This document shows, piece after piece, positions 1 through 64,000 of a DNA stretch of 64,000 nucleotides (position 1 is the stretch's first letter; every line of letters starts with the position of its first letter). The position numbers were made by a program, and so were the translations under genes. Origin of the DNA: Lunularia cruciata (Eukaryota; Streptophyta; Marchantiopsida; Lunulariales; Lunulariaceae). Under the pieces are notes generated by a model. It searched no databases. It saw only the letters and a program-made list of their open reading frames with translations, and had not been told where the DNA came from. The stretch covers positions 50,111,473 to 50,175,472 of the forward strand of contig OX419758.1 in assembly GCA_948567375.1 (NCBI GenBank), in the 5' to 3' direction.

Positions 1-2381
1 CATTTATAATTTGTCCTTAAATTCAGCCTTCATTGCCTCCTTCTCCTTTCAATTTACAGTAATTTGTTCTTCTACCACCCTTAACAATCCTTGCAATCTA
101 TCTTCTTCACTACCGTGTTTTGCTAACTCTCGCTACTAGGCATGATCTTTCTCAATGGCTTTCTTCTTTAGACCCTCCAACTCTTGCTCCATTACAACTA
201 CACTTGCCTTCAAATGTATTAATTCTACTCGTGCGTCAGCAATTTCTCCTTTCAGCACCTCAACCAACTTTGTCTTCTCCTTAGCTTCCTTGCAACACTT
301 CACCAGATCTCCTCTCATTGCTTTAGAATGCTTACTCCAAAGAATCTCCTCTACCCAAAGTTCTTTGGCTTCCATCTCTACACTCATTAGCTTACTTTGC
401 AACAACAAGGTTTCCGTACTCCACTTCTCTACTACAACCAACTCGTCTTGCACATTGAGGTTAGTGCTTGCCATCTTAACTTTCTTCTACTATAGAAACA
501 CCAACAGCAGACACATAACTTTTCATAGAAACTTCACTCCGTTGTACTTCCTGTCATCAGCCCGGACTTCATCTTCCTATGTAGGCAACCCTCCTACTTG
601 CACCTTACCCCAAAGTTGTGATCTTTGTACCTTCAAGTTTTCATCCAAGCTCTCCTCTTCTTCTATGGTGACTTTACTGGGCCTCACCTTGGATGCATGC
701 ACACTTTTCTTCCTTCTAGTAGTTCTTGGACATGCCAAGACTCCTTCTCCTTACTTCCTCTCACATCCTTGTTTGATAGTAGAGACCTCTGGACTTGGCT
801 TTCTTGTGTCCACACTCCTTTGTCGGGTTTGCTGAACTTATGCCTTGCCTTCATTGCCACTACTTGATTCTTCACTTCGCAATGTGAACTCTTCTTTGCC
901 TCCCAAAGCTTGACCCTTTGACTCAGTTTTTCCTTTGAACTCCCCTTCTTCTTCTGGAGTCAATTCTTTGCTTTCACCACCATTGCCCTCAAGTTACTCT
1001 TTTGCATCTTCTATGGCTGTCCTGTTGCCAGGCAACTTTCAGGCTTAGTTCTCTTCCTCGCCCTCAAGATGTCAATTGCTACAATTCTCTCCTTCCCACT
1101 CTTCTTGTAGTACTCATCCCTTTCTTGCACTCTCTCCATATAGTATCATTCATCAACATCCGCCTCCTTACCCAAATCCAGATAGAAGTGCAATTGTATT
1201 TGGCTTCTCTCTTCCAAAGTCAATAAATTAAGCCAAAATAGAAATGAGCTGCAAAGGGCACAAAGTAATGTGGTGGCATATCCATTCTCCAACTTGAAAT
1301 CATCTGTCCCACTCATTGGTGCAGACATTTTGCCCAACCTATTGCTTCTCCTACAAATATTTGGTGAAAGAATACCGCTTGTTGCATTGTGACATAGGTG
1401 GTTCACTCCAACTTGAACATTGCCATCATTGCGCTTACAATCCTCCTCCACTCAGGGCCTCTATAGCTATCCACCTTATACCCATTCTTGGTGCAAGGTA
1501 GATTGAAAGAATTCCTCACCTTAGCAATCTCTTATGAGGCATCACACATCTGATAGAAGGTGGTACCTCCTATCTCTCTTGCTTCTCTCCCCAAAGACTA
1601 TCCTCCAATCCGACTTTGTCCACCGAGCTGGATTTCCTCTCTTCTCCTTGTGCTTTGGCCCATCCTTGCAATCACTTGCTGCGATTCTACATAAAACCTA
1701 GAAAACTGAAATTCTAGTTCCAGGCTAGGAACATGATACAAAGCCTTGCTAAGACCTCAATCCATGCCACTACATCTAATCTACGCTTTTCCATCCCTCT
1801 AACCATACTCTAATTACTCACTTTTGGGGCCATCATGTGTTTCCTAACTCTCTTCTTGTGGAAGGTGATTCTCAAGATCCTAACACACTCATCTTCTTGC
1901 AAATTTGCAATTTGCATTACTTTGGGTCAACTCTGAATAGGGACAGAGTAGCGTCTAGACATTGTGCTGCTTCCTTGCAGAAATCTTGATTTTATAGTCT
2001 TGTGCTGACTGGTCATCTTCACTTGTTTCTCCGCTCTAATTACCGGTTCTGTGAGATTGTTTCCTATCACTATCAAGAACTTCTTGATCCCGAGGGCGTC
2101 ACTTTCTTCCTGCGTACTTTCTTGATTGGTAAGCCCCAAAGAAGTTTGTTACATGTCTTTTGGGTCAGGCTGCACTACCCAATAGGAAGTCCTCTTCTTT
2201 GTCTATCTCTCTTGTCCATCCCGGGTCCTTCAGACTTGGCCCGAGGTCAACTTTGGGTTTTGGCCAAACACAAGTTTCTTCTTATTTTCCTTCTCATTTA
2301 GCCTTCTTGCGGCTTTACTAACGTACTTCTTCTTCAAAATTTTATAAAAACCATTTGAAACCAAAAAATGTGGGTACCACA
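1..2381 (-). mobile_element. Fam1 Ty3/Gypsy long LTR (5' LTR or solo), cut by the window edge
   Basis: On the minus strand this begins with the Fam1 LTR start TGTGGTACCCACA (2369-2381) and runs off the left edge. Its interior matches the LTRs at 14682 and 45784: the conserved domain of the LTR-encoded protein lies at about 1150-1750 and the coiled-coil part at 136-474, where the minus-strand peptide shares VELIHLKA and EQELEGLKKKA with the copy near 63 kb. Upstream of the LTR start (2382 onward) there is no polypurine tract and no integrase, so this is a 5' LTR or a solo LTR rather than a 3' LTR. It borders the AT-rich island directly. The coding part is broken many times and looks older than the copy at 45.8 kb. 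Confidence 0.85.
136..1750 (-). pseudogene. Remnant of the Fam1 LTR-encoded coiled-coil protein
   Basis: The open piece at 136-474 (112 residues, minus) is a Lys/Glu/Leu-rich coiled coil, and the piece at 1146-1451 corresponds to the conserved N-terminal domain seen at 15095-16399. Function is unknown. The order along the minus strand (conserved domain, acidic stretch, coiled coil) equals that of the better copies. The coding region is broken in several places. The open plus-strand frame at 155-835 is its shadow. Confidence 0.7.
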
Positions 2382-3303
2382 ACCTAGCTTATGACCCAAC
2401 AAATATCTAAAAATATAAGGTGCATATTAATGGCTTAAATTGATGCTACTTAATAGGTTTTACGCATATAGATTTAACCACAAAATAATGGCCTACCAAG
2501 CATTGGAAATCTTTACCATATGTATGAGATTGTAATCAAACTTACACCCTATACCATATTGTAATTTTAGAATACACATGCTATTATATTATTATAAAAG
2601 AAATGTTAAGACCTATTATGGATCTCAAGAATTGTAAGAGATCCAAGACATTATATAACTATAGCATATAGCATGTCATCTAGAGAGACAACTTGGATGT
2701 TATATGATATAATTTTGTGGATATTGATACAATTTCTTTATGATTTGTATGATATGATTCACAATAATAAATGTTTTAATAAAATATTATAATTTTATTC
2801 AAATAATATATCATACATGATAAAATACTTATATTATATTATATGATATGATACCTATGACATCACTCAATATATCTTTTAGACATTTGGTAAATAAATT
2901 TCTATTTGCAACAAAATAATGTATTATTTAAGTAGGAGTGAAAATAAAATCATCATAAAGTTCCAAATGGTATATAATAAATGAAGATTTAGTGCAAGTA
3001 TACATTATGTAAAATTCCTAGATATGTTGACAATATGGTTCTTTAATACCCATGTTTAATTGCAATATAAAATTAATATATATTTTTTTTCTTAATAATT
3101 TTAGCTAATATTGGACCTACACTTAACATATTTTAATGAGTATATCATATGTATAATTTTTTCAATTTTTTTCATTTTTATAATATCAACAACATAAAGT
3201 ATGTCATATTATGAGCAAGTACCAAGCCTATATTTACAAATCTATCATATATTAGATATTTTACTCACCATTGTAAACTTCAATTCACTCAAAATTTTTG
3301 CAT

Positions 3304-3399
3304 CATTGAGTTTAGAATGATTGCTTAGTGTTTTCCTCAAATTTTCTATGTCATTGAGTTTAGAATGATTGGTTAGTGTTTTACTTGGTGAGTCAAAAT
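3304..3399. repeat. 48-bp tandem duplication
   Basis: The string CATTGAGTTTAGAATGATTG occurs at 3304 and again at 3352, followed both times by TTAGTGTTTT with one or two differences, giving two units with a 48-bp period. The period is a multiple of three, so the minus-strand frame at 3245-3499 shows a 16-residue repeat (NHSKLND twice), but that frame has no other sign of being a gene. Confidence 0.8.
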
Positions 3400-5344
3400 T
3401 AAATCCCTTTTGCCAAATCAATTCATTTATTATAAAAAAGGCCATTATATATATGCTCTTTAAATAGTAATAGCTAAAATAAGTTACTTTCATGTGCACA
3501 TTTCATTTCAGAAAATTTTAAAACTTTTCCATTTGACAGTAGGGTTTTCATTTATAATTTAATATCCAAAAGATTTGGTCTTTGGAAGAAAACTTAGTAT
3601 AATTTTATAATCAAAATATTAATATTATAATTTCCTAGAAAGAATTGAGTTGAGAATGAAAACATCAATATTTAGACCATAATTCTTGTGATATATAGTT
3701 CCTCTTTTTAGGATTTCTATGTGATACTTTATCCTTTAAGACAATTGAAGATGTGATCATTGAATCAACTTGATGTTTCATATAGAATGTTAAATTTTAT
3801 ACACATCATTGATTCTTGGACTAAATTTTGATCTCAAATAATTGATAATAAATTTAATACAAGATTTCAAGGATAGCTTGGTTTCTCATTCCTCCCTTTT
3901 AATGATACACATGTGTGGTTTCTATTGGTTATTTTATATTTGATATGATATGTATCAGAAAGTGTTAAACACTAGCTTGAAATTATAGATGGTTAATTTA
4001 TTGATAAAGATCTATGAAAAGTGAAATGAGAATGAAGCTTTATTTCTTATAAATTTTATCTCATATAGACTTTATGTACTGTAGATTCATGAAATAAGGT
4101 TGTTTGAAATTACAAAAAATACTTTCATTTAGCACTAAAAATTTACCAAAAATGATGATATCCATTTAATAATTAGATAATTTAGATCTTATATCTAACA
4201 AGTCTTTATGTATACTATTACCATTATATTATAACACTTCTAAAGTTGGAAAAAATAAGTTAGTAAGGATGTTTTCAAAGTAATAAATCATTACAATTTC
4301 CATGCTGCCTCTTCATTTTAGATTATTCCAATGCTTTGCTAGCTATTTAATGATTAAAAAATGATAATCATGAGAAAAATAATTACCATTTTAATGATAT
4401 TAAATTAATTACCTATAAATTTAAATTTAAATAAGATGATTGTTTCACTCATTTATTTTGACCACTTCACTCATATAAAACTTGATATTACAACATATTA
4501 TCATTTTCTATTTTGAAATAAATATTTAAAGACAACATCTTATGCAAAAAAGACTTATAGATCTAGAAGTTAAGATGTCTTATCTCAATTACTAAAATTA
4601 TTTTCTCATTATAGACCTAGGGACCACTTGGTCTGTGATAAAATATTAGCCACAATCACACCTTAAGAGAATGTAAAATACCTACATGCTAACATACATT
4701 GGAAATAATTGTAAAAGCAATTAGACAAAAATTATGAGCTTTATATTGAACTTGTCAAAGAGCTTATGATAGTTTGTGTCATTAACATGTGTTCTTAACA
4801 TATTTTCAAGTTTTTCAACACTTGACAATATATCTAAATTAGGATATTAATAGTGCATTGTTTGCAAGACCTCATTCAGAGTAATAGAGATAAAGCATTT
4901 TCAAACTATGATAAAACACAAGCAAAAAGGTAGTAAGTTAAGTGCAAAGATGGATAGAAGAAGAAGAGAAATTTTTTTTTTTATGAATATAAAAGAGAAT
5001 AAAATATAAGGAAAAGGCTCAAATATCCAAATTAAGGGTTTTTTTTATTGCATGAACTTACTTTTAGGTTTCAATTGCAAAAGTGCAAAAGAAAATAATC
5101 TCAAGTTGTAAAGATAATTGTTCTAGATTACCTCAAGAAAGAAGAAGGAGAAAATTGAGACATTATGTTCTTTGAGATTTGCACCATCAAATCCATAAAT
5201 GGATGAAATGATGAAACTATGATACATGCATGATTAATGTTGATGTAAAATTTTAGATATTGAATTTCTAACAATCTTACTATTTAATATACACTTTCTA
5301 ATAAGTAAGTGTTTTATGATGATTAATTTTACTAATTTAATAAT

Positions 5345-5347
<3 letters not shown>

Positions 5348-5385
<38 letters not shown>
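5348..5385. repeat. (TA)n microsatellite, about 19 units
   Basis: An uninterrupted TA run. It sits at the truncated inner edge of the Fam1 LTR piece that follows, so it may mark the breakpoint. Confidence 0.95.
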
Positions 5386-5388
<3 letters not shown>

Positions 5389-5390
5389 AT

Positions 5391-6250
5391 CCCTCACCCT
5401 ATGCACCCTGCTCCGCACTTGCTTCTCTTCAGAGTACTAACCTCCAATCCGACTCCGTCCAACAAGCCGGATTACCTTTGTTCCCTTCTTCCTCTGGCCC
5501 ATCGAGAAATCTACTCTCAATTATCTCAGTCATGAACACTAGAAAGTTCACATTCAAGTTCCATGCCAAGAATGTGATCCAAAGTTTGCTCAAGACTTCA
5601 ATTCTTGTGATCACATTTAACCTCCAAATTGCATGATTTCTCACTGCAAATTAAGAGTTCTTCTTTCCTCCTCTCATCTTTCTCTCTTCTTCACTAGGCT
5701 AGGGACTATCTTCCTATTGACTCCCGGATTAGCTCTCTTGAATTCTCTTCTACACACCAACGAGTCTTCAACTCTACTTCCCTTCCCACGCTCTCTTGCA
5801 GGACGACTTCTTAACGGTGAAGGAAAATTGCTTGTCATCACTTCGTCTTTAGCCCAATTTTTATAGAGTCGCACCTTCTTTGTCTCTCTTCAATTCAAGT
5901 TTCTACCAAGAAATCACACCTCTTGCATGCTCTTGTCACTGCCAAGTGTCCTTCACGTGTATGACTGCCATTTTTGAATGGCCTCTTCTTGAATCTCTCG
6001 CCCCAAAGGAAAGTTGTTACATTGTCCTCGCCTTTGGTTGAGCACCCCCAATATAAAGATTCCTTACTTTGGGTTGTATGCTGATAGGGCAATTCCAAGT
6101 ACTTTGCCTTATGATCCAAAGCCACGTTACCTCGGGTGTCATCCCGAAGACTCTTTTCTTTGCCTTCTTCGGCCATACAGGCACAATCCGACTTCTCTAT
6201 ACACTTCTTCTTCTCCATTTTAAAATAAAAATAAAAATGTGGGTACCACA
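5391..6250 (-). mobile_element. Fam1 LTR fragment nested in another Fam1 LTR
   Basis: The minus strand begins with TGTGGTACCCACA at 6238-6250 and reads through the U3 (peptide KKCIEKSDCACMAEEG, almost identical to that encoded at 14700-14760), a TATA box, and the start of the LTR-encoded protein (SNFPSPLRSR). It stops at the TA microsatellite. On its upstream side it abuts the coiled-coil segment of another Fam1 LTR with no polypurine tract, so it inserted into that LTR. U3 similarity puts it in the same subfamily as the LTR at 14682. It is truncated and its reading frame is broken. Confidence 0.85.
5857..5869 (-). promoter_or_regulatory. LTR TATA box (Fam1 copy, minus strand)
   Basis: The minus strand reads CTCTATAAAAATTGG, the same as the TATA region at 15066 in the sister LTR. 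The first ATG of the LTR-encoded protein follows within about 40 bases. Confidence 0.6.
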
Positions 6251-7335
6251 TGTGCTCTTGCAAGCTCTTCACTTCAGCCAGTAGGTACTTCACCACCTGC
6301 GATTCATTCGTTACCTTCATATGATCTTGGGGAATTACCTTCTGGTGCTCTTTTAACAGCCCCAATAATGGAGTTACAACCTTTGACAGATACTGTATTC
6401 CTCCAAAGTTCTCTTTGTCTTTGGCCCCATCTTCATACTTTGCCTCTTCCACCGGCTCCTTCTGCCAAAGTTGGGATCTTCGTATCTTCATCAATACTAC
6501 TTCCGAGCTTCCTTCTTCCTTACCTACTGAACTCAGCCCTGTAGGGTACTCCTTCTATTGTTCATCCCCCTTCTCTTCCACGACTAGGGCTACGCAATGA
6601 TTCATCTTTTCTGGTACATTGTCAATCATAGCACGACAAGCTTCCTCCCCTTCTTCTTCTTCAGCTGATTGCTGAACCTCATCTTCACCCTCACTCTCGC
6701 TTCCAGATTCCTCACTTTGTAATGTGAGTTTGGCTTCTTTTGAGTCCTCTCCTTTGAACTCTGTCTCCCCTTCAGACTTGGTTTCTGAAGGTTCTTCTTT
6801 CACCATCTTCTTACACTGCAGAACTTGTCTTCGGGTCTTCCTTTGTGCTGGAGGTGACTCTGCTTCTTTGGGATTATTTTGCTTCTTCGTCTTTGGGCTT
6901 GTGACTTCTTCCATCTTCTATTTCCCCATCTTCAAGAAGTGATCATCACTGGCTTGTAGGTGTGCCATGTATTGTTGCTCTTCTTCATCTGCTTCTTGTC
7001 TCAAATTAGGATGAAAATGCAAGACCATCCAATGCCTCTCCTCTGTTGTCAGCAAATTCAACCCAAAGTAGAAGTGTGCTACAAACGGTGTAAAATAATG
7101 TGGAGGCAAAGTTGTCCTCCAATTGACCACCATCTGCCTCATTTCTTGGTGGAAAACACTTTGCCCAATTCACCTTCACTCTTGCAAACATTTGGTGGAA
7201 AAAGACCGCCTACTGCATGTTCACGTAAGTTGTTTGTTTTGGTTTGAACATGGCCATGATCTCCCTCATGATACTTTGTTTAATCAGGTCTTGATAGGAC
7301 TCCACCTTGTAACCATTTGTGGTGCACGATTTTGT
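6251..7335 (-). pseudogene. Fam1 LTR-encoded protein, conserved domain to coiled coil
   Basis: Minus-strand pieces at 6918-7142 (PPHYFTPFVAHFYFGLNLL), 6555-6914 (Lys-rich then acidic with EESGSESEGEDE) and 5895-6494 (start of the coiled coil, ENFGGIQYL, VVTPLLGLLKEH) follow the order found in the copies at 46.7-47.9 kb and 61.8-63.3 kb. Function unknown. The gene is broken here and its 3' part is separated by the nested LTR. Confidence 0.75.
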
Positions 7336-9553
7336 ACTTTTCTTTTCTCTCTCTGGGAACACATAGGGTGCCTAGCTGTGGAGACTATAGATTAGAGGCT
7401 AGAGGTAAACCCGTAATGACTTGACAGAACACGTGTGGGACCCTATCACCGGAACCCTCCTTTCTCATAAGTAATATTCTTGCTATCGAGAAAAATAGTA
7501 CCGGGCAACCTGACCTATCATCACAACATGCATTCTTGGTCTGTTGGTCATCACTTCCAGCATAACCAAGGAGAAAAACACAGCACTCCTAGAAGGAAAT
7601 AATCTGAGTGCAACGCCCGCACACCAATCCAAGCCAACTGGGCGTACAAACAAGCATATAAGCATAGAGAGGTTCCAATCACAAGAATAAGGCAACAACT
7701 CTCTGTACCTTTTTTAGGGAAAGAGCTTCAGAGCCTTCTTGCTCTATCATCAAGCTCATTTCAACCTGTACTCCAATCATCGTCCCATATGTACTTCAAA
7801 TCTCAACAAAATTCTACTTCATGTGGGGATTTTCTTTGTCTTTTTTATGGGAAAACTTTGTGCAGCTCATATGCAAGTAACTATTTTTACATAGCTTGGA
7901 TTCAAGTGATCTAGAATTCAATGGAAACCTGTGAGATAAGCTTTCCAATGATATAAAATACACTTCAATAAAATCACTACAACTCTCCTGAAAAGCTCTC
8001 AAAGTTGGCTAGGTGTTTTTTCAACTTCACCCTAATTTCAAAATCTTCTTTTTAGGGTTTGCTCCTAGTTCTTGGCAAATTTTCCCCAGATTTCTGATTC
8101 AGAAATACATTTGATCCTCAAAAGCACTCTGGAAACCTGAAACTTTCAATCATAGTCACAAGATAGGAGACTTGATATCCAATCAAGATGAAAGATAAAA
8201 TTGCTCTACCAAGCTTATGACAGTATTTTTAGCAGGATGTTTTGCATCAGATCTCACTCTTTACAGATCTAGACCCAGCAAAATTTTCCACAGTAGCTGG
8301 TTGTGTTCTTGTCTAAACTCTTGCAAATTTTGGTAGCCTAATCCAACCCCAATCTTTAGATGTGGATCAATTTCTAAGCTGGGCTAACTTGTTAGCTCTA
8401 TAGACCTAGGTATACTTGATCCAAGACCCTGATTTCTCTATTTGAAGAATTCAAATGAAACTTTTGCAAAAAGGTGATAAATCTATTCACCAACAACTCT
8501 TAAAATTTTCATGAGGAAATTTGAACCACAACTTGGAGAGTGACCAAAACTCCAAACCTGATCATTAGCTCTTCTCCAACACCTTTCCTCCCATAAGCTT
8601 CAACTTCAATCAATTGGATCTGATTTGAGATTGACCCAAAACAAGAATTTATTGCACTCAATACTGTAAGAACATTGTCTACTCTCCAATTCTACCAATA
8701 GATATTGAAAAAGTCTCAAGAAGCTCCCTCAATTGACTACTTTGTGCTCTTGGGTATGAATTCAACCCTCCTTCACTAAATTGATCATATCCCTCTCATG
8801 ATCAGCTCAAATTTTGTGATTTCTACCTTCAGATTGTAGCATGTTATTGTCTCTTTCCAACCATGTCCTTCATTTGTCAAATGGCCTCACCAAACTCTCC
8901 CGATGGTCAAAAAACTCTCAACTTTTCTCTTGGGACCCAAGCTCTTGCACCTTTGTCCTTTAGTCTTTTTACTTTTTGACAAATGGACCCCACAACTCCA
9001 CCTTGAAGCTTATGAGCAAAATTTTAGGCATTCCCCAACTATAGAAGGACATATATTGTCAAGTCCTAGATATTCTCATAAGTAAGCACCGAAAGGACGA
9101 TAGGATCTGGGTTTCCCATCACCGACTCCACAAACACCACCCCAAAATGTGCTACCAACCAATCCCATAAGTCGTCACGGTGTAAAATCAGAAGCTTGAT
9201 GAGAAAAGGATTTGGGAGTGGCAGATCAGAAGCATGGGACATCTCATGCTCAAATGCTTCCTCCGATGCTCTAACACTCGCTCTCTACTACAACTCTTAC
9301 TCCCAACGTCCTTCTCCCCTCGAGACTCTCCAAACTAAAACACACCTGTCTCTCCACTCGCCCTCATCTTTATTAATCAAAGCCCTCAAACATGATAAGA
9401 TTGTAACCTACATGGCCAATCACATATATGTAAATAGACGGCTCACATGGCAACATCTCATCTGTCCGATCTAGCATGCAACCTACCCCCCTAACGTGGA
9501 GATAAACTATGATAAGTCACTTTGTTACAGCCTACGCAAACCACAACATGACA
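7336..9553. mobile_element. Unclassified non-coding insertion of about 2.2 kb in a Fam1 LTR
   Basis: The flanking LTR sequence aligns without a gap to other Fam1 LTRs once this block is removed: the left flank ends near GGTGCA and the right flank resumes at GGAGCAAAG. The block holds no long open frame and no reverse transcriptase or transposase motif. The 13-base word TTCTCATAAGTAA occurs near each end (about 7463 and 9070) in the same orientation. The GC-richer right part (9090-9550) has an AATAAAG on the minus strand and looks LTR-like. A non-autonomous LTR element is my best guess; the exact ends are approximate. Confidence 0.5.
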
Positions 9554-9589
9554 ATGGAGCAAAGAATGAATTGTGTATGTCCCCCGTCT

Positions 9590-10094
9590 CCTCTGCAGCA
9601 TCATACTTCCAATAGAAGGTGATTCCCGTTGGTTCTCTTGCTTCCTTCCCCAACACTAACCTCCAATCTGAATTAGTCCATCAAGCTGGATTTCCTCTCT
9701 TCCCCTTGACCTCAGGACCATCCACACAATTACTGGCAGTTATCTCTACCATGACTCTTGGGAAACTGAAATTCAAGTTCCATGCTAAGAAGGTTATATG
9801 GAGTCTATTCAAAGACCTTGATCCTTGCTACAACATCCAACCTACAAATTGCAAAACTTTGTTCTTGACCTTCTTTGCTAGGATTTGCTCTCTTGTTCTT
9901 TGGCACTGGAAGACTATTCCCTCTCTTGGACAAGACACTCTAACCTCTTTTGGATTTTGGAAAATTTCACTCTCAAATGGCTTCTTGATACACATTACTG
10001 CAGGATGACTACTCAAAGGGACAGGAAATCTACTTGATATATTCAACTTTCCCTTGCGCAATTGCAATTTTATATTACACTGAATTGTAGTCAT
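9590..10094 (-). pseudogene. Fam1 LTR-encoded protein, N-terminal part
   Basis: The minus-strand frame at 9828-10094 contains PVPLSSHPAVMCIKKPFES and NPKEVRVSCP, closely matching the N-terminus encoded at 46195-46419. The domain start (conserved Trp-rich stretch) continues to about 9600. It belongs to the same N-terminal subtype as the copy at 45.8 kb, not that at 14.7 kb. Broken. Confidence 0.7.
10066..10078 (-). promoter_or_regulatory. LTR TATA box (Fam1 copy, minus strand)
   Basis: The minus strand reads GTAATATAAAATTGC, equal in position and sequence to CCATATAAAATTGC at 46155 in the plus-strand copy. Confidence 0.55.
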
Positions 10095-10585
10095 TCTTCA
10101 GTCAATTTCAAAATTGACTTCCCCTTCTTCTACGTGTTGCTATTTTGTCACTGTCAAGACATGCTTCTTCTATCTCCACCATTTCTTGAAGTGTACTTTC
10201 TTGCCACATAGAAAGGTTGTTAGATGGTCTTTGTATCGGCCTTCTCTTCCCAATCCGAAGACGATGATCTTCGGACTTGTTTCTTTGTACTTCCCTTTTG
10301 AGTATTTTTGGTCTCCGACCCAAAGTTGACTTCTTTGGATTTCCTCCAAAGACACTTCCGTCCATTCTTTCTTTCACAATTTGGCTTTCTTGCTTACTTC
10401 TTCTCCAAATGCTAACCAAACAAAAAACGTGGGCACCACACCGTTTGAAGAGCTTAACTCTCTTTCCTGCATATGGTAGTCGGTGCCTTGTACCATCTAG
10501 CTCTTGCATGCTATGGGTTACATTTTCATGCACCTTGGTGACCACAAAGGGTCCATGCCAATGACGAGAAAACTTCTTGAGCGCT

Positions 10586-12499
10586 TGTGACAACCTGGCA
10601 AATATCACTTTTACGATAATTAGGTAAGTAAAGTTTGTTCCAACAAGGATACTATTTAAAATTGGTCAAATACAAAGTTAAACAATAACAACTAGTTCTT
10701 CTTAGTTGCATCTTTAATCTATCAGGTAGAAACTACACCTAGAAGAGAGTAACAAGTTCACAATCTTGACAACTTGTCACAAATTCCCACACCCATAATC
10801 ACAACATAGCAAATTCTGTATAAACAAATCTTGATTGTGATGATTCATATTCTCCCAAAGACGGCACTTCACTGCAAAATGACTTCACCTCAGAATTGTG
10901 TTCCACCCCTCCACTAAAGGCACAAATTTCTTGATCAAAATTGCTTCACATCAACACTTTGCTGCACTCACAATTGCAGAATACTACCCACACTACAATT
11001 CCTCTCAAATCTATCAAGGCATTGCTTTGATTGCAGTTCACTCAAGATCAAACACACAGAATGAAGATCAAGGCTGTGGAATCCAACATCCAACAAGCAC
11101 TGATTTGCACTTCAGAATTCTCCACATACTCACAAACACAAACACAATGTAGATACCCCAAATCAGCTCAAGTAACAAGCACTAAAATCAACACTTTGCT
11201 TTATCTATCTTCAAAAATTATGAATACAAAACATCATTTTAATGCGAATGGCTCCTTTAAATAGTAGAGCAATCTACAATTACTAATAACTATACCATTC
11301 TACAATAACTTTTCTAACCTGCAAATCCAAAATGACAATGCACCTATTCATATCTGCCTCTTCAAATCTCAAAACTGTTTCTAATCCGATCCAATGTCAA
11401 TCTCTTCATTAGCTTCCAAACCCAATGATCTTTCTATTACTTCTCCTTCTTTGGGTATATTTGATTCTACCAAATCCTTCACTATTTCTACTACTTCTTC
11501 ACTAGGAACTACAATTGAGGTCATGGGTAACCTTTCTATCTCTTTATCTCTTGACCCACTCTTCTCTAATGTCTCAAATGTCAAATCCAAAGATACTTGC
11601 ATTCCTACTTATACAACTTTGGGTCTAACTATTAAAGATTCCTTTGCTAATTCTACTATATCCTCATCAAGAATTGTAATTGAAAGCATGAGTACACTAT
11701 CTACGCCTTCAATTTGTAACCCACTTTCCCCTAATCGCTCACATAACTGACCCAAAGACACCTACAGTCTGATCTTGCACTTCAAATTCATTCACTACTA
11801 CTATTTCTCTTCTAATTCTATCTTATCTTCAATCAAAACTAAAATTGAAGTCATGGGTATTCTAAATATATTCTTTCCCTATCCTAACTATTTTAGACGC
11901 TTCAAATATCTGACCCAAAGACTTCTACATCCGATGTCTGACTACCTCGGGTTGAATCATATTTGTTTTGAGGTGAAGTCTTTAGACCCAAAGTCATGTA
12001 AACCTGAAGTCCAAAGTCCAGAATCTGAAGTCTGAAGTCGTATAGACCCAAAGACACTAACTTACTCTGTACATCTACTCTTGAAACTTCAAATGCTTGT
12101 AACTTTTGCTATAGACCTTCAAACTCTACAATTTTGGTGGCAACAAAAAGCCTTGAATGAGACATTTCCAACAAAATATAGCAAACATGATTTGGACATG
12201 TTTTTATTGAGATAAAACCCCCGCAAGAATCTTGACCAATAACCTCTACTCTGATGCAAAGTACCCTCTTCCGACATGTCACCTCCTTCTTCTTCTTCTT
12301 CTTCTTCTTCTTCTTCCTCCTCTTATACAAAGTAAGCTTCTTTGGGTCTGATTCAATCCAAGTCCTTCTTCTTCTAACACAAAGTTGACTTCCTCAAGCT
12401 TGATCAAAACACAGGTTTCCACTCATTTCTTCTCCATTTGGTTTCAACAAGGCATTTCTTCTTCAAAACTGGTTCAAAATGAAAAATGTGGGTACCACA
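10586..12499 (-). mobile_element. Solo Fam1-type LTR with target-site duplication
   Basis: The minus strand starts TGTGGTACCCACA (12487-12499) and ends TTGTCACA (10586). The next five bases on each side are ACGCT (12500-12504) and GCGCT (10581-10585), a 5-bp target-site duplication with one difference. Both flanks are parts of one integrase gene, as expected for a solo LTR left by LTR-LTR recombination. At 1.9 kb it is shorter than the 3.8 kb form and retains the C-terminal ORF segment (11381-11602, ETLEKSGSRDKEIERLP) and the non-coding tail. Confidence 0.85.
12286..12317. repeat. (CTT)n microsatellite inside the solo LTR
   Basis: About ten CTT units on the plus strand (AAG on the LTR sense strand), in the U3 part of the solo Fam1 LTR. 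Confidence 0.9.
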
Positions 12500-13375
12500 A
12501 CGCTGAATGCTGTACGTCAAGGCTGTTATATGAAATCAACACCCTGTCCCCTTCAATGATAGGCAATGCCCACAGCTGGTGAGTCTTGTGAAAGTATATT
12601 TTGTTCCTCAACCATGCTTCCTTCACCTTATCGTGTGCCACTTGTATTTTCTACGGTGTTAGGTCAAAATGCTTGATCCTATGCAAAATCAATTCCTCTA
12701 TAAACACATTATCCTTCCACTGAATAGTTCTCCAACTAACAATGTCCTCCTCCATAGGCATAATAGGTAAGTGCCTTCATACTAGTTCAACAGGCGGCAT
12801 TCCAATCACCAAGCTGCAAGTTAACCTATTTGCCATGAGTGCCAACGGCAATAAATCAGGCTATTTGTATGTCTCACCTTGGCAAGCCTTCACTAATGCA
12901 TTCACTATCGACGGATGACCTTGTTTACTCTTACCATTGGCCTCAGAATTGTAAGCAATTGTCTGGTTCAGTTTGATGTTGAATTTAGCAAAGAAATCAG
13001 CTGCTTCCTTTACATCTAACTCCCTTTGATCCGCCCTCATCCGGTAGAAGCACCCGTGCTTGGCAGTAATATCCTCTAAAACAAACCGGCACACATGTTG
13101 GGTATGTGTAGACAACAATGCCCTTCCTTCCACAAGTTAGACACATCTTCTCTGGCCAATACTAGACATTTGGCTCCCTAGACTCCTAAAGGCATAGAAC
13201 CAAGTCCAAAACCCGCTAAAAATGAAGGCTCAACAAGTAAGTAGGTTCAACCCCCTTTGTGCCTTACCTTGGAGTAGTTTTGACAAATTTCATAGGTCTC
13301 CACATACCGCCAAACCTCCATATAAATTCATGGCTACCAATACAAACCTCAAATGCGCTTGTATGTACCCTGAAT

Positions 13376-13841
13376 TGTAACACCCATTTGTGCATGTGTG
13401 TGGTATTGTGATATTTAGCTTGGTATTACAAGTACTTTAGAGATATTATTTATATAGAGATAAAGGATGGTTCTACATTAGTCATGATAAGCTAAAGTTA
13501 GTCATAACTAAGATAGAGGGGACTTTACTTTAGAGGAAGTGGGAAAGATGAGCACCACTATTTTGGATTCTAGTGTGTTGACTTGGTATTATTCTTAGGT
13601 GTTTGGCTTTGAGGAAAGAGTTGAAAACTCTTGGACCCGCAAGCCTTTTTGTTTTGGATTCTTCTATAGTCCAAGGATAGCCCATGTAAAGGAATCCTTG
13701 ACTTAGTGATTGGGTCAAGATAAGATCACATGCTAGTGGAATATGCCCATGTGAATGGATATTCCTTTCTACTTTTTGACTTTATTTGACTTTTAGTCTA
13801 GTAACTTGAGTTACTACGTTAATTAGTAACTTTGGTACCTA
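13376..13841 (+). mobile_element. Fam2 LTR fragment (plus)
   Basis: It begins TGTAACACCCATTTGTGCAT, the sense start of the Fam2 LTR (compare the complement at 39991-40010), and runs about 466 of about 680 bases before the sequence changes abruptly to Fam1 integrase. It inserted into the Fam5 integrase on its left. Truncated on the right. Confidence 0.85.
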
Positions 13842-13849
13842 GCTACTAC

Positions 13850-14656
13850 CGAGATGGTCGATGCGGAAGCAACTCACAGAGATGATGCAGAAACTGTGGC
13901 GGAATTTTTCTTTCGAAACATCATCTCCCGATATGGGTGTCCTCTAGAATTGGTCAGTGACCGGGGCACACATTTTTTGAACTCAGTAATGGAGGCATTA
14001 ACCAAGTACTTTCAGATTAAACATTGGAAGACGACTCCTTACAACCCAAAAGCAAATGGCTTAACGGAAAAAGCAAATGGGTTACTTTGTAAAATTTTGA
14101 ATAAGGTGACTGTCAATTATGCCTATGACTGGGATACAAAATTACCAGCCGTGTTGTGGGCATATCAAACGACATAGAAGATTACAACCAAACAAACTCC
14201 ATACTTCTTGAAATATGGCTTGCATCCTATAATGCCCGTTGAATTTGAAGTTCCGACATATCGGGTTCTGTGCGAAGAACGAATGTCGGAGGAAGAAAGT
14301 CAGGATCTTTGGATTCATCAACTAATGTGGTTAGAAGAGAAAAGAGACAATGCAATGCAAACCACGAAAGAAGTACAAGCACAGAGGAAAGTCAGGCACG
14401 ATAAGAGAATCAAGCTTGTGACTGTACGAGAAGGGGATTTGGTTATATGACAATCGCCGAATATTTTTTCCAGGCAAGTTGCATTTGAGATGGATGGGTC
14501 CCTATTGAGTTCTTCATCTTTACAAGAATGGATCCATGCAGCTCGTCGACTTGGAAGGTAATCCTTTTGCCACTTGCGTAAACGGGTGGAGAGTTCGGAG
14601 ATATTGGACCATAGACTCAGAAGTTTCTAAGACACCCAAGATCTATGTTTGCGGGG
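13850..14656 (+). pseudogene. Fam1 integrase, C-terminal half
   Basis: The plus frames at 13854-14177 and 14208-14450 match the integrase of the Fam1 element at 53.85-54.65 kb almost word for word: FFFRNIISRYGCPLELVSD, KTTPYNPKANGLTEKANG and WDTKLPAVLWAYQTT. The core catalytic region (Asp and the PNGLTE-like Glu segment) and the C-terminal chromodomain-like region are recognisable. This is the 3' end of the element whose 3' LTR follows; everything 5' of it is gone. Broken in a few places. Confidence 0.9.
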
Positions 14657-14670
14657 ACCCTCACATTTGA

Positions 14671-14681
14671 AGGAGGGGGTA
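14671..14681 (+). promoter_or_regulatory. Polypurine tract, Fam1
   Basis: AGGAGGGGGTA lies directly before the LTR start at 14682, matching GAGGGAGGGTGTA before the LTR at 54668. It primes plus-strand synthesis in this family and shows that 14682 is a 3' LTR. Confidence 0.8.
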
Positions 14682-15065
14682 TGTGGTGCCCACATTTTTT
14701 TGTTTTTTCAGAATAAAGGAGAAGAAGTGTATAGAGAAGTCAGATTGCGCCTGTATGGCCGAAGAAGGCGAAGAAAAGAGTCTTCGGGTTGAAACCCAAA
14801 GTAAAGTGACTTCGGGTCATAAGGCAAAGTACTCGGAAATGCCCTGTCAGCATACAATACAAAGTAAATTGTCTTTGGATTGGAGGGAGCTCAACCTGAG
14901 GCGAAGATAGTCTAACAACCTTTTGTCGGGGCGAGAAATTCAAGAAGGGGCCATTTCAAAACTGGCGGCTCATACGCACGAAGGTTGATTGACAGTGACA
15001 GGTGCATGCCGGAGGTGTGATTTCTTGGTAGAAACTCGAAGTGACAAAAGACAAAGAAGCACAAC

Positions 15066-15076
15066 TCTATAAAAAT
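15066..15076 (+). promoter_or_regulatory. LTR TATA box before the LTR-encoded ORF
   Basis: CTCTATAAAAA lies about 25 bases before the ATG at 15095. A transcript starting at the usual distance would have this ORF as its first coding region. The same arrangement is seen at 46155, 61220, 10066 (minus) and 5857 (minus). Confidence 0.65.
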
Positions 15077-15094
15077 TGAAACTGCAACGATGAA

Positions 15095-16399
15095 ATGTCA
15101 AGCAATTTTCCTTCGCCGTTGAGGAGTCGTCTTGTAGGTGATCGGGGAAAGAGAAACAAAGTGGGGCTTGTGTTAGTGCGTAAGGAAGAAGTCGCGAGAG
15201 TGAAATTGAGAGAAAGTGAGAAAGCAGAAGAGATGGGAGGAGGGAAGAAGAACTCCAAATTTGCAGTGAGAAATCATGCGATTTGGAGATTAGATGTAGT
15301 AGTAAGGATCAAAGTCTTGAGCCGACCTCGGATCACCTTTCTAGCATGGAACTGGAATGTAAGTTTTCCAGGATTCATGACAGAGATAATTGAGAGTAAG
15401 TGTCTTGATGGACCCGAGGAGGAAGGGAAGAGAGGAAATCCGGCTTGCTGGACAGAGTTGGATTGGAGACTCATACTCGGGAAGGAGGCTGGCTTGGAGC
15501 AGGGGGCCACGTTCTTGGGGAAAGGAGAGTTAGCCCAAGAAACTCAGGAGGTGAGAAATGCCTTCTCGTCGAAGAGAACAAAGAATGGGTACAAGGTAGA
15601 AAGTTACAAAGACCTTGTCAAGAGAGGAATTGTGAGTGCTTTGATGGCAATCGTGAAGCCGGAGAGAACAACATATGTGATGAAACACCAAGCGGTGTTC
15701 TTTCACAAATTTTTTGTAGGAGAACCAATTAATTGGGTGAGGTGTTTTCACGGGAGAACAAGGCAGATGGTGTGGAATCTACGGGATAAGTCGCCTCCAC
15801 ATTACATTGTGCCGTTTGTAGCGCACTTCTACCTTGGGCTCAATTTTCTAAACTCGGCGGAGTGGAATCGGATGGTGTCGCACTTCCATCTTGATGTGCA
15901 AAAGGAGGTCGATGTTGAGGAGCAGCAATACATTCTCCAAATCCGGATCACGGATGACTTCTACATGAAAATAGGGAAAAATGTGGAGGTCGTAGTGAGT
16001 ACCCCGACAAAGAAGAGGACTTGGCAAGTAGAAGCCAAAGAAAACAAGAAACCTCGGAAGATGCAGAGAAGTAACCCAAGGCGAGGAATGGTAGTAATTG
16101 AGTCAGAAGACGAAGACTCAGAAGGCAAGGCCGAGCTCAAGACGGAGGACTTGGAGCATGAGGAGGAACCTGAGCTGACACTACAGAGTGGAGATACAAG
16201 TAGTGATAGTGAGGACGGTGGAGAGATGACCTCGGCGCCAGTGGCTGAAGAATACAAAGAAGAAGTGCAAGCCGAGGTAGAAGCCGAAGACAATACAACG
16301 CTGGAAGATGAAGTATCGGTGCCAGAGGAGAAGAAGATCGCAGTGCAGCGAGGAGTTCGCTCACAACGTAAGGCAAAGTGTGAGGCGGGACCAAGTTGA
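15095..16399 (+). CDS. LTR-encoded protein of Fam1, conserved N-terminal domain and acidic linker
   Basis: This is an open frame of 434 residues inside the LTR. Residues 1-60 are basic. Residues about 78-285 form a conserved domain rich in Trp, His and Phe, with FLAWNW at 82-87, CWTELDWRL near 118-126, KPERTTYV at 188-195, PPHYIVPFVAHFYLGLNFL at 234-252. Residues 300-332 are Lys/Arg-rich, nuclear-localisation-like, and 335-412 are strongly acidic. No transmembrane segment is evident. The same domain occurs in at least five other LTR copies in this window, always behind the LTR TATA box. I do not recognise the family; the general layout recalls the extra ORFs carried by Athila/Tat-type elements, but those lie in internal regions, not in LTRs. 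Whether it was ever translated here is unknown. Confidence 0.7.
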   Translation: MSSNFPSPLRSRLVGDRGKRNKVGLVLVRKEEVARVKLRESEKAEEMGGGKKNSKFAVRNHAIWRLDVVVRIKVLSRPRITFLAWNWNVSFPGFMTEIIESKCLDGPEEEGKRGNPACWTELDWRLILGKEAGLEQGATFLGKGELAQETQEVRNAFSSKRTKNGYKVESYKDLVKRGIVSALMAIVKPERTTYVMKHQAVFFHKFFVGEPINWVRCFHGRTRQMVWNLRDKSPPHYIVPFVAHFYLGLNFLNSAEWNRMVSHFHLDVQKEVDVEEQQYILQIRITDDFYMKIGKNVEVVVSTPTKKRTWQVEAKENKKPRKMQRSNPRRGMVVIESEDEDSEGKAELKTEDLEHEEEPELTLQSGDTSSDSEDGGEMTSAPVAEEYKEEVQAEVEAEDNTTLEDEVSVPEEKKIAVQRGVRSQRKAKCEAGPS

Positions 16400-17667
16400 G
16401 TGAAGGCAGAGGTAGAAGAGAGGTCGGGTAGTGAAGCATCAATCCCGATACGAAGACTCCAAAGAAGAAGGCAAGTATCTGGAGAACACAAGGAGAAAAG
16501 AGAGACCACTCCGTGGGAGGAAGAAGTTGCTAGTGATGGAGTGGAGTACCTGCGAGAAGTAGTGTGCCTGCTGTTGGTGAAGTTGGAGCAGAAGAAGAAG
16601 GAGATGCAGTCGACTTGTCCCGAGGTAAAGACTGTATTGCAGGTGGTAGCAAGATTAGAAGAAGAGAACTCGGAGTTGAAGAGGAGTGTAACCCAAGGTG
16701 AGGAGGAGAGAGAAGTACTATGAGTGGATGCAATAGAGAGAAGTCAGGTAATTGAAGACCTGAAGAGGGAAGTGAGCTATTGAGAGGATCTTGCGAGGAA
16801 GAGTGATATTGCAAGAGAGAGACAGGTAGGTGAATACAAAATCTTGAAGCAACAGTTTGCTGATTCAAGGGTAGAGCTTATTCATGCTATGGCGAGGGTA
16901 GCAGTGAAGGATCAAGAGCTCAATAGAGTGATGGAGAGTATGGAGGAGAAGAAGCAACTCTGGAAACAAGAGTTGGCTGCGAGATATAGAGAAGAAGAGA
17001 GATTACGAGAGTTACTACGTAATCAGGAAGAGAAGGTTGTCCAGAAAGAGAAGGAGAAGGAGTCAATGAAAGCCGAATTCGAGGAAGAATTGGCGATGTA
17101 CAGAGAGGAATGGCTTGCAGATCGTGAACGAGAAAGGAAGACAAGATTGGAGCCATTGCAGGAGATAGTCCTCAGAGTAAACGCGATGTTAAGTACAGAG
17201 GCCAACATTCGAATTGAAGAAGCGTGACTACACAAGTTGAAGTTGTTGGTGCATGAGACGAGGCAAAGACAAGCAAAGGATATTGAGATGAACACCTTGT
17301 TAATAAATTAAGAGCTCGTGTAGATAGAAAGGTTTTGGAGGTAGAGGATAACATTTCCATTAGATTAGACTTAGTGAAAGTAGAGCTAGAAAAACTTCGG
17401 AAGGATATTAAAGCAAAACCCAAAGTAGATAACATAGGACTGCAAATGTCTTCGGAGTTGCCATTAGAGACATTAGAGAAGAGTGGGTCAAGAGATAAGG
17501 AGTTAGAAAGATTACCCACTAGCGGAATTTCAGATCAAGAAAGAGAATTGCTTGATCTGGTAGAAGAAGTAGGAGATCTGAAACCCGAGGACAGAGTAGT
17601 AGGAAGTAAGATTACTTCGGGTTTGGATTTGAAAGCCGAGGACGAAGTAGACATCAGATCGGATTAG
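16400..17667 (+). pseudogene. LTR-encoded coiled-coil region of Fam1
   Basis: Open segments at 16400-16723, 16844-17227 and 17335-17667 continue the coding region after 16399. The first two are long Glu/Lys/Arg/Leu heptad-like stretches (REEERLRELLRNQEEKV) typical of a coiled coil; the last contains LETLEKSGSRDKELERLP and ends DIRSD. The same three-part order is found at 62560-63751. A structural or oligomerising role is possible but is only inference. The region is broken a few times in this copy. Confidence 0.7.
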
Positions 17668-18461
17668 AAACCAATTTGAGATTTCAAGGGGCAGATATGA
17701 AGAGGTGCATTGTCATTTTGGATCTGCAGGTTAGAACAGTTGTGGTAGAACGGTATAGTTGTTAGAACTGTCAATTGCTTCACTATTTAAGAGTGGCATT
17801 TGCAAGAAATTGTTGTTCAGTGCTCATTATTTCTGAGAATAGATAAAGCGAAGTGCTGTGAAGTAGTGCTCGTTGCTTGAGCTTGATTTTGAGTATCAAC
17901 TTTATATCTATGTTTGTGAGTGTGTGAAGAATTTCGAAGTGCAAATCAGTGTGCTTGTTGGATGTTGGATTCCACAGCCTTGATCTTCATTCTGTGTGTT
18001 TGATACTGAATGAAGTGCAACCGAAGCAATGCCTTGATAGATTTGAGAGGAATTGTAGTGTTGGTAGTATTTTGCATTTGTGAATGTAGTGCGAAGTTGA
18101 TGTGAAGCAATTTCGATCAAGGAAGTTGTGCCTTTAGTGGAGGGGTAGAACACAATTCTGAAGCAAAGTCGTTTTGCAGTGAAGTGCCATTTTTGGGAGA
18201 GCCTGAATCATCACAATCAAGATTGTTTGGAAAGAATTGAAGGATTTATGATTAAGGAGTGTTAATTTGTGACAAGATTGCGAGTCAGTGCTTGTTACTC
18301 TCTTCTGGGTGTGGTTTCTACCTGAGAGATTAAAGATGCAACCAAGAAGAACTACATGTTATTGTTTGACTTTGTATTTGGACATTTCTGACTCGTATCT
18401 CTGCGGGAACAAACTTTACTTACCCAATTACCACAAAAGTGATATTTGCCGGGTTGTCACA
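17668..18461 (+). repeat. Non-coding 3' part of the Fam1 LTR (R/U5-like)
   Basis: It has no open frame and is conserved between Fam1 LTRs (compare 47935-48517, 60150-60859 and, on the minus strand, 10586-11370). It contains GATAAAGC, a possible polyadenylation signal, near 17843. It ends in TTGTCACA. Confidence 0.65.
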
Positions 18462-21307
18462 CCTATCAATCAATAGACTAGGGTTGATTGGTATGCCATG
18501 CCTATGTTGGAGGAGATCTTTGATGCAATTGAGCATGCAGAGGTCTTGGGTACTTTGGATCATAGAGTTAGATATTATCAATTGCCAATCACGGAGGAAG
18601 ATAAGGCTAAGATAGCATTTTGGGCTATTGATCTTCATGGCAAGGATTATTATATCAATAGTGGTTCTTACCATTTGGGTTAAAAAATGTTCTTGCCAAG
18701 TTCTAGAGGGTTATAGATAGGATTGGATTTTGCTTGGTGCTATATTGATGACATTTTGGTCTATACATTATTATGGAGGAGCATGAGAGATATTTGTTAG
18801 AGGTGTTTGAGAGATTGAGATCTCATAGATTCAAATTACATTTTAGGAACTATAGATTCTTCCACAAGTAGGTTGAGTATTTGGGTCACACTATCTACTT
18901 TGGAGGACTTGGTGTTTAAAAAACCAAGATGGAGGCTATTATATGTATTTCTTGCCCTACAGATATGAGCAGAGTGTGATCATTATTTGGGTTGGTAAAC
19001 TTCTATTGTTGATCTATTAGAGGATTTAGTACCATTGCCAAATCCTTGACAAATCTGACCAAGCTTACACATGAGTGGTGTTGGAAAGATGAGAGAGCTT
19101 TTATAGAGCTCAAGGAGAGGTTGATTCTGCCCTTATTCTAAAGAGACAAATCAGAAAATGACCATTTTAGGTTCACATTGATTGGAGTATGTTGGGGCTT
19201 GGAGCAATGCTCACCCAACATGATGATGAGGGGAAGGAGTTTGTGGTGGCCTATGCTAGTGGCTCCAACAATTCAACAGAAGCAAAGTATAATTCATATG
19301 AGAGAGAGTGCTTGGTAGCAATATGGGTAGTAGCACATTTCTAACGTCACCTATTTGGTAACCCCTTCACTCTCATCATTGATTATCAACCACTGAAGTG
19401 GTTGATGGAGTCCGACAAGCTTTTAGTGAAGCTTGTACAATGGGCCCGGATTTTATAGGAGTACAATTTCATGATCATTCACAAACTTGGAGTGGTGAAC
19501 CATGAAGCAGATGGGTTGAGTAGAAACCCATGTCCCAACCAGAAGGGACATATTGGAGCATGTTGGCATGGTGAGATAGATGAGGAGATGGTGCCAAGTT
19601 GGCATGCATATACCTTTCTATGTATATTTTTGAGGCTTTGGTGGTATCTCTCATAGTGCATTGAAGAGGAGTTATTGAAATCATAGATGTAGAGGGTGGA
19701 GATATTGGTATAGTCAGCAAGACATTCATGATGATATCTTAGTGATGGATTATCTTTCACTAGAGTTGTGGGTGGCATAGTTGGTGCCAAGGGGAGAGAT
19801 CATGTTCTTCAACAAGCCAAGCAATTTAGATTGGAGGGCAGACACCTTCTTTGTGTATGGGAGGGTGGTATAGTGCAAGTAGTACCACTTCCATCTTAGA
19901 GACCACAATTAGTTTATCATGCTCACAAGGAGCTAGAACATTTTGGAGTAAAGCATACATATAGCTTACTACAAAGTCATTGTTGGTGGAGTAGTATGTA
20001 GATCAATGTATAGCAATTTGTTGCTAGATGTGTGATTTGTGACCAAGTTAGAGCATCATTTAATGCTCCTATGCCATCATTACCTTCATGGGATTGGGTT
20101 ATTGTTGGAGTTTGGACTTTGCTAGACCTTTATCCTTTGATTGTAAGACATCATTGGTATGTTTTGGTTATGGTGGAGCACTTCTCCAAGTGCATTGAGT
20201 TGGTGGTACTTCCTGACAAGTCTAGTGAAGGGACGGCTTAGTCATTCTTGGATTGCATTCTTTAGTACACCAATTGAGGTTTTGACTAATTAGGGTATCG
20301 AGTTCTTGGGAGAGTTTCAAGTCTTGTGTGACAATGCATTGATGATCATCATACTACCTCTCAAGATCACCTTAAGACAAATAGCTTAGCAAGGAGAGTG
20401 GTTTAGATGATGAAGAAAGGATTGCATAAGTATGGTTTGTAGAGAGGCCACCTTGGAGATTGGGATCTCCAATTACCTTGGTTGGCCATGAGTTATTGGT
20501 TTAGCCGGCAAGCCTCCTTAGCATCCTTCTCTTCTTAGTTTCTACTTTATGGACAAGATCTAGATTTGCTTGCAGCCATTTGTCAAGATGCTAATGTAGT
20601 TTTGGACTTGAATGATCCAAACATATGGGTAGGTTAGTGCATGTTCTCAATAGGTATAGATATTTTGGAGAGTGATACCTTTAGCCTTTGAGAACTTGGG
20701 GATTTCTCAACATAAGGATACCTTATGCTATGATACCATTTGAGGAGGAGGTTATAGATCCTTAATCCATCAATTTTATCCAAGTGACTATGTATATCTA
20801 TCGCATACAACACCAATGACCCTTGATTTTACTACAAGCTGCACTATCTTGAGAGTGCATGAGGTTTACCTTTTGGAAACCTCGTGTTGGAAGGACATGA
20901 TGGTGTTGTTTTGAAGGATCATGTGCACCATGGCACCTCCCAAACACTGATGGAATTATAGATCCAAGCTTGGTACTTGTACATGCAGGCTTATGATTTA
21001 TGTAATGCGGTTCTTGTAGTGGAGTTGCTACTATATAGGTGTATAATAATTGTTCAAGAGGATGGCATATGGTCTATTTGACTCCTCCCTCATGGTGGTT
21101 CCTCAAGGATAGTGGTTATGTCTTAGATGTGCTTGATCTATAGCTAGTTCATCCTTTATGTGGTATAGATTGTAGACATACAACTAACAATAAGGCTCAA
21201 TAGCACTTGGTCTCTTGATCTTTGCCCAACATAGAGTATACCACATACTTGGAATAGATGGCTATCTACAGTTAGGCGGACTTAATTGCCAACTAGGGGG
21301 GCAATTC
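18462..21307 (+). mobile_element. Fam3 copy A: RT, RNase H and integrase remnant
   Basis: A very decayed Ty3/Gypsy pol on the plus strand. RT palm pieces are at 18480-18700 (TRVDWYAMPMLEEIFDAIEH region), RNase H at about 19170-19540 (ending NHEADGLSRNP), the integrase zinc-binding region and core at about 19900-20500 (CDQVRASFNAPMPSLPSWDW, HHWYVLVMVEHFSKCIELV). The 5' part was separated by the Fam1 LTR that ends at 18461. From about 20620 to 21290 no domain can be read. A purine tract (AGGGGGG, 21294-21300) precedes the LTR. Broken at many points; among the older layers. Confidence 0.8.
21294..21307 (+). promoter_or_regulatory. Polypurine tract, Fam3 copy A
   Basis: AGGGGGGCAATTC lies just before the sequence TGGCATTTTAGAG that recurs as the Fam3 LTR start. 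Confidence 0.5.
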
Positions 21308-22244
21308 TGGCATTTTAGAGTTCATGTATGAATTATGTGTAAGTTGTGCTTCTATAATGTATGATGGTGACAATGATGTATATTTTGGAGTGATGTATAT
21401 ATGCACAAAAATTTTCACAAGATTTGTGATGTCAAAGCTAGGTTGCTCAAACACTAGAGTGGTAGTGTTGGTAGTCATAGGTATTTTGGTAGTTACTCAT
21501 GAACTACTTGTTGGCAGTCCAATTTTATGTTAGGACTACTTATCACATGGTGAGACCCATCGTCACTTGTACCATTCACACCATTGGATGTGCTATTAGG
21601 GCTGGAGACCTAGGTCAATCAGAGGGGTATACCTTTGAAGTGTTGCTCTAAGGAGCTCACTTCTTTGATGTTGAGTCTTTGAGTTCTTGGTTATGGTGGA
21701 CAGAGGCTACCAAGCATCATTTGGAGTCTCTTAGCTAGAGTGGATATGACTTGATTGTAATTAGTTCCCAATTATTAGTAGATTGTTGAGTGAAGGATTG
21801 AGTACATACTTGATTAGAGAAAAAGAAATAACTGATTATTGCGACACTTTAGAGTTCATGTATGACTTATGTGTGAGTTTTGCTTCTATAGTGTATGATG
21901 TTGACATCAATGAATGTTGTGTACTGATGTATATACATATGATAGCTTCTAAAGGTCTCAAAGTAGGTTAGGCTTGAGTTGGAGAAGGTTCTAAAGGTCT
22001 CAAAGTGTAACAACCTCCAATTAGTTTCATTTGGTAGAGGAATTGGAGGTTGGCCAAGTGTAGTAGAGGTATACTAGAGTTGGAAAAAGTCTTATTGGCT
22101 AAATTTGGAGGTGCTACTCGTTTGAATCCCTAAAGTAGGGAGAGTTTTGGTAGCTGACCTTAGTTGGAGAGGCTTTTGGAGATCTCAAAGTGGGTTAAAC
22201 TTGAGTTGAAGAAGGTTCTAAAGGTCCCAAAATGGCAACAAACA
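21308..22244 (+). mobile_element. Fam3 LTR region with an internal direct repeat
   Basis: It begins TGGCATTTTAGAGTTCATG after a polypurine tract and ends just before a tRNA-Met-like primer site at 22245. About 105 bases at its start (21308-21415) recur at 21840-21945, so either the LTR has an internal duplication or two LTRs abut. Related sequence is found at 31786-32180 (plus), 35641-35897 (minus) and 39216-39329 (plus). From 21950 to 22240 the words AAGGTCTCAAAG and GGTTCTAAAGGTC recur several times. Confidence 0.65.
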
Positions 22245-22260
22245 AGGTATCAATGCCAAG
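22245..22260 (+). promoter_or_regulatory. Primer binding site, tRNA-Met-like, Fam3 copy B
   Basis: AGGTATCAATGCCAAG resembles the plant initiator tRNA-Met complement TGGTATCAGAGCCAAG at 13 of 16 positions and follows the LTR end. Confidence 0.5.
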
Positions 22261-23039
22261 AAAGAGGCTTTGAGGTACAAGGCTACAATAGTACATAAAA
22301 AGGTTTGAACCCTAGATCCTTGGTTCATAGACTAGGGCTTTAGCTTATTGGTACATCTTCACTTGTTGTTATAGAGATTAGTGGATTCATATTTATACAT
22401 GTATAGCTTTGGCTAGGACCCCATCCTTGGTGATCTTGGTAGTGTAGGAGTAGATAATTGCTCCTTTTATGTCAAATGCCAACTAATGGTAGTGTTAATC
22501 AGATTGAATTTGTGAGATGGAGGGGTATTATTTGGATTTCTTATGATTGGACCTCCTCTATTATTTGCTTTTGGGTTGTGAACCATCTTTGTGTGAGGTG
22601 CCTTGATATTTAGAGCATTGGTGGTCCAACGTACTCTTGTTAGTTAGGCTAGAGTGATGACCAATAAAACTAATTATGTTTCTTTCTGGTGAGGCAAGAA
22701 GTGATGACCTATAGACCATGAGAGTGTATGTTTTGATGGCAAGTTATAAGTTGCTCTTTGCCTAATGCAATTTTCATGGTTAGGGGTACTTAAGCTAGAT
22801 TAGTGGGTGATGTCCAATTGTTGGTAGCACTTGGTGGTTACAATTGTGGTTTGGGGTATATTGTCATGAAATAATTCTTTCAAGATTTGAGAAGAGATTT
22901 TTCTTAGTATGTTATGGGTTAACATGGAAAGGAACTTTGCATTAGCAAATATCTTATGACCCAATGAGTGAGTAAATTGATTCTGGTTTGGAGTTTGACA
23001 CAAGAGTTGAGTTGATCCAGTTGATAATGTACTTTGTAT

Positions 23040-24840
23040 GCTTACACCATTTTATAAGATATGGATAAAATTTACAAGGCCTCTAAATGCTCTAGATGTT
23101 ATTTTCATATAGTGGGTATCATTGAGTAGGATGATTTCATCCAAGAGTTTGATAGTGGTGTGATCTACAATAGAGATAGAATCCAACTTTGTTCATACCC
23201 TTCATGGCATGGAGAGGTTGTTCTAATACTTAGAAGGTCCACCTATGGATGATTACCACAAGTTTGAGAGAGTACACTTGGATGAGATTGAGCTTTGGAG
23301 ACAATATTGGTCTCCGAACTACATATCTAATATTTCAAGCTTAGTTTACAAAGGTAGAACAATATTACTCTTGAGTTCTAGCTCTAGTAGCATTGGTGTG
23401 TATCCAATAGAAGTGCATAGGTAGAGATGGTGCTACTACAAGTTGAGGTACTATTATAAGAGGTGGTATAAAACTTGGATTTAACTACATGGTGGAGATG
23501 TTCTCGTGCATGAGGCAAAATTACCAAGGAGTGCAGATAGAAAATATGAAGAGCTTGAAAGAGTTCTAATGGAAGGTTGGAGAGAGCCTATGCAAGGCAT
23601 ACACTTGCATGGGATGGCTGAATAGTTTCACTTGGGGAGATATTGAAGCACAAGTTGTCCAATTTTTGTATGGGATAATAGAAAAGGAGCTATAATGTCA
23701 AGAACATCATGCTACATTGTTATAGGCTACCTCACCAACTATGGTAGTGGTCTTTGCTTTGGAAAGTGCATTGAGATCAACTTGGTGGAGGAAAGTGTAC
23801 TGACATCTGGATTTGGTAGGGAGAACTCATCCATAATTGGTACTTCTTGTAAATCATAGTAGAGTGCACCACATTATGTTAGCTCTTTTGGACAAAGTAG
23901 ACCTGTCAGCCGGCCTGTCTCTCACTCAGGATGAAGCTCTAATGGCTATTATGGTAGCGCACCATGGACTAAGAAGGCAAGAAACCCCAACTCCATCATA
24001 CTCCTCCAAGGCTAACACTCCAAGACTCAAGACATTACTCACTAGAGAACTCAATGAGAGAGAGATAGTTGCAAATGAAAGGATGATGAGTACCTCCTCA
24101 CCCCTTGTTTATATACTTGTGGAATAGTTACGTACCAAAGTTACTAATTACCGCAATAACTCAAGTTACTAGACTAAAAGTCAAGTAAAGTCAAAAAGTA
24201 GAAAGGAATATCCATTCACATGGGCATATTCTACTAGCATGTGATCTTATCTTGACCCAACTACTAAGTCAAGGATTCCTTCACATGGGCTATCCTTGGA
24301 CTATAGAAAAATCCAAAACAAAAAGGCTTGTGGGTCCAAGAGTTCTCAACTCTTTCCTCAAAGCCAAACACCTAGGAATAATACCAAGTCAACACACTAG
24401 AATCCAAAATAGTGGTGCTCATCTTTTCCACTTCCTCTAAAGTAAGGTCCACTCTATCTTAGCTATGACTAAATTTAGCTAATCATGACTAATGTAGAAC
24501 CATCCTTTATCTCTATATAAATAATATCTCTCAAGTACTTGTAATACCAAGCTAAATATCACAATACCACACACATGCACAAATAAGTATTACAGACCAT
24601 TCTAACTTCATGTAGTGCCTAGTACACATAGATCCTTACACTCATTCTTTAGTCAACAACAACCAATAAGTAGTGGTGTTGCTTGTTGAACTTGTGGTGG
24701 ACCTCACTACAAGAGAGAGTGCACCCAAGGTAATGACATGCTATCTCAAGAGCACCTCAGCCAACCTAGAGGTAGTGTGACCACTACCATAGATTTGATC
24801 ACACTAGTGACCAATGCTTTGACTTACACTTAGAGTTATA
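23040..24840 (+). pseudogene. Fam3 gag remnant (copy B), interrupted by a solo LTR
   Basis: Plus-strand remains of capsid/nucleocapsid sequence. The block near 23190-23330 corresponds to 34650-34800 in copy C. A zinc-knuckle segment (CGGPHYKRECTQG) is at about 24690-24730, and a second knuckle region with the words DQCFDLHL follows at about 24810-24835. The solo Fam2 LTR at 23904-24594 lies inside it. Broken at several points. Confidence 0.65.
23904..24594 (-). mobile_element. Solo Fam2 LTR in Fam3 gag
   Basis: A complete 691-bp LTR; the plus strand reads TGTCAGCCGGCC ... AGTATTACA, the complement of the sense LTR. It is flanked by GACC on both sides (23900-23903 and 24595-24598; probably a 5-bp AGACC duplication with one base lost), and the flanks join into a continuous Fam3 gag sequence. 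It differs from the LTR at 39330 by only a few percent by eye, so it is a fairly recent insertion. The small open frame at 24252-24440 recurs in other copies of this LTR because the LTR is repeated. Confidence 0.88.
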
Positions 24841-25599
24841 GAGTGGTAAGCTCCTATGGCAAGAGGAAGAGGAGTCACAAGTCATGGAGGATGATATGGT
24901 AGAGGTGGAGGTAGAGGATCCACATTTGGTAAGGCCATTATACATGCTCTTGCTCTTGATACAACAATGATTACTTGGATTGAACAATTGGAGTAAAGAT
25001 TTTCTAGCATGGCTATAGCTCAGAGGAGATCAAGTTCAAGTGCTAAGACTTCCACCTCTTATATGATGGTGATAGAGATCTCATTGACTTCATGTGTGGA
25101 TCAACATAGATAGATGCATCCACAATAATGACTAGGAGTGTTGTAAATGCCCTTGAGCCTAAAGGAGCATTAGCAGAGGTGGATCTAAAGAGAGAGGAGG
25201 TTGGTAGATAGGTCAGACTTTCCTAATATTTCACACTTAATGAGGCATTATAGATGACATCCATGGCTCTTAAATGTCCAAGTGCAAGTGTGGTAGGTGG
25301 AGATGGAGTGCAGCATGAACCACATACTAGTTAGCTACCTACTTCTACCAAGTCTAGCACAATGTTGGAGGCAGCTCAATTGATTATGTGCTCCACTTTG
25401 TTCTTAGCCGCCAACATGTTTACACTAAGATTTCATCCAACTCCAATGTTCTAGTTAGTTGCCACACTCAATGAGAGTAGAGATAATGTGGTTCTTGCTT
25501 CTAGTGGAAAGGTGGTTGATGGTAAAGCCAACTTGGTTGAGGAGCATGGGATCCATTATTCTATTAGTGACTTGTGGTGAGCAATAATTTCTAGGTTGA

Positions 25600-26100
25600 A
25601 GGAGTTATTAACTAGACTTACATTTGAGCAAGCTAAGTTTAAAGTTGGAGTTTTCCTTTTGGATAACTAGAGTAGGATTTTCAATTTTTTTGGACCTTTA
25701 AGGAAGTTCAATACACCATATAGGGTCTTATTAGAATTTGGTGTGTAGCTTCTTATGTTTCAAAAGGTTTTACTTCTTAGGCTAGGAAAGACCAATATTG
25801 AGAGGTGTCCATTTCAAATACAAAAATCTCTAGTGGTGGTTCCAAAAAATACAATACATATGAGGAGCTCATTATCCATCTTTAGTCCAATCATCTCATT
25901 GATAATTCTATGATGAGAGCTCAAGCCATTGTGATAGTAATAGAGTCATATCATGTGTTGGTGGGAGGAGTAGTGTTATACTCCATGGGTTTCAACATTT
26001 GCTATTGGGAAGAGATAGAATCCTATAGGGAAAGTTGGCAATTAATTGAGGTATGTGTATGCTTACCAGTGTGCTTTAGTAGTGGTGGTCTTAGCTCACT
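25600..26100 (+). pseudogene. Fam3 aspartic-protease-like region
   Basis: Plus-strand sequence near 25600-25760 has FEQAKFKVGVFLLD and, around 25727, a LLEFGV segment in the place where retropepsins have the hydrophobic-hydrophobic-D-[ST]-G active site. The open piece at 25910-26104 contains YHVLVGGVVLYSMGF, resembling the VLVG(R/G)..LY..G strand that closes the retropepsin fold. Its position between gag and the methyltransferase fits. Broken. Confidence 0.55.
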
Positions 26101-26429
26101 ATAGTCACAAACCATAGCATCAATCTTAAATTTTTAGTGGTTATCACTTGGTCTTGTCAATTTCTTGAGAAGAACCCCCATGTGGAGGATACCCCAATAC
26201 TAGAGGAGGTCATTTGGATTTGGAATACAAGTGGAGTTGTTCCATCTACCTTGCTTGTTCCATTGTAGAGTTTTATTGAGGAATTGTAGTAGTATCTGAA
26301 GCAATTAGTGCAATAAGCTTAGAGTGGAGCTTTTATATTCTTGGTGGACTGATTTGAAAATAATCCTCCAAAGTCTATTACCTTACCACCTTTGGATATC
26401 AAGTTTATTGCTTGGCAATATCCAATGGA

Positions 26430-27390
26430 GAGAGTATTTTATTGGATTTATTTGGTGGGATCAGTACTAGACTAATTGTAGTCTTGCAGGTACATATACA
26501 ATTTCAAAGGTACTTGTATATGGAGAGTGATGTGACTGTTAGATGAGTCTCTCTACATCATGTATCACACTTGTGGCTATTGGTATCTTGAGTAATTACT
26601 AATGTCATTAGTCAAGGGTAACCAAAGGACCCTACCATTAGATGTTTCCTTGATGAGGACATATGATCTAGAGAGATATGGTACTATTCATGGCCATGGA
26701 TTTCTAGATGGCCATGTTAGGGATATATTCATGTTGGCCAAGCTTAGGGTCTACAATATCCTTGCTTTGGTATGTTTTGGGAGAAGCTACATATATTATG
26801 ACATCTCCAAGCTCATCAAGTAATTCTCTCTAGCATATATTTTTAAGAATGTCCCTTTGATGGGTGATTCTTTCACATAGGTGTTGGAAAGTACATATTA
26901 GATTTGGTCTTGGATTGGACTTATTGTATCGTTGGATGTAGCCAAAGTTGGATCACATGCTTATTATCTTTGTCTTTGGTGGATAAACCTCTTACTTAGA
27001 GAGGTTCTATAATGTGCATATGATGGTATTCAACAACCATCACACTTGATAGTTGATGACATTTTGGATATTGTGCACTAATCTCAAATGATGTGAATGG
27101 TTAATAGATTACTTATGGTAATGGTGAACCTTGTTGGATAACACACAACCACTTTACCCATATTCATGAGTTTCCCAACATCCCAAGCCTATTGGGGTGT
27201 AGGTCTTGGGCTTGTTTGGGACTCGTAATTATATAAGTTGGTAGAGCTCAACATTGATGAAAGAGAATAGGTGATGGGTTTCTATATTGGTATCACTATC
27301 ATTTCAATAGTGCTAGAGGTATCCAAGCATTAAGTGCTAGGTTAGCCATAGACCTAAATTGTTTGACCTAGATTTTGGGCCTTTGATTAC
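26430..27390 (+). pseudogene. C5-cytosine DNA methyltransferase remnant inside Fam3
   Basis: In plus-strand frames, short conserved pieces of a C5-cytosine methyltransferase appear in the family's usual order: motif I as LDLFGGIS (26442-26465), the following acidic strand YLYMES (26511-26528), a segment resembling the target-recognition side VSLMRTYDLERYG (about 26645-26690), motif VI-like NVPLMGDS (26848-26871), IWSWIG and DVAKVGSHA near 26900-26960, VDDILDI (27052-27072), a motif IX-like DERE then MGF (27256-27282). Such enzymes add a methyl group to cytosine in DNA; the spacing resembles the DNMT3/DRM side of the family more than DNMT1/CMT, but that is a guess. It lies between protease and RT of one retrotransposon in the same orientation. 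The reading frame is broken at many points and not every catalytic motif can be read, so it is a fossil. Confidence 0.72.
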
Positions 27391-27399
27391 TTGAGTTGA

Positions 27400-27989
27400 T
27401 GCACTTGACAAGCACCAAAACTTGAACACTTGTGAGCTTTGTACCTATCAAGACAAGTCAAGCACATATTGGGGATGATAAGCCAAGTGGGCATGGTATT
27501 CTTAGTACATAACTAATGATAACTAGTGAGAGTAGTTTACTTGGGATACATCCAAGTGAGCAAGGTCCACTTGGGATACACCCTTGGTCTCCTTGAGATG
27601 TAGCTAGAGGATTTGTGGAACTTGCTCTAAGGTTGGAGACTCTAGCTGGCATGACAGTGTTTCTCTCAAGGTCTTAATGTGTCTTCTAATACCAATTTAT
27701 GCATCTTCTACCTCTATAGCAATTATAGAAGATGGGAGCAAAATATTGGACCCAAACTTAAAGGAGAGAAAAGACAAAGATTTTGGAGGTTTTTAGAAGT
27801 TACATGAATTGTTTTGCCTTTAGTATGAAGGATTTGGTGCTTTGAAAGAACCTGATATTTTGATTGAGTTGACTAATAAACTAATCTTTCTAAATCCTTA
27901 CAAATATAATGGCATGGAGAGAGCCTTAATTTGGTAGAGATTTCATATAGAGAGTATGATTCAGCCAAATTGATGCTAGGTAAGAAAGA
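27400..27989 (+). other. Linker between methyltransferase and RT of Fam3
   Basis: About 590 bases in which I cannot recognise a domain. It is presumably internal sequence of the same element, since the RT piece that follows is in the expected orientation. Confidence 0.4.
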
Positions 27990-28190
27990 CATGCATGGCA
28001 AGTAATAAAATAGGAGGATATGTGTAGATTACAATCCTATCAACTTACAAACTAGGGTTGATTGATATGTTATGGCTATAATGGAGAAGATATTTGATAC
28101 AATTGGGCATGTAAAGGTCTTCAATACTTTTGGATCTTTGAGTAAGATATCATCAATTGCCAATCAAGGAGGAGTATAAGTCCAAGGTAA
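27990..28190 (+). pseudogene. Start of Fam3 RT (copy B)
   Basis: Sequence at 28010-28180 encodes RICVDYNPINLQTRVDWY, the RT fingers/palm region of a Ty3 element, and matches copy A at 18462-18600 base for base over long runs. It also shows what the Fam1 insertion target at 18462 looked like (CCTATCAAC). It is cut at about 28190 by a Fam4 copy. Confidence 0.75.
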
Positions 28191-28292
28191 CATGCTAATG
28201 CCAAGCTCATGCTAAGCATTTGGAGTTTCACTCACTTGAGAGTTCCAATGTGATCTTCTATTCCTTTTATTTCTCTTCTTAGTCTTTTACAT

Positions 28293-28307
28293 TGGTATCA
28301 ATGTAAG
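28293..28307 (+). promoter_or_regulatory. Primer binding site, tRNA-Met-like, Fam4
   Basis: TGGTATCAATGTAAG matches the start of the initiator tRNA-Met complement (TGGTATCA) exactly and then diverges. It directly follows a plausible LTR end. Confidence 0.5.
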
Positions 28308-30239
28308 AATGAGATAGATGGAATCTATAGAATACCAAATCTATTTCAACCAAACCATTGGGATTTTTGTGTCCATGTATTATCAAAACATCATTTTATG
28401 CTTTGTGTAGAATTTTTTGAATATGATCATCAATGAAACATTAATCCTTCCAACTATAACTTATGAAGAGCATGAGATGTGCTACACCTATGTGTTAACT
28501 TAAATAATTGCATGTAGGTATGTGGCAATAATGCACAAAGTTATTATTGATCTGCAACAATAGATTGAACATTTTACTTGATTGTTGGAAGAGAGAGATT
28601 TTGATAGTCAACAAGACAAGTAAAGAGAGTAATGTTTCAAGAAGGAAAAGATCAAGTTTAATTTCTAAAGCATAATTATTTGAAGGCAAGAATGTACTAG
28701 GTGCAATAGAGAATTTGGTGTGCAATTGCAAATGTTATTGTGAAACTACAAATTTTCTAGATGAACAAAGATAGATTCTATTAGCTTTGAGGAAATTAGA
28801 TAGAGGCAAAACTAGAGAGGCAATTCAAAGTAGAGAAACCTTAATGGCAATCTGTTGTTCTAATTTGACATAGGAAGAATTAAATAGTACAATGATTGAG
28901 AGACTCCATGTGGTGAATGTTACATGAGCCACACAAACTAGATTGGTGGAATTGAAGCATGTTGGTTATGCAAGGAGTTACATCTATCAATTCCAGAACA
29001 TAATAATTTAAATTCTAGTGATATTGAAAGGCAAAGCTTTGGATTGGTTTGTGAGAGGCTTTAAATCAAGCACCAAGTTAGAAATAACCATATGCAAGTC
29101 CAAACATATGGAAGGAGCCATGTAGTTGGTTGAGTGCATTGATTCTTTGCTTGCCATGACTTGATCTGGATTTAGACCTTCAAAAAACCTACAAGCACAC
29201 CATACTCAAGTGGAGGAGCCAAAACTAATTGAGATTGATGTTATCTAATAGAGAACACTTGATATTATAAACAAAGAATATTATGAAAAAATAGTGGTTT
29301 CTTTATTTTACCAGGTTGGATATCATATTATTGAATTTCCAACTAAGAATAGATGACCTTAACCCATTGCCCAAATGGACTTCTTGAAATGTGAAGATAA
29401 GGGAAATAAAGAGTCTCAATAAGAAATATTGAGCCATTTATTGAGAACTTGATTTATTCCAATGGGATTGAAGGCTTGACCTATGCAAGTTTGATATACT
29501 TGTAAGGTATGAGAATCCAATTGTGGTCGTAGGACTTTGGTTGATTATGAGAGTTGTTAGAACTACATGTCTATGTAATTAGAAAAGTAATTATATATTC
29601 CTATTAAGCCAATATTAGTAGAAAATTGATAATAGCGGATGGTGAAAAGAGTTCACCTTTCCATATCTCATATTTTAATGCATTAAAGATTGGAAAAGAG
29701 TATTTAGAGTGTATAAGATTTGTAATATTTCCCCTACTTTATGATTTTATTCTTGGTCTTCCTTAGCTTAATTGTCATATGGTCCAATTTGATTGGGTTG
29801 GATAAAAGATTCAAATACAATACCAAGGCAAGAAGTATTGATTAGGTTATGTGACGCTCTTGAGTAGTCTATTCCAAGATGGGAAATTTTTTAATATAGC
29901 AATTATAGAACAAGCTTTGGAGGAAGATATTCTTGTTTTTGCTATGTCAATCAAGTTAATTGTGCTTGGATAATTTAATGAAAATAAGAAATATCAAAAA
30001 GAAATGGTTGATTTGAAGTTCAGGAATTAACATATGTGTTTCTAGATGATCTTCCAAAGGGATTACCCTTTGATTGAAGTATGCCATTCAAGATCAAGCT
30101 ATTGCAAAGAAATACTCCAATGAGTAGACCAATCTGTTGGCTCTCACCAAAGGAGTTAGAAGAACTTTGAACAACACTAAACAAGTTGTTGGAGAGGATT
30201 CCACACAACATAGTACATCCCCTTTTGGAGCACTAGACC

Positions 30240-31785
30240 TATTTGCAGCAAAGAAAGATAAAGAACTTTGATTCTATATTAGCTACCATGGTCTTAATAA
30301 AAAAACCATGAAGAACATATATTCCTTGCCTTGAATTGATGACTTGTTGGATCAATTAAGTGAAGCTCAATACTTCTCAAAGTTGGATCTTTGAAGTGAC
30401 TACTAGTAGATTCTAATTGATGGAGAAAATGTATAAAAGACTAGCTTATGTATTGTGTATAGTCATTTTGAATGGAGATTTTACCTTTTGGGCTCACTAA
30501 TGCTCTAATGAACTTCATGGATCAAATGCACAAGGTGTTAGATAGGCTATTGGATTGATAAATGATAGTGTTCTTGGATGACATTTCAATTTAAAATAAG
30601 ATGGAGATAAAACACAAGAACCAAAAATTAGAGAAGTCTTGAGATGACTATGACAATATAAGTTCTATTGCAAGAAGTCCAAGTGTATCTTTTGGCAAAA
30701 AGAGGTTATCTTCTTAGACCATAAGGTTTCAACAGAGGAGACCAAAATGAAAGAGGAGAAATCAAGGCCATTACCAATTGGTCTACTCTTAAGGATACCA
30801 TGGAAGTTTGGGAATTCAATGGAATGTTGAGATTCTACCAATGATTCATCCTTGATTATGCTCATATGGCCACACCATTGATTGATCTCTTGCGAAAGAC
30901 AACAAGCTTTGAGTAGACCACATTCAAGAAACTTAAGCATGTGATGTCTTCACTACCAATCCTCCCAACCATATGATACTCAACTACCTTGTGTGGTTGA
31001 TTTTGATGCTTCTAACTTTGCCATTGGAATTTTGTTGCAATAGGATTTCTAGATGGATTACATCTCATTACTTGTGTGTCTCATCAACTAAACATAATAG
31101 ATAGGAATTATTTTGCTTGAGATTAAGAACAAATAGTAATGGCAATGCAACAAAGGTATGGAGACACTACCTCTTGGAGAAACAATGATAATGCAAACCA
31201 ATAATAAACCTTTTTTTGTAAACCTCACATTTAGAGCACATAAAGAGTTGGCATCATGGATAGGAGGAATAACTTGAGCTATTCAATATCAAGCTTGAGT
31301 ACAAACCCAAATTGTTCCATGTTATTCTTGATGCCCTATCATAATGATCTAATTTGAAGATTCTTTCTAACTCTCCCATGATAGTAGCAATCACCATAGT
31401 GTCAATAGACTTGAAGGTACACATAGATTACTTTACAATAAGATCTCTTCTTTCCCTTATGCAAAGTCATCTTGTAGCACATGATAAGGAGTACAACACT
31501 TTTTCAATCAAAGATGGGCTTCTACTTTGCACAAACCAAAACTACATTCCAACTTTAAGGGATCTCTAATTGGTGCAACTTCAAAAGGCACATGACTTAC
31601 CAATTTCTAGTCACATGGGTATAAATACACCCTACAATGTCAAAGATGGTGCCAAAACATAGCATGAGATATTCAAAAGTTTATCCAATCTTGTGAGAGC
31701 TACAAATGCAACAAAGCAAGCAAAAACCAAGAAGACTACTCCAACCACTTCTCATTCCATCTACTTGATGAGAACAAGTAAGCCT
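30240..31785 (+). pseudogene. Fam4 RT, RNase H and integrase remains
   Basis: RT fingers and palm near 30260-30560 (DDLLDQLSEAQYFSKLDL is readable), a connection region to about 30960, an RNase H region to about 31330, then the open piece at 31354-31569 corresponding to the region before the integrase zinc finger. Many breaks. Confidence 0.65.
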
Positions 31786-33216
31786 AGACCTCACACATCC
31801 TTGCTATCACAACATTTGTAGTGCTAAAGCTAGTTTGCTCAAAAGTTGGAATGTTAGTCTTGGCTCTCATAGTATAATATTAGTTGCTCAGATCCATATT
31901 TCAGGTTAGGGCTATTGATCATACTGTTAGAGCTACTATTTATTACACCATTTGCACCATTAGATAGGATGTTAGAAGCGTCATTAGTTTAGATTTCTAA
32001 GTTGAGTAGAAGAGTATACCTTCAACATATAGCTATAGAGAACTCAGTGCTCTAATGTTGAGCTATTGAACTCTTGGTTATGGTGGTTAAAGATCCACAA
32101 GCATCACCTAGAGTCTCTTAACTAGAGTGAGTGTAGCTTGAAAGTGTAATCAAGGCCCACTGTTGGTAGTTTTATGGAGTAGGATGTAAAGTTTACAATC
32201 TAAGTTGAGAGTGTGAGCATTTGACTACATCAAAGAAGTGAGCCAAGGAGAAATCAAGTGCAAGAAGAGCAAGCATTGGTGGTATTTCCAATTTTGGGAG
32301 ATCATTGGTACCTTCAATTGTTGCTTGATTTCTCTTAGAGTAATTGTGTGTAGAAGCTCTATCAAATTTATGTGAAGATTTTGATAGAGTTTTTGGACTT
32401 GGTGTGGATGCACTACTAAAAGTCCAAAATGGGTCCATGGGTGTTCAATGGCATTGAAATATGGTTTAATTTAAGCACAATGTAATACCATTAGCTAGAC
32501 ATATTATATAGAGGTGGAAATTGGCTTGGTAATATCTTGAGAAATGTTATACATGATGGTCTAACTAGATCAGATAAAGGTGTCACCAAAAGAGTGCTTT
32601 CACTAATAAGGAACTGCCAAAAACACCTTGAAAGCTTTAGAGTCAATTTTGGAGACCTAAATGGATGAACTAGGCCTTGAAAAATTTATATGCCTCTAGA
32701 GTGAAGTATTTATTTCTCCCTGCTTGTTTGTCTTGTTAAGAGACTTCCAATAATATCTCAGCCATGTTGTTGTGAGCTTCTTATAAGAAGATTCTCCAAA
32801 TATTCTCTTTAGTAAAACTTGTTTGACCAAAAAAATAGGACAAGGATCTAGATTTCACCAATCCATACATCTAATCTAAAGGTGAAGCTTGCTGACATAT
32901 CTCCAATCTATGTATCTTATCCAAGGGTTTAGCTCCTTTTGCATGGATTTTCTTTGTTATATAATAAAGACAAGGTGCTCCTTTGGGACATTAGAGGGAT
33001 GAAGCTTTGCGTTTCTCTTGAGGTTCTTTTATCCTCGGGAAATTACATACAAGGAGGTGAAATTAAGGTTGAGTGATACAAAATTAGGCCCAAGATGCAA
33101 AGTTGGAGTTGGATTTGAGAACCTATCTCCTCAAGTTAAGGATTTGGAGGTCCACATCCTCTCAATCTGAAATTGGCATTTGGTAGAAGATTTGGAGGTA
33201 AGCCAATTGTAATATA

Positions 33217-33640
33217 GGTCTACCAAAGTTAGTGGAAGGTTGATTTGGAGGCCAATCCCAAGGTAAAGCAAGTATTAGAAGTCGGCCAAAATTGGACAAG
33301 ATGGAGGTCTCAAATTGAGTTAGTGGCAAAGTTAGTCAAGATTAGCTTGTTGGAGAAGGTTTGATTTGGAAAGAAGAAAAGTCTCATTTGCCATTTAATT
33401 TTAGTATAGGTCTACCAAAGTTAGTGGAAGTTTGAATTGGAGGCCAATCCCAAGGTAAAGAAAGTATTGGAGGTCGGCCAAAGTTGGACAAGCATATGGA
33501 GGTTTCAAACTGAGTTAGTGGCCAAGTTAGTCAAGGTTAGCCCATTAGAGAAGGTCTGATGTGCCAAGGAGAAAAGAAAGTGAGTTAATAATCAAGTTAA
33601 TCAAGGTTAGTCTATTTAGAAAGGGTTTGATTTGGCAAGA
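33217..33640. repeat. Tandem repeat, unit about 192 bp, two copies plus a partial third
   Basis: GGTCTACCAAAGTTAGTGGA occurs at 33217 and 33409, each followed by GGAGGCCAATCCCAAGGTAAAG and then GTTAGTCAAG. A shortened third unit (AATCAAGTTAATCAAGGTTAGTC) follows at about 33590. It lies in the leader of Fam3 copy C; copy B has one diverged unit near 22065. Confidence 0.8.
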
Positions 33641-34559
33641 AGAAAAAGCTACATTTGGCATTTAAAGACTTTGAGGCATAAAGTTATGGGCTAAAGAAAC
33701 TATGAAGGCCTATAAGGAGAACAAGCCAGCTTGTTGGTATGAAGCTTGAAAATTAAGGATAGTGCACAATATGGTTTGAAACCTAGGTCTTTGGTTTCTA
33801 GACTAAGATAATAGCCAATTGATCCATCCTTACTTGTTCTAGATATCAGTGGACTCATATTCATATCTATGTTACTATGGCTAGTTAACAATTGATCCCA
33901 TCCTTGGTGATCCTAGTAGTGTAAAAGTAGATAAACACTTCTTCTATTATTCAAATTCCAAAGTGTGGTAAAGGTGATTTAATTTGGACTTGTGAGATAG
34001 AGGGTTATCATTTAGATTTATTTTTTATTGGACTTCTTCCATTTTCTTTGCTTCTTGTTTGTGCACCATGTTTGTGTGAGGTACCTAATATTTGGAGCAT
34101 TAGTGCTCTGATGTGCTATCAATAATGAGATTGGAGTGATGACCAATCAAACTACTTATGTTTCTCTTTGATGAGGCAAGAAGTGATGACCTACAAATTG
34201 TGAGAGTATATGTTGTGATGGCAAGTTACAAGTCACCCCTTCTTTTTGTATAGTTGTCACGGTTATAGTTACATTAATGTGTGGTTTTTAGTGGGTGGTG
34301 ACACTTGGTGATAGTTCTTGGTTGTGGTACTTGGTGGTTACAATTGCGGTTTGGAAAAAATTATCACAATAGAGTTCTTTGGGTATTCTAGAGGAGAGTT
34401 TTCTTTATTACTCAATAGGTTTACATGGAGTGGCACTCAATATCAGCATGTAGCTTAGATCCCAATGAAGGAGGAGATTCATTCATTTGGAATTTGATAT
34501 GAGAGCTCATTCAGTTTAGAGTGCACATTGTCTATCCACACTATGTTTTTGGGACACGG

Positions 34560-35640
34560 AAAAGATTTATAAGGCCTTCAAAGACCCCAAGTGCTACTCT
34601 GGTACAATGGGTATCATTGACTTAGATGACTTCATCCAAGAGTTTGATAGTTAATGTGATTTGAAGTGGATGCAAAACTTGACTTTATTCACACCCTTCA
34701 TGGCATGGAAGGTGGTGTTCCAACACTTGGAGAGTCCACCAATGAATGACTACTATTAGTTCAAGAGAGCACACTTAGAGGAGAGCTAAGGAGATAGTAT
34801 TGGTCTTTGAACTACATCTCCTTCACTTCAAGTTCAATTTCTAGAGATTGATCAACAATACTTACAAGTTCTAGCTCTAGTAGTGTTGGTGTACCCAATG
34901 GTGGTGCACTAGTTTGAAATGGTGCTACTACAAGTGGAAGTACCACTATAAGTGGTAGTCAAATATGCAAGATTTAATCCCATGATAGAGATCTTCTAAT
35001 GCTTGAGGTACAACTACCAAGGAGTGTGGATTGACAAGCTAAAGAGCTTGTAAGAATTCTAATAGAAGGCTAGAGAGAGCCTACATGAAGGATATACTTG
35101 CATGAAATGGTTGATAAGTTTCACTCAAGGAGTTATTGAGATCCAAGCAATCCAATTCTAGTATGAGGATAGTATTGGATAAGGAGCTACAATGCAAAGT
35201 ACGTTATACTATATTGTTGCATGCTACCTCACCAACTTTGGTAGTGGTCTTTAAATTGCCAAAATACATTGAGCTCAACATGGTAGAGGAGAGAATGGTG
35301 ATATTTGGATTTGGTAGGGAGATGTCATCCATAGTTATTACTTCTTTTGGAGTGCACCACACCATGTTGGCTATCAAGGGTAGAATGGATAGCCTCAATA
35401 TTATGGATCAAGTGGAGGCCCTGTGCAGGTAAAATGTTACTTTTATTTTCTAGCTAGTAGTAGCTAGTGAGTAGAAGTGTTACTTATTGGAATTTTGGTG
35501 GACCTCACCACAAGAGAGAGTGCACCCAAGGTAATGGGCATGATAACTCTAGAGCATCACAACCAACCAAAAGACAATGTAACCATTGTTGTAGATTTGG
35601 CCATATTAGTGACCAATGCTTTGACCTCCACTTGGAGTTT
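34560..35640 (+). pseudogene. Fam3 gag remnant (copy C)
   Basis: Capsid-like region followed by the zinc-knuckle segment described for copy C. The second knuckle (35566-35607) is a canonical CX2CX4HX4C. The parallel to copy B confirms that gag is the 5' gene of Fam3. Confidence 0.7.
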
Positions 35641-35897
35641 GTTGTGCGTATATGCATTGCTACAAAATACATGTTGTTGTCATTATCATACACTATAGAA
35701 GCACAATTCATACAAAAGTCATACATAAACTCTAAAGTACCACAATAATCAATTTACATTCAACTCAAATCACACTTAACTTGAATCAAAAATAAATCCT
35801 CAACTCAATGGTTTGGAAACAATGGCCTTGATTACAGTCAAGCTACACCCACTCTAGCTAAGAGACTCTACTAGGTGGTACTTGCCAATCCTTTTCA
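35641..35897 (-). mobile_element. Fam3 LTR fragment, inverted
   Basis: The complement reads GTCTCTTAGCTAGAGTG, then GATTATTGTGGTACTTTAGAG, then GTATGATAATGACAAC, matching 21720-21945 in order. It is inverted relative to copy C and lies between copy C gag and a Fam2 LTR. Confidence 0.75.
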
Positions 35898-36597
35898 TAT
35901 GAGCCGGCTTAACTCTCACTTAGTATGAACCTCTGATGGTTATTAAGGTAACATACCATGGACTAAGAAGACAAAACACCCAAACTCTATTGCACTCTAG
36001 CAAGGCTAGAACTCCAAGGCACATCCAATACTCAAGACATTGCTTACTAGAGAACTCCATAAGAGTGAGATAGTTGTAAATGAAAGGATGATGAGTACCT
36101 CCTCACTTATAGCTTATATACTAATGAAAAATTTACACACCAAAGTTACTAGATATTAGAGTAACTCAAGTTACTAGGCCAAAAGTCAATTAGAGTAAAA
36201 AAATTCTAAAGAATTATCCAAGCACATGGAATAATCCTATGGGTAAGTGGTTTTATCTTCACCTACCAACTAAGTCAAGGATTCCTTCACATGGGCTATC
36301 CTTGGACTATAGAAAAATCTGCACAAACAAGGCTTGTGGAAAGAGTTTTCAATTCTTTCCTCAAAGTCAAATAACTATGAATAATACCACATCAATATAT
36401 TAGAAGACAAAATAGTGATGCTCTCTCTTTTCCTTCCCTCTAGAATAGGGTCACCTTTATCTTAGCTAGGACTAACTCTAGTTAATCTTGACTAATTTAG
36501 AAGCTTAGTTAAACTCTATATAGATAATATTTCTCCGCTAATTGCAATACCAAGCTTAATATCTTTATAGAGCATACATGCACCAACAAGTATTACA
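35898..36597 (-). repeat. 3' LTR of the older Fam2 copy
   Basis: Complement begins TGTAATACTTGTTGGTGCATG and ends GCCGGCTCATA. It is preceded in sense by the tract GGGGTAAA, the family's polypurine tract. Confidence 0.8.
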
Positions 36598-36869
36598 TTT
36601 ACCCCTAGACTAAGATTTCACTTTGTCCTAGGAAGGAAAGTCCTTTTACCTTCTATGATACAACTTCAACTTATCATAATTAATCCTATCCCAACTCCTT
36701 GAGATTATAAGTGTAGTGGTCCCACACCAAAGTATACTCAACACCATATACCAAATGAAATAGAGAATATCTGGTGGATGTTGTTATGGTTGTCCTATAC
36801 AATCACAAAACCACATGAATCCCCTTGGCTCAATGATGTTATTCCCCTTCCATTTTTGCATCTTTGGCC

Positions 36870-37532
36870 TGTGAGCTGGCCTATCTCTCACTCAAGATGA
36901 ACCTTTGATAGTTGTTATGGTAGCGCACCATGGACTAAGAAGGCAAGGAACCCCAATTCCATCATACTCCTCCAAGATCCAAACCATTGCTCACTAGAGT
37001 ACTTGATGAGAGAGAGATAGTTGCAAATGAAAGGATGATGAGTACCTCCTCACTCCTAGCTTATATACTTATGAAATAGTTATGCACCAAAGTTACTATT
37101 TATTGGAGTAACTCAAGTTACTCGGCTAAAAGTCAAACTCCAAAGGAATATCCATACTCATGGGACTATTTTCCTAAGCATGTGGTCTTATTTTGACCCA
37201 ACCATTAAGTCAAGGATTCCTTCACATGGGCTATCCTTGGAGTATAAAAGAATCCAAAACAAAAAGACTTATGGGTCCAAGAGTTCTCAACTCTTTCCTC
37301 AAAGCCAAACATCTAAGAATAATACCAAGTAACATATTAGAATCCAAAATAGTGGTGCTCATCTTTTCTACTTTCTCTAAAGTACGGTCCTCTCTATCTT
37401 AGCTATGACTAAATTTAGCTAATCATGACCAATGTAGAACCATCTTTATCTCTATATAAGAATGTTTCTCAAGCACTTATAATATTATAATAAATATCTC
37501 AATAGCACATACATGCACAAATGGGTGTTACA
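36870..37532 (-). mobile_element. Fam2 solo LTR inserted in a Fam2 integrase
   Basis: The plus strand reads TGTGAGCTGGCC ... GGGTGTTACA, 663 bp. The left flank ends TTTGGCC and the right flank begins TGCCAATATC; the intact relative at 40590-40615 reads TTTGGCCAACATC, so the flanks join cleanly with a short target duplication (about TGGCC). A younger LTR has thus landed in an older member of its own family. Confidence 0.85.
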
Positions 37533-39215
37533 TGCCAATATCATGCACAAGGTTTGATTGGTTCTCTCATCCAAGCCATTGGAGTTTATAAGAGATAGTC
37601 ACTCTATGTGTGTAATGGAGAAAGGTTGTAGCATGGCCATAGTGATACTTCCAATAAACACTCCTCCTTTATTAGAAACCAACTCCAAAGTGCACCAAAT
37701 CTAGTGATTATATGTTCATAAAGAAATCTACCAACTTTATCTTCATTCTTGTCTTTCAATGGCCTAGCTTTGACCCCACTGGTAACTACCTCAATGTACC
37801 AATTGTTTCTCGGGGTTCTATTGAGAGGACCTACAAAGCCAATTCTCTACTTCTCAAAAGGTCCAAGAAATGGAATTGATCTGAGAGGTGAAGTAGAGGT
37901 AGACTTCCTTGCAAAAGCTTGACAAACATTACAAGTTTTGCAATCATCAAGACAATCCTTGAAAATTCTCCTCTGATATTAACTTGCATCCAGAATCTTG
38001 AAAGCGGTTACCTTTCTTGCAAAGTGATCCCCACATGCCAAACCATCATGAAACTCCTTCATGAGTAGGATAGACTCCTCTTTACCCATTGCTCTTTGAA
38101 GTAGACAATCTACTCCTTGATAGAAAAGAATGTTCTCCACTATTGTATAAGGTCTAGATCTTGCTATAAGGGCCTTCCTCTCCCTAGCATGCATCTCATA
38201 AGGATAGTTTCCTCTTGTAAAAAATTTTACAATCTCCTTGTACTCCATTGGAATCTCTTGAGTGATTGAGATTGTCATGAGCTCTTCATCTAAAAAAGAA
38301 TCATCCACTAGCTCAACTCCATCACGATCATATGACTTACATAATAAATCAGCATTTGTGTGTTTCTTCTTTGGCCTATCCTTAAAGGTGTAATCATACT
38401 CAGACAAGAGTATTATCTACCTTGCTAGCCTTCCCTCCAATTAGGCTTGTTGAAGATGTACTTCAAAGCTTTATGATCCATGAGAATGGTGGACTTCCAC
38501 TCCAATCAAGTAGTCTCAAAACTTCTTGAGACCAAAGATTACTACAAACCCTTCCCTTTCTATGATTGAATAGTTCTTCTCTATTGAGACCATTTAAATA
38601 CTAGAATAAGCTATTGGATGATCATGCTCATCTTGGTCTAATTGATTAAGAGTGCATCTTATAGCTACATTGGAAGCATAAGTGTAAAGGATGAAAGGCT
38701 TAATCCAATCAAGTTTAGCAATAATTAAAGCCATAACAAGGGATTTCTTGAGCTCCTTAAAAGCTTTAAAAGCTTCCTTGTCCTCCAAAATCACTATGTA
38801 TTCTATACCCTTCTTCATGTGAATGGTTAGCATATAAGCCTTATTGGAAAATGAGAAGATGAACCTCCTATAGTACCCAACTATCCCCAAGAATTGGCAT
38901 AACTTTTTCAAGCTTGAAGGGAATGGAAGCTCTTAGATTTCCTCACCTTTTTAGGATCCACTACTATTCCATCCTTGGAAATGATATGCCCTAAAATTAG
39001 ACCTGCTTCACAACCAAAGATGCACTTCTTTAGGTTGAGTGATGCATTTGCTTCAACCAAGCATTGCAAAATTTTGATCAAGTGCTCTTCCTTGCTCCCT
39101 TAGACACAAAAGTCATCAATGAAATCTCTCACAAATTTTCCAACAAAAGGTTCAACATGTTGTTCAAGAACCATTGAAATGTAGTTGGAGCATTACAAAG
39201 CCTATCATTCCATTT

Positions 39216-39329
39216 GTAATGTCACATCTAGATTACTTGGACATTGGATTTGCAGTTATAGTAGTTAGAGGTATTTCATTAGTTTCCCATACACTACTTT
39301 TTGATTGTCAAATTTTGTATTTGGAGTAT
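39216..39329 (+). repeat. Fam3 LTR sliver
   Basis: TGTAATGTCACATCTAGATT ... CATACACTACTTTTTGATTG aligns with 21425-21530 of the Fam3 LTR in the same orientation at perhaps 70-75% identity. It separates the older and the younger Fam2 copies and is the insertion site of the younger one. Confidence 0.6.
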
Positions 39330-40010
39330 TGTGAGCCGGCCTGTCTCTCACTCAAGATGAACCTCTGGTGGCTATTATGGTAGCGCACATGGACTAAGAA
39401 GGCAAGGAACCCCAACTCCATCATACTCCTCCAAGGCTAACACTCCAAGACTCAAGACATTGCTCACTAGAGAACTCAATGAGAGAGATAATTGCAAATG
39501 AAAGGATGATGTGTACCTCCTCACCCCTTGTTTATATACTTGTGAAATAGTTACGTACCAAAGTTACTAATTACCGTAGTAGCTCAAGTTACTAGACTAA
39601 AAGTCAAGTAAAGTCAAAAAGTAGAAAGGAATATCCATTCACATGGGCATATTCCCCTAAGCATGTGGTCTTATCTTGACCCAACCACTAAGTCAAGGAT
39701 TCCTTCACATGGGCTATCCTTGGACTAAAGAAGAATCCAAAACAAAAAGGCTTGCGGGCCCAAGAGTTCTCAACTAGCCAAACACCTAGGAATAATACCA
39801 AGTCAACACACTAAATTCCAAAATAGTGGTGCTCATCTTTTCTACTTCCTCTAAAGTAAGGTCCCCTCTATCTTAGCTATGACTAAATTTAGCTAACCAT
39901 GAATAATATAGAACCATCCTTTATCTCTATATAAATAATATCTCTTTAGTACTTATAATACTAAGCTAAATATCACAATACCACACACACACGCACAAAT
40001 GGGTGTTACA
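39330..40010 (-). repeat. Fam2 3' LTR
   Basis: The plus strand reads TGTGAGCCGGCC ... GGGTGTTACA, so the sense LTR is TGTAACACCC ... GGCCGGCTCACA, with the usual TG/CA ends. A TATA box (sense TTATTTATATAG) is at 39926-39938. Five other full or partial copies occur in the window (13376, 23904, 36870, 55741, 58317). Confidence 0.92.
39926..39938 (-). promoter_or_regulatory. Fam2 LTR TATA box
   Basis: The sense (minus) strand reads TTATTTATATAGAG, and the motif is conserved in the LTRs at 24515 and 55808. Confidence 0.55.
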
Positions 40011-40022
40011 TTTACCCCCGGA
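40011..40022 (-). promoter_or_regulatory. Fam2 polypurine tract
   Basis: The sense strand reads TCCGGGGGTAAA directly before the LTR start TGTAACA. Confidence 0.7.
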
Positions 40023-40325
40023 CTAAGTTTTTACTTTGTCCTCAAAGTGAAGGTCTCTCTACCTTCTATGGTACATCTTCAACTTATCATGGTTAATCCT
40101 ATCAAAGTGTCTTCCTCCCAACTCCTTGAGATCATAGGTGTAATTGCCCTACACCTTCTCCACTATGAAAGGTCCAAAGTACTTAGGCAAAAACTTCTTT
40201 TGCACTCTCTTGAATTGAATGGAATCAAACAACATTACCCAATCACCTTCTTTGAAAGGCTCCATCTTCTTCTTGCCTTGCCTCTTGTCATAACTCTCCT
40301 TTTGTTTCCTTTGGGCTTGCTCCAC

Positions 40326-41972
40326 TCAAACCATAACAATTGCTCTTGCCTCTTCCAACTCCATGAGTTGTTCCTTCCTTGACTTCTCTGCATCACCTCC
40401 TTGTGCTTTCTTCAATCTCCTATGAATGCTTTGGAAGGTAGGAAGATCAAAGTGAATAGGTAAGGTAGACTCAATACCATACACCAATTGAAATGGAGAA
40501 TATCCGGTGGAAGTCTTCATGGTTGTCCTATACTCCCACAAAACTGCATGAATCCTCTTGTCCCAATGATGTTTAGGTCCCTCCATTTCTGCATCTTTGG
40601 CCAACATCATGCACAAGGTCTGATTGGTTCTCTCTGCCAAGCCATTGGAATTTGGCTTATAGGATGTAGTTACTCTATGTGTGATAGAGAAATGTTGTAG
40701 CATGGCTGTAGTAATGCTTCCTGTAAACTCTCCTCCTCTCTCAAAAACCAACTCCAAAGGGCATCCAAACCTAGTGATAATGCGTTCATAAAGAAATCTA
40801 CCCACTTCATCTTCATTCTTGTCCCTCAATGGTCTAGCCTCAACCCACTTGGTAAGGTAATCAGTAACTACCACAATGTACCGATTGTTCCTTGGGGTTC
40901 TATTGTGAGGACCTAAAAAATCAATTCCCCACTTCTCAAAAGGTCCTAGCAATGGAATTGATCTAAGTGGTGGAGTGGATGTAGATTTTCTAGCAAAAGC
41001 TTGACAAACATGACAAGTTTTGCAATAATCAAGACAATCCTTGAAAATCCCTCTCCAATGGTAACCTGCATCTAGAATCTTGAAAGCAGTCACCTTTCTT
41101 GCAAAGTGTCCTCCACATACTAAACCTTCATGAAACTCCTTTATGAGTAGGATAGACTCTTCCTTACCCACTACTCTTTGAAGTAGACCATCTGCTCCTT
41201 GGTGAAAAAGAATATCCTCCACCATTGTGTAAGGTCTAGATCTTGCTGCAAGGGCCTTCCTCTCCCTAGCATGCATCCCTTCTGGATAGTTACCTCTTGT
41301 CACAAAATCCACAATCTCCTTGTACTCCATTGGAACCTCTTGAGTGACAGAGATTGTCATGAGCTCCTCATCCGGGAAGGAATTATCCACTGGCTCATCT
41401 CCATCATGATCATAGGCTTTAGATAACAAATCAGCATTTGCATGTTTCTTTCCTAGCCTATCCTCAATGGTGTAGTCATACTCAGACAAGAGTATCATCC
41501 ACCTTGCTAGTCTCCCTTCAACATTAGGCTTGTTGAAGATGTACTTCAAAGCCTTGTGATCCGTGACAATGGTGGCTTTCCCTCCAATCAAGTAGTGTCT
41601 AAACTTCTTGAGACCAAAGATCACTGCCAACCCTTCTCTCTCCGTGACAGAGTAGTTCTTCTCTGCTGAAACCATCTGCCTACTAGTATAAGCTATTGGA
41701 TGATCATGCACATCTTGGTCTAATTGACTAAGAGTGCATCCTATAGCTACATTAGAAGCATCAGTGTAGAGGATGAAAGGCTTACTCCAATCAGGTTTAG
41801 CAAGAATTGGAGCTATAACAAGGGATTGCTTGAGCTCCTCAAAAGCTTTGAGAGCCTCCTTGTCTTCCAAAATCACCATGTAATCTACACTTTTCTTCAT
41901 GTAGATGGTCAATGCATAAGCCTTGTTGGAAAATGAAAAGATGAACCTCCTATAGTACCCAACCATCCCCAA
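40326..41972 (-). pseudogene. Fam2 RNase H and integrase
   Basis: An open piece of 548 residues on the minus strand. It starts in the RT connection (GMVGYYRRF), then RNase H: DASNVAIGCTLSQ (catalytic Asp at residue 71), EKNYSVTEREGLAV, TIVTDHKALKYIF and KHANADLLSK. Integrase follows: zinc-binding HEGLVCGGHFARK ... CKTCHVCQAF (about residues 284-330), core WGIDFLGPHNRTPRNNRYIV, and FGCPLELV, then SNGLAERTNQTL carrying the glutamate segment. The C-terminus is cut short. Not a working gene: the rest of pol lies in other frames. Confidence 0.9.
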
Positions 41973-41981
41973 GAATTGGCG

Positions 41982-43076
41982 TCACTTTGTCAAGCTTGAA
42001 GGGAATGGAAGGTCTGAGATTTTCCTCACCTTCTCAGGATCAACTGCTATTCCATCCTTGGAGATGATGTGCCCCAAAAGTAGACCTTCTTCACATCCAA
42101 AAATGCACTTCTTTGGGTTGAGTGATGGATTTGCCTCATCCAAGCATTGCAAAACTTTGATTAGGTGATCAAAGTGCTCCTCCTTGCTCCCATAGACACA
42201 AAAGTCATCAATGAAGTCTCTCACAAATTTCCCAATGAAAGGTTCAAATACCTTGTTCATGAACCATTGGAATGTGGCTGGAGCATTGCAAAGCCCAAAA
42301 GGCATGACCTTGAAAGCGTAAGTTCCCCAAGGTGTGGTGAACGTGGTGAGTTGTTGATGCTCTAGTGCAATCTTGATTTGGTTGTATCCACTATAACCAT
42401 CTCCAAAACTGTACCTCTCATGACTTGCAACCTCCTCCAAGATCTCATCAATGAATGGCAATAGGTAGTAGTCCTTCTTGGTAACAATATTGAGCTTCTT
42501 GTAATCCATACATAAACGAAGCTTGCCATTCTTTTTCTTCACAATGACAATTGGAAACACCCATTCTGAATTCTCTACCTCAAAGATAAATCCAGCCTCC
42601 TTGAGCTTATCAATCTCCTCCTTCACAACCAAAGATATTGGTAGGCTAATGCGACGTTGCTTTTGGCGGATTGGTCTTGCATGTGAGTCCACCTCTATCT
42701 TGTGCTCCTCCAAGGTGACTTCCTTCAAATCCTTGTAACTAAAAGCAAACACATGGATGAACTTGTGGAAAATCTCCTCAAATCTCACCTTCTCCTCCTT
42801 GGTAACATTTGGACCATACTTGAGGGTAGATAACCTTCTCTCTACCTCCTCAAGTGTCAATGGTGATTTTTCTAGGTCCTTCAAAACCTCTGGCTTAGGT
42901 GCAAAATCCATAGCACACAAAGGATACACATCTGAATCAGATTCAGATTCATCCTCCTCTGTGGAAGTCTCCTCTTCCATGCTTGTGTCCACACCTGAAG
43001 CTCCTTCTTCAAAATCTGATTCCCAATAATCAGAAGATGGTGTATCTAAATGTGAAGTGTTGGTGGTGTTAGTCAC
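41982..43076 (-). pseudogene. Fam2 reverse transcriptase
   Basis: A 364-residue open piece on the minus strand: an acidic N-terminal linker (residues 1-60), then RT fingers SEWVFPIVIVKKKNGKLR and CMDYKKLNIVTKKDYYLLP, palm GLCNAPATFQWFMNKVF and the active-site segment DFIDDFCVYG, followed by KKCIFGCEEGLLLGHIISKDG of the thumb boundary. It is separated by frame from protease and RNase H. Confidence 0.9.
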
Positions 43077-43130
43077 AGGAACTGTGACTCTATGGTTTGA
43101 TGGCCCAATCCTGAAGTACCCTTTGTGCCA

Positions 43131-43412
43131 TCAATCAATTGTGCGTGCTGCTCTCAACCATGGCCTCCCAAGAAGTAAGTCATAGCTTGAATCCTTCAAG
43201 ACTTGGAAAGTCATGAGATTTTGAACTCCCATAACTGAAACTACCACTTTATCCATCACCCCTACTGGTTGAACTTGTTGTTTGTTTGCCATGCTCACCA
43301 CAAATGTTGAAGGTCTTGAGGGTATCATACCTAACTTCTTCATCAACCTTTCAGACATGGCATTCACTGCTGATCCTCCATCAACACAATGCATCCTTGA
43401 TGTTATGACCAT
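43131..43412 (-). pseudogene. Fam2 retropepsin
   Basis: A 93-residue open piece with CVDGGSAVNAMSERLMKKLG in the active-site position and SYDLLLGRPWLRAA near the end, the closing strand of the retropepsin fold. Located between the gag-linker and RT as usual for Ty3 elements. Confidence 0.8.
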
Positions 43413-44885
43413 TCACCCTCACATCAATCTTGGAGGCATATTCACAAGCCTCCCATGGTGCTGGCTTGGCATCCACCACCTCCATTGATACTGGAACTTT
43501 TGCCTTCTTCTTCTTCTTGCTCCTTGTAGAACTCAAACCACCTCTAAGCTCCTTTCTCAAGGTAGGGTTCAAAGCAATTAATTGGCCCATTGTGATGTTA
43601 GCCTTGTGACTACCAACATCCTCCAACACATTGTAGTTCCATTGTTGCTTTGAGATCAAGAAGTCCTCCATCCCCAACTTCTTCCTTGGAGTCTTTGTTG
43701 TTGATGGTGTTGAGGTGCGAGTGCTCCTAGTAGACATAGGAGTATCCTTGCTTGAAGTAAATCCTTGAGAAGAGTGAACATCCTCTGCAAAATGAGCTCT
43801 CTTCTTCTCTTGTGCCAAAAGCTCCAAATTAAGACCCTTGGAGTTTGAGCACTCTCCCTTCTCATATTTGCTCTCAACCACATCTATGGATGCTATCCTC
43901 TTACCTTTGTTGGGATTAGGAGCCACTTGGGTTTCACTACCTCCCTCTTTCCCTCTATTGGCTCCCTCATAACCCCTTCCTCCATGGTAAGTGGAATTTG
44001 GGCAATTCCTTTGGATATGGCCTCTTCCTCCACAACCAAAACAATTTCTATCATTGAAATTGTTGGCTGGTTGGCCTCCCTATATGGGTAGTTTCCATAA
44101 CTCCTAGGCCCTCTCCCTACATTCTGATCCACCTCTCTCTTCTCCCATAGTTGCACCACATTGATCTTGAGATCCGCAAGTTGTTTTGTGATGGTTTGAA
44201 GTGGATCTTTTGGTGGAGATGCAAGAACTGGAGCAACCACTACTTGTGGTGCAACCCTTGCCACCAAAGTATCAGAAGTTCCACCATACTTGTAGCCTTG
44301 AGGAGGATGCACAACCTCCTTCACCCCCAAATCACTCTCATCCCCTTCCAAACTCTCCTCCATACGAATTGCAATCTTGATAGCTTCAACCTTGGAAGAA
44401 GGTTTCTCATATCTCACCTTGCTTCTTATTTGTGGTCTCAACCCTCCCACAAAATTCTTGGTGAGAATGGCCCCTATGGCAATCATTGTAGTCTCCACAT
44501 CATCCCCACCCTTCCTCAACACTATGCAAAATCTGGACTCTAACTTTTCCACTCTTTCCACATAGACTCTCACTTTCTCTCCATCTCCTTGCTTGAGAAA
44601 TGTAACCTCACTCATCAATCTCTCATAACTCTCATCTGGAAGAAAGTTCTCAATGAGTGCTGAAGTCAAAGTCTCCCAAGACTCCTCTTCCCCATCTCTC
44701 CTCTCTCTCTTTTGGTATTCTGACTCATACCATGTAAGTGTTGCATCCTCAAAGAAATCTGGTAATAATGAGGCCCACTCATTCTTCCTCCTCTCATTGT
44801 TTCCTATGCAAGCTCTCTTGAAGTCTCTCACAAAGGCCTCCACATCTTCTCCATCCTTGCCAAAGAAAACCGGAAGTTTCCCCAT
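43381..44885 (-). pseudogene. Fam2 gag and linker
   Basis: The open piece 44885-43893 (330 residues) starts MGKLPVFFGKDGEDVEAFV and contains the Retrotrans_gag-like core with LTWYESEYQKR, WETLTSALIENFLPDESYER and FVGGLRPQIRSKV. A zinc knuckle (CFGCGGRGHIQRNC) can be read near 44000-44050 on the same strand. 43926-43381 is a Ser/Thr/Lys-rich linker to protease. The element is broken a few times here. Confidence 0.85.
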
Positions 44886-44889
44886 CTTA

Positions 44890-44950
44890 ACCTCTCACTA
44901 TCTTTCTTTTTTCTCAATTTTTCTTTTTCTCTTTTCTTTTCTCTCACTCT
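44890..44950. repeat. Purine/pyrimidine tract in the Fam2 leader
   Basis: About 50 bases of almost pure pyrimidine on the plus strand (CTTTCTTTTTTC, CTTTTTCTCTTTTC), hence purine-rich on the element's sense strand, directly upstream of the gag ATG at 44885. Confidence 0.75.
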
Positions 44951-44990
44951 ATAACTAATAGAGTATATACATGACTAACACCATTTGAGA

Positions 44991-45783
44991 ATAATCCACC
45001 CTAGGGAACACAAAAGGTTCAGGTTGCTCCAAGATTTCTATAGCAACATCAAATCCTAGAGTGCATATTAATCGAACCCTCATGGATAGTTTATCCATAA
45101 GTTGAAAGATTATCTCCATCACTAATCTTGAGAACTAGCTAATGAAAGTGGTAGTATTTGTGTAGTTGTACTAAGACTCTCTCCAAGATCCTTCATCAAA
45201 GTTTCCAAAAGTGCTTTTACTCCACTACACTCATGTCCTTTTGGAAGTCCTTCAACTCCACAAACCTCACACAACTCCTTGGTCTTAGATCTTCTCCCTC
45301 CCAATCTTGGTGAAGAAGGTCCAACATGCAAACCCAAGTCAAGTAAGCCTCTCCTTTCCCTCAATCTCTTGCTCTCAAAGGTCAATGGATATGAACTTGC
45401 CTTATGTCCCTTCTCTCCACATAGAAAGCACATAGAAAGCACTTAGACTCACTCTTTCCTCCAAGTGGTGTAGGTTTTTGGATCCTCTCAACACTCTCTT
45501 CAAATTCTATTGTAAACTCTCTTTTCCTCAAATCCACCCCTATAATCACCTCAAGCCCTTGGGGAACCTTGCATAATCTCAATTTCCACTCTTGATGACC
45601 CTCCATGTTCCCAAGATGAAGCTAAACACTCAAACATGCTTTTTGTTGATCTCAAACTCCTCATGCATGAGATGTCCACTCTGCAGAATAGACCCTTCCT
45701 CACAATGTCACTCAAATCTCCCAACCAGTATGTCACGGTCCTCTGAAATTTTTCACACTTGATCACAATTCCAAGGCGTCCCT
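44991..45783 (-). pseudogene. Zinc-knuckle protein remnant of unknown origin
   Basis: Minus-strand open pieces at 45551-45783 (KGRLGIVIKCEKFQRTVTYW, LCRVD-like region), 45382-45606 (VDLRKREFTIEFEESVERI) and 45122-45442, the last with CFLCGEKGHKASSYP, a CCHC-like knuckle, and a second Cys/His cluster CEVCGVEGLPKGHEC, ending in a stop at about 45122. I do not recognise the family. It is not similar to Fam1, Fam2 or Fam3 gag. It lies upstream of the Fam2 leader on the same strand, where a 5' LTR would be expected, and is cut on the right by the Fam1 LTR at 45784. It may be a gag or LINE ORF1 piece, or a captured or interrupted host gene. 44951-45121 shows nothing further. Confidence 0.5.
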
Positions 45784-46154
45784 TGTGGTACCCACATTTT
45801 TTATTTTTTTTATGGTTAGTAGGGTTTAAGAGACGAAGTAAGCACGGAAAAGTCAAATTGCGGACAAAGAAGAGGCAAAAGTAACTTCGGAGGAAAGCCA
45901 AAGAAGTTGACATTGGATCCAATGATGGAGGTACTCAGAAGAGGAGTACGCCGGAAACAGGCCAAAGATCATCGTCTTTGGGTTAGAAAACGCAGGAAAG
46001 ACGAAGACCGTTTAACAACCTCTATACGTGGCAAAAAAGTACATTTCAAGAAACACCGGGGGCAAAAGAATCATATCTTGACAGTGACCAGGAGTGCATG
46101 CAAAAGAGAGAAAATCACCGACAAAATTGACTGAAGAATGACTGCGATTTGGGG

Positions 46155-46166
46155 CCATATAAAATT
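46155..46166 (+). promoter_or_regulatory. LTR TATA box, Fam1 5' LTR
   Basis: CCATATAAAATT lies about 38 bases before the ATG (46195) of the LTR-encoded protein. The same string occurs in the 3' LTR at 61220-61230. Confidence 0.65.
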
Positions 46167-46194
46167 GCGACTATGCAAGAGGAATTCAAACACT

Positions 46195-47930
46195 ATGAGT
46201 AAATTCCCAATTCCTTTGAGTAGTCATCCTGCAGTAATGCATGTCCGAAAGCCCGTCGAGAGTGAAATTTTCCGAAACCCTGAGGGAGTTAGAGTGTCTT
46301 GTCCAGGAGAGGGTCTGATTTTCCAACAGCCTAGAACAAGAGAAAAAATCATGGCAAAGAAGGTGGCCAACGTGCTGGCAGTGAGAGGCTGCAATTCGAA
46401 GAGTAGATGTAGTAGCTAGGATTGAAGTCTTGGTTAGACTTTGTATCACCTTTTTAGCATGGAACTGGAATTTCAGTTTCCCAAGAGTGATGGCATAGAT
46501 CGCTGCCAGTTATTGTGAGGAGGGTCCCAAAGTAGAAGGGAAGAGAGGCAATCCGGCTCGATGGACTGAGTCAGATTGGAAGTTAGTCCTGGGGAGAGAA
46601 GCAGGAGAGTCGACAAGGATCACCTTCTATTGGAAGTGTGATGCTGTAGAGGAGACGGCGGAGATTTGCAATTCGTTTTTTGCTCCACAAACTACAAATG
46701 GTTACAAGGTGGAATCTTATCGGGACCCGATCCGAAGAAGTATCATGGGAGCGATGATGGCCATGTTCAAGCCGGAGCGAACGACCTATGTAACCATGCA
46801 GCAGGCAGTCTTCTTCCATCAAATGTTTGCAGGAGTACTAGTGAATTGGGCGAAGTGCTTCCATCACCAAACAAGGCAGATGGTGGTGAATTGGAGAACG
46901 GGCTTGCCACCGCATTATTTTGCACCGTTCGCGGCTCATTTCTACTTTGGGCTGAACTTACTGTCCGAAGACGAACGTCATTGTATGGTCTCACACATGC
47001 ACCCCAATTTGAGGCGGGAAGTAGACGAAGAGGAGCGACAGTATATGCTTCATTTGCAAGCAAATGACAAATACTTTGCAAGGACGGGATAGTGGAAGAT
47101 CAAAGATGTGGCCAGTCCAAAGACGAAGAAGCAAAATAAACCTGAAGAAGCCAAATCATTGCCCATCCCACGCAAGACTCAGAGGCTGATGTTGAAGACC
47201 ACTAAAATTTTCAGAGAGGCATCATCAGAGTCGGAGTCTGATGAAGAAACTAAGTCGCAAGAAGAAGACTCGGAAGAAGAAGAGCTCACCTTGAAAAGTG
47301 AGGAGTCTGGGAGCGATAGTGAGGGTGAACCCGAAGTCCAACAATCGGTGGTGGTAAGTGGGGCTGGTGAAGCAATGATGGAGAACAAGCCAAAACCCGA
47401 AGGAAAGAAGGAGTGTCCCGCGGGGCCGAGTTCAAGAGGCCAAGACAAAGATAGTGCCAACACTATGAAGATACAAAGATTACGACTTCAAATGAAGGAG
47501 CCGATGACACAGGAGAAGACTCCAGACAAAGGTGGCGATGAAGAAGAAAATTTTGGCGGGATAGCATATTTGACGAGGGTGGTCACACCTTTGCTCGAGC
47601 TATTGAAAGAACATTGTATGGGAATTGCCCAAGATCGGGTGAAAGGGATGAATGAGCTGCAGGTGGTGAAGCATCTGTTGAAGGAAGTACAGGAGCTGCA
47701 GGAGCATCAAATCCAAAAAAGTGCAAAACTTGAAGATCTTCGAAGGGAGGAAGACTTGAGGAAGAAAATGTTGAGCGTGCTACAAGGGAGTTGCGCAGAG
47801 AAGGAGAAAGACCTGCAAAAGCAAGCCGAAGAATTGAAGGAGCATGCAATGTGGCTCAGCAAGATGCAGGAGGAAGTGAGTAATGTGCGCCTTGAGAATG
47901 TTCATCTGAAGCTTATTCTCAGTACTCGGT
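46195..47930 (+). pseudogene. LTR-encoded coiled-coil protein of Fam1 (5' LTR copy)
   Basis: The N-terminus (MSKFPIPLSSHPAVMHVRK) is of a different subtype from that at 15095. The conserved domain is best read at 46709-47092: KPERTTYVTMQQAVFFHQMF and PPHYFAPFAAHFYFGLNLL. The acidic linker and coiled coil follow in the open piece 47108-48052 (EESGSDSEGEPEVQQS, then VVTPLLELLKEHCMGIAQD and Glu/Lys heptads). Function unknown. Broken a few times; it lacks the most C-terminal ORF segment present in the 3' LTR copy. Confidence 0.75.
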
Positions 47931-48524
47931 GCTTAAGCTTAATTCCGGTTGTCAATTTTGTGTTTGTAAGTGTGTGGAGAATTCTGAAGTGCAAGTCAAT
48001 GTGCCTGTGGATGTTGGAATCTATAGCTTTGATCTTCATTCTGTGTGTTTGATCCTGAGTGAAGTGCATCGGAGCAATGCCTTGACAGATCTGAGAGGAA
48101 TTGTAGTGTTGTTAGTATTCTGCATTTGTGATTGCAGTACAAAGTTGATGTGAAGCAATTTTGATCAAGGAAGTTGTGCCTTCAATGGAGGGGTGGAACA
48201 CAATTTTGAGGCAAAATTGGTCTTTGCAGTGAAGTGTCGTCTTTGGGAGAATCTGAATCCTCACAATCAAGAGTTGTTTGGACAGAATTGACTATGATGT
48301 GATTATGTATGCGTATTCGTGACAAGTTGTCAAGTTTGTGTCAAGCTTGTTACTCTCTTCTGGGTGTTGTTTCTACCTGAGAGATTAAAGAAGACATCAA
48401 GAAGAACTGCAATTGTGACTTTTGACTTCATATTTGACCAATTCTGAGGAGTATCTCTGCGGGAACAAACTTTACTGACCCAATTACCGCAAAAGTGATA
48501 TTTGCCGGGTTGTCACATGATTTT

Positions 48525-48542
48525 TGGTGCTGCTGCCGGGGA
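48525..48542 (+). promoter_or_regulatory. Primer binding site, tRNA-Asp-like, Fam1
   Basis: TGGTGCTGCTGCCGGGGA lies eight bases after the LTR end and matches the tRNA-Asp complement used by Athila-type elements (TGGCGCCGTTGCCGGGGA) at 15 of 18 positions. This supports the OTA assignment. Confidence 0.8.
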
Positions 48543-48605
48543 TAAAAATCTTGGAAGTGGAAGAATACGAAGCCAAATTCCAAACTGGGTGTCCATGCAA
48601 TATGA

Positions 48606-50460
48606 ATGTCTGCATCGAGAGAACAACAAGAAGAGGGAGCTCAAAGACAAGCGGTGCAGCGTGAAGAAGATGAATGTTTGAAAGCCCCATACACTTCAGA
48701 CAAAATCGAACAAGAAGAATTGGACTTTCAACTGCTCCACGAAGTACAAGCAGCCCTGCGCGAACTTGATCAAAAGAGATGTGAAGGAGGTTGGCAAGGC
48801 TACTTTTCATCCCCGTCTTCCAAGAACAAGAAAGACTCAAGCGGGTGGACATACGCGCTACGACCCAGTACACCGACTTCCCCTAAAGCTGTAAAGGAAG
48901 TTGATTTCATTAAGAAGTTTGTTCGAGAAAAGACAGCGCAAACACTTACGGAAGAAGAGTGTCAGCATCTGGTACAAAAAATTCCTTGGTTATCCCGAAG
49001 AAGATTCAAAGATCATACGGAAGCTGTGGACTCTCTTACTTCTGATCAGGTTGAAGTCGACAATACCAGAGAAGAAGAAATTGTCAAAGAAGACCCCAAT
49101 TTGAACTTGACAATTTGGAACCCATGGGCAGACAACACGGTGTCCATACCAAGTAGCTCTGCGGTTCTCGTAAGTTCAAACTTACCACACCCAAATCCGC
49201 CGCACCGAACGATGTCTTCATTACCCGTGACGTGACATGCTTATCAAAAGTACAAAGGTACAGAGCAAGACGAAGATCCTGATGAATTCATTGAGGAATT
49301 TGAAGTCATTTCCTTTGCCAACAAGGAACATGACTTTGCGGATCGACTGCGGATTTTTCCAAGTCTGCTCCGAAAGAAGGCCCGGAGCTGGTATACTCAT
49401 GTAATGCAAAAGGGATTTACACCAGCAGATTGGGCAGACTTACGGAATGCTTCCTAGAATGATTTCAGGAAGTGGATTATGATACGAGTGTTTTCGCGGC
49501 ACTAAATGATTTGGATCGAGGAAAGAAGGAAAAATTGAGAGATTACTCTGAGCGGTTCATGGCCTTATTGAATCGAGTTCCGAAGCAATCCGGGGTGGTA
49601 GGGTATTCCGATGCCCAAGCCATTACCTGGTTTCTTGGCGGACTTTCGCCAGAGATTCGAATCTTTGCCAGGGAGAGAAATGTAACCTCTTTGGACAAAG
49701 TCCTCAAACATGTTGCCCAATATGAGGCGGCTCATTTGAACTCGTCTAGTAATCAAAGAAATCGTGAGAAGAAAGGCAAAAAGCCAAGACAAAGAGCTTC
49801 ACGTAGTACTTCTCCTTCTTTGGAAGAATCCTCCACTTCTTCTAGTTCTTCTTCGGAATCCGACAAAGAACCCAAGCCAAGAAAAATACAAAGACGTGGT
49901 GGAAAGGAGCCCGTACCACCGCCAATAAAGAATATATCCAAGGCGGATCAAAAGTTGGAAACTCTGATTAAAGAGTTTGCGGATTTTAAAATTCAGATGA
50001 TTGGAGCAAAGGACCGAAGAAAACCCCCGTCATTTGGATGACCAAATGTATGGTGCACTACATGTGGTAAATCCGGCCACGCTAATACGGAGTGTTTAAC
50101 TTGCACGGCATTTCCAGTGCAACAAATAGATTGGGTTCCTAGATGGGATCAAGGCGAAGAAGAAGATACGGTATATCAAACCCAAGATACATAGCTTCCA
50201 TCAAGCCCATCATATCAAGGTCCCAAGTTTGGACCACGGGAGTACAATCCTTCTATTCCTCCACAAAGACCCCCGATGGGTGGTCAGAATAGACCTCAAA
50301 ATGTGGCACCGAGTGCTTTTTAAAATTGTGGCTCAATGGGACATTGGTCTCCAAATTGTCCGGAGCCAAGACGACAAATTGGGTACATACCCCTTTGTGG
50401 GAATTGTAAAGGATCGGGGCACACAAGAAACCAGTGCCCGCAACCACCCAATCCAAAGCC
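48606..50460 (+). pseudogene. Fam1 gag with zinc knuckles
   Basis: 48606-49235 encodes a Glu/Gln-rich N-terminal region starting MSASREQQEEGAQRQAVQRE. The capsid-like Retrotrans_gag core spans about 49230-49740 (DPDEFIEEFEVISFANKEHD, KKARSWYTHVM, LRDYSERFMALLNRVP, WFLGGLSPEIR), followed by a Lys/Ser-rich basic stretch (49740-49930) and CCHC knuckles CTTCGKSGHANTEC (about 50056-50097) and CGNCKGSGHTRNQC (about 50395-50437). Broken in a few places. Confidence 0.85.
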
Positions 50461-50758
50461 CCCTGTCAAGTATGTTCAGACTCTTGCTGAGCATGCTGTG
50501 CTTCAGGCAAAGGGGGACGCAAACGTCAATTGTATTACCCTTGAGGAAGAAAGGCCTCAAGAAGGAAGTCCGGCTTCAGAAGGGGATTGGCCGGACCTCA
50601 AAATTTTGAAGGTAGAAACTCGCACAGAAAGAAGGAACCGAGTTTCTGAAGAACCAGGTATGGCGGCGTCTTCCTCCCGGAAAATGAAGAGACTGTGACC
50701 AAAATCTATTCTCTCTGCAAAGGAGGAAAAGGTCCTAGCAAAAGCTAAAGCAAAAGCT

Positions 50759-51640
50759 TTGCAGAAAGAAATTAAGGAAGTAGTACTACGCACGCGGGAG
50801 ATGAGTGTGGAGGCAAATGCGAAGACGCAAACCCCTGTATTTCCGGCAGATATCAGGTCTGAAGTAAAAGACTTGATCCAAGCCGAAGTTGGTCAACCCG
50901 ATGATCATCGGGTCAACCACCTACGCACTCTGGTGACCATTCTCAAGCATCCCAAAGTTTGCTTTGAACAGGCAAACAACTCAAAACCAAAGCCAAAGAC
51001 AAAGCAGGTGAAATTGGGAGGAGTCCCACAGTACGATATTGTGGCAAATATGGCATCTACAAGTGCAAATGTCATGTTTAAGCAATTATGGGAGGACAAT
51101 AAGCTTTATAAAAAGCAGCTAAGCTCAACTCTCAAGAAAGTAAGGGCAATGACGAAGAAGGACCTGCCCGCAATTTATTGTATTGAACAGGAAGACTTGG
51201 GATCTCCCGAGGTGGATGCGGAGATAGCAGGCTGTATGATTACATCCATACCCATTGATTCGGGGTCGGGTGTAAATGTCATGACAGAAGACACTGCACA
51301 TCGACTGGGGTACACGAAATTTGAACCAACACCCCGGATTCTTAAGTTTGTGGATCAAACCAGGAGACGACCCTTGGGCATGCTGTCAAATATTACCACA
51401 ATTATTGGAGGGGTGCCTTTTAAATTAAACTACATTGTGTTAAGACCTGTAACCAAAACTGGCTACCCTCTCTTGATCGGGAGACCCTGGTTGTACAGTG
51501 CCCAGGTTATGGTGAATTGGCACCAGCAAAAATTACGATTTAAAGACATTTCGTCTAAAGAACAAAAGCTGGTGACGGTAAGTTGGACGAAGGTTCCTCA
51601 TCTTGGGGAAACTACTTCATCAGAAGACAAGGATGAATCT
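50759..51640 (+). pseudogene. Fam1 protease region
   Basis: The open piece 50759-52219 (486 residues) starts with a charged linker, then a retropepsin with IDSGSGVNVMTEDTAHRLG (active-site Asp-Ser-Gly at about 51258-51266) and YPLLIGRPWLYSAQ, the typical closing strand. It continues into RT without a break. Confidence 0.88.
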
Positions 51641-51869
51641 GAAGATTCATCGTCTTGGTCTTCTGAGGACTCCAAAGCCAATGTCCAAGTAAATTATTTG
51701 GAATGCTACGAGGTAGAAGTTGACAATGAAGACCCATATGACATCGCCTCGGGGGAACAAGACTTGGAGGAAGAGGGTTTGACGGCAGTACGACTCAGGT
51801 TGAGCCGAGTAAGTCACCTAGAAGGTGTCATTAACCCCGATGACTGTCAAGATGTGATCTTGACTGAAG

Positions 51870-52890
51870 AAAAGATTTTAAAAATTTCAAAGACAGTCAC
51901 CGTAGAGGAGTTGGCAGGATACACTGCCCTATTTATAGAGTTCCAAGATGCATTTGCCTGGTCTATTGACCAAATGCCGGGAATTCCACAAGAATTTGGC
52001 AAGCACCGGATTGATCTGGTCGAAGGTGCCGTTCCGGTTTGGCAAAGACAATACCGCATGAACCCAAAGTACTCCCTCCTAGTAAAAGATGAAATTGATA
52101 AGTACTTAGGGGCCGGAATAATTTTCCTTGTTCTAAGCAGTGAGTGGGTTTCCTCCATTGTCATCGTTCCAAAGAAGAAGACCGGAAAAATTCGAGTATG
52201 CCAAGATTTTTGCAAATGAACGCAGTCACTAGAAAGGATCATCATCCTTTACCATTTACAAACACAATTCTGGACCAAGTAGCTGGTCATCCATGCTATA
52301 GTTTTCTCGATGGATTTTCAGGATACAATCAAGTATCCATTCGAGAAGAAGACAAGGACAATACCACATTCACGACTGATTGGGGCACTTTTGCTTATAA
52401 TCAAATGCCCTTTGGGTTGTGTAATGCTCCTGCTACTTTCCAAAGGATGATGAATTCAATATTCAAAGATTTCTTGTGAAAATTTGTGGAGGTCTTCATT
52501 GATGATTTTTGTGTGTTTGGGCAAAGAGATGTACATATAGATTACCTTCGCCAAACTTTTGAAAGGTGCCATTTTGCTGGTTTGTCATTACACTCGGAGA
52601 AATGCTTCTTCGCAATGAAGGAAGGAATTCTTCTGGGGCATCGGGTGTCAAACCAAGGAATTGAAGTGGATGTCGAGAAGGTTAAAGTAATTGCAGCTTT
52701 GGAATCCCCGAAGAACCTCCGGGAGCTGAGAGCCTTCTTAGGACATGTCGGATACTATAGACGCTTTGTGTCAAACTATGCTGTGCTTGGTGCACTACTT
52801 ACCAAGCTTTTGAAGAAATCCGAAGATTATCTGTGGGAAGCAACTCAGGAAGAAGCTTTCCAAGTATTGAAGAAGAAATTGGTTGAATCA
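51870..52890 (+). pseudogene. Fam1 reverse transcriptase
   Basis: It covers the fingers (VWQRQYRMNPKYSLLVKDEI, SEWVSSIVIVPKK), palm (FLDGFSGYNQVSIREEDKD, MPFGLCNAPATFQRMMNS), the active-site box VFIDDFCVFG (about 52489-52518), thumb (SEKCFFAMKEGILLGHRVS) and connection (LGHVGYYRRFVSNYA). The FGLCNAPATFQR and EGILLGH words are typical of the Athila/Tat side of Ty3/Gypsy. RT is spread over more than one frame. Confidence 0.88.
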
Positions 52891-53300
52891 CCAGTCATGA
52901 GGGCCCTAGATTGGGACGCCCGTTTTCATGTGTATGTGGACACTTCGTCCATGGCCATCGGAGTTGTCTTAAGTCAAAAGGACGAGAAGAAAAAGGACTA
53001 CCCGATGTATTATGCCAGCCAACAACTTTCTGTTTCTGAAAAGAACTATTTAACAACTGAAAGAGAAGCCCTCGGTATGGTGTATGCCTGCAAGAAATTT
53101 TGCCACTATCTATTAGGATACGAATTTGTCTTCTATGTGGACCATTATGCACTGCAACACTTGGTCAAGAAGGCAGATTTGTCCGGGCAAATTGCACGAT
53201 GGATCTTGTTATTACAAGAATTCACATACATTGTACAAGTAAGGAAAGGAGCTTCGCATTCAAATGCAGACTTCTTATCCAGGTTGGAAACTCAAGACCA
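52890..53300 (+). pseudogene. Fam1 RNase H
   Basis: Within the open piece 52486-53988: FHVYVDTSSMAIGVVLSQKD (catalytic Asp), EKNYLTTEREALGMVYACKK (catalytic Glu), FVFYVDHYALQHLV (catalytic Asp) and ASHSNADFLSRLE. Only a single RNase H is seen; a second, archaeal-type RNase H, typical of some Tat elements, is not evident. Confidence 0.87.
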
Positions 53301-53399
53301 AGATTTGGAAATCGATGATCAGTTTCCTGATGAAGAGCAATATCATTTAATGACGGTGCGTAGTACGCGGTATGCAACAGAATATCATTATTTGCATAC

Positions 53400-54656
53400 G
53401 TGCCATTGTCCTGAGGAGCTGGATCCGGAACAAAGGGCAGTCTTCCTTTGGAAAATGGGACCGTACCAATTAAAACACAACATTTTGTTTAAAATGGGCA
53501 AAGATGAGATACTGTGTAGATGCCTAGAAGCATACAAAGTAGGAGGAGTCATCAAATCCTTGCACTCAAAAGCATCGGGGGGACATTATGCCTTGAAAAA
53601 TATGGTGAAGAAAATTCTGTCGGCAGGGTATTGGTGGCCTACAATGTATAAAGATACGCATGCCCATATTCGGAGTTGTGATGCTTGTCAAAGAACAAGG
53701 AAACCAACGGTGACTTCCCAGTGGCCTTTGAAACCAATTTTGCCTCTGGCCCCATTTGAAAAATGGGGTATTGATTTTGTGGGACCTATTCAACCAGTAA
53801 CTCGTGTCACAGGGAAGAGGTACATCTTAGTATGTACAGATTATGCCACTAAGATGGTGGAAGCAAAGGCAACACAAAGAGATGATGCGGAGACAGTAGC
53901 AGAATTTTTCTTCCGAAACATCATTTCCCGTTATGGGTGTCCTCTGGAATTGGTCAGTGATCAAGGAACTAAATGGTGGAAGCATTAACCAAATACTTCC
54001 AAATTAAGCATTGGAAGACCACGCCTTACAACCCGAAAGCGAATGGACTCACGGAGAAAGCCAATGGATTGCTGTGCAAAATTTTAAATAAGGTGACAGT
54101 CAATTATGCTTATGACTGGGATACAAAGTTACCTGCAGTGTTATGGGCATATCAGACAACGGAAAAAATTACTACTAAGCAAACTCCTTATTTTCTGACA
54201 TACGGATTGCATCCCATATTACCAGTTGAGTTTGAAGTACCGACATATAGAATACTTTGCGAAGAACATTTGTCGGAGGAAGAAAGTCAAGATCTTTGGA
54301 TCCATCAACTGATGTGGTTGGAAGAGAAAAGGGGTGATGCAATGCAAACTACAAAGGAAATTCAAGAACAACAGAAAGTTCAGCACGATAAAAGAATCAA
54401 ACCTGTGACTGTTCAAGAAGGAGATCTGGTATTATTATATCACCGCCTATTTTTTCCAGGAAAATTACATCTGAGGTGGATGGGACCGTATCGTGTGATG
54501 CACATTTATGATAATGGTTCTATTCAACTCACAGACCTGGATGGCAATCCTTTTGCAACTCGCATCAATGGTTGGAGGGTTAGAAAATATTGGACCCCAA
54601 ACCCGACTTTGTATAAAAACCCGGTTGTTGGTGTTCGTGGGGATGCTCACTTTTGA
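53400..54656 (+). pseudogene. Fam1 integrase
   Basis: Zinc-binding HSKASGGHYALKNMV ... CDACQRTRK (about 53565-53700), core APFEKWGIDFVGPIQPVTRV with the first catalytic Asp (about 53770), LVCTDYATKMVEAKA, RYGCPLELVSD with the second Asp (about 53955), NPKANGLTEKANGLLCK carrying the Glu (54030-54080), and a C-terminal GKLHLRWMGPYRVMHI beta-barrel/chromodomain-like region, ending in a stop at 54656. The stop overlaps the polypurine tract. Confidence 0.9.
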
Positions 54657-54667
54657 GGGAGGGTGTA
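54656..54667 (+). promoter_or_regulatory. Polypurine tract, Fam1 element
   Basis: AGGGAGGGTGTA directly before the 3' LTR start TGTGGTACCCACA at 54668. Confidence 0.8.
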
Positions 54668-55036
54668 TGTGGTACCCACAAATTTTTTTTTAATGGTTAG
54701 TAGGGTTTAAGAGATGAAGTAAGCACGGAAAAGTCAAATTGCGGACAAAGAAGAGGCAAAAGTAACTTTGGAGGAAAGCTGAAGAAGCTGACATCGGATC
54801 CGATGATGGAGGTACTCAGAAGAGGAGTACGCCGGAAACAGGCCGAAGATCATTGTCTTTGGGTTGGAAAACGTAGGAAAGACGAAGACCGTTTAACAAC
54901 CTCTATACGTGGCAAGAAAGTATATTTCAAGAAACGGCGGGGGCAGAAGAATCATGTCTTGACAGTGACCAAGAGTGCACGCAGAAGAGAGAAAATCACC
55001 GACAAAATGACTGAAGAATGACTGCAATTTGGGGCA
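54668..55036 (+). repeat. Fam1 3' LTR, U3 part
   Basis: It aligns without large gaps to 45784-46155 and stops at the TATA box, where the nested block begins. The alignment resumes at 61219. Confidence 0.88.
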
Positions 55037-58000
55037 TAAAATGTTACAAAGCAATTCTTCTCGGTTGTCTTTAGTCTCTTGGGTAGAAACCACATCCAAA
55101 AGAGAGCAAAAAGTACTCAATCATAGTCTTGTCACAAATAAACATCACCCATAATCACAATTCTTCAAATCCTTTCCAAATCGATATTGATTATGATGAT
55201 TTAGTTTTCCCAAAGAACATTACTTCACCACAAAACTACTTTGCTTCAGAAATGTGTTCCACCCTTCCACTAAAGGCACAAATTCCTCAATCAGAGTTGC
55301 TTTGCATCAATCCAACACTGTAATTATAAATGAAAAATATTATGATTCTTCACAAATTTGTCAATGCATTGCCTCAATTGCTATCCACTAAGGATCAAAC
55401 ACATAGAATGGGATCAGAGCTGCATAATCCAACAACTAACACACTAAATGTACAGTTTGAACTTCTCCAACCACTCACAAACACACACATAGGATTGATA
55501 CTTGAAATTAAGTTGAAATGACAAGCCCTGAGTTATAGCACTTTGCTTTACTTAACTTCAAAAATATGAATATTGAAGAAAAACTCATTGAAAATGCCTC
55601 CTTTAAATAGGTAGAGCACTCAATAGTTATCTAACTGCTAAACCACTTCAACTTCTATGTTACCAACAAGTAGATCCAAAGTGTCACTCCACTTCTTCAT
55701 ATCTACCTCTTCAGATCTCAAAACTATTACTAATCCAATCTGTAACACATATTTGTGCATGTATGTGCTATTGTGCGATTTGGTGTGTTATTATAAGTAC
55801 TTGAGAGATATTATTTATATACATATAAAGGATGGTTCTATATTAGTCATGATTAGCTAAAGTTAGTCATAGCTAAAATAGAGGATACCTTACTTTAGAG
55901 GAAGTGGAAAAGATGAGCACCACTATTTGGATTTTAGTGTATTGACTTGGCATTATTCCTAAGTGTTTGGCTTTGAGGAAAGAATTGAGAACTCTTGGAC
56001 CCACAAGCCTTTTTATTTTAGATTCTTCTAGTCTAAGGATAGCCCATGTGAAGGAATTTTTGACTTAGTGGTTGGGTCAAGATAAGACCACATGCTTAGG
56101 ATAATATTCCCATGAGTATTCATATTCCTTTGGACTTTAGACTTTAGACTTTATTTGACTTTAGCCTAATAACTTGAGTTACTTTTGTAATTGATACCTT
56201 TTGTGTGTAACTATTCCACAAATATGTAAAGTAGGGATGAAGAGGTACTCATCATCCTTTCATTTGCAACTATCTCTCAATTATTGAGTTCTCTAATGAG
56301 CAATGGTTTGAGTCTTGGAGTGTTAGCTTTAGAGGAGTATGATGGAGTTGGAGTTCCTTGCCTTCTTAGTCCATGGTGCATTACCATAATAACCATTAGA
56401 GGTTCATCCTAAGTGAAAGACATGCCGGCTCATAGATCCAATGTCTACCTCTACTTCAACTTCTATACCTAATGTAACTTCAATCTTCTCCTCTACTTTG
56501 GGTTCATCTATTATCGCTATTTCTTCTTCCCATTCTATCATATTATCAGTCTGAACTGAAACTAAAATCATAATTGTCCTAACTATCTCTTCCTTCTCTA
56601 CTCTAACTCCTTTGGTGAACTCAAGTAACTCACTCAAAGTCACCTGCTCTCCTACTTCTACTACTTTGCATTGGGTTTCTCTTTTTACACTACTATAAAT
56701 TCTATCTAAGTCTGATCTAATTAAATCTAATCTGAGACTCACATTGTTTCCTACTTCCAACATCTTCCTATCTATTCTCTCCCTTAACCAAATCAACAAT
56801 TTTTTCATGTCAACATCCTTAGCCTTTTGCTTCCTCATCTCCTAGACTAACAACTTCAATTTGTGCAGTCTTGCTTCCTCTAACTTCACCTTTGACTCTG
56901 TACTCAACATTACCTTTAATCTCATGATGATATCTCCTATTGATTCTAATGTATGCCCGTGAGTTCTCTCCACCTTCAACTTGTCATCATACAATTGCAA
57001 TTCTTCCCCATACTTTGCCTTCAATGTCTTCTTCTCCTTTGAATATTGAGCAATTTGAGCCTCTACACATGTCACCAGATCTCACAACCTTTCTTCTTCA
57101 CAACTTCTGCTCATGAGTTCCCTTTGCCATGCCTGATCTTTCTCTACTACACTTGATCTTAAGCTCTCCAACTACTACTCCATCACAACTTTGATGGCCT
57201 TCAAATGTATTGCCTTGAGTTGCACATCATCAAATTCACTCTTCAACTTCTTGAACATTACCTTCTGATTCTTCAATTCTTCAGCTTGGCATTCAAGTTC
57301 ACCACCCTGCTTCACAAAATTCTCCTATAGGTTATCAAAACTCTTCTTCCAAAGTACCACATCAACCTTAAGTACTTTGACTTCCCCCTTGCCTCAGGTT
57401 AACTTCTCCTTCAACTTTGAGATTTCCTCACTCAGATACTTCATGACTTTCAGCTCATCCTTTACTTTGGGATGATCTTGCTGTATCTCCTTCTTATTCT
57501 ACAATTCCACCATCAATGGACAAACAATCTTGGACAAATAATCCACTCCTCTAAATTCTTCATCCAATTCTCTTTCTTTGGCTTTGGTAGACAATTCTTT
57601 GATTGGCATTTTACCCTAAGTCTTAATCTTTGTACCTTCAAATTAACCTCCTCCGAGCTTTCTTCTTCCTTGGCTTTACTTAGTCTTGTAGTTGCAAGCT
57701 ATAGACTTCTCTTTGATCTCTTTCCTCTTGGAAACACCAACACTGGCTCCTCTTCTCTATCCTCCAAAATATCCACCTTAGCCAACTCCAAGTACTAGCT
57801 TTCTCCTCCTTCCATGTGTTCAATCTGCATATGAAACTCCCAATCATCTTCTTCAGCTACTTCTTCAATCAACTTTTGAACTTTGGGTTCTTACTCACTC
57901 TCATTGCTAGACTCCTTACTTTGCAATGTGAGCACTTTTTCTTCTTCTCTCAAGTCTTTGTACTTAAACTTGCCTTCTCCTTCTGATTTTGCACCCAATG

Positions 58001-58316
58001 ATAGGTCTACCATCACCGTTTCTCTTCAATCTTCTAGTCTTTTTAGGGCTGAATTGGCAATACCACCTCCTCGGGTCTACCTCACTTCCTTGGCCTTGGG
58101 ATAGTTATCGATACTACTTTCTCTTGCCTCATCTTGGCAAAGTGTTAATCACCTCCTTGGATTTGTCTCATGAAATATTGCTCATTTGCATTTGCATCTG
58201 CATCTGCATCAGGGTGGAAGTGCAACACCATCTTCTCCTTCTCCTCCAAGCTAAGAAGATTCAATCCCAAATAGAAGTGGCTTGCAAATGGCATGAAGTA
58301 GTGGTGAGGCATGTTT
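55037..58316 (-). mobile_element. Older Fam1-type LTR, inverted, nested in the 3' LTR
   Basis: The complement of 55037-55740 is the non-coding LTR tail (TCTTGGGTAGAAACCACATCC region, the CAATATCGATT block and the TTTAAATAGGTAGAGC block), and the complement of 56435-58316 is the LTR-encoded protein: a coiled coil at 56404-57075 (REEMRKQKAKDVDMKKLLI-like pieces) back to the conserved domain near 58200-58310. A Fam2 solo LTR splits it at 55741. It is much more decayed than the LTR that contains it. Broken at many points, with no long open frame. Confidence 0.8.
55741..56434 (+). mobile_element. Fam2 solo LTR in the inverted Fam1 LTR
   Basis: It begins TGTAACACATATTTGTGCAT and ends GCCGGCTCATA, about 694 bp. 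The left flank ends CCAATC and the right flank begins GATCCAATG; the uninterrupted relative at 11380 reads CCGATCCAATG, so the flanks join and share ATC. Confidence 0.85.
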
Positions 58317-58431
58317 TGTGAGCCGGCCTATCTCTCACTCAAGATGAACCTCTGATGGCTATTATGGTAGTGCATCATGGATTAGAAAGGCAAAGAACCC
58401 CAACTCGATCATACTCCTCCAAGCCTAACAA
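58317..58431 (-). mobile_element. Fam2 LTR fragment at the junction of two opposed Fam1 LTRs
   Basis: TGTGAGCCGGCCTATCTCTC onward matches the first 115 bases (plus-strand reading) of the LTR at 39330 and then stops. It lies exactly between the inverted and the direct Fam1 LTR pieces. Confidence 0.8.
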
Positions 58432-60859
58432 GGAAGTTGACTTTGTGTCAAAGGAAGAAGGACTCGAATCAAACTAGAAGGATGGTAGATCCAAAGTAAG
58501 GTTACCTCGCATCAAAATGATCAACCCAATCCAAAGACACCTTAACAAATTTAACTCAAGCCATACCAACAAAGAAGGTACATTCAAAATAATGGCTACT
58601 TTGTATTAGGATAAATTTGAGAGTGAAAGGAATAAGTCATGCAAACTGTGTGATTTTTGAGTGAGGTTGGACTAAAGAATGATTGCAAATCAAAGAAGTA
58701 CAAAATTGAGATTTTGTCAAGGGCATTTTGTAATGCTAAAGGAATATCTTGTTCCTCTAAAGAGTTTTCATGAGGAGTTAGGATCATGAGTCAAGTCACC
58801 AGTTTTATTTGTAAGAAACCAAGAGTTAGAGAATGCATAATGCAATAAAGGGCAGCAAATAGGTTCCAGCACTTGCAGTGTGGAACCCTTCAATTTAGAG
58901 ATTACATATGATCACTAGAATCAAGACTTGAGCCAGCTTTGGATCACATTTTTAGCTTGGAATTAGAACTTGAGTTTTTAGGGTTCCATGGCAGAAATTG
59001 TTGCGAGTAATTGTATAAACAGTCCCGAGGCAAAGAGAAAAATAGAGGAAATTTGACTCAATGGACAAAGTCAAATTGGAGACTTTTCTTAGGGAGAGAA
59101 GTAGGAGATGTGACAAGAATCACCTTCAATTGGATGTGTTATCCTATAAAGAAGATTGAGGAGTTGAAGAGTACCTTAAGTGCACCTTGCACAAAGAATG
59201 GTTATAAGGTAGACACTCATAAAGACCCAGCAAGGCAAAGTATTGTTGGGGTATTGATGGCTATGATGAAGCCGGAGTGAACCACGTACATTACAAAGCA
59301 AAGGCAGTTTTCTTTCACCTCATGTTTGTAGGCAAGAAGGTGAATTGGGCAAAATGCTTCAATTATAGAATAAAATAGATGATCATGAATTAGAGGATGG
59401 GTTTGCCACCCCATTACTTTGTACCATTTGTAGCACGTCTCCATTTGAGTTTGAACTTGATCAGATCCAAGGAGAATATGAAGATGGTGTCACATTTTCA
59501 TCCAAATCTTTGCTAGGATGTAGATGAAGAAGAGAGACATTGCATGGTGGAGATTAAAGAAAGAGATGATTTCTTCACCAATACCAGACAAGAGAAGATA
59601 ATGACAATATCCATCCCAGAGTCAAGGAAACAAAGTAGACCCAAGGATATGGTGTCCCCAGTGAAGAGGAGGACAATTGGGAGACTGAAGACACAAGACA
59701 ACGGTGGTTGATTTGTCATTTGGAGCTGAGTCAGAAGTAGAGGTAGAGTTCATCTATGGGGGCTCTCAAGAAGAAGAGCTTATTATGAAGAGTCAGGAGT
59801 CAACCATTGACAATGAAGGTGAGCCCAAAGTTCAATAGCCAATCAAAGGAGTGGTTGAGAAGGAGGATCAAGAGTTCCATGTGGACGAGACATCCCATAC
59901 CTAGAAATACCTAAGAATGACATCTTGAAAGAGCAAGAGGAAGAGCCAAGAATGGTGTTCTAGAGAGGGATGAGATCATCAAGAAGTCTACAATCTATGA
60001 GTGTAGGACCAACCCGGTAGTCGATGAGTGCTTGTAGGTGATTCAATGTAGAAGCTAAAGTTGAGATAGTACTCGGATTAGATTAGAAGTAATTGATTTC
60101 AGATCTGAAGTGGTAGAATGTTGATTTTGATGTAGAGATTGGTACAAGAGAATTGAAGTAGTTTAGATAGTTGCTAAATTCTTTGCCTATTTACAATAGT
60201 CATTTGTAGTGTTATCTATTCAATTTCAAGTTTTGAAGTTGAAAAGCAAAGTGTTGACACTCAGTGCTCATTGTTTTAGCTTGATTCTGAGTATCAATCC
60301 TATGTGTGCTTTTTTGCATGTATGTAGAAGTTCATATTTGCAGTTGGAGTGTGTTTGATGTTGGATTCTATAGCTCTGATTTCTATTCTTTGTGTTTGAT
60401 CTTGAGAGGAGAGCAATCAAAGCAATGCCTTGACAAATTCGTGACGAATTGTAGTGTTGGTAGTATTTGTCATTTGTGAGTATAGGCTTTGGATTGATGC
60501 AAAGTTCTTTGACTGAGAAAGTTGTACCTTTAATGGATAGGAGGAATGCAATTCCAAGGCAAAGTTACTTTGTGGCAAAGTAGCTTTCTTTGAAGCAACT
60601 GAATCATCACAGTCAATATCAATTTGGAGAGTCTCTAAAGAATTGTGATTTTGGGTGATGTAAATTGTGACAAGAATTATTGTTAAGTGCTTGCTTCTCT
60701 CTTTTGGGTGTGGTTTCTACCCAAGAGACTAAAGACATAACCAAGAAAAATTAAATTTTTACCTTTACTTTGTATTTGACCATTCTTGACCAATATTTCT
60801 ATGAGGATGAATGATTACCATCAATTACTCCAAAAGTGGTACTTGTTGGGTTGTCACAT
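58432..60859 (+). mobile_element. Older Fam1-type 5' LTR (plus), nested
   Basis: It reads in LTR order: U3 (58432-58650), TATA-like region, conserved domain of the LTR-encoded protein near 58920-59560 (open piece 59011-59280, with TKNGYKVDTHKDPARQSIVG), acidic part (59740-59900), and non-coding tail ending GGGTTGTCACA at 60859. It is followed by primer site and gag, so it is a 5' LTR. Strongly decayed relative to the flanking 3' LTR. Confidence 0.82.
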
Positions 60860-61218
60860 GAATTTTGGCCCCACTACAAAAGATACAAACCTTGGGAGTC
60901 AAAGAATATGAAGTATCTTCATAAGTTGACTATCCATCAAATATGAGTATTTGCATCAAGAGAAAAATAGGAGGAGAGGGCTTGTAGACAAAATTTACAA
61001 CATGAAGAAGAATGCTTGAACAACAAACTCACTACTAAAGAATCAAAGAAGGAGGCATTCAATTTGCAACTTCTTCACAACATGCAAGAAGCTTTGCAAG
61101 AACTTAAATAGAAGAAATGAGAAGTTGGGTGGCAAGACTATGTTACATCTCCTCATCCCAAAAGAAAGAAAGATGCAAGCAGGCTAACATATTCATTGAG
61201 ACACAACACACCAATTTT
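60860..61218 (+). pseudogene. Start of the internal region and gag of the older Fam1-type copy
   Basis: It begins with a primer-site-like segment and continues with the gag N-terminal region; 60930-61215 parallels 48590-48870 (AACAAACTCACTACTAAAG, then the GGTGGCAAGACTA block). It stops where the younger 3' LTR resumes. Broken. Confidence 0.75.
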
Positions 61219-64000
61219 ATAATATAAAATTACGACTACGCAGGAGGAATTTGAACACTCTGAGTAAATTCCCAATTCCTTTGAGTAGTCGTCCTGCAGT
61301 AATGCGTGTCCAGAAGCCCGTCAAGAGTGAAATTTTCCGAAACCCTGAGGGAGTTAGAGTGTCTCATCCAGGAGAGGGTCTGATTTTCCAATAGCCTAGA
61401 ACAAGAGAAAAAATCATGGCAAAGAAGGGGCCAACGCGCTAGCAGTGAGAGGTTTTGCAAGTCAAAGAGTAGATGTAGTAGCTAGAATTGAAGTCTTGGT
61501 TGGACTTCGTATCACCTTTTTAGCATGGAATTGGAATTTCAGTTTCCCGAGAGTGATGGCAAAGATTGCTGCCAGTAATTGTGAGGAGGGTCCCAAAGTA
61601 GAGGGGAAGAGAGGCAATCCGGCTCGATGGACTGAGTCAGATTGGAAGTTAGTCCTGGGGAGAGAAGCAAGAGAGTCGACAAGGATCACCTATTCTATCG
61701 GAAGTGTGATGCTGCAGAGGAGACGGCGGAGATTCACAATTCATTTTTCGCTCCATGATCTACAAATGGTTACAAGGTGGAATCTTATTGGGACCCGATC
61801 CAAAGAAGTATCGTGGGGGCGATGATGGCCATGTTCAAGCCGGAGCGAACAACCTATGTAACCATGCAGCAGGCAGTCTTCTTCCATCAGATGTTTGCAG
61901 GAGTACTAATGAATTGGGCGAAGTGCTTCTATCACCGAACAAGGCAGATGGTGGTGAATTGGAGAACGAGCTCGCCACCGCATTATTTCGCACCATTTGC
62001 GGCTCATTTCTACTTTGGGCTGAACTTACTGTCCAAAGACGAATGTCATTGTATGGTCTCACACATGCACCCCAATTTGAGGCAGGAAGCAGACAAAGAG
62101 GAGCGATAGTATATGCTTTATTTGCAAGCAAATGACAAATACTTTGCAAGGACGGGACACTGGGAGATTGAAGATGTGGCCAGTCCGAAGACGAAGAAGC
62201 AAAGTAAACCCAAAGAAGCCAAATCATCGCCCATCCCATGCAAGACTCGGAGGCTGATGTTGAAGACCACTAAAATTGTCAGAGAGGCATCATCGGAGTC
62301 GGAGTCTGATGAAGAAATTGAGTCGCAAGAAGAAGACTTGGAAGAAGAAGAGCTCACCTTGAAAAGTGAGGAGTCTGGGAGCGACAGTGAGGGTGAACCC
62401 GAAGTCCAACAATCAGTGGTGGTAAGTGAGGCTGGTGAGGCAATGATGGAGAACAAGCCAAAACCCGAAGCAAAGAAGGAGTGTCCCGCGGGGCCAAGTT
62501 CAAGAGGCCAAGACGAAGATAGTGCCGACACTATGAAGATACGAAGATCACGACTTTGAATGAAGGAGCCGATGACGCAAGAGAAAACTCCAGACGAAGG
62601 TGGCGATGAAGAAGAAAATTTTGGCGGGATAGCATATTTGACGAGGGTGGTCACACCTTTGCTCAAGCTATTGAAAGAACATCGTATGGGAATTGCCCAA
62701 GATTGGGTGAAAGGGATGAATGAGCTGCAGGTGGTGAAGCATCTATTGAAGGAAGCACAGGAGCTGCAGGAGCATCAAATCCGAAGAAGTGCGGAACTTG
62801 AAGATCTTCGGAGGGAGGAAGACTCAAGGAAGAAAATGCTAAGCGTGCTACAAGGGAGTTGCGCAGAGAAGGAGAAAGACCTGCAAAAGCAAGCCGGAGA
62901 ATTGAAGGAGCAGGCGATGTGGGTCAACAAGATGCAAGAGGAAGTAAGTAATGTGCGTGTCGAGAATGTTCATCTGAAGGCAATGACCATCGTGATGGAG
63001 CAGGATTTGGACAGCTTGAAGAAGAATGCCGCAGCAAAAGATCAAGCATGGCAGAGAGAGCTGGCGGCCAGGCACGAAGAAGAGGAACGACTACGAGAAC
63101 TCATCAGAAGTGCGGAATTGCAAAGTTTGCAGTATGCAGAGGAGAAGAAGATGCTCGCTGCAGAATACGAATTACAAGTTGCAGATGTATCGGGAGGAGT
63201 TGAAGGTAGAGCGTTCTCGAGGATTTGCATCGGAATCAGTAGGGGACATTGCGGGAAAATTACGAGCAATCTTAAGCATGGAGGCTGAAGGGAGATTGGA
63301 AGAAGCCCGTCTGCATGAGTTGAAGTTACTTGTGTAGGAAACTCGGAAGCAAAGAGCCAAGGACGTGGATATGAATACCTTGCTAATTCGGTTGAGAGAA
63401 CGTGTGGATAGAAAAATGTTGGAGGTAGAAAATAATGTTAGTCTTAGGCTAGATTTAGTCAATTCAAAGTTAGAGAAAATTTGGAATAGTGTGACAGAGG
63501 AGAAGAAACCCGATGTTGCAGATGAAGAAACTCAAGTGTCATCGGACTTAAGAATTGACACATTAGAGAAGAGTGGGTTGGGAAATAAGAGTGTAGATGG
63601 AGTAAAACAGAGTTCAATTGAAGATTGTAGTGAAGAAGTTGTAGAATTAGTAAAGAAATTAGTAGAATCAATCATACCCGAAGAAGGTGAAATAGTAAGA
63701 AGATCATCGGGTTTGGAAGCCAATGATGAGGTTGACATCAGATCGGGGTAGAAGTCAATTCTAAGATAGGAAAGGGCAGATATGAAGAGATAGATTGTCC
63801 CTTGGGATCTGTAGGTAGGAAAGAATGTTAGGAAGTAGTGCCTAGGTAGGCAAATTTGCCGTTTGCTTCAGTATTTAAGTGGAGCATTCGCAGTACAATG
63901 TTATTCAGTATTCAACTTTTTGAAGATAGATAAAGCAAAGTGCTATTCTCAGTACTCATCGCTTAAGCTTAATTTCGATTGTCAATTTTGTGTTTGTGTT
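61219..64000 (+). repeat. Fam1 3' LTR, continued (TATA box to window edge)
   Basis: It resumes with AATATAAAATTACGAC, the TATA region, and follows 46157 onward in the 5' LTR. It carries the longest version of the LTR-encoded region in this subfamily and enters the non-coding tail after 63751. The window ends inside the tail, so the LTR end and the right-hand target duplication are not visible. Confidence 0.88.
61264..63751 (+). pseudogene. LTR-encoded coiled-coil protein of Fam1 (3' LTR copy)
   Basis: Conserved domain at 61445-62109 (RITFLAWNWNFSFPRVMAKI; MFKPERTTYVTMQQAVFFHQ; HYFAPFAAHFYFGLNLL), acidic Ser/Glu linker at 62113-62559, coiled coil at 62560-63288 (ENFGGIAYLTRVVTPLLKLL, REEDSRKKMLSVLQGS), and the last segment at 63365-63751 (MNTLLIRLRERVDRKMLEVE, ending DEVDIRSG). 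It confirms the three-part layout of the copy at 15095-17667 in a different subfamily. Broken a few times. Confidence 0.75.

Follow-up and report, generated by a model that had tools for sequence, protein, structure and literature searches.

Decayed retrotransposon copies in a liverwort genome and the putative DNMT3-type methyltransferase domain carried by their family

The window analyzed here, a stretch of 64,000 nucleotides from the liverwort Lunularia cruciata, contains cytosine methyltransferase motifs lying between retrotransposon protease and reverse transcriptase (RT) regions, which raises the question of whether a land-plant mobile element carries a DNA methyltransferase of its own. 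Retrotransposons that captured such enzymes have been described in dinoflagellates and in a charophyte alga. A preliminary description of the window had quoted several short motifs, all of which are present in plus-strand frames of positions 26430-27390 in the order given, but it missed the most telling one, catalytic motif IV (26709-26723). The segment very probably belongs to a retrotransposon copy, now decayed, from a land-plant family whose Pol is of the Gypsy type and in which a DNMT3-type domain (DNMT) ends the Gag-protease open reading frame. Three partial copies of this family (A, B, and C) are present in the window, and copy B holds the methyltransferase domain. The features are listed below with the evidence for them; P numbers designate protein relatives and L numbers designate nucleotide loci, L019 being a young copy from the same genome.

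18462-21164, plus strand: copy A, with RT, RNase H, integrase, and PHD finger (PHD at 20883-21089); tblastn of P0001, E value of 1.6e-149
21304-21410, plus strand: repeat B1 of copy A, 83% identical to B of L019
21413-21838, plus strand: repeat A2 of copy A, 68% identical to A of L019 over 21413-21819
21838-21944, plus strand: repeat B2 of copy A, 86% identical to B of L019
21405-28193, plus strand: copy B, with leader, gag, nucleocapsid (NC), protease (PR), DNMT, and the 5' part of RT; blastn of L019
23061-23902, plus strand: gag of copy B, in several frames; tblastn of P0003, P0004, P0006, P0009, and others
23904-24594, plus strand: solo long terminal repeat (LTR) of another retrotransposon family inside copy B, with TG..CA ends and GACC on both sides
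24611-24847, plus strand: NC zinc-knuckle region of copy B; L019 and relatives, the matches to relatives covering 24627-24847
25062-26041, plus strand: protease region of copy B, with EFGV at about 25734 where relatives have DSGA; tblastn of P0009, P0004, P0024, and others
26131-26265, plus strand: linker preceding the methyltransferase, kept in relatives; tblastn of relatives
26436-27390, plus strand: C5-cytosine methyltransferase domain, predicted to be of the DNMT3 type, broken; tblastn, alignment to relatives, and profile
26709-26723, plus strand: catalytic motif IV, reading W-P-C-stop-G, with the catalytic Cys codon at 26715-26717; alignment to relatives
27750-28193, plus strand: N-terminal part of the RT of copy B; tblastn
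31805-35639, plus strand: copy C, with an A repeat (31805-32209), leader, gag, and NC, broken off past NC

The Marchantia polymorpha protein P0002 aligned with the window by tblastn in colinear matches to the protease-like region (25353-26041) and the methyltransferase (26131-27342), with a joint E value of 1.3e-58, and its RT matched at 27750-28098 (E value of 3e-17). A profile built from 29 relatives (28 proteins and L001, the window copy being excluded) scored 143.8 bits at 26827-27345, with a second match of 58.6 bits at 26442-26840; none of 300 dinucleotide-shuffled versions of the segment exceeded 0.8 bits, and the reversed window gave at most 2.2 bits. At the threshold used, this profile found no further DNMT copies on either strand of the window. 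In blastn, L019 aligned with copy B over 21405-23902 (65.5% identity) and 24611-28232 (71.0%), the resemblance of the RT to relatives stopping near 28190; identity to L019 amounted to 71% over 3.7 kb for copy B and 81% over 3.6 kb for copy A. The RNase H/integrase part of copy A (19180-19630), used as a protein query, retrieved P0001 and P0002.

Alignment to relatives revealed at least 4 frame changes and 16 in-frame stops in the domain of copy B, which account for the blank results of searches made with the window copy itself. The six-frame search for PF00145 proposed in the preliminary description produced no match, as no Pfam family was found in the six stop-masked frames at E values up to 10; a protein database search with the broken domain returned 601 candidates, none at an E value of 10, and the stop-masked frames had no match in PDB. 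Twelve of the 16 stops fall at sites that are mostly Gln, Arg, or Trp in near relatives (three do not, and one is ambiguous), and the conversion of such codons to stops is explicable by C-to-T and G-to-A changes. The Pro-Cys pair of the catalytic motif is kept, the Glu of motif VI has become Lys, and both Arg residues of motif VIII are lost. Within the domain, CAG plus CTG occur at 0.11 of expectation and CpG occurs 2 times against 31.6 expected, with the control GAC plus GTC at 0.95. Over the whole of copies A, B, and C, the values for CAG plus CTG are 0.18, 0.14, and 0.11, with the control also lowered (0.74, 0.79, and 0.63), and two less decayed repeats in the window have values of 0.85 and 0.73. 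Joint loss of CG and CHG sites is the expected trace of CG and CHG methylation, a plant-type pattern. The window copy is dead, and its CG and CHG sites were most likely lost by deamination of methylated cytosine. This depletion, along with the placement of the nearest named relatives in Calypogeia and Marchantia, bears out the earlier attribution to a land-plant element; the copy is a fossil, as had been stated, but the family is not.

The wider genome search covered 565.8 Mb in 74 contigs, at least eight of them longer than 55 Mb, and the copy numbers are lower bounds. At least 123 PF00145 matches were scored from 2,161 first-look candidates, and 20 loci beyond L002 to L009 were taken at rough steps down the match table. 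Gag, protease, DNMT, and RT were found in that order in 19 of the 20, followed by RNase H, integrase, and a PHD finger in 18, so that both the domain order proposed for the family and the expectation of protease and RT flanking the domain in other genomic copies hold in the siblings; the remaining locus, L011, is a host DRM gene. Among the eight loci L002 to L009, four show protease-DNMT-RT. L002 is a host DNMT3-like gene with unrearranged motifs, as indicated by its PDB match, and by eye L005 is DNMT3-like with unrearranged motifs and L003 is DRM-like. L004 is a methylase fragment that scores above the PF00145 cutoff and does not match the DNMT domain of the element.

Because all of these loci had been chosen by the methyltransferase itself, a blind test was performed using P0001, which lacks the DNMT domain, as the query. 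At least 44 copies were scored among 64,630 first-look candidates, and in the first eight examined, DNMT was directly upstream of RT in every case; a consistent lack of the segment in other family members, which the preliminary description had named as counterevidence, was not what was found. Six of the eight copies had no stop in the matched parts and two matched in two pieces; WPCQ was present in seven (L056 has WLCQ) and ENV in all eight. TGA was present in each of the 44 P0001 matches, with a single TGA listed in 12; in the fetched copies, the TGA near the match end was the closing stop of the open reading frame, and the single TGA in those 12 is taken for the same. Among the 19 element loci, a single one had a stretch from RT to PHD free of inner stops, and at least one stop is present in most of the sampled copies. 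Elsewhere in the genome the family is abundant and young, with some open frames.

A UAG codon is located at the same site between DNMT and RT in 18 of the 19 copies (it is missing from L020), 307 nucleotides beyond the match in most of them. The six bases that follow begin with CAG and fit CAR-YYA in 17 copies, the next codon in L022 being TAG; CAR-YYA is the leaky stop context of tobacco mosaic virus. This UAG separates Gag-PR-DNMT from RT-integrase-PHD, which places the enzyme in the Gag reading frame and means that RT-integrase would need readthrough. Since these copies stem from a single young family, they are not independent, and the shared UAG amounts to one observation rather than 18, the sole independent case being L001, which is 51% identical in the DNMT domain and has UAG CAATCA at this stop. 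No such stop was found in P0025 from Closterium.

Fourteen of 15 copies examined (of the 19) have the layout A1 (about 450 bp), body, B1 (107 bp), A2, and B2; the 15th, L012, has A1 and A2 only, and no A repeat pair was found within the stretches of L015, L025, and L027. These split direct repeats stand in place of the two identical LTRs of Ty3/Gypsy elements. The element start is TGTCA in the 10 copies with flanks, and eight of the nine copies with B2 end in GACA (L013 ends in AACA). An exact 4-bp target duplication is present in eight of nine copies and absent in L026. At the B1-A2 junction of L010, L013, L014, and L019, GACA and two further bases are followed by TGTC (three copies) or TATC (L010), and a purine run directly precedes B1 in these four. 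The junction looks like joined element ends, and replication may proceed via a circular or head-to-tail form cut by the DDE integrase. A1 and A2 of the same copy differ by a K of 0.0135 to 0.0345 (median, 0.018), comprising 70 transitions and 9 transversions in 9 copies, and this low divergence points to recent insertions. Chimeric ends of this kind, combining split direct repeats, a DDE integrase, and 4-bp duplications, pose a question of replication.

Relatives were found in Marchantia, Calypogeia, Sphagnum, and Closterium. P0001 has the makeup RT-RNase H-integrase-PHD; the domains present in P0002 are RVT_1, RNase H, and PF00145. PF00145 was above the cutoff in 9 of 16 relatives scanned (P0001, without the domain, being one of the 16), and RT, RNase H, and integrase were above the Pfam cutoffs in P0001 and P0025; the protease and gag assignments are by homology, the Pfam matches (protease in P0020 and gag in P0004) being below the cutoff. 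For P0010, DNMT3A was the top PDB match by sequence, and DNMT3A/3B were the top matches by modeled fold. The motifs follow the order I-IV-VI-VIII-IX-X in the window and in relatives and are not rearranged as in DRM. By sequence, modeled fold, and motif order, the predicted enzyme is of the DNMT3 type. Glu-Cys replaces Pro-Cys in 5 of the 27 relatives that cover the Pro (P0025, P0027, P0028, P0029, and P0031), and motif VI reads ENT in four of these and ENV in P0025. A PHD finger was also observed at the integrase end of P0001, P0027, P0028, P0029, and P0032, as well as in the window at 20883-21089; in many plant Gypsy elements, this position is occupied by a chromodomain. No relative was present among 24 pattern matches in viral contigs, and the 113 pattern matches in genome contigs included one, L001 (CADCWO010000201.1). 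This contig is filed under a cyanobacterial metagenome assembly and encodes a eukaryotic element, and it is probably eukaryotic contamination.

The DNMT domain of L019 is 73% identical to that of Calypogeia and 70% identical to that of P0002; its RT-RNase H part shows 70% identity with P0002 and 78% with P0012, and its whole Gag-PR-DNMT frame is 57% identical to P0004. When human DNMT3A was placed in the tree together with a DNMT3-like gene and two DRM genes of the host, the 18 element domains used formed one clade (100/100) on a long stem, apart from these other methyltransferases. Within it, elements with the order RNase H-DNMT-integrase grouped together (93/86), and the protease-DNMT-RT group received only 78/73; the former were again one clade (100/99) in the RT-RNase H tree. 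P0025 was loosely placed in the DNMT tree and had no firm place in the RT-RNase H tree either. P0027, P0029, and P0030 show the full RNase H-DNMT-integrase order, and P0028, P0031, and P0032 show part of it. The simplest reading of these sequences is that one capture was followed by a shift of the domain inside the polyprotein, and two captures from one unsampled source are possible.

Median pairwise dN/dS values were 0.41 for DNMT (21 of 23 loci), 0.34 for RT (14 of 19), 0.25 for gag (17 of 19), and 0.50 for integrase (17 of 19), loci without more than 90% coverage in one frame being left out; since the comparisons are pairwise, with internal branches pooled in, and the values are raised by neutral postinsertion decay shaped by C-to-T bias, they bear only weakly on whether the enzyme is needed. 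Stop-free sequences made up 7 of 21 for DNMT (stops occurring in the other 14 full-length domains), 7 of 14 for RT, 8 of 17 for gag, and 6 of 17 for integrase. Together with the identity across species, the dN/dS values are consistent with a useful DNMT domain.

The same architecture is present in the Marchantia polymorpha entries MARPO_0091s0058 (P0002) and Mp_4g09160 (P0004), whose database labels go no further than "hypothetical protein" or the name of a domain. Host DNMT3 and DRM genes share the fold and motifs of the element enzyme, with the motif order rearranged in DRM. DIRS/PAT-type elements have a tyrosine recombinase instead of a DDE integrase and are not known to make a target duplication; the Lunularia family resembles them in its split direct repeats but differs in having an rve integrase (in P0001, with a homolog in 18 of the 20 loci) and the 4-bp duplication. 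The closest known kind, going by its published description, is KnitGypsy-Dnmt3 of Klebsormidium nitens, a Gypsy-type element with a Dnmt3 and, according to the Fig. 4 legend, DIRS-like repeats (de Mendoza et al. 2018; PMC5890265). It shares with the present family a Dnmt3-type domain without the DRM rearrangement, a Gypsy-type element context, DIRS-like repeats, and retained key residues (PMC5890265). The family described here differs from that description in its land-plant host and many copies; its DNMT lies in the Gag-PR frame ahead of a UAG, and it has a 4-bp duplication as well as a PHD finger. No protein labeled as coming from K. nitens was among the protein relatives found. SymbioDIRS-Dnmt3 and SymbioLINE-Dnmt of Symbiodinium are also retrotransposons with a captured cytosine methyltransferase, and the SymbioDIRS enzymes carried out de novo CG methylation in the authors' test, as reported in the portion of that article used here (PMC5890265); these elements have DIRS or LINE machinery, in contrast to the Gypsy Pol and DDE integrase of the present family.

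In a 2019 source, as far as the part consulted goes, land plants are said to lack DNMT-bearing transposons (PMC6338049). Descriptions of land-plant elements of this kind were not met with in the portions covered of the open literature, including PMC9033089, PMC8616336, and PMC10538959, with subscription papers and preprints outside that scope. Within the same coverage, the kind of element is already known, and the leaky-type stop, the target duplication, and the second domain position were not encountered. The Lunularia genome and the Marchantia entries place such elements in land plants, in liverwort-like hosts at least, with many copies and recent insertions; the host being a liverwort, presence in vascular plants is not thereby shown. 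Land plants thus harbor a mobile element equipped with an enzyme of the kind that its hosts use against such elements for silencing, and since Marchantia is a genetic model, the reason for this becomes a testable question there.

As for what the enzyme does, Gag-PR-DNMT would be the main product, so that the enzyme would be made at the level of Gag, and RT-RNase H-integrase-PHD would be produced by readthrough of the stop. The element's protease would free the enzyme, which may methylate de novo the element's own cDNA or fresh insertions. Such methylation would help a new copy pass as host DNA, or would restrain it. We tentatively put forward, as a possible account, a single ancient capture of a DNMT3 by a green-plant lineage of elements with Gypsy Pol, DDE integrase, and DIRS-like split repeats. 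The domain would later have moved, giving protease-DNMT-RT and RNase H-DNMT-integrase, and in land plants it would be expressed at the Gag level by means of the leaky UAG. The enzyme and the PHD finger would together allow the element to write its own silent mark, aiding its survival in heavily methylating hosts.

Restraint rather than hiding is a conceivable but rather doubtful alternative, under which the element methylates and silences its own fresh copies and so limits damage to the host. It would be suited by the fact that a single element combines a DNMT3-type enzyme with a PHD finger next to the integrase, much as DNMT3A pairs an ADD with its catalytic domain. The methylation-type decay of the A1/A2 repeats would suit it as well, but the host's own DNMT3-like and DRM genes could account for that decay. 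Restraint is among the options listed in the part of the discussion of de Mendoza et al. that was consulted (PMC5890265).

Another reading, which is unlikely, takes the domain for a relic that does not methylate DNA and has been retained for a structural or RNA-binding role in packaging. Its location within the Gag reading frame and the Glu-Cys in 5 of 27 related elements would fit a relic, but the catalytic Cys is kept in 26 of 26 relatives covering it, all 29 relatives have the Glu of motif VI and 28 of the 29 its Asn, and all three residues are present in 23 of 23 genome copies. Points that weigh against the preferred reading of a family with its own methyltransferase are the changed motif VI and VIII residues of copy B, the blank direct searches, the stops in most genome copies, the WLCQ of L056, and, among genome copies, a Cys in place of the second motif VIII Arg in 7 of 23 and an altered motif I Gly in 5 of 23. 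Insertion of an unrelated methyltransferase gene into one element copy by chance, which the presence of the domain in one of the three partial window copies might suggest (A and C being cut on either side of its place), is rejected as highly improbable because the domain occupies the same place in 19 of the 20 loci taken from the genome and in all eight copies of the blind test and is common to Marchantia and L001. A chance resemblance of short motifs, to which the lack of a Pfam match in the raw frames might point, is practically negligible given the profile score set against the shuffles.

No left half of copy A turned up in the window, and Rfam gave no match within it. Copy A starts exactly where a 1-kb repeat (17418-18461) ends, and this repeat recurs inverted at 10586-11624. 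The stretch at 35640-35886, directly beyond the NC of copy C, is a rearranged piece of the same family, with B and part of A on the minus strand. A repeat of about 700 bp occurs at least six times in the window (13376-13845, 23904-24594, 35900-36598, 36868-37533, 39330-40010, and 55739-56438), the instances being 74 to 95% alike pairwise, and is apparently the LTR of another Gypsy family.
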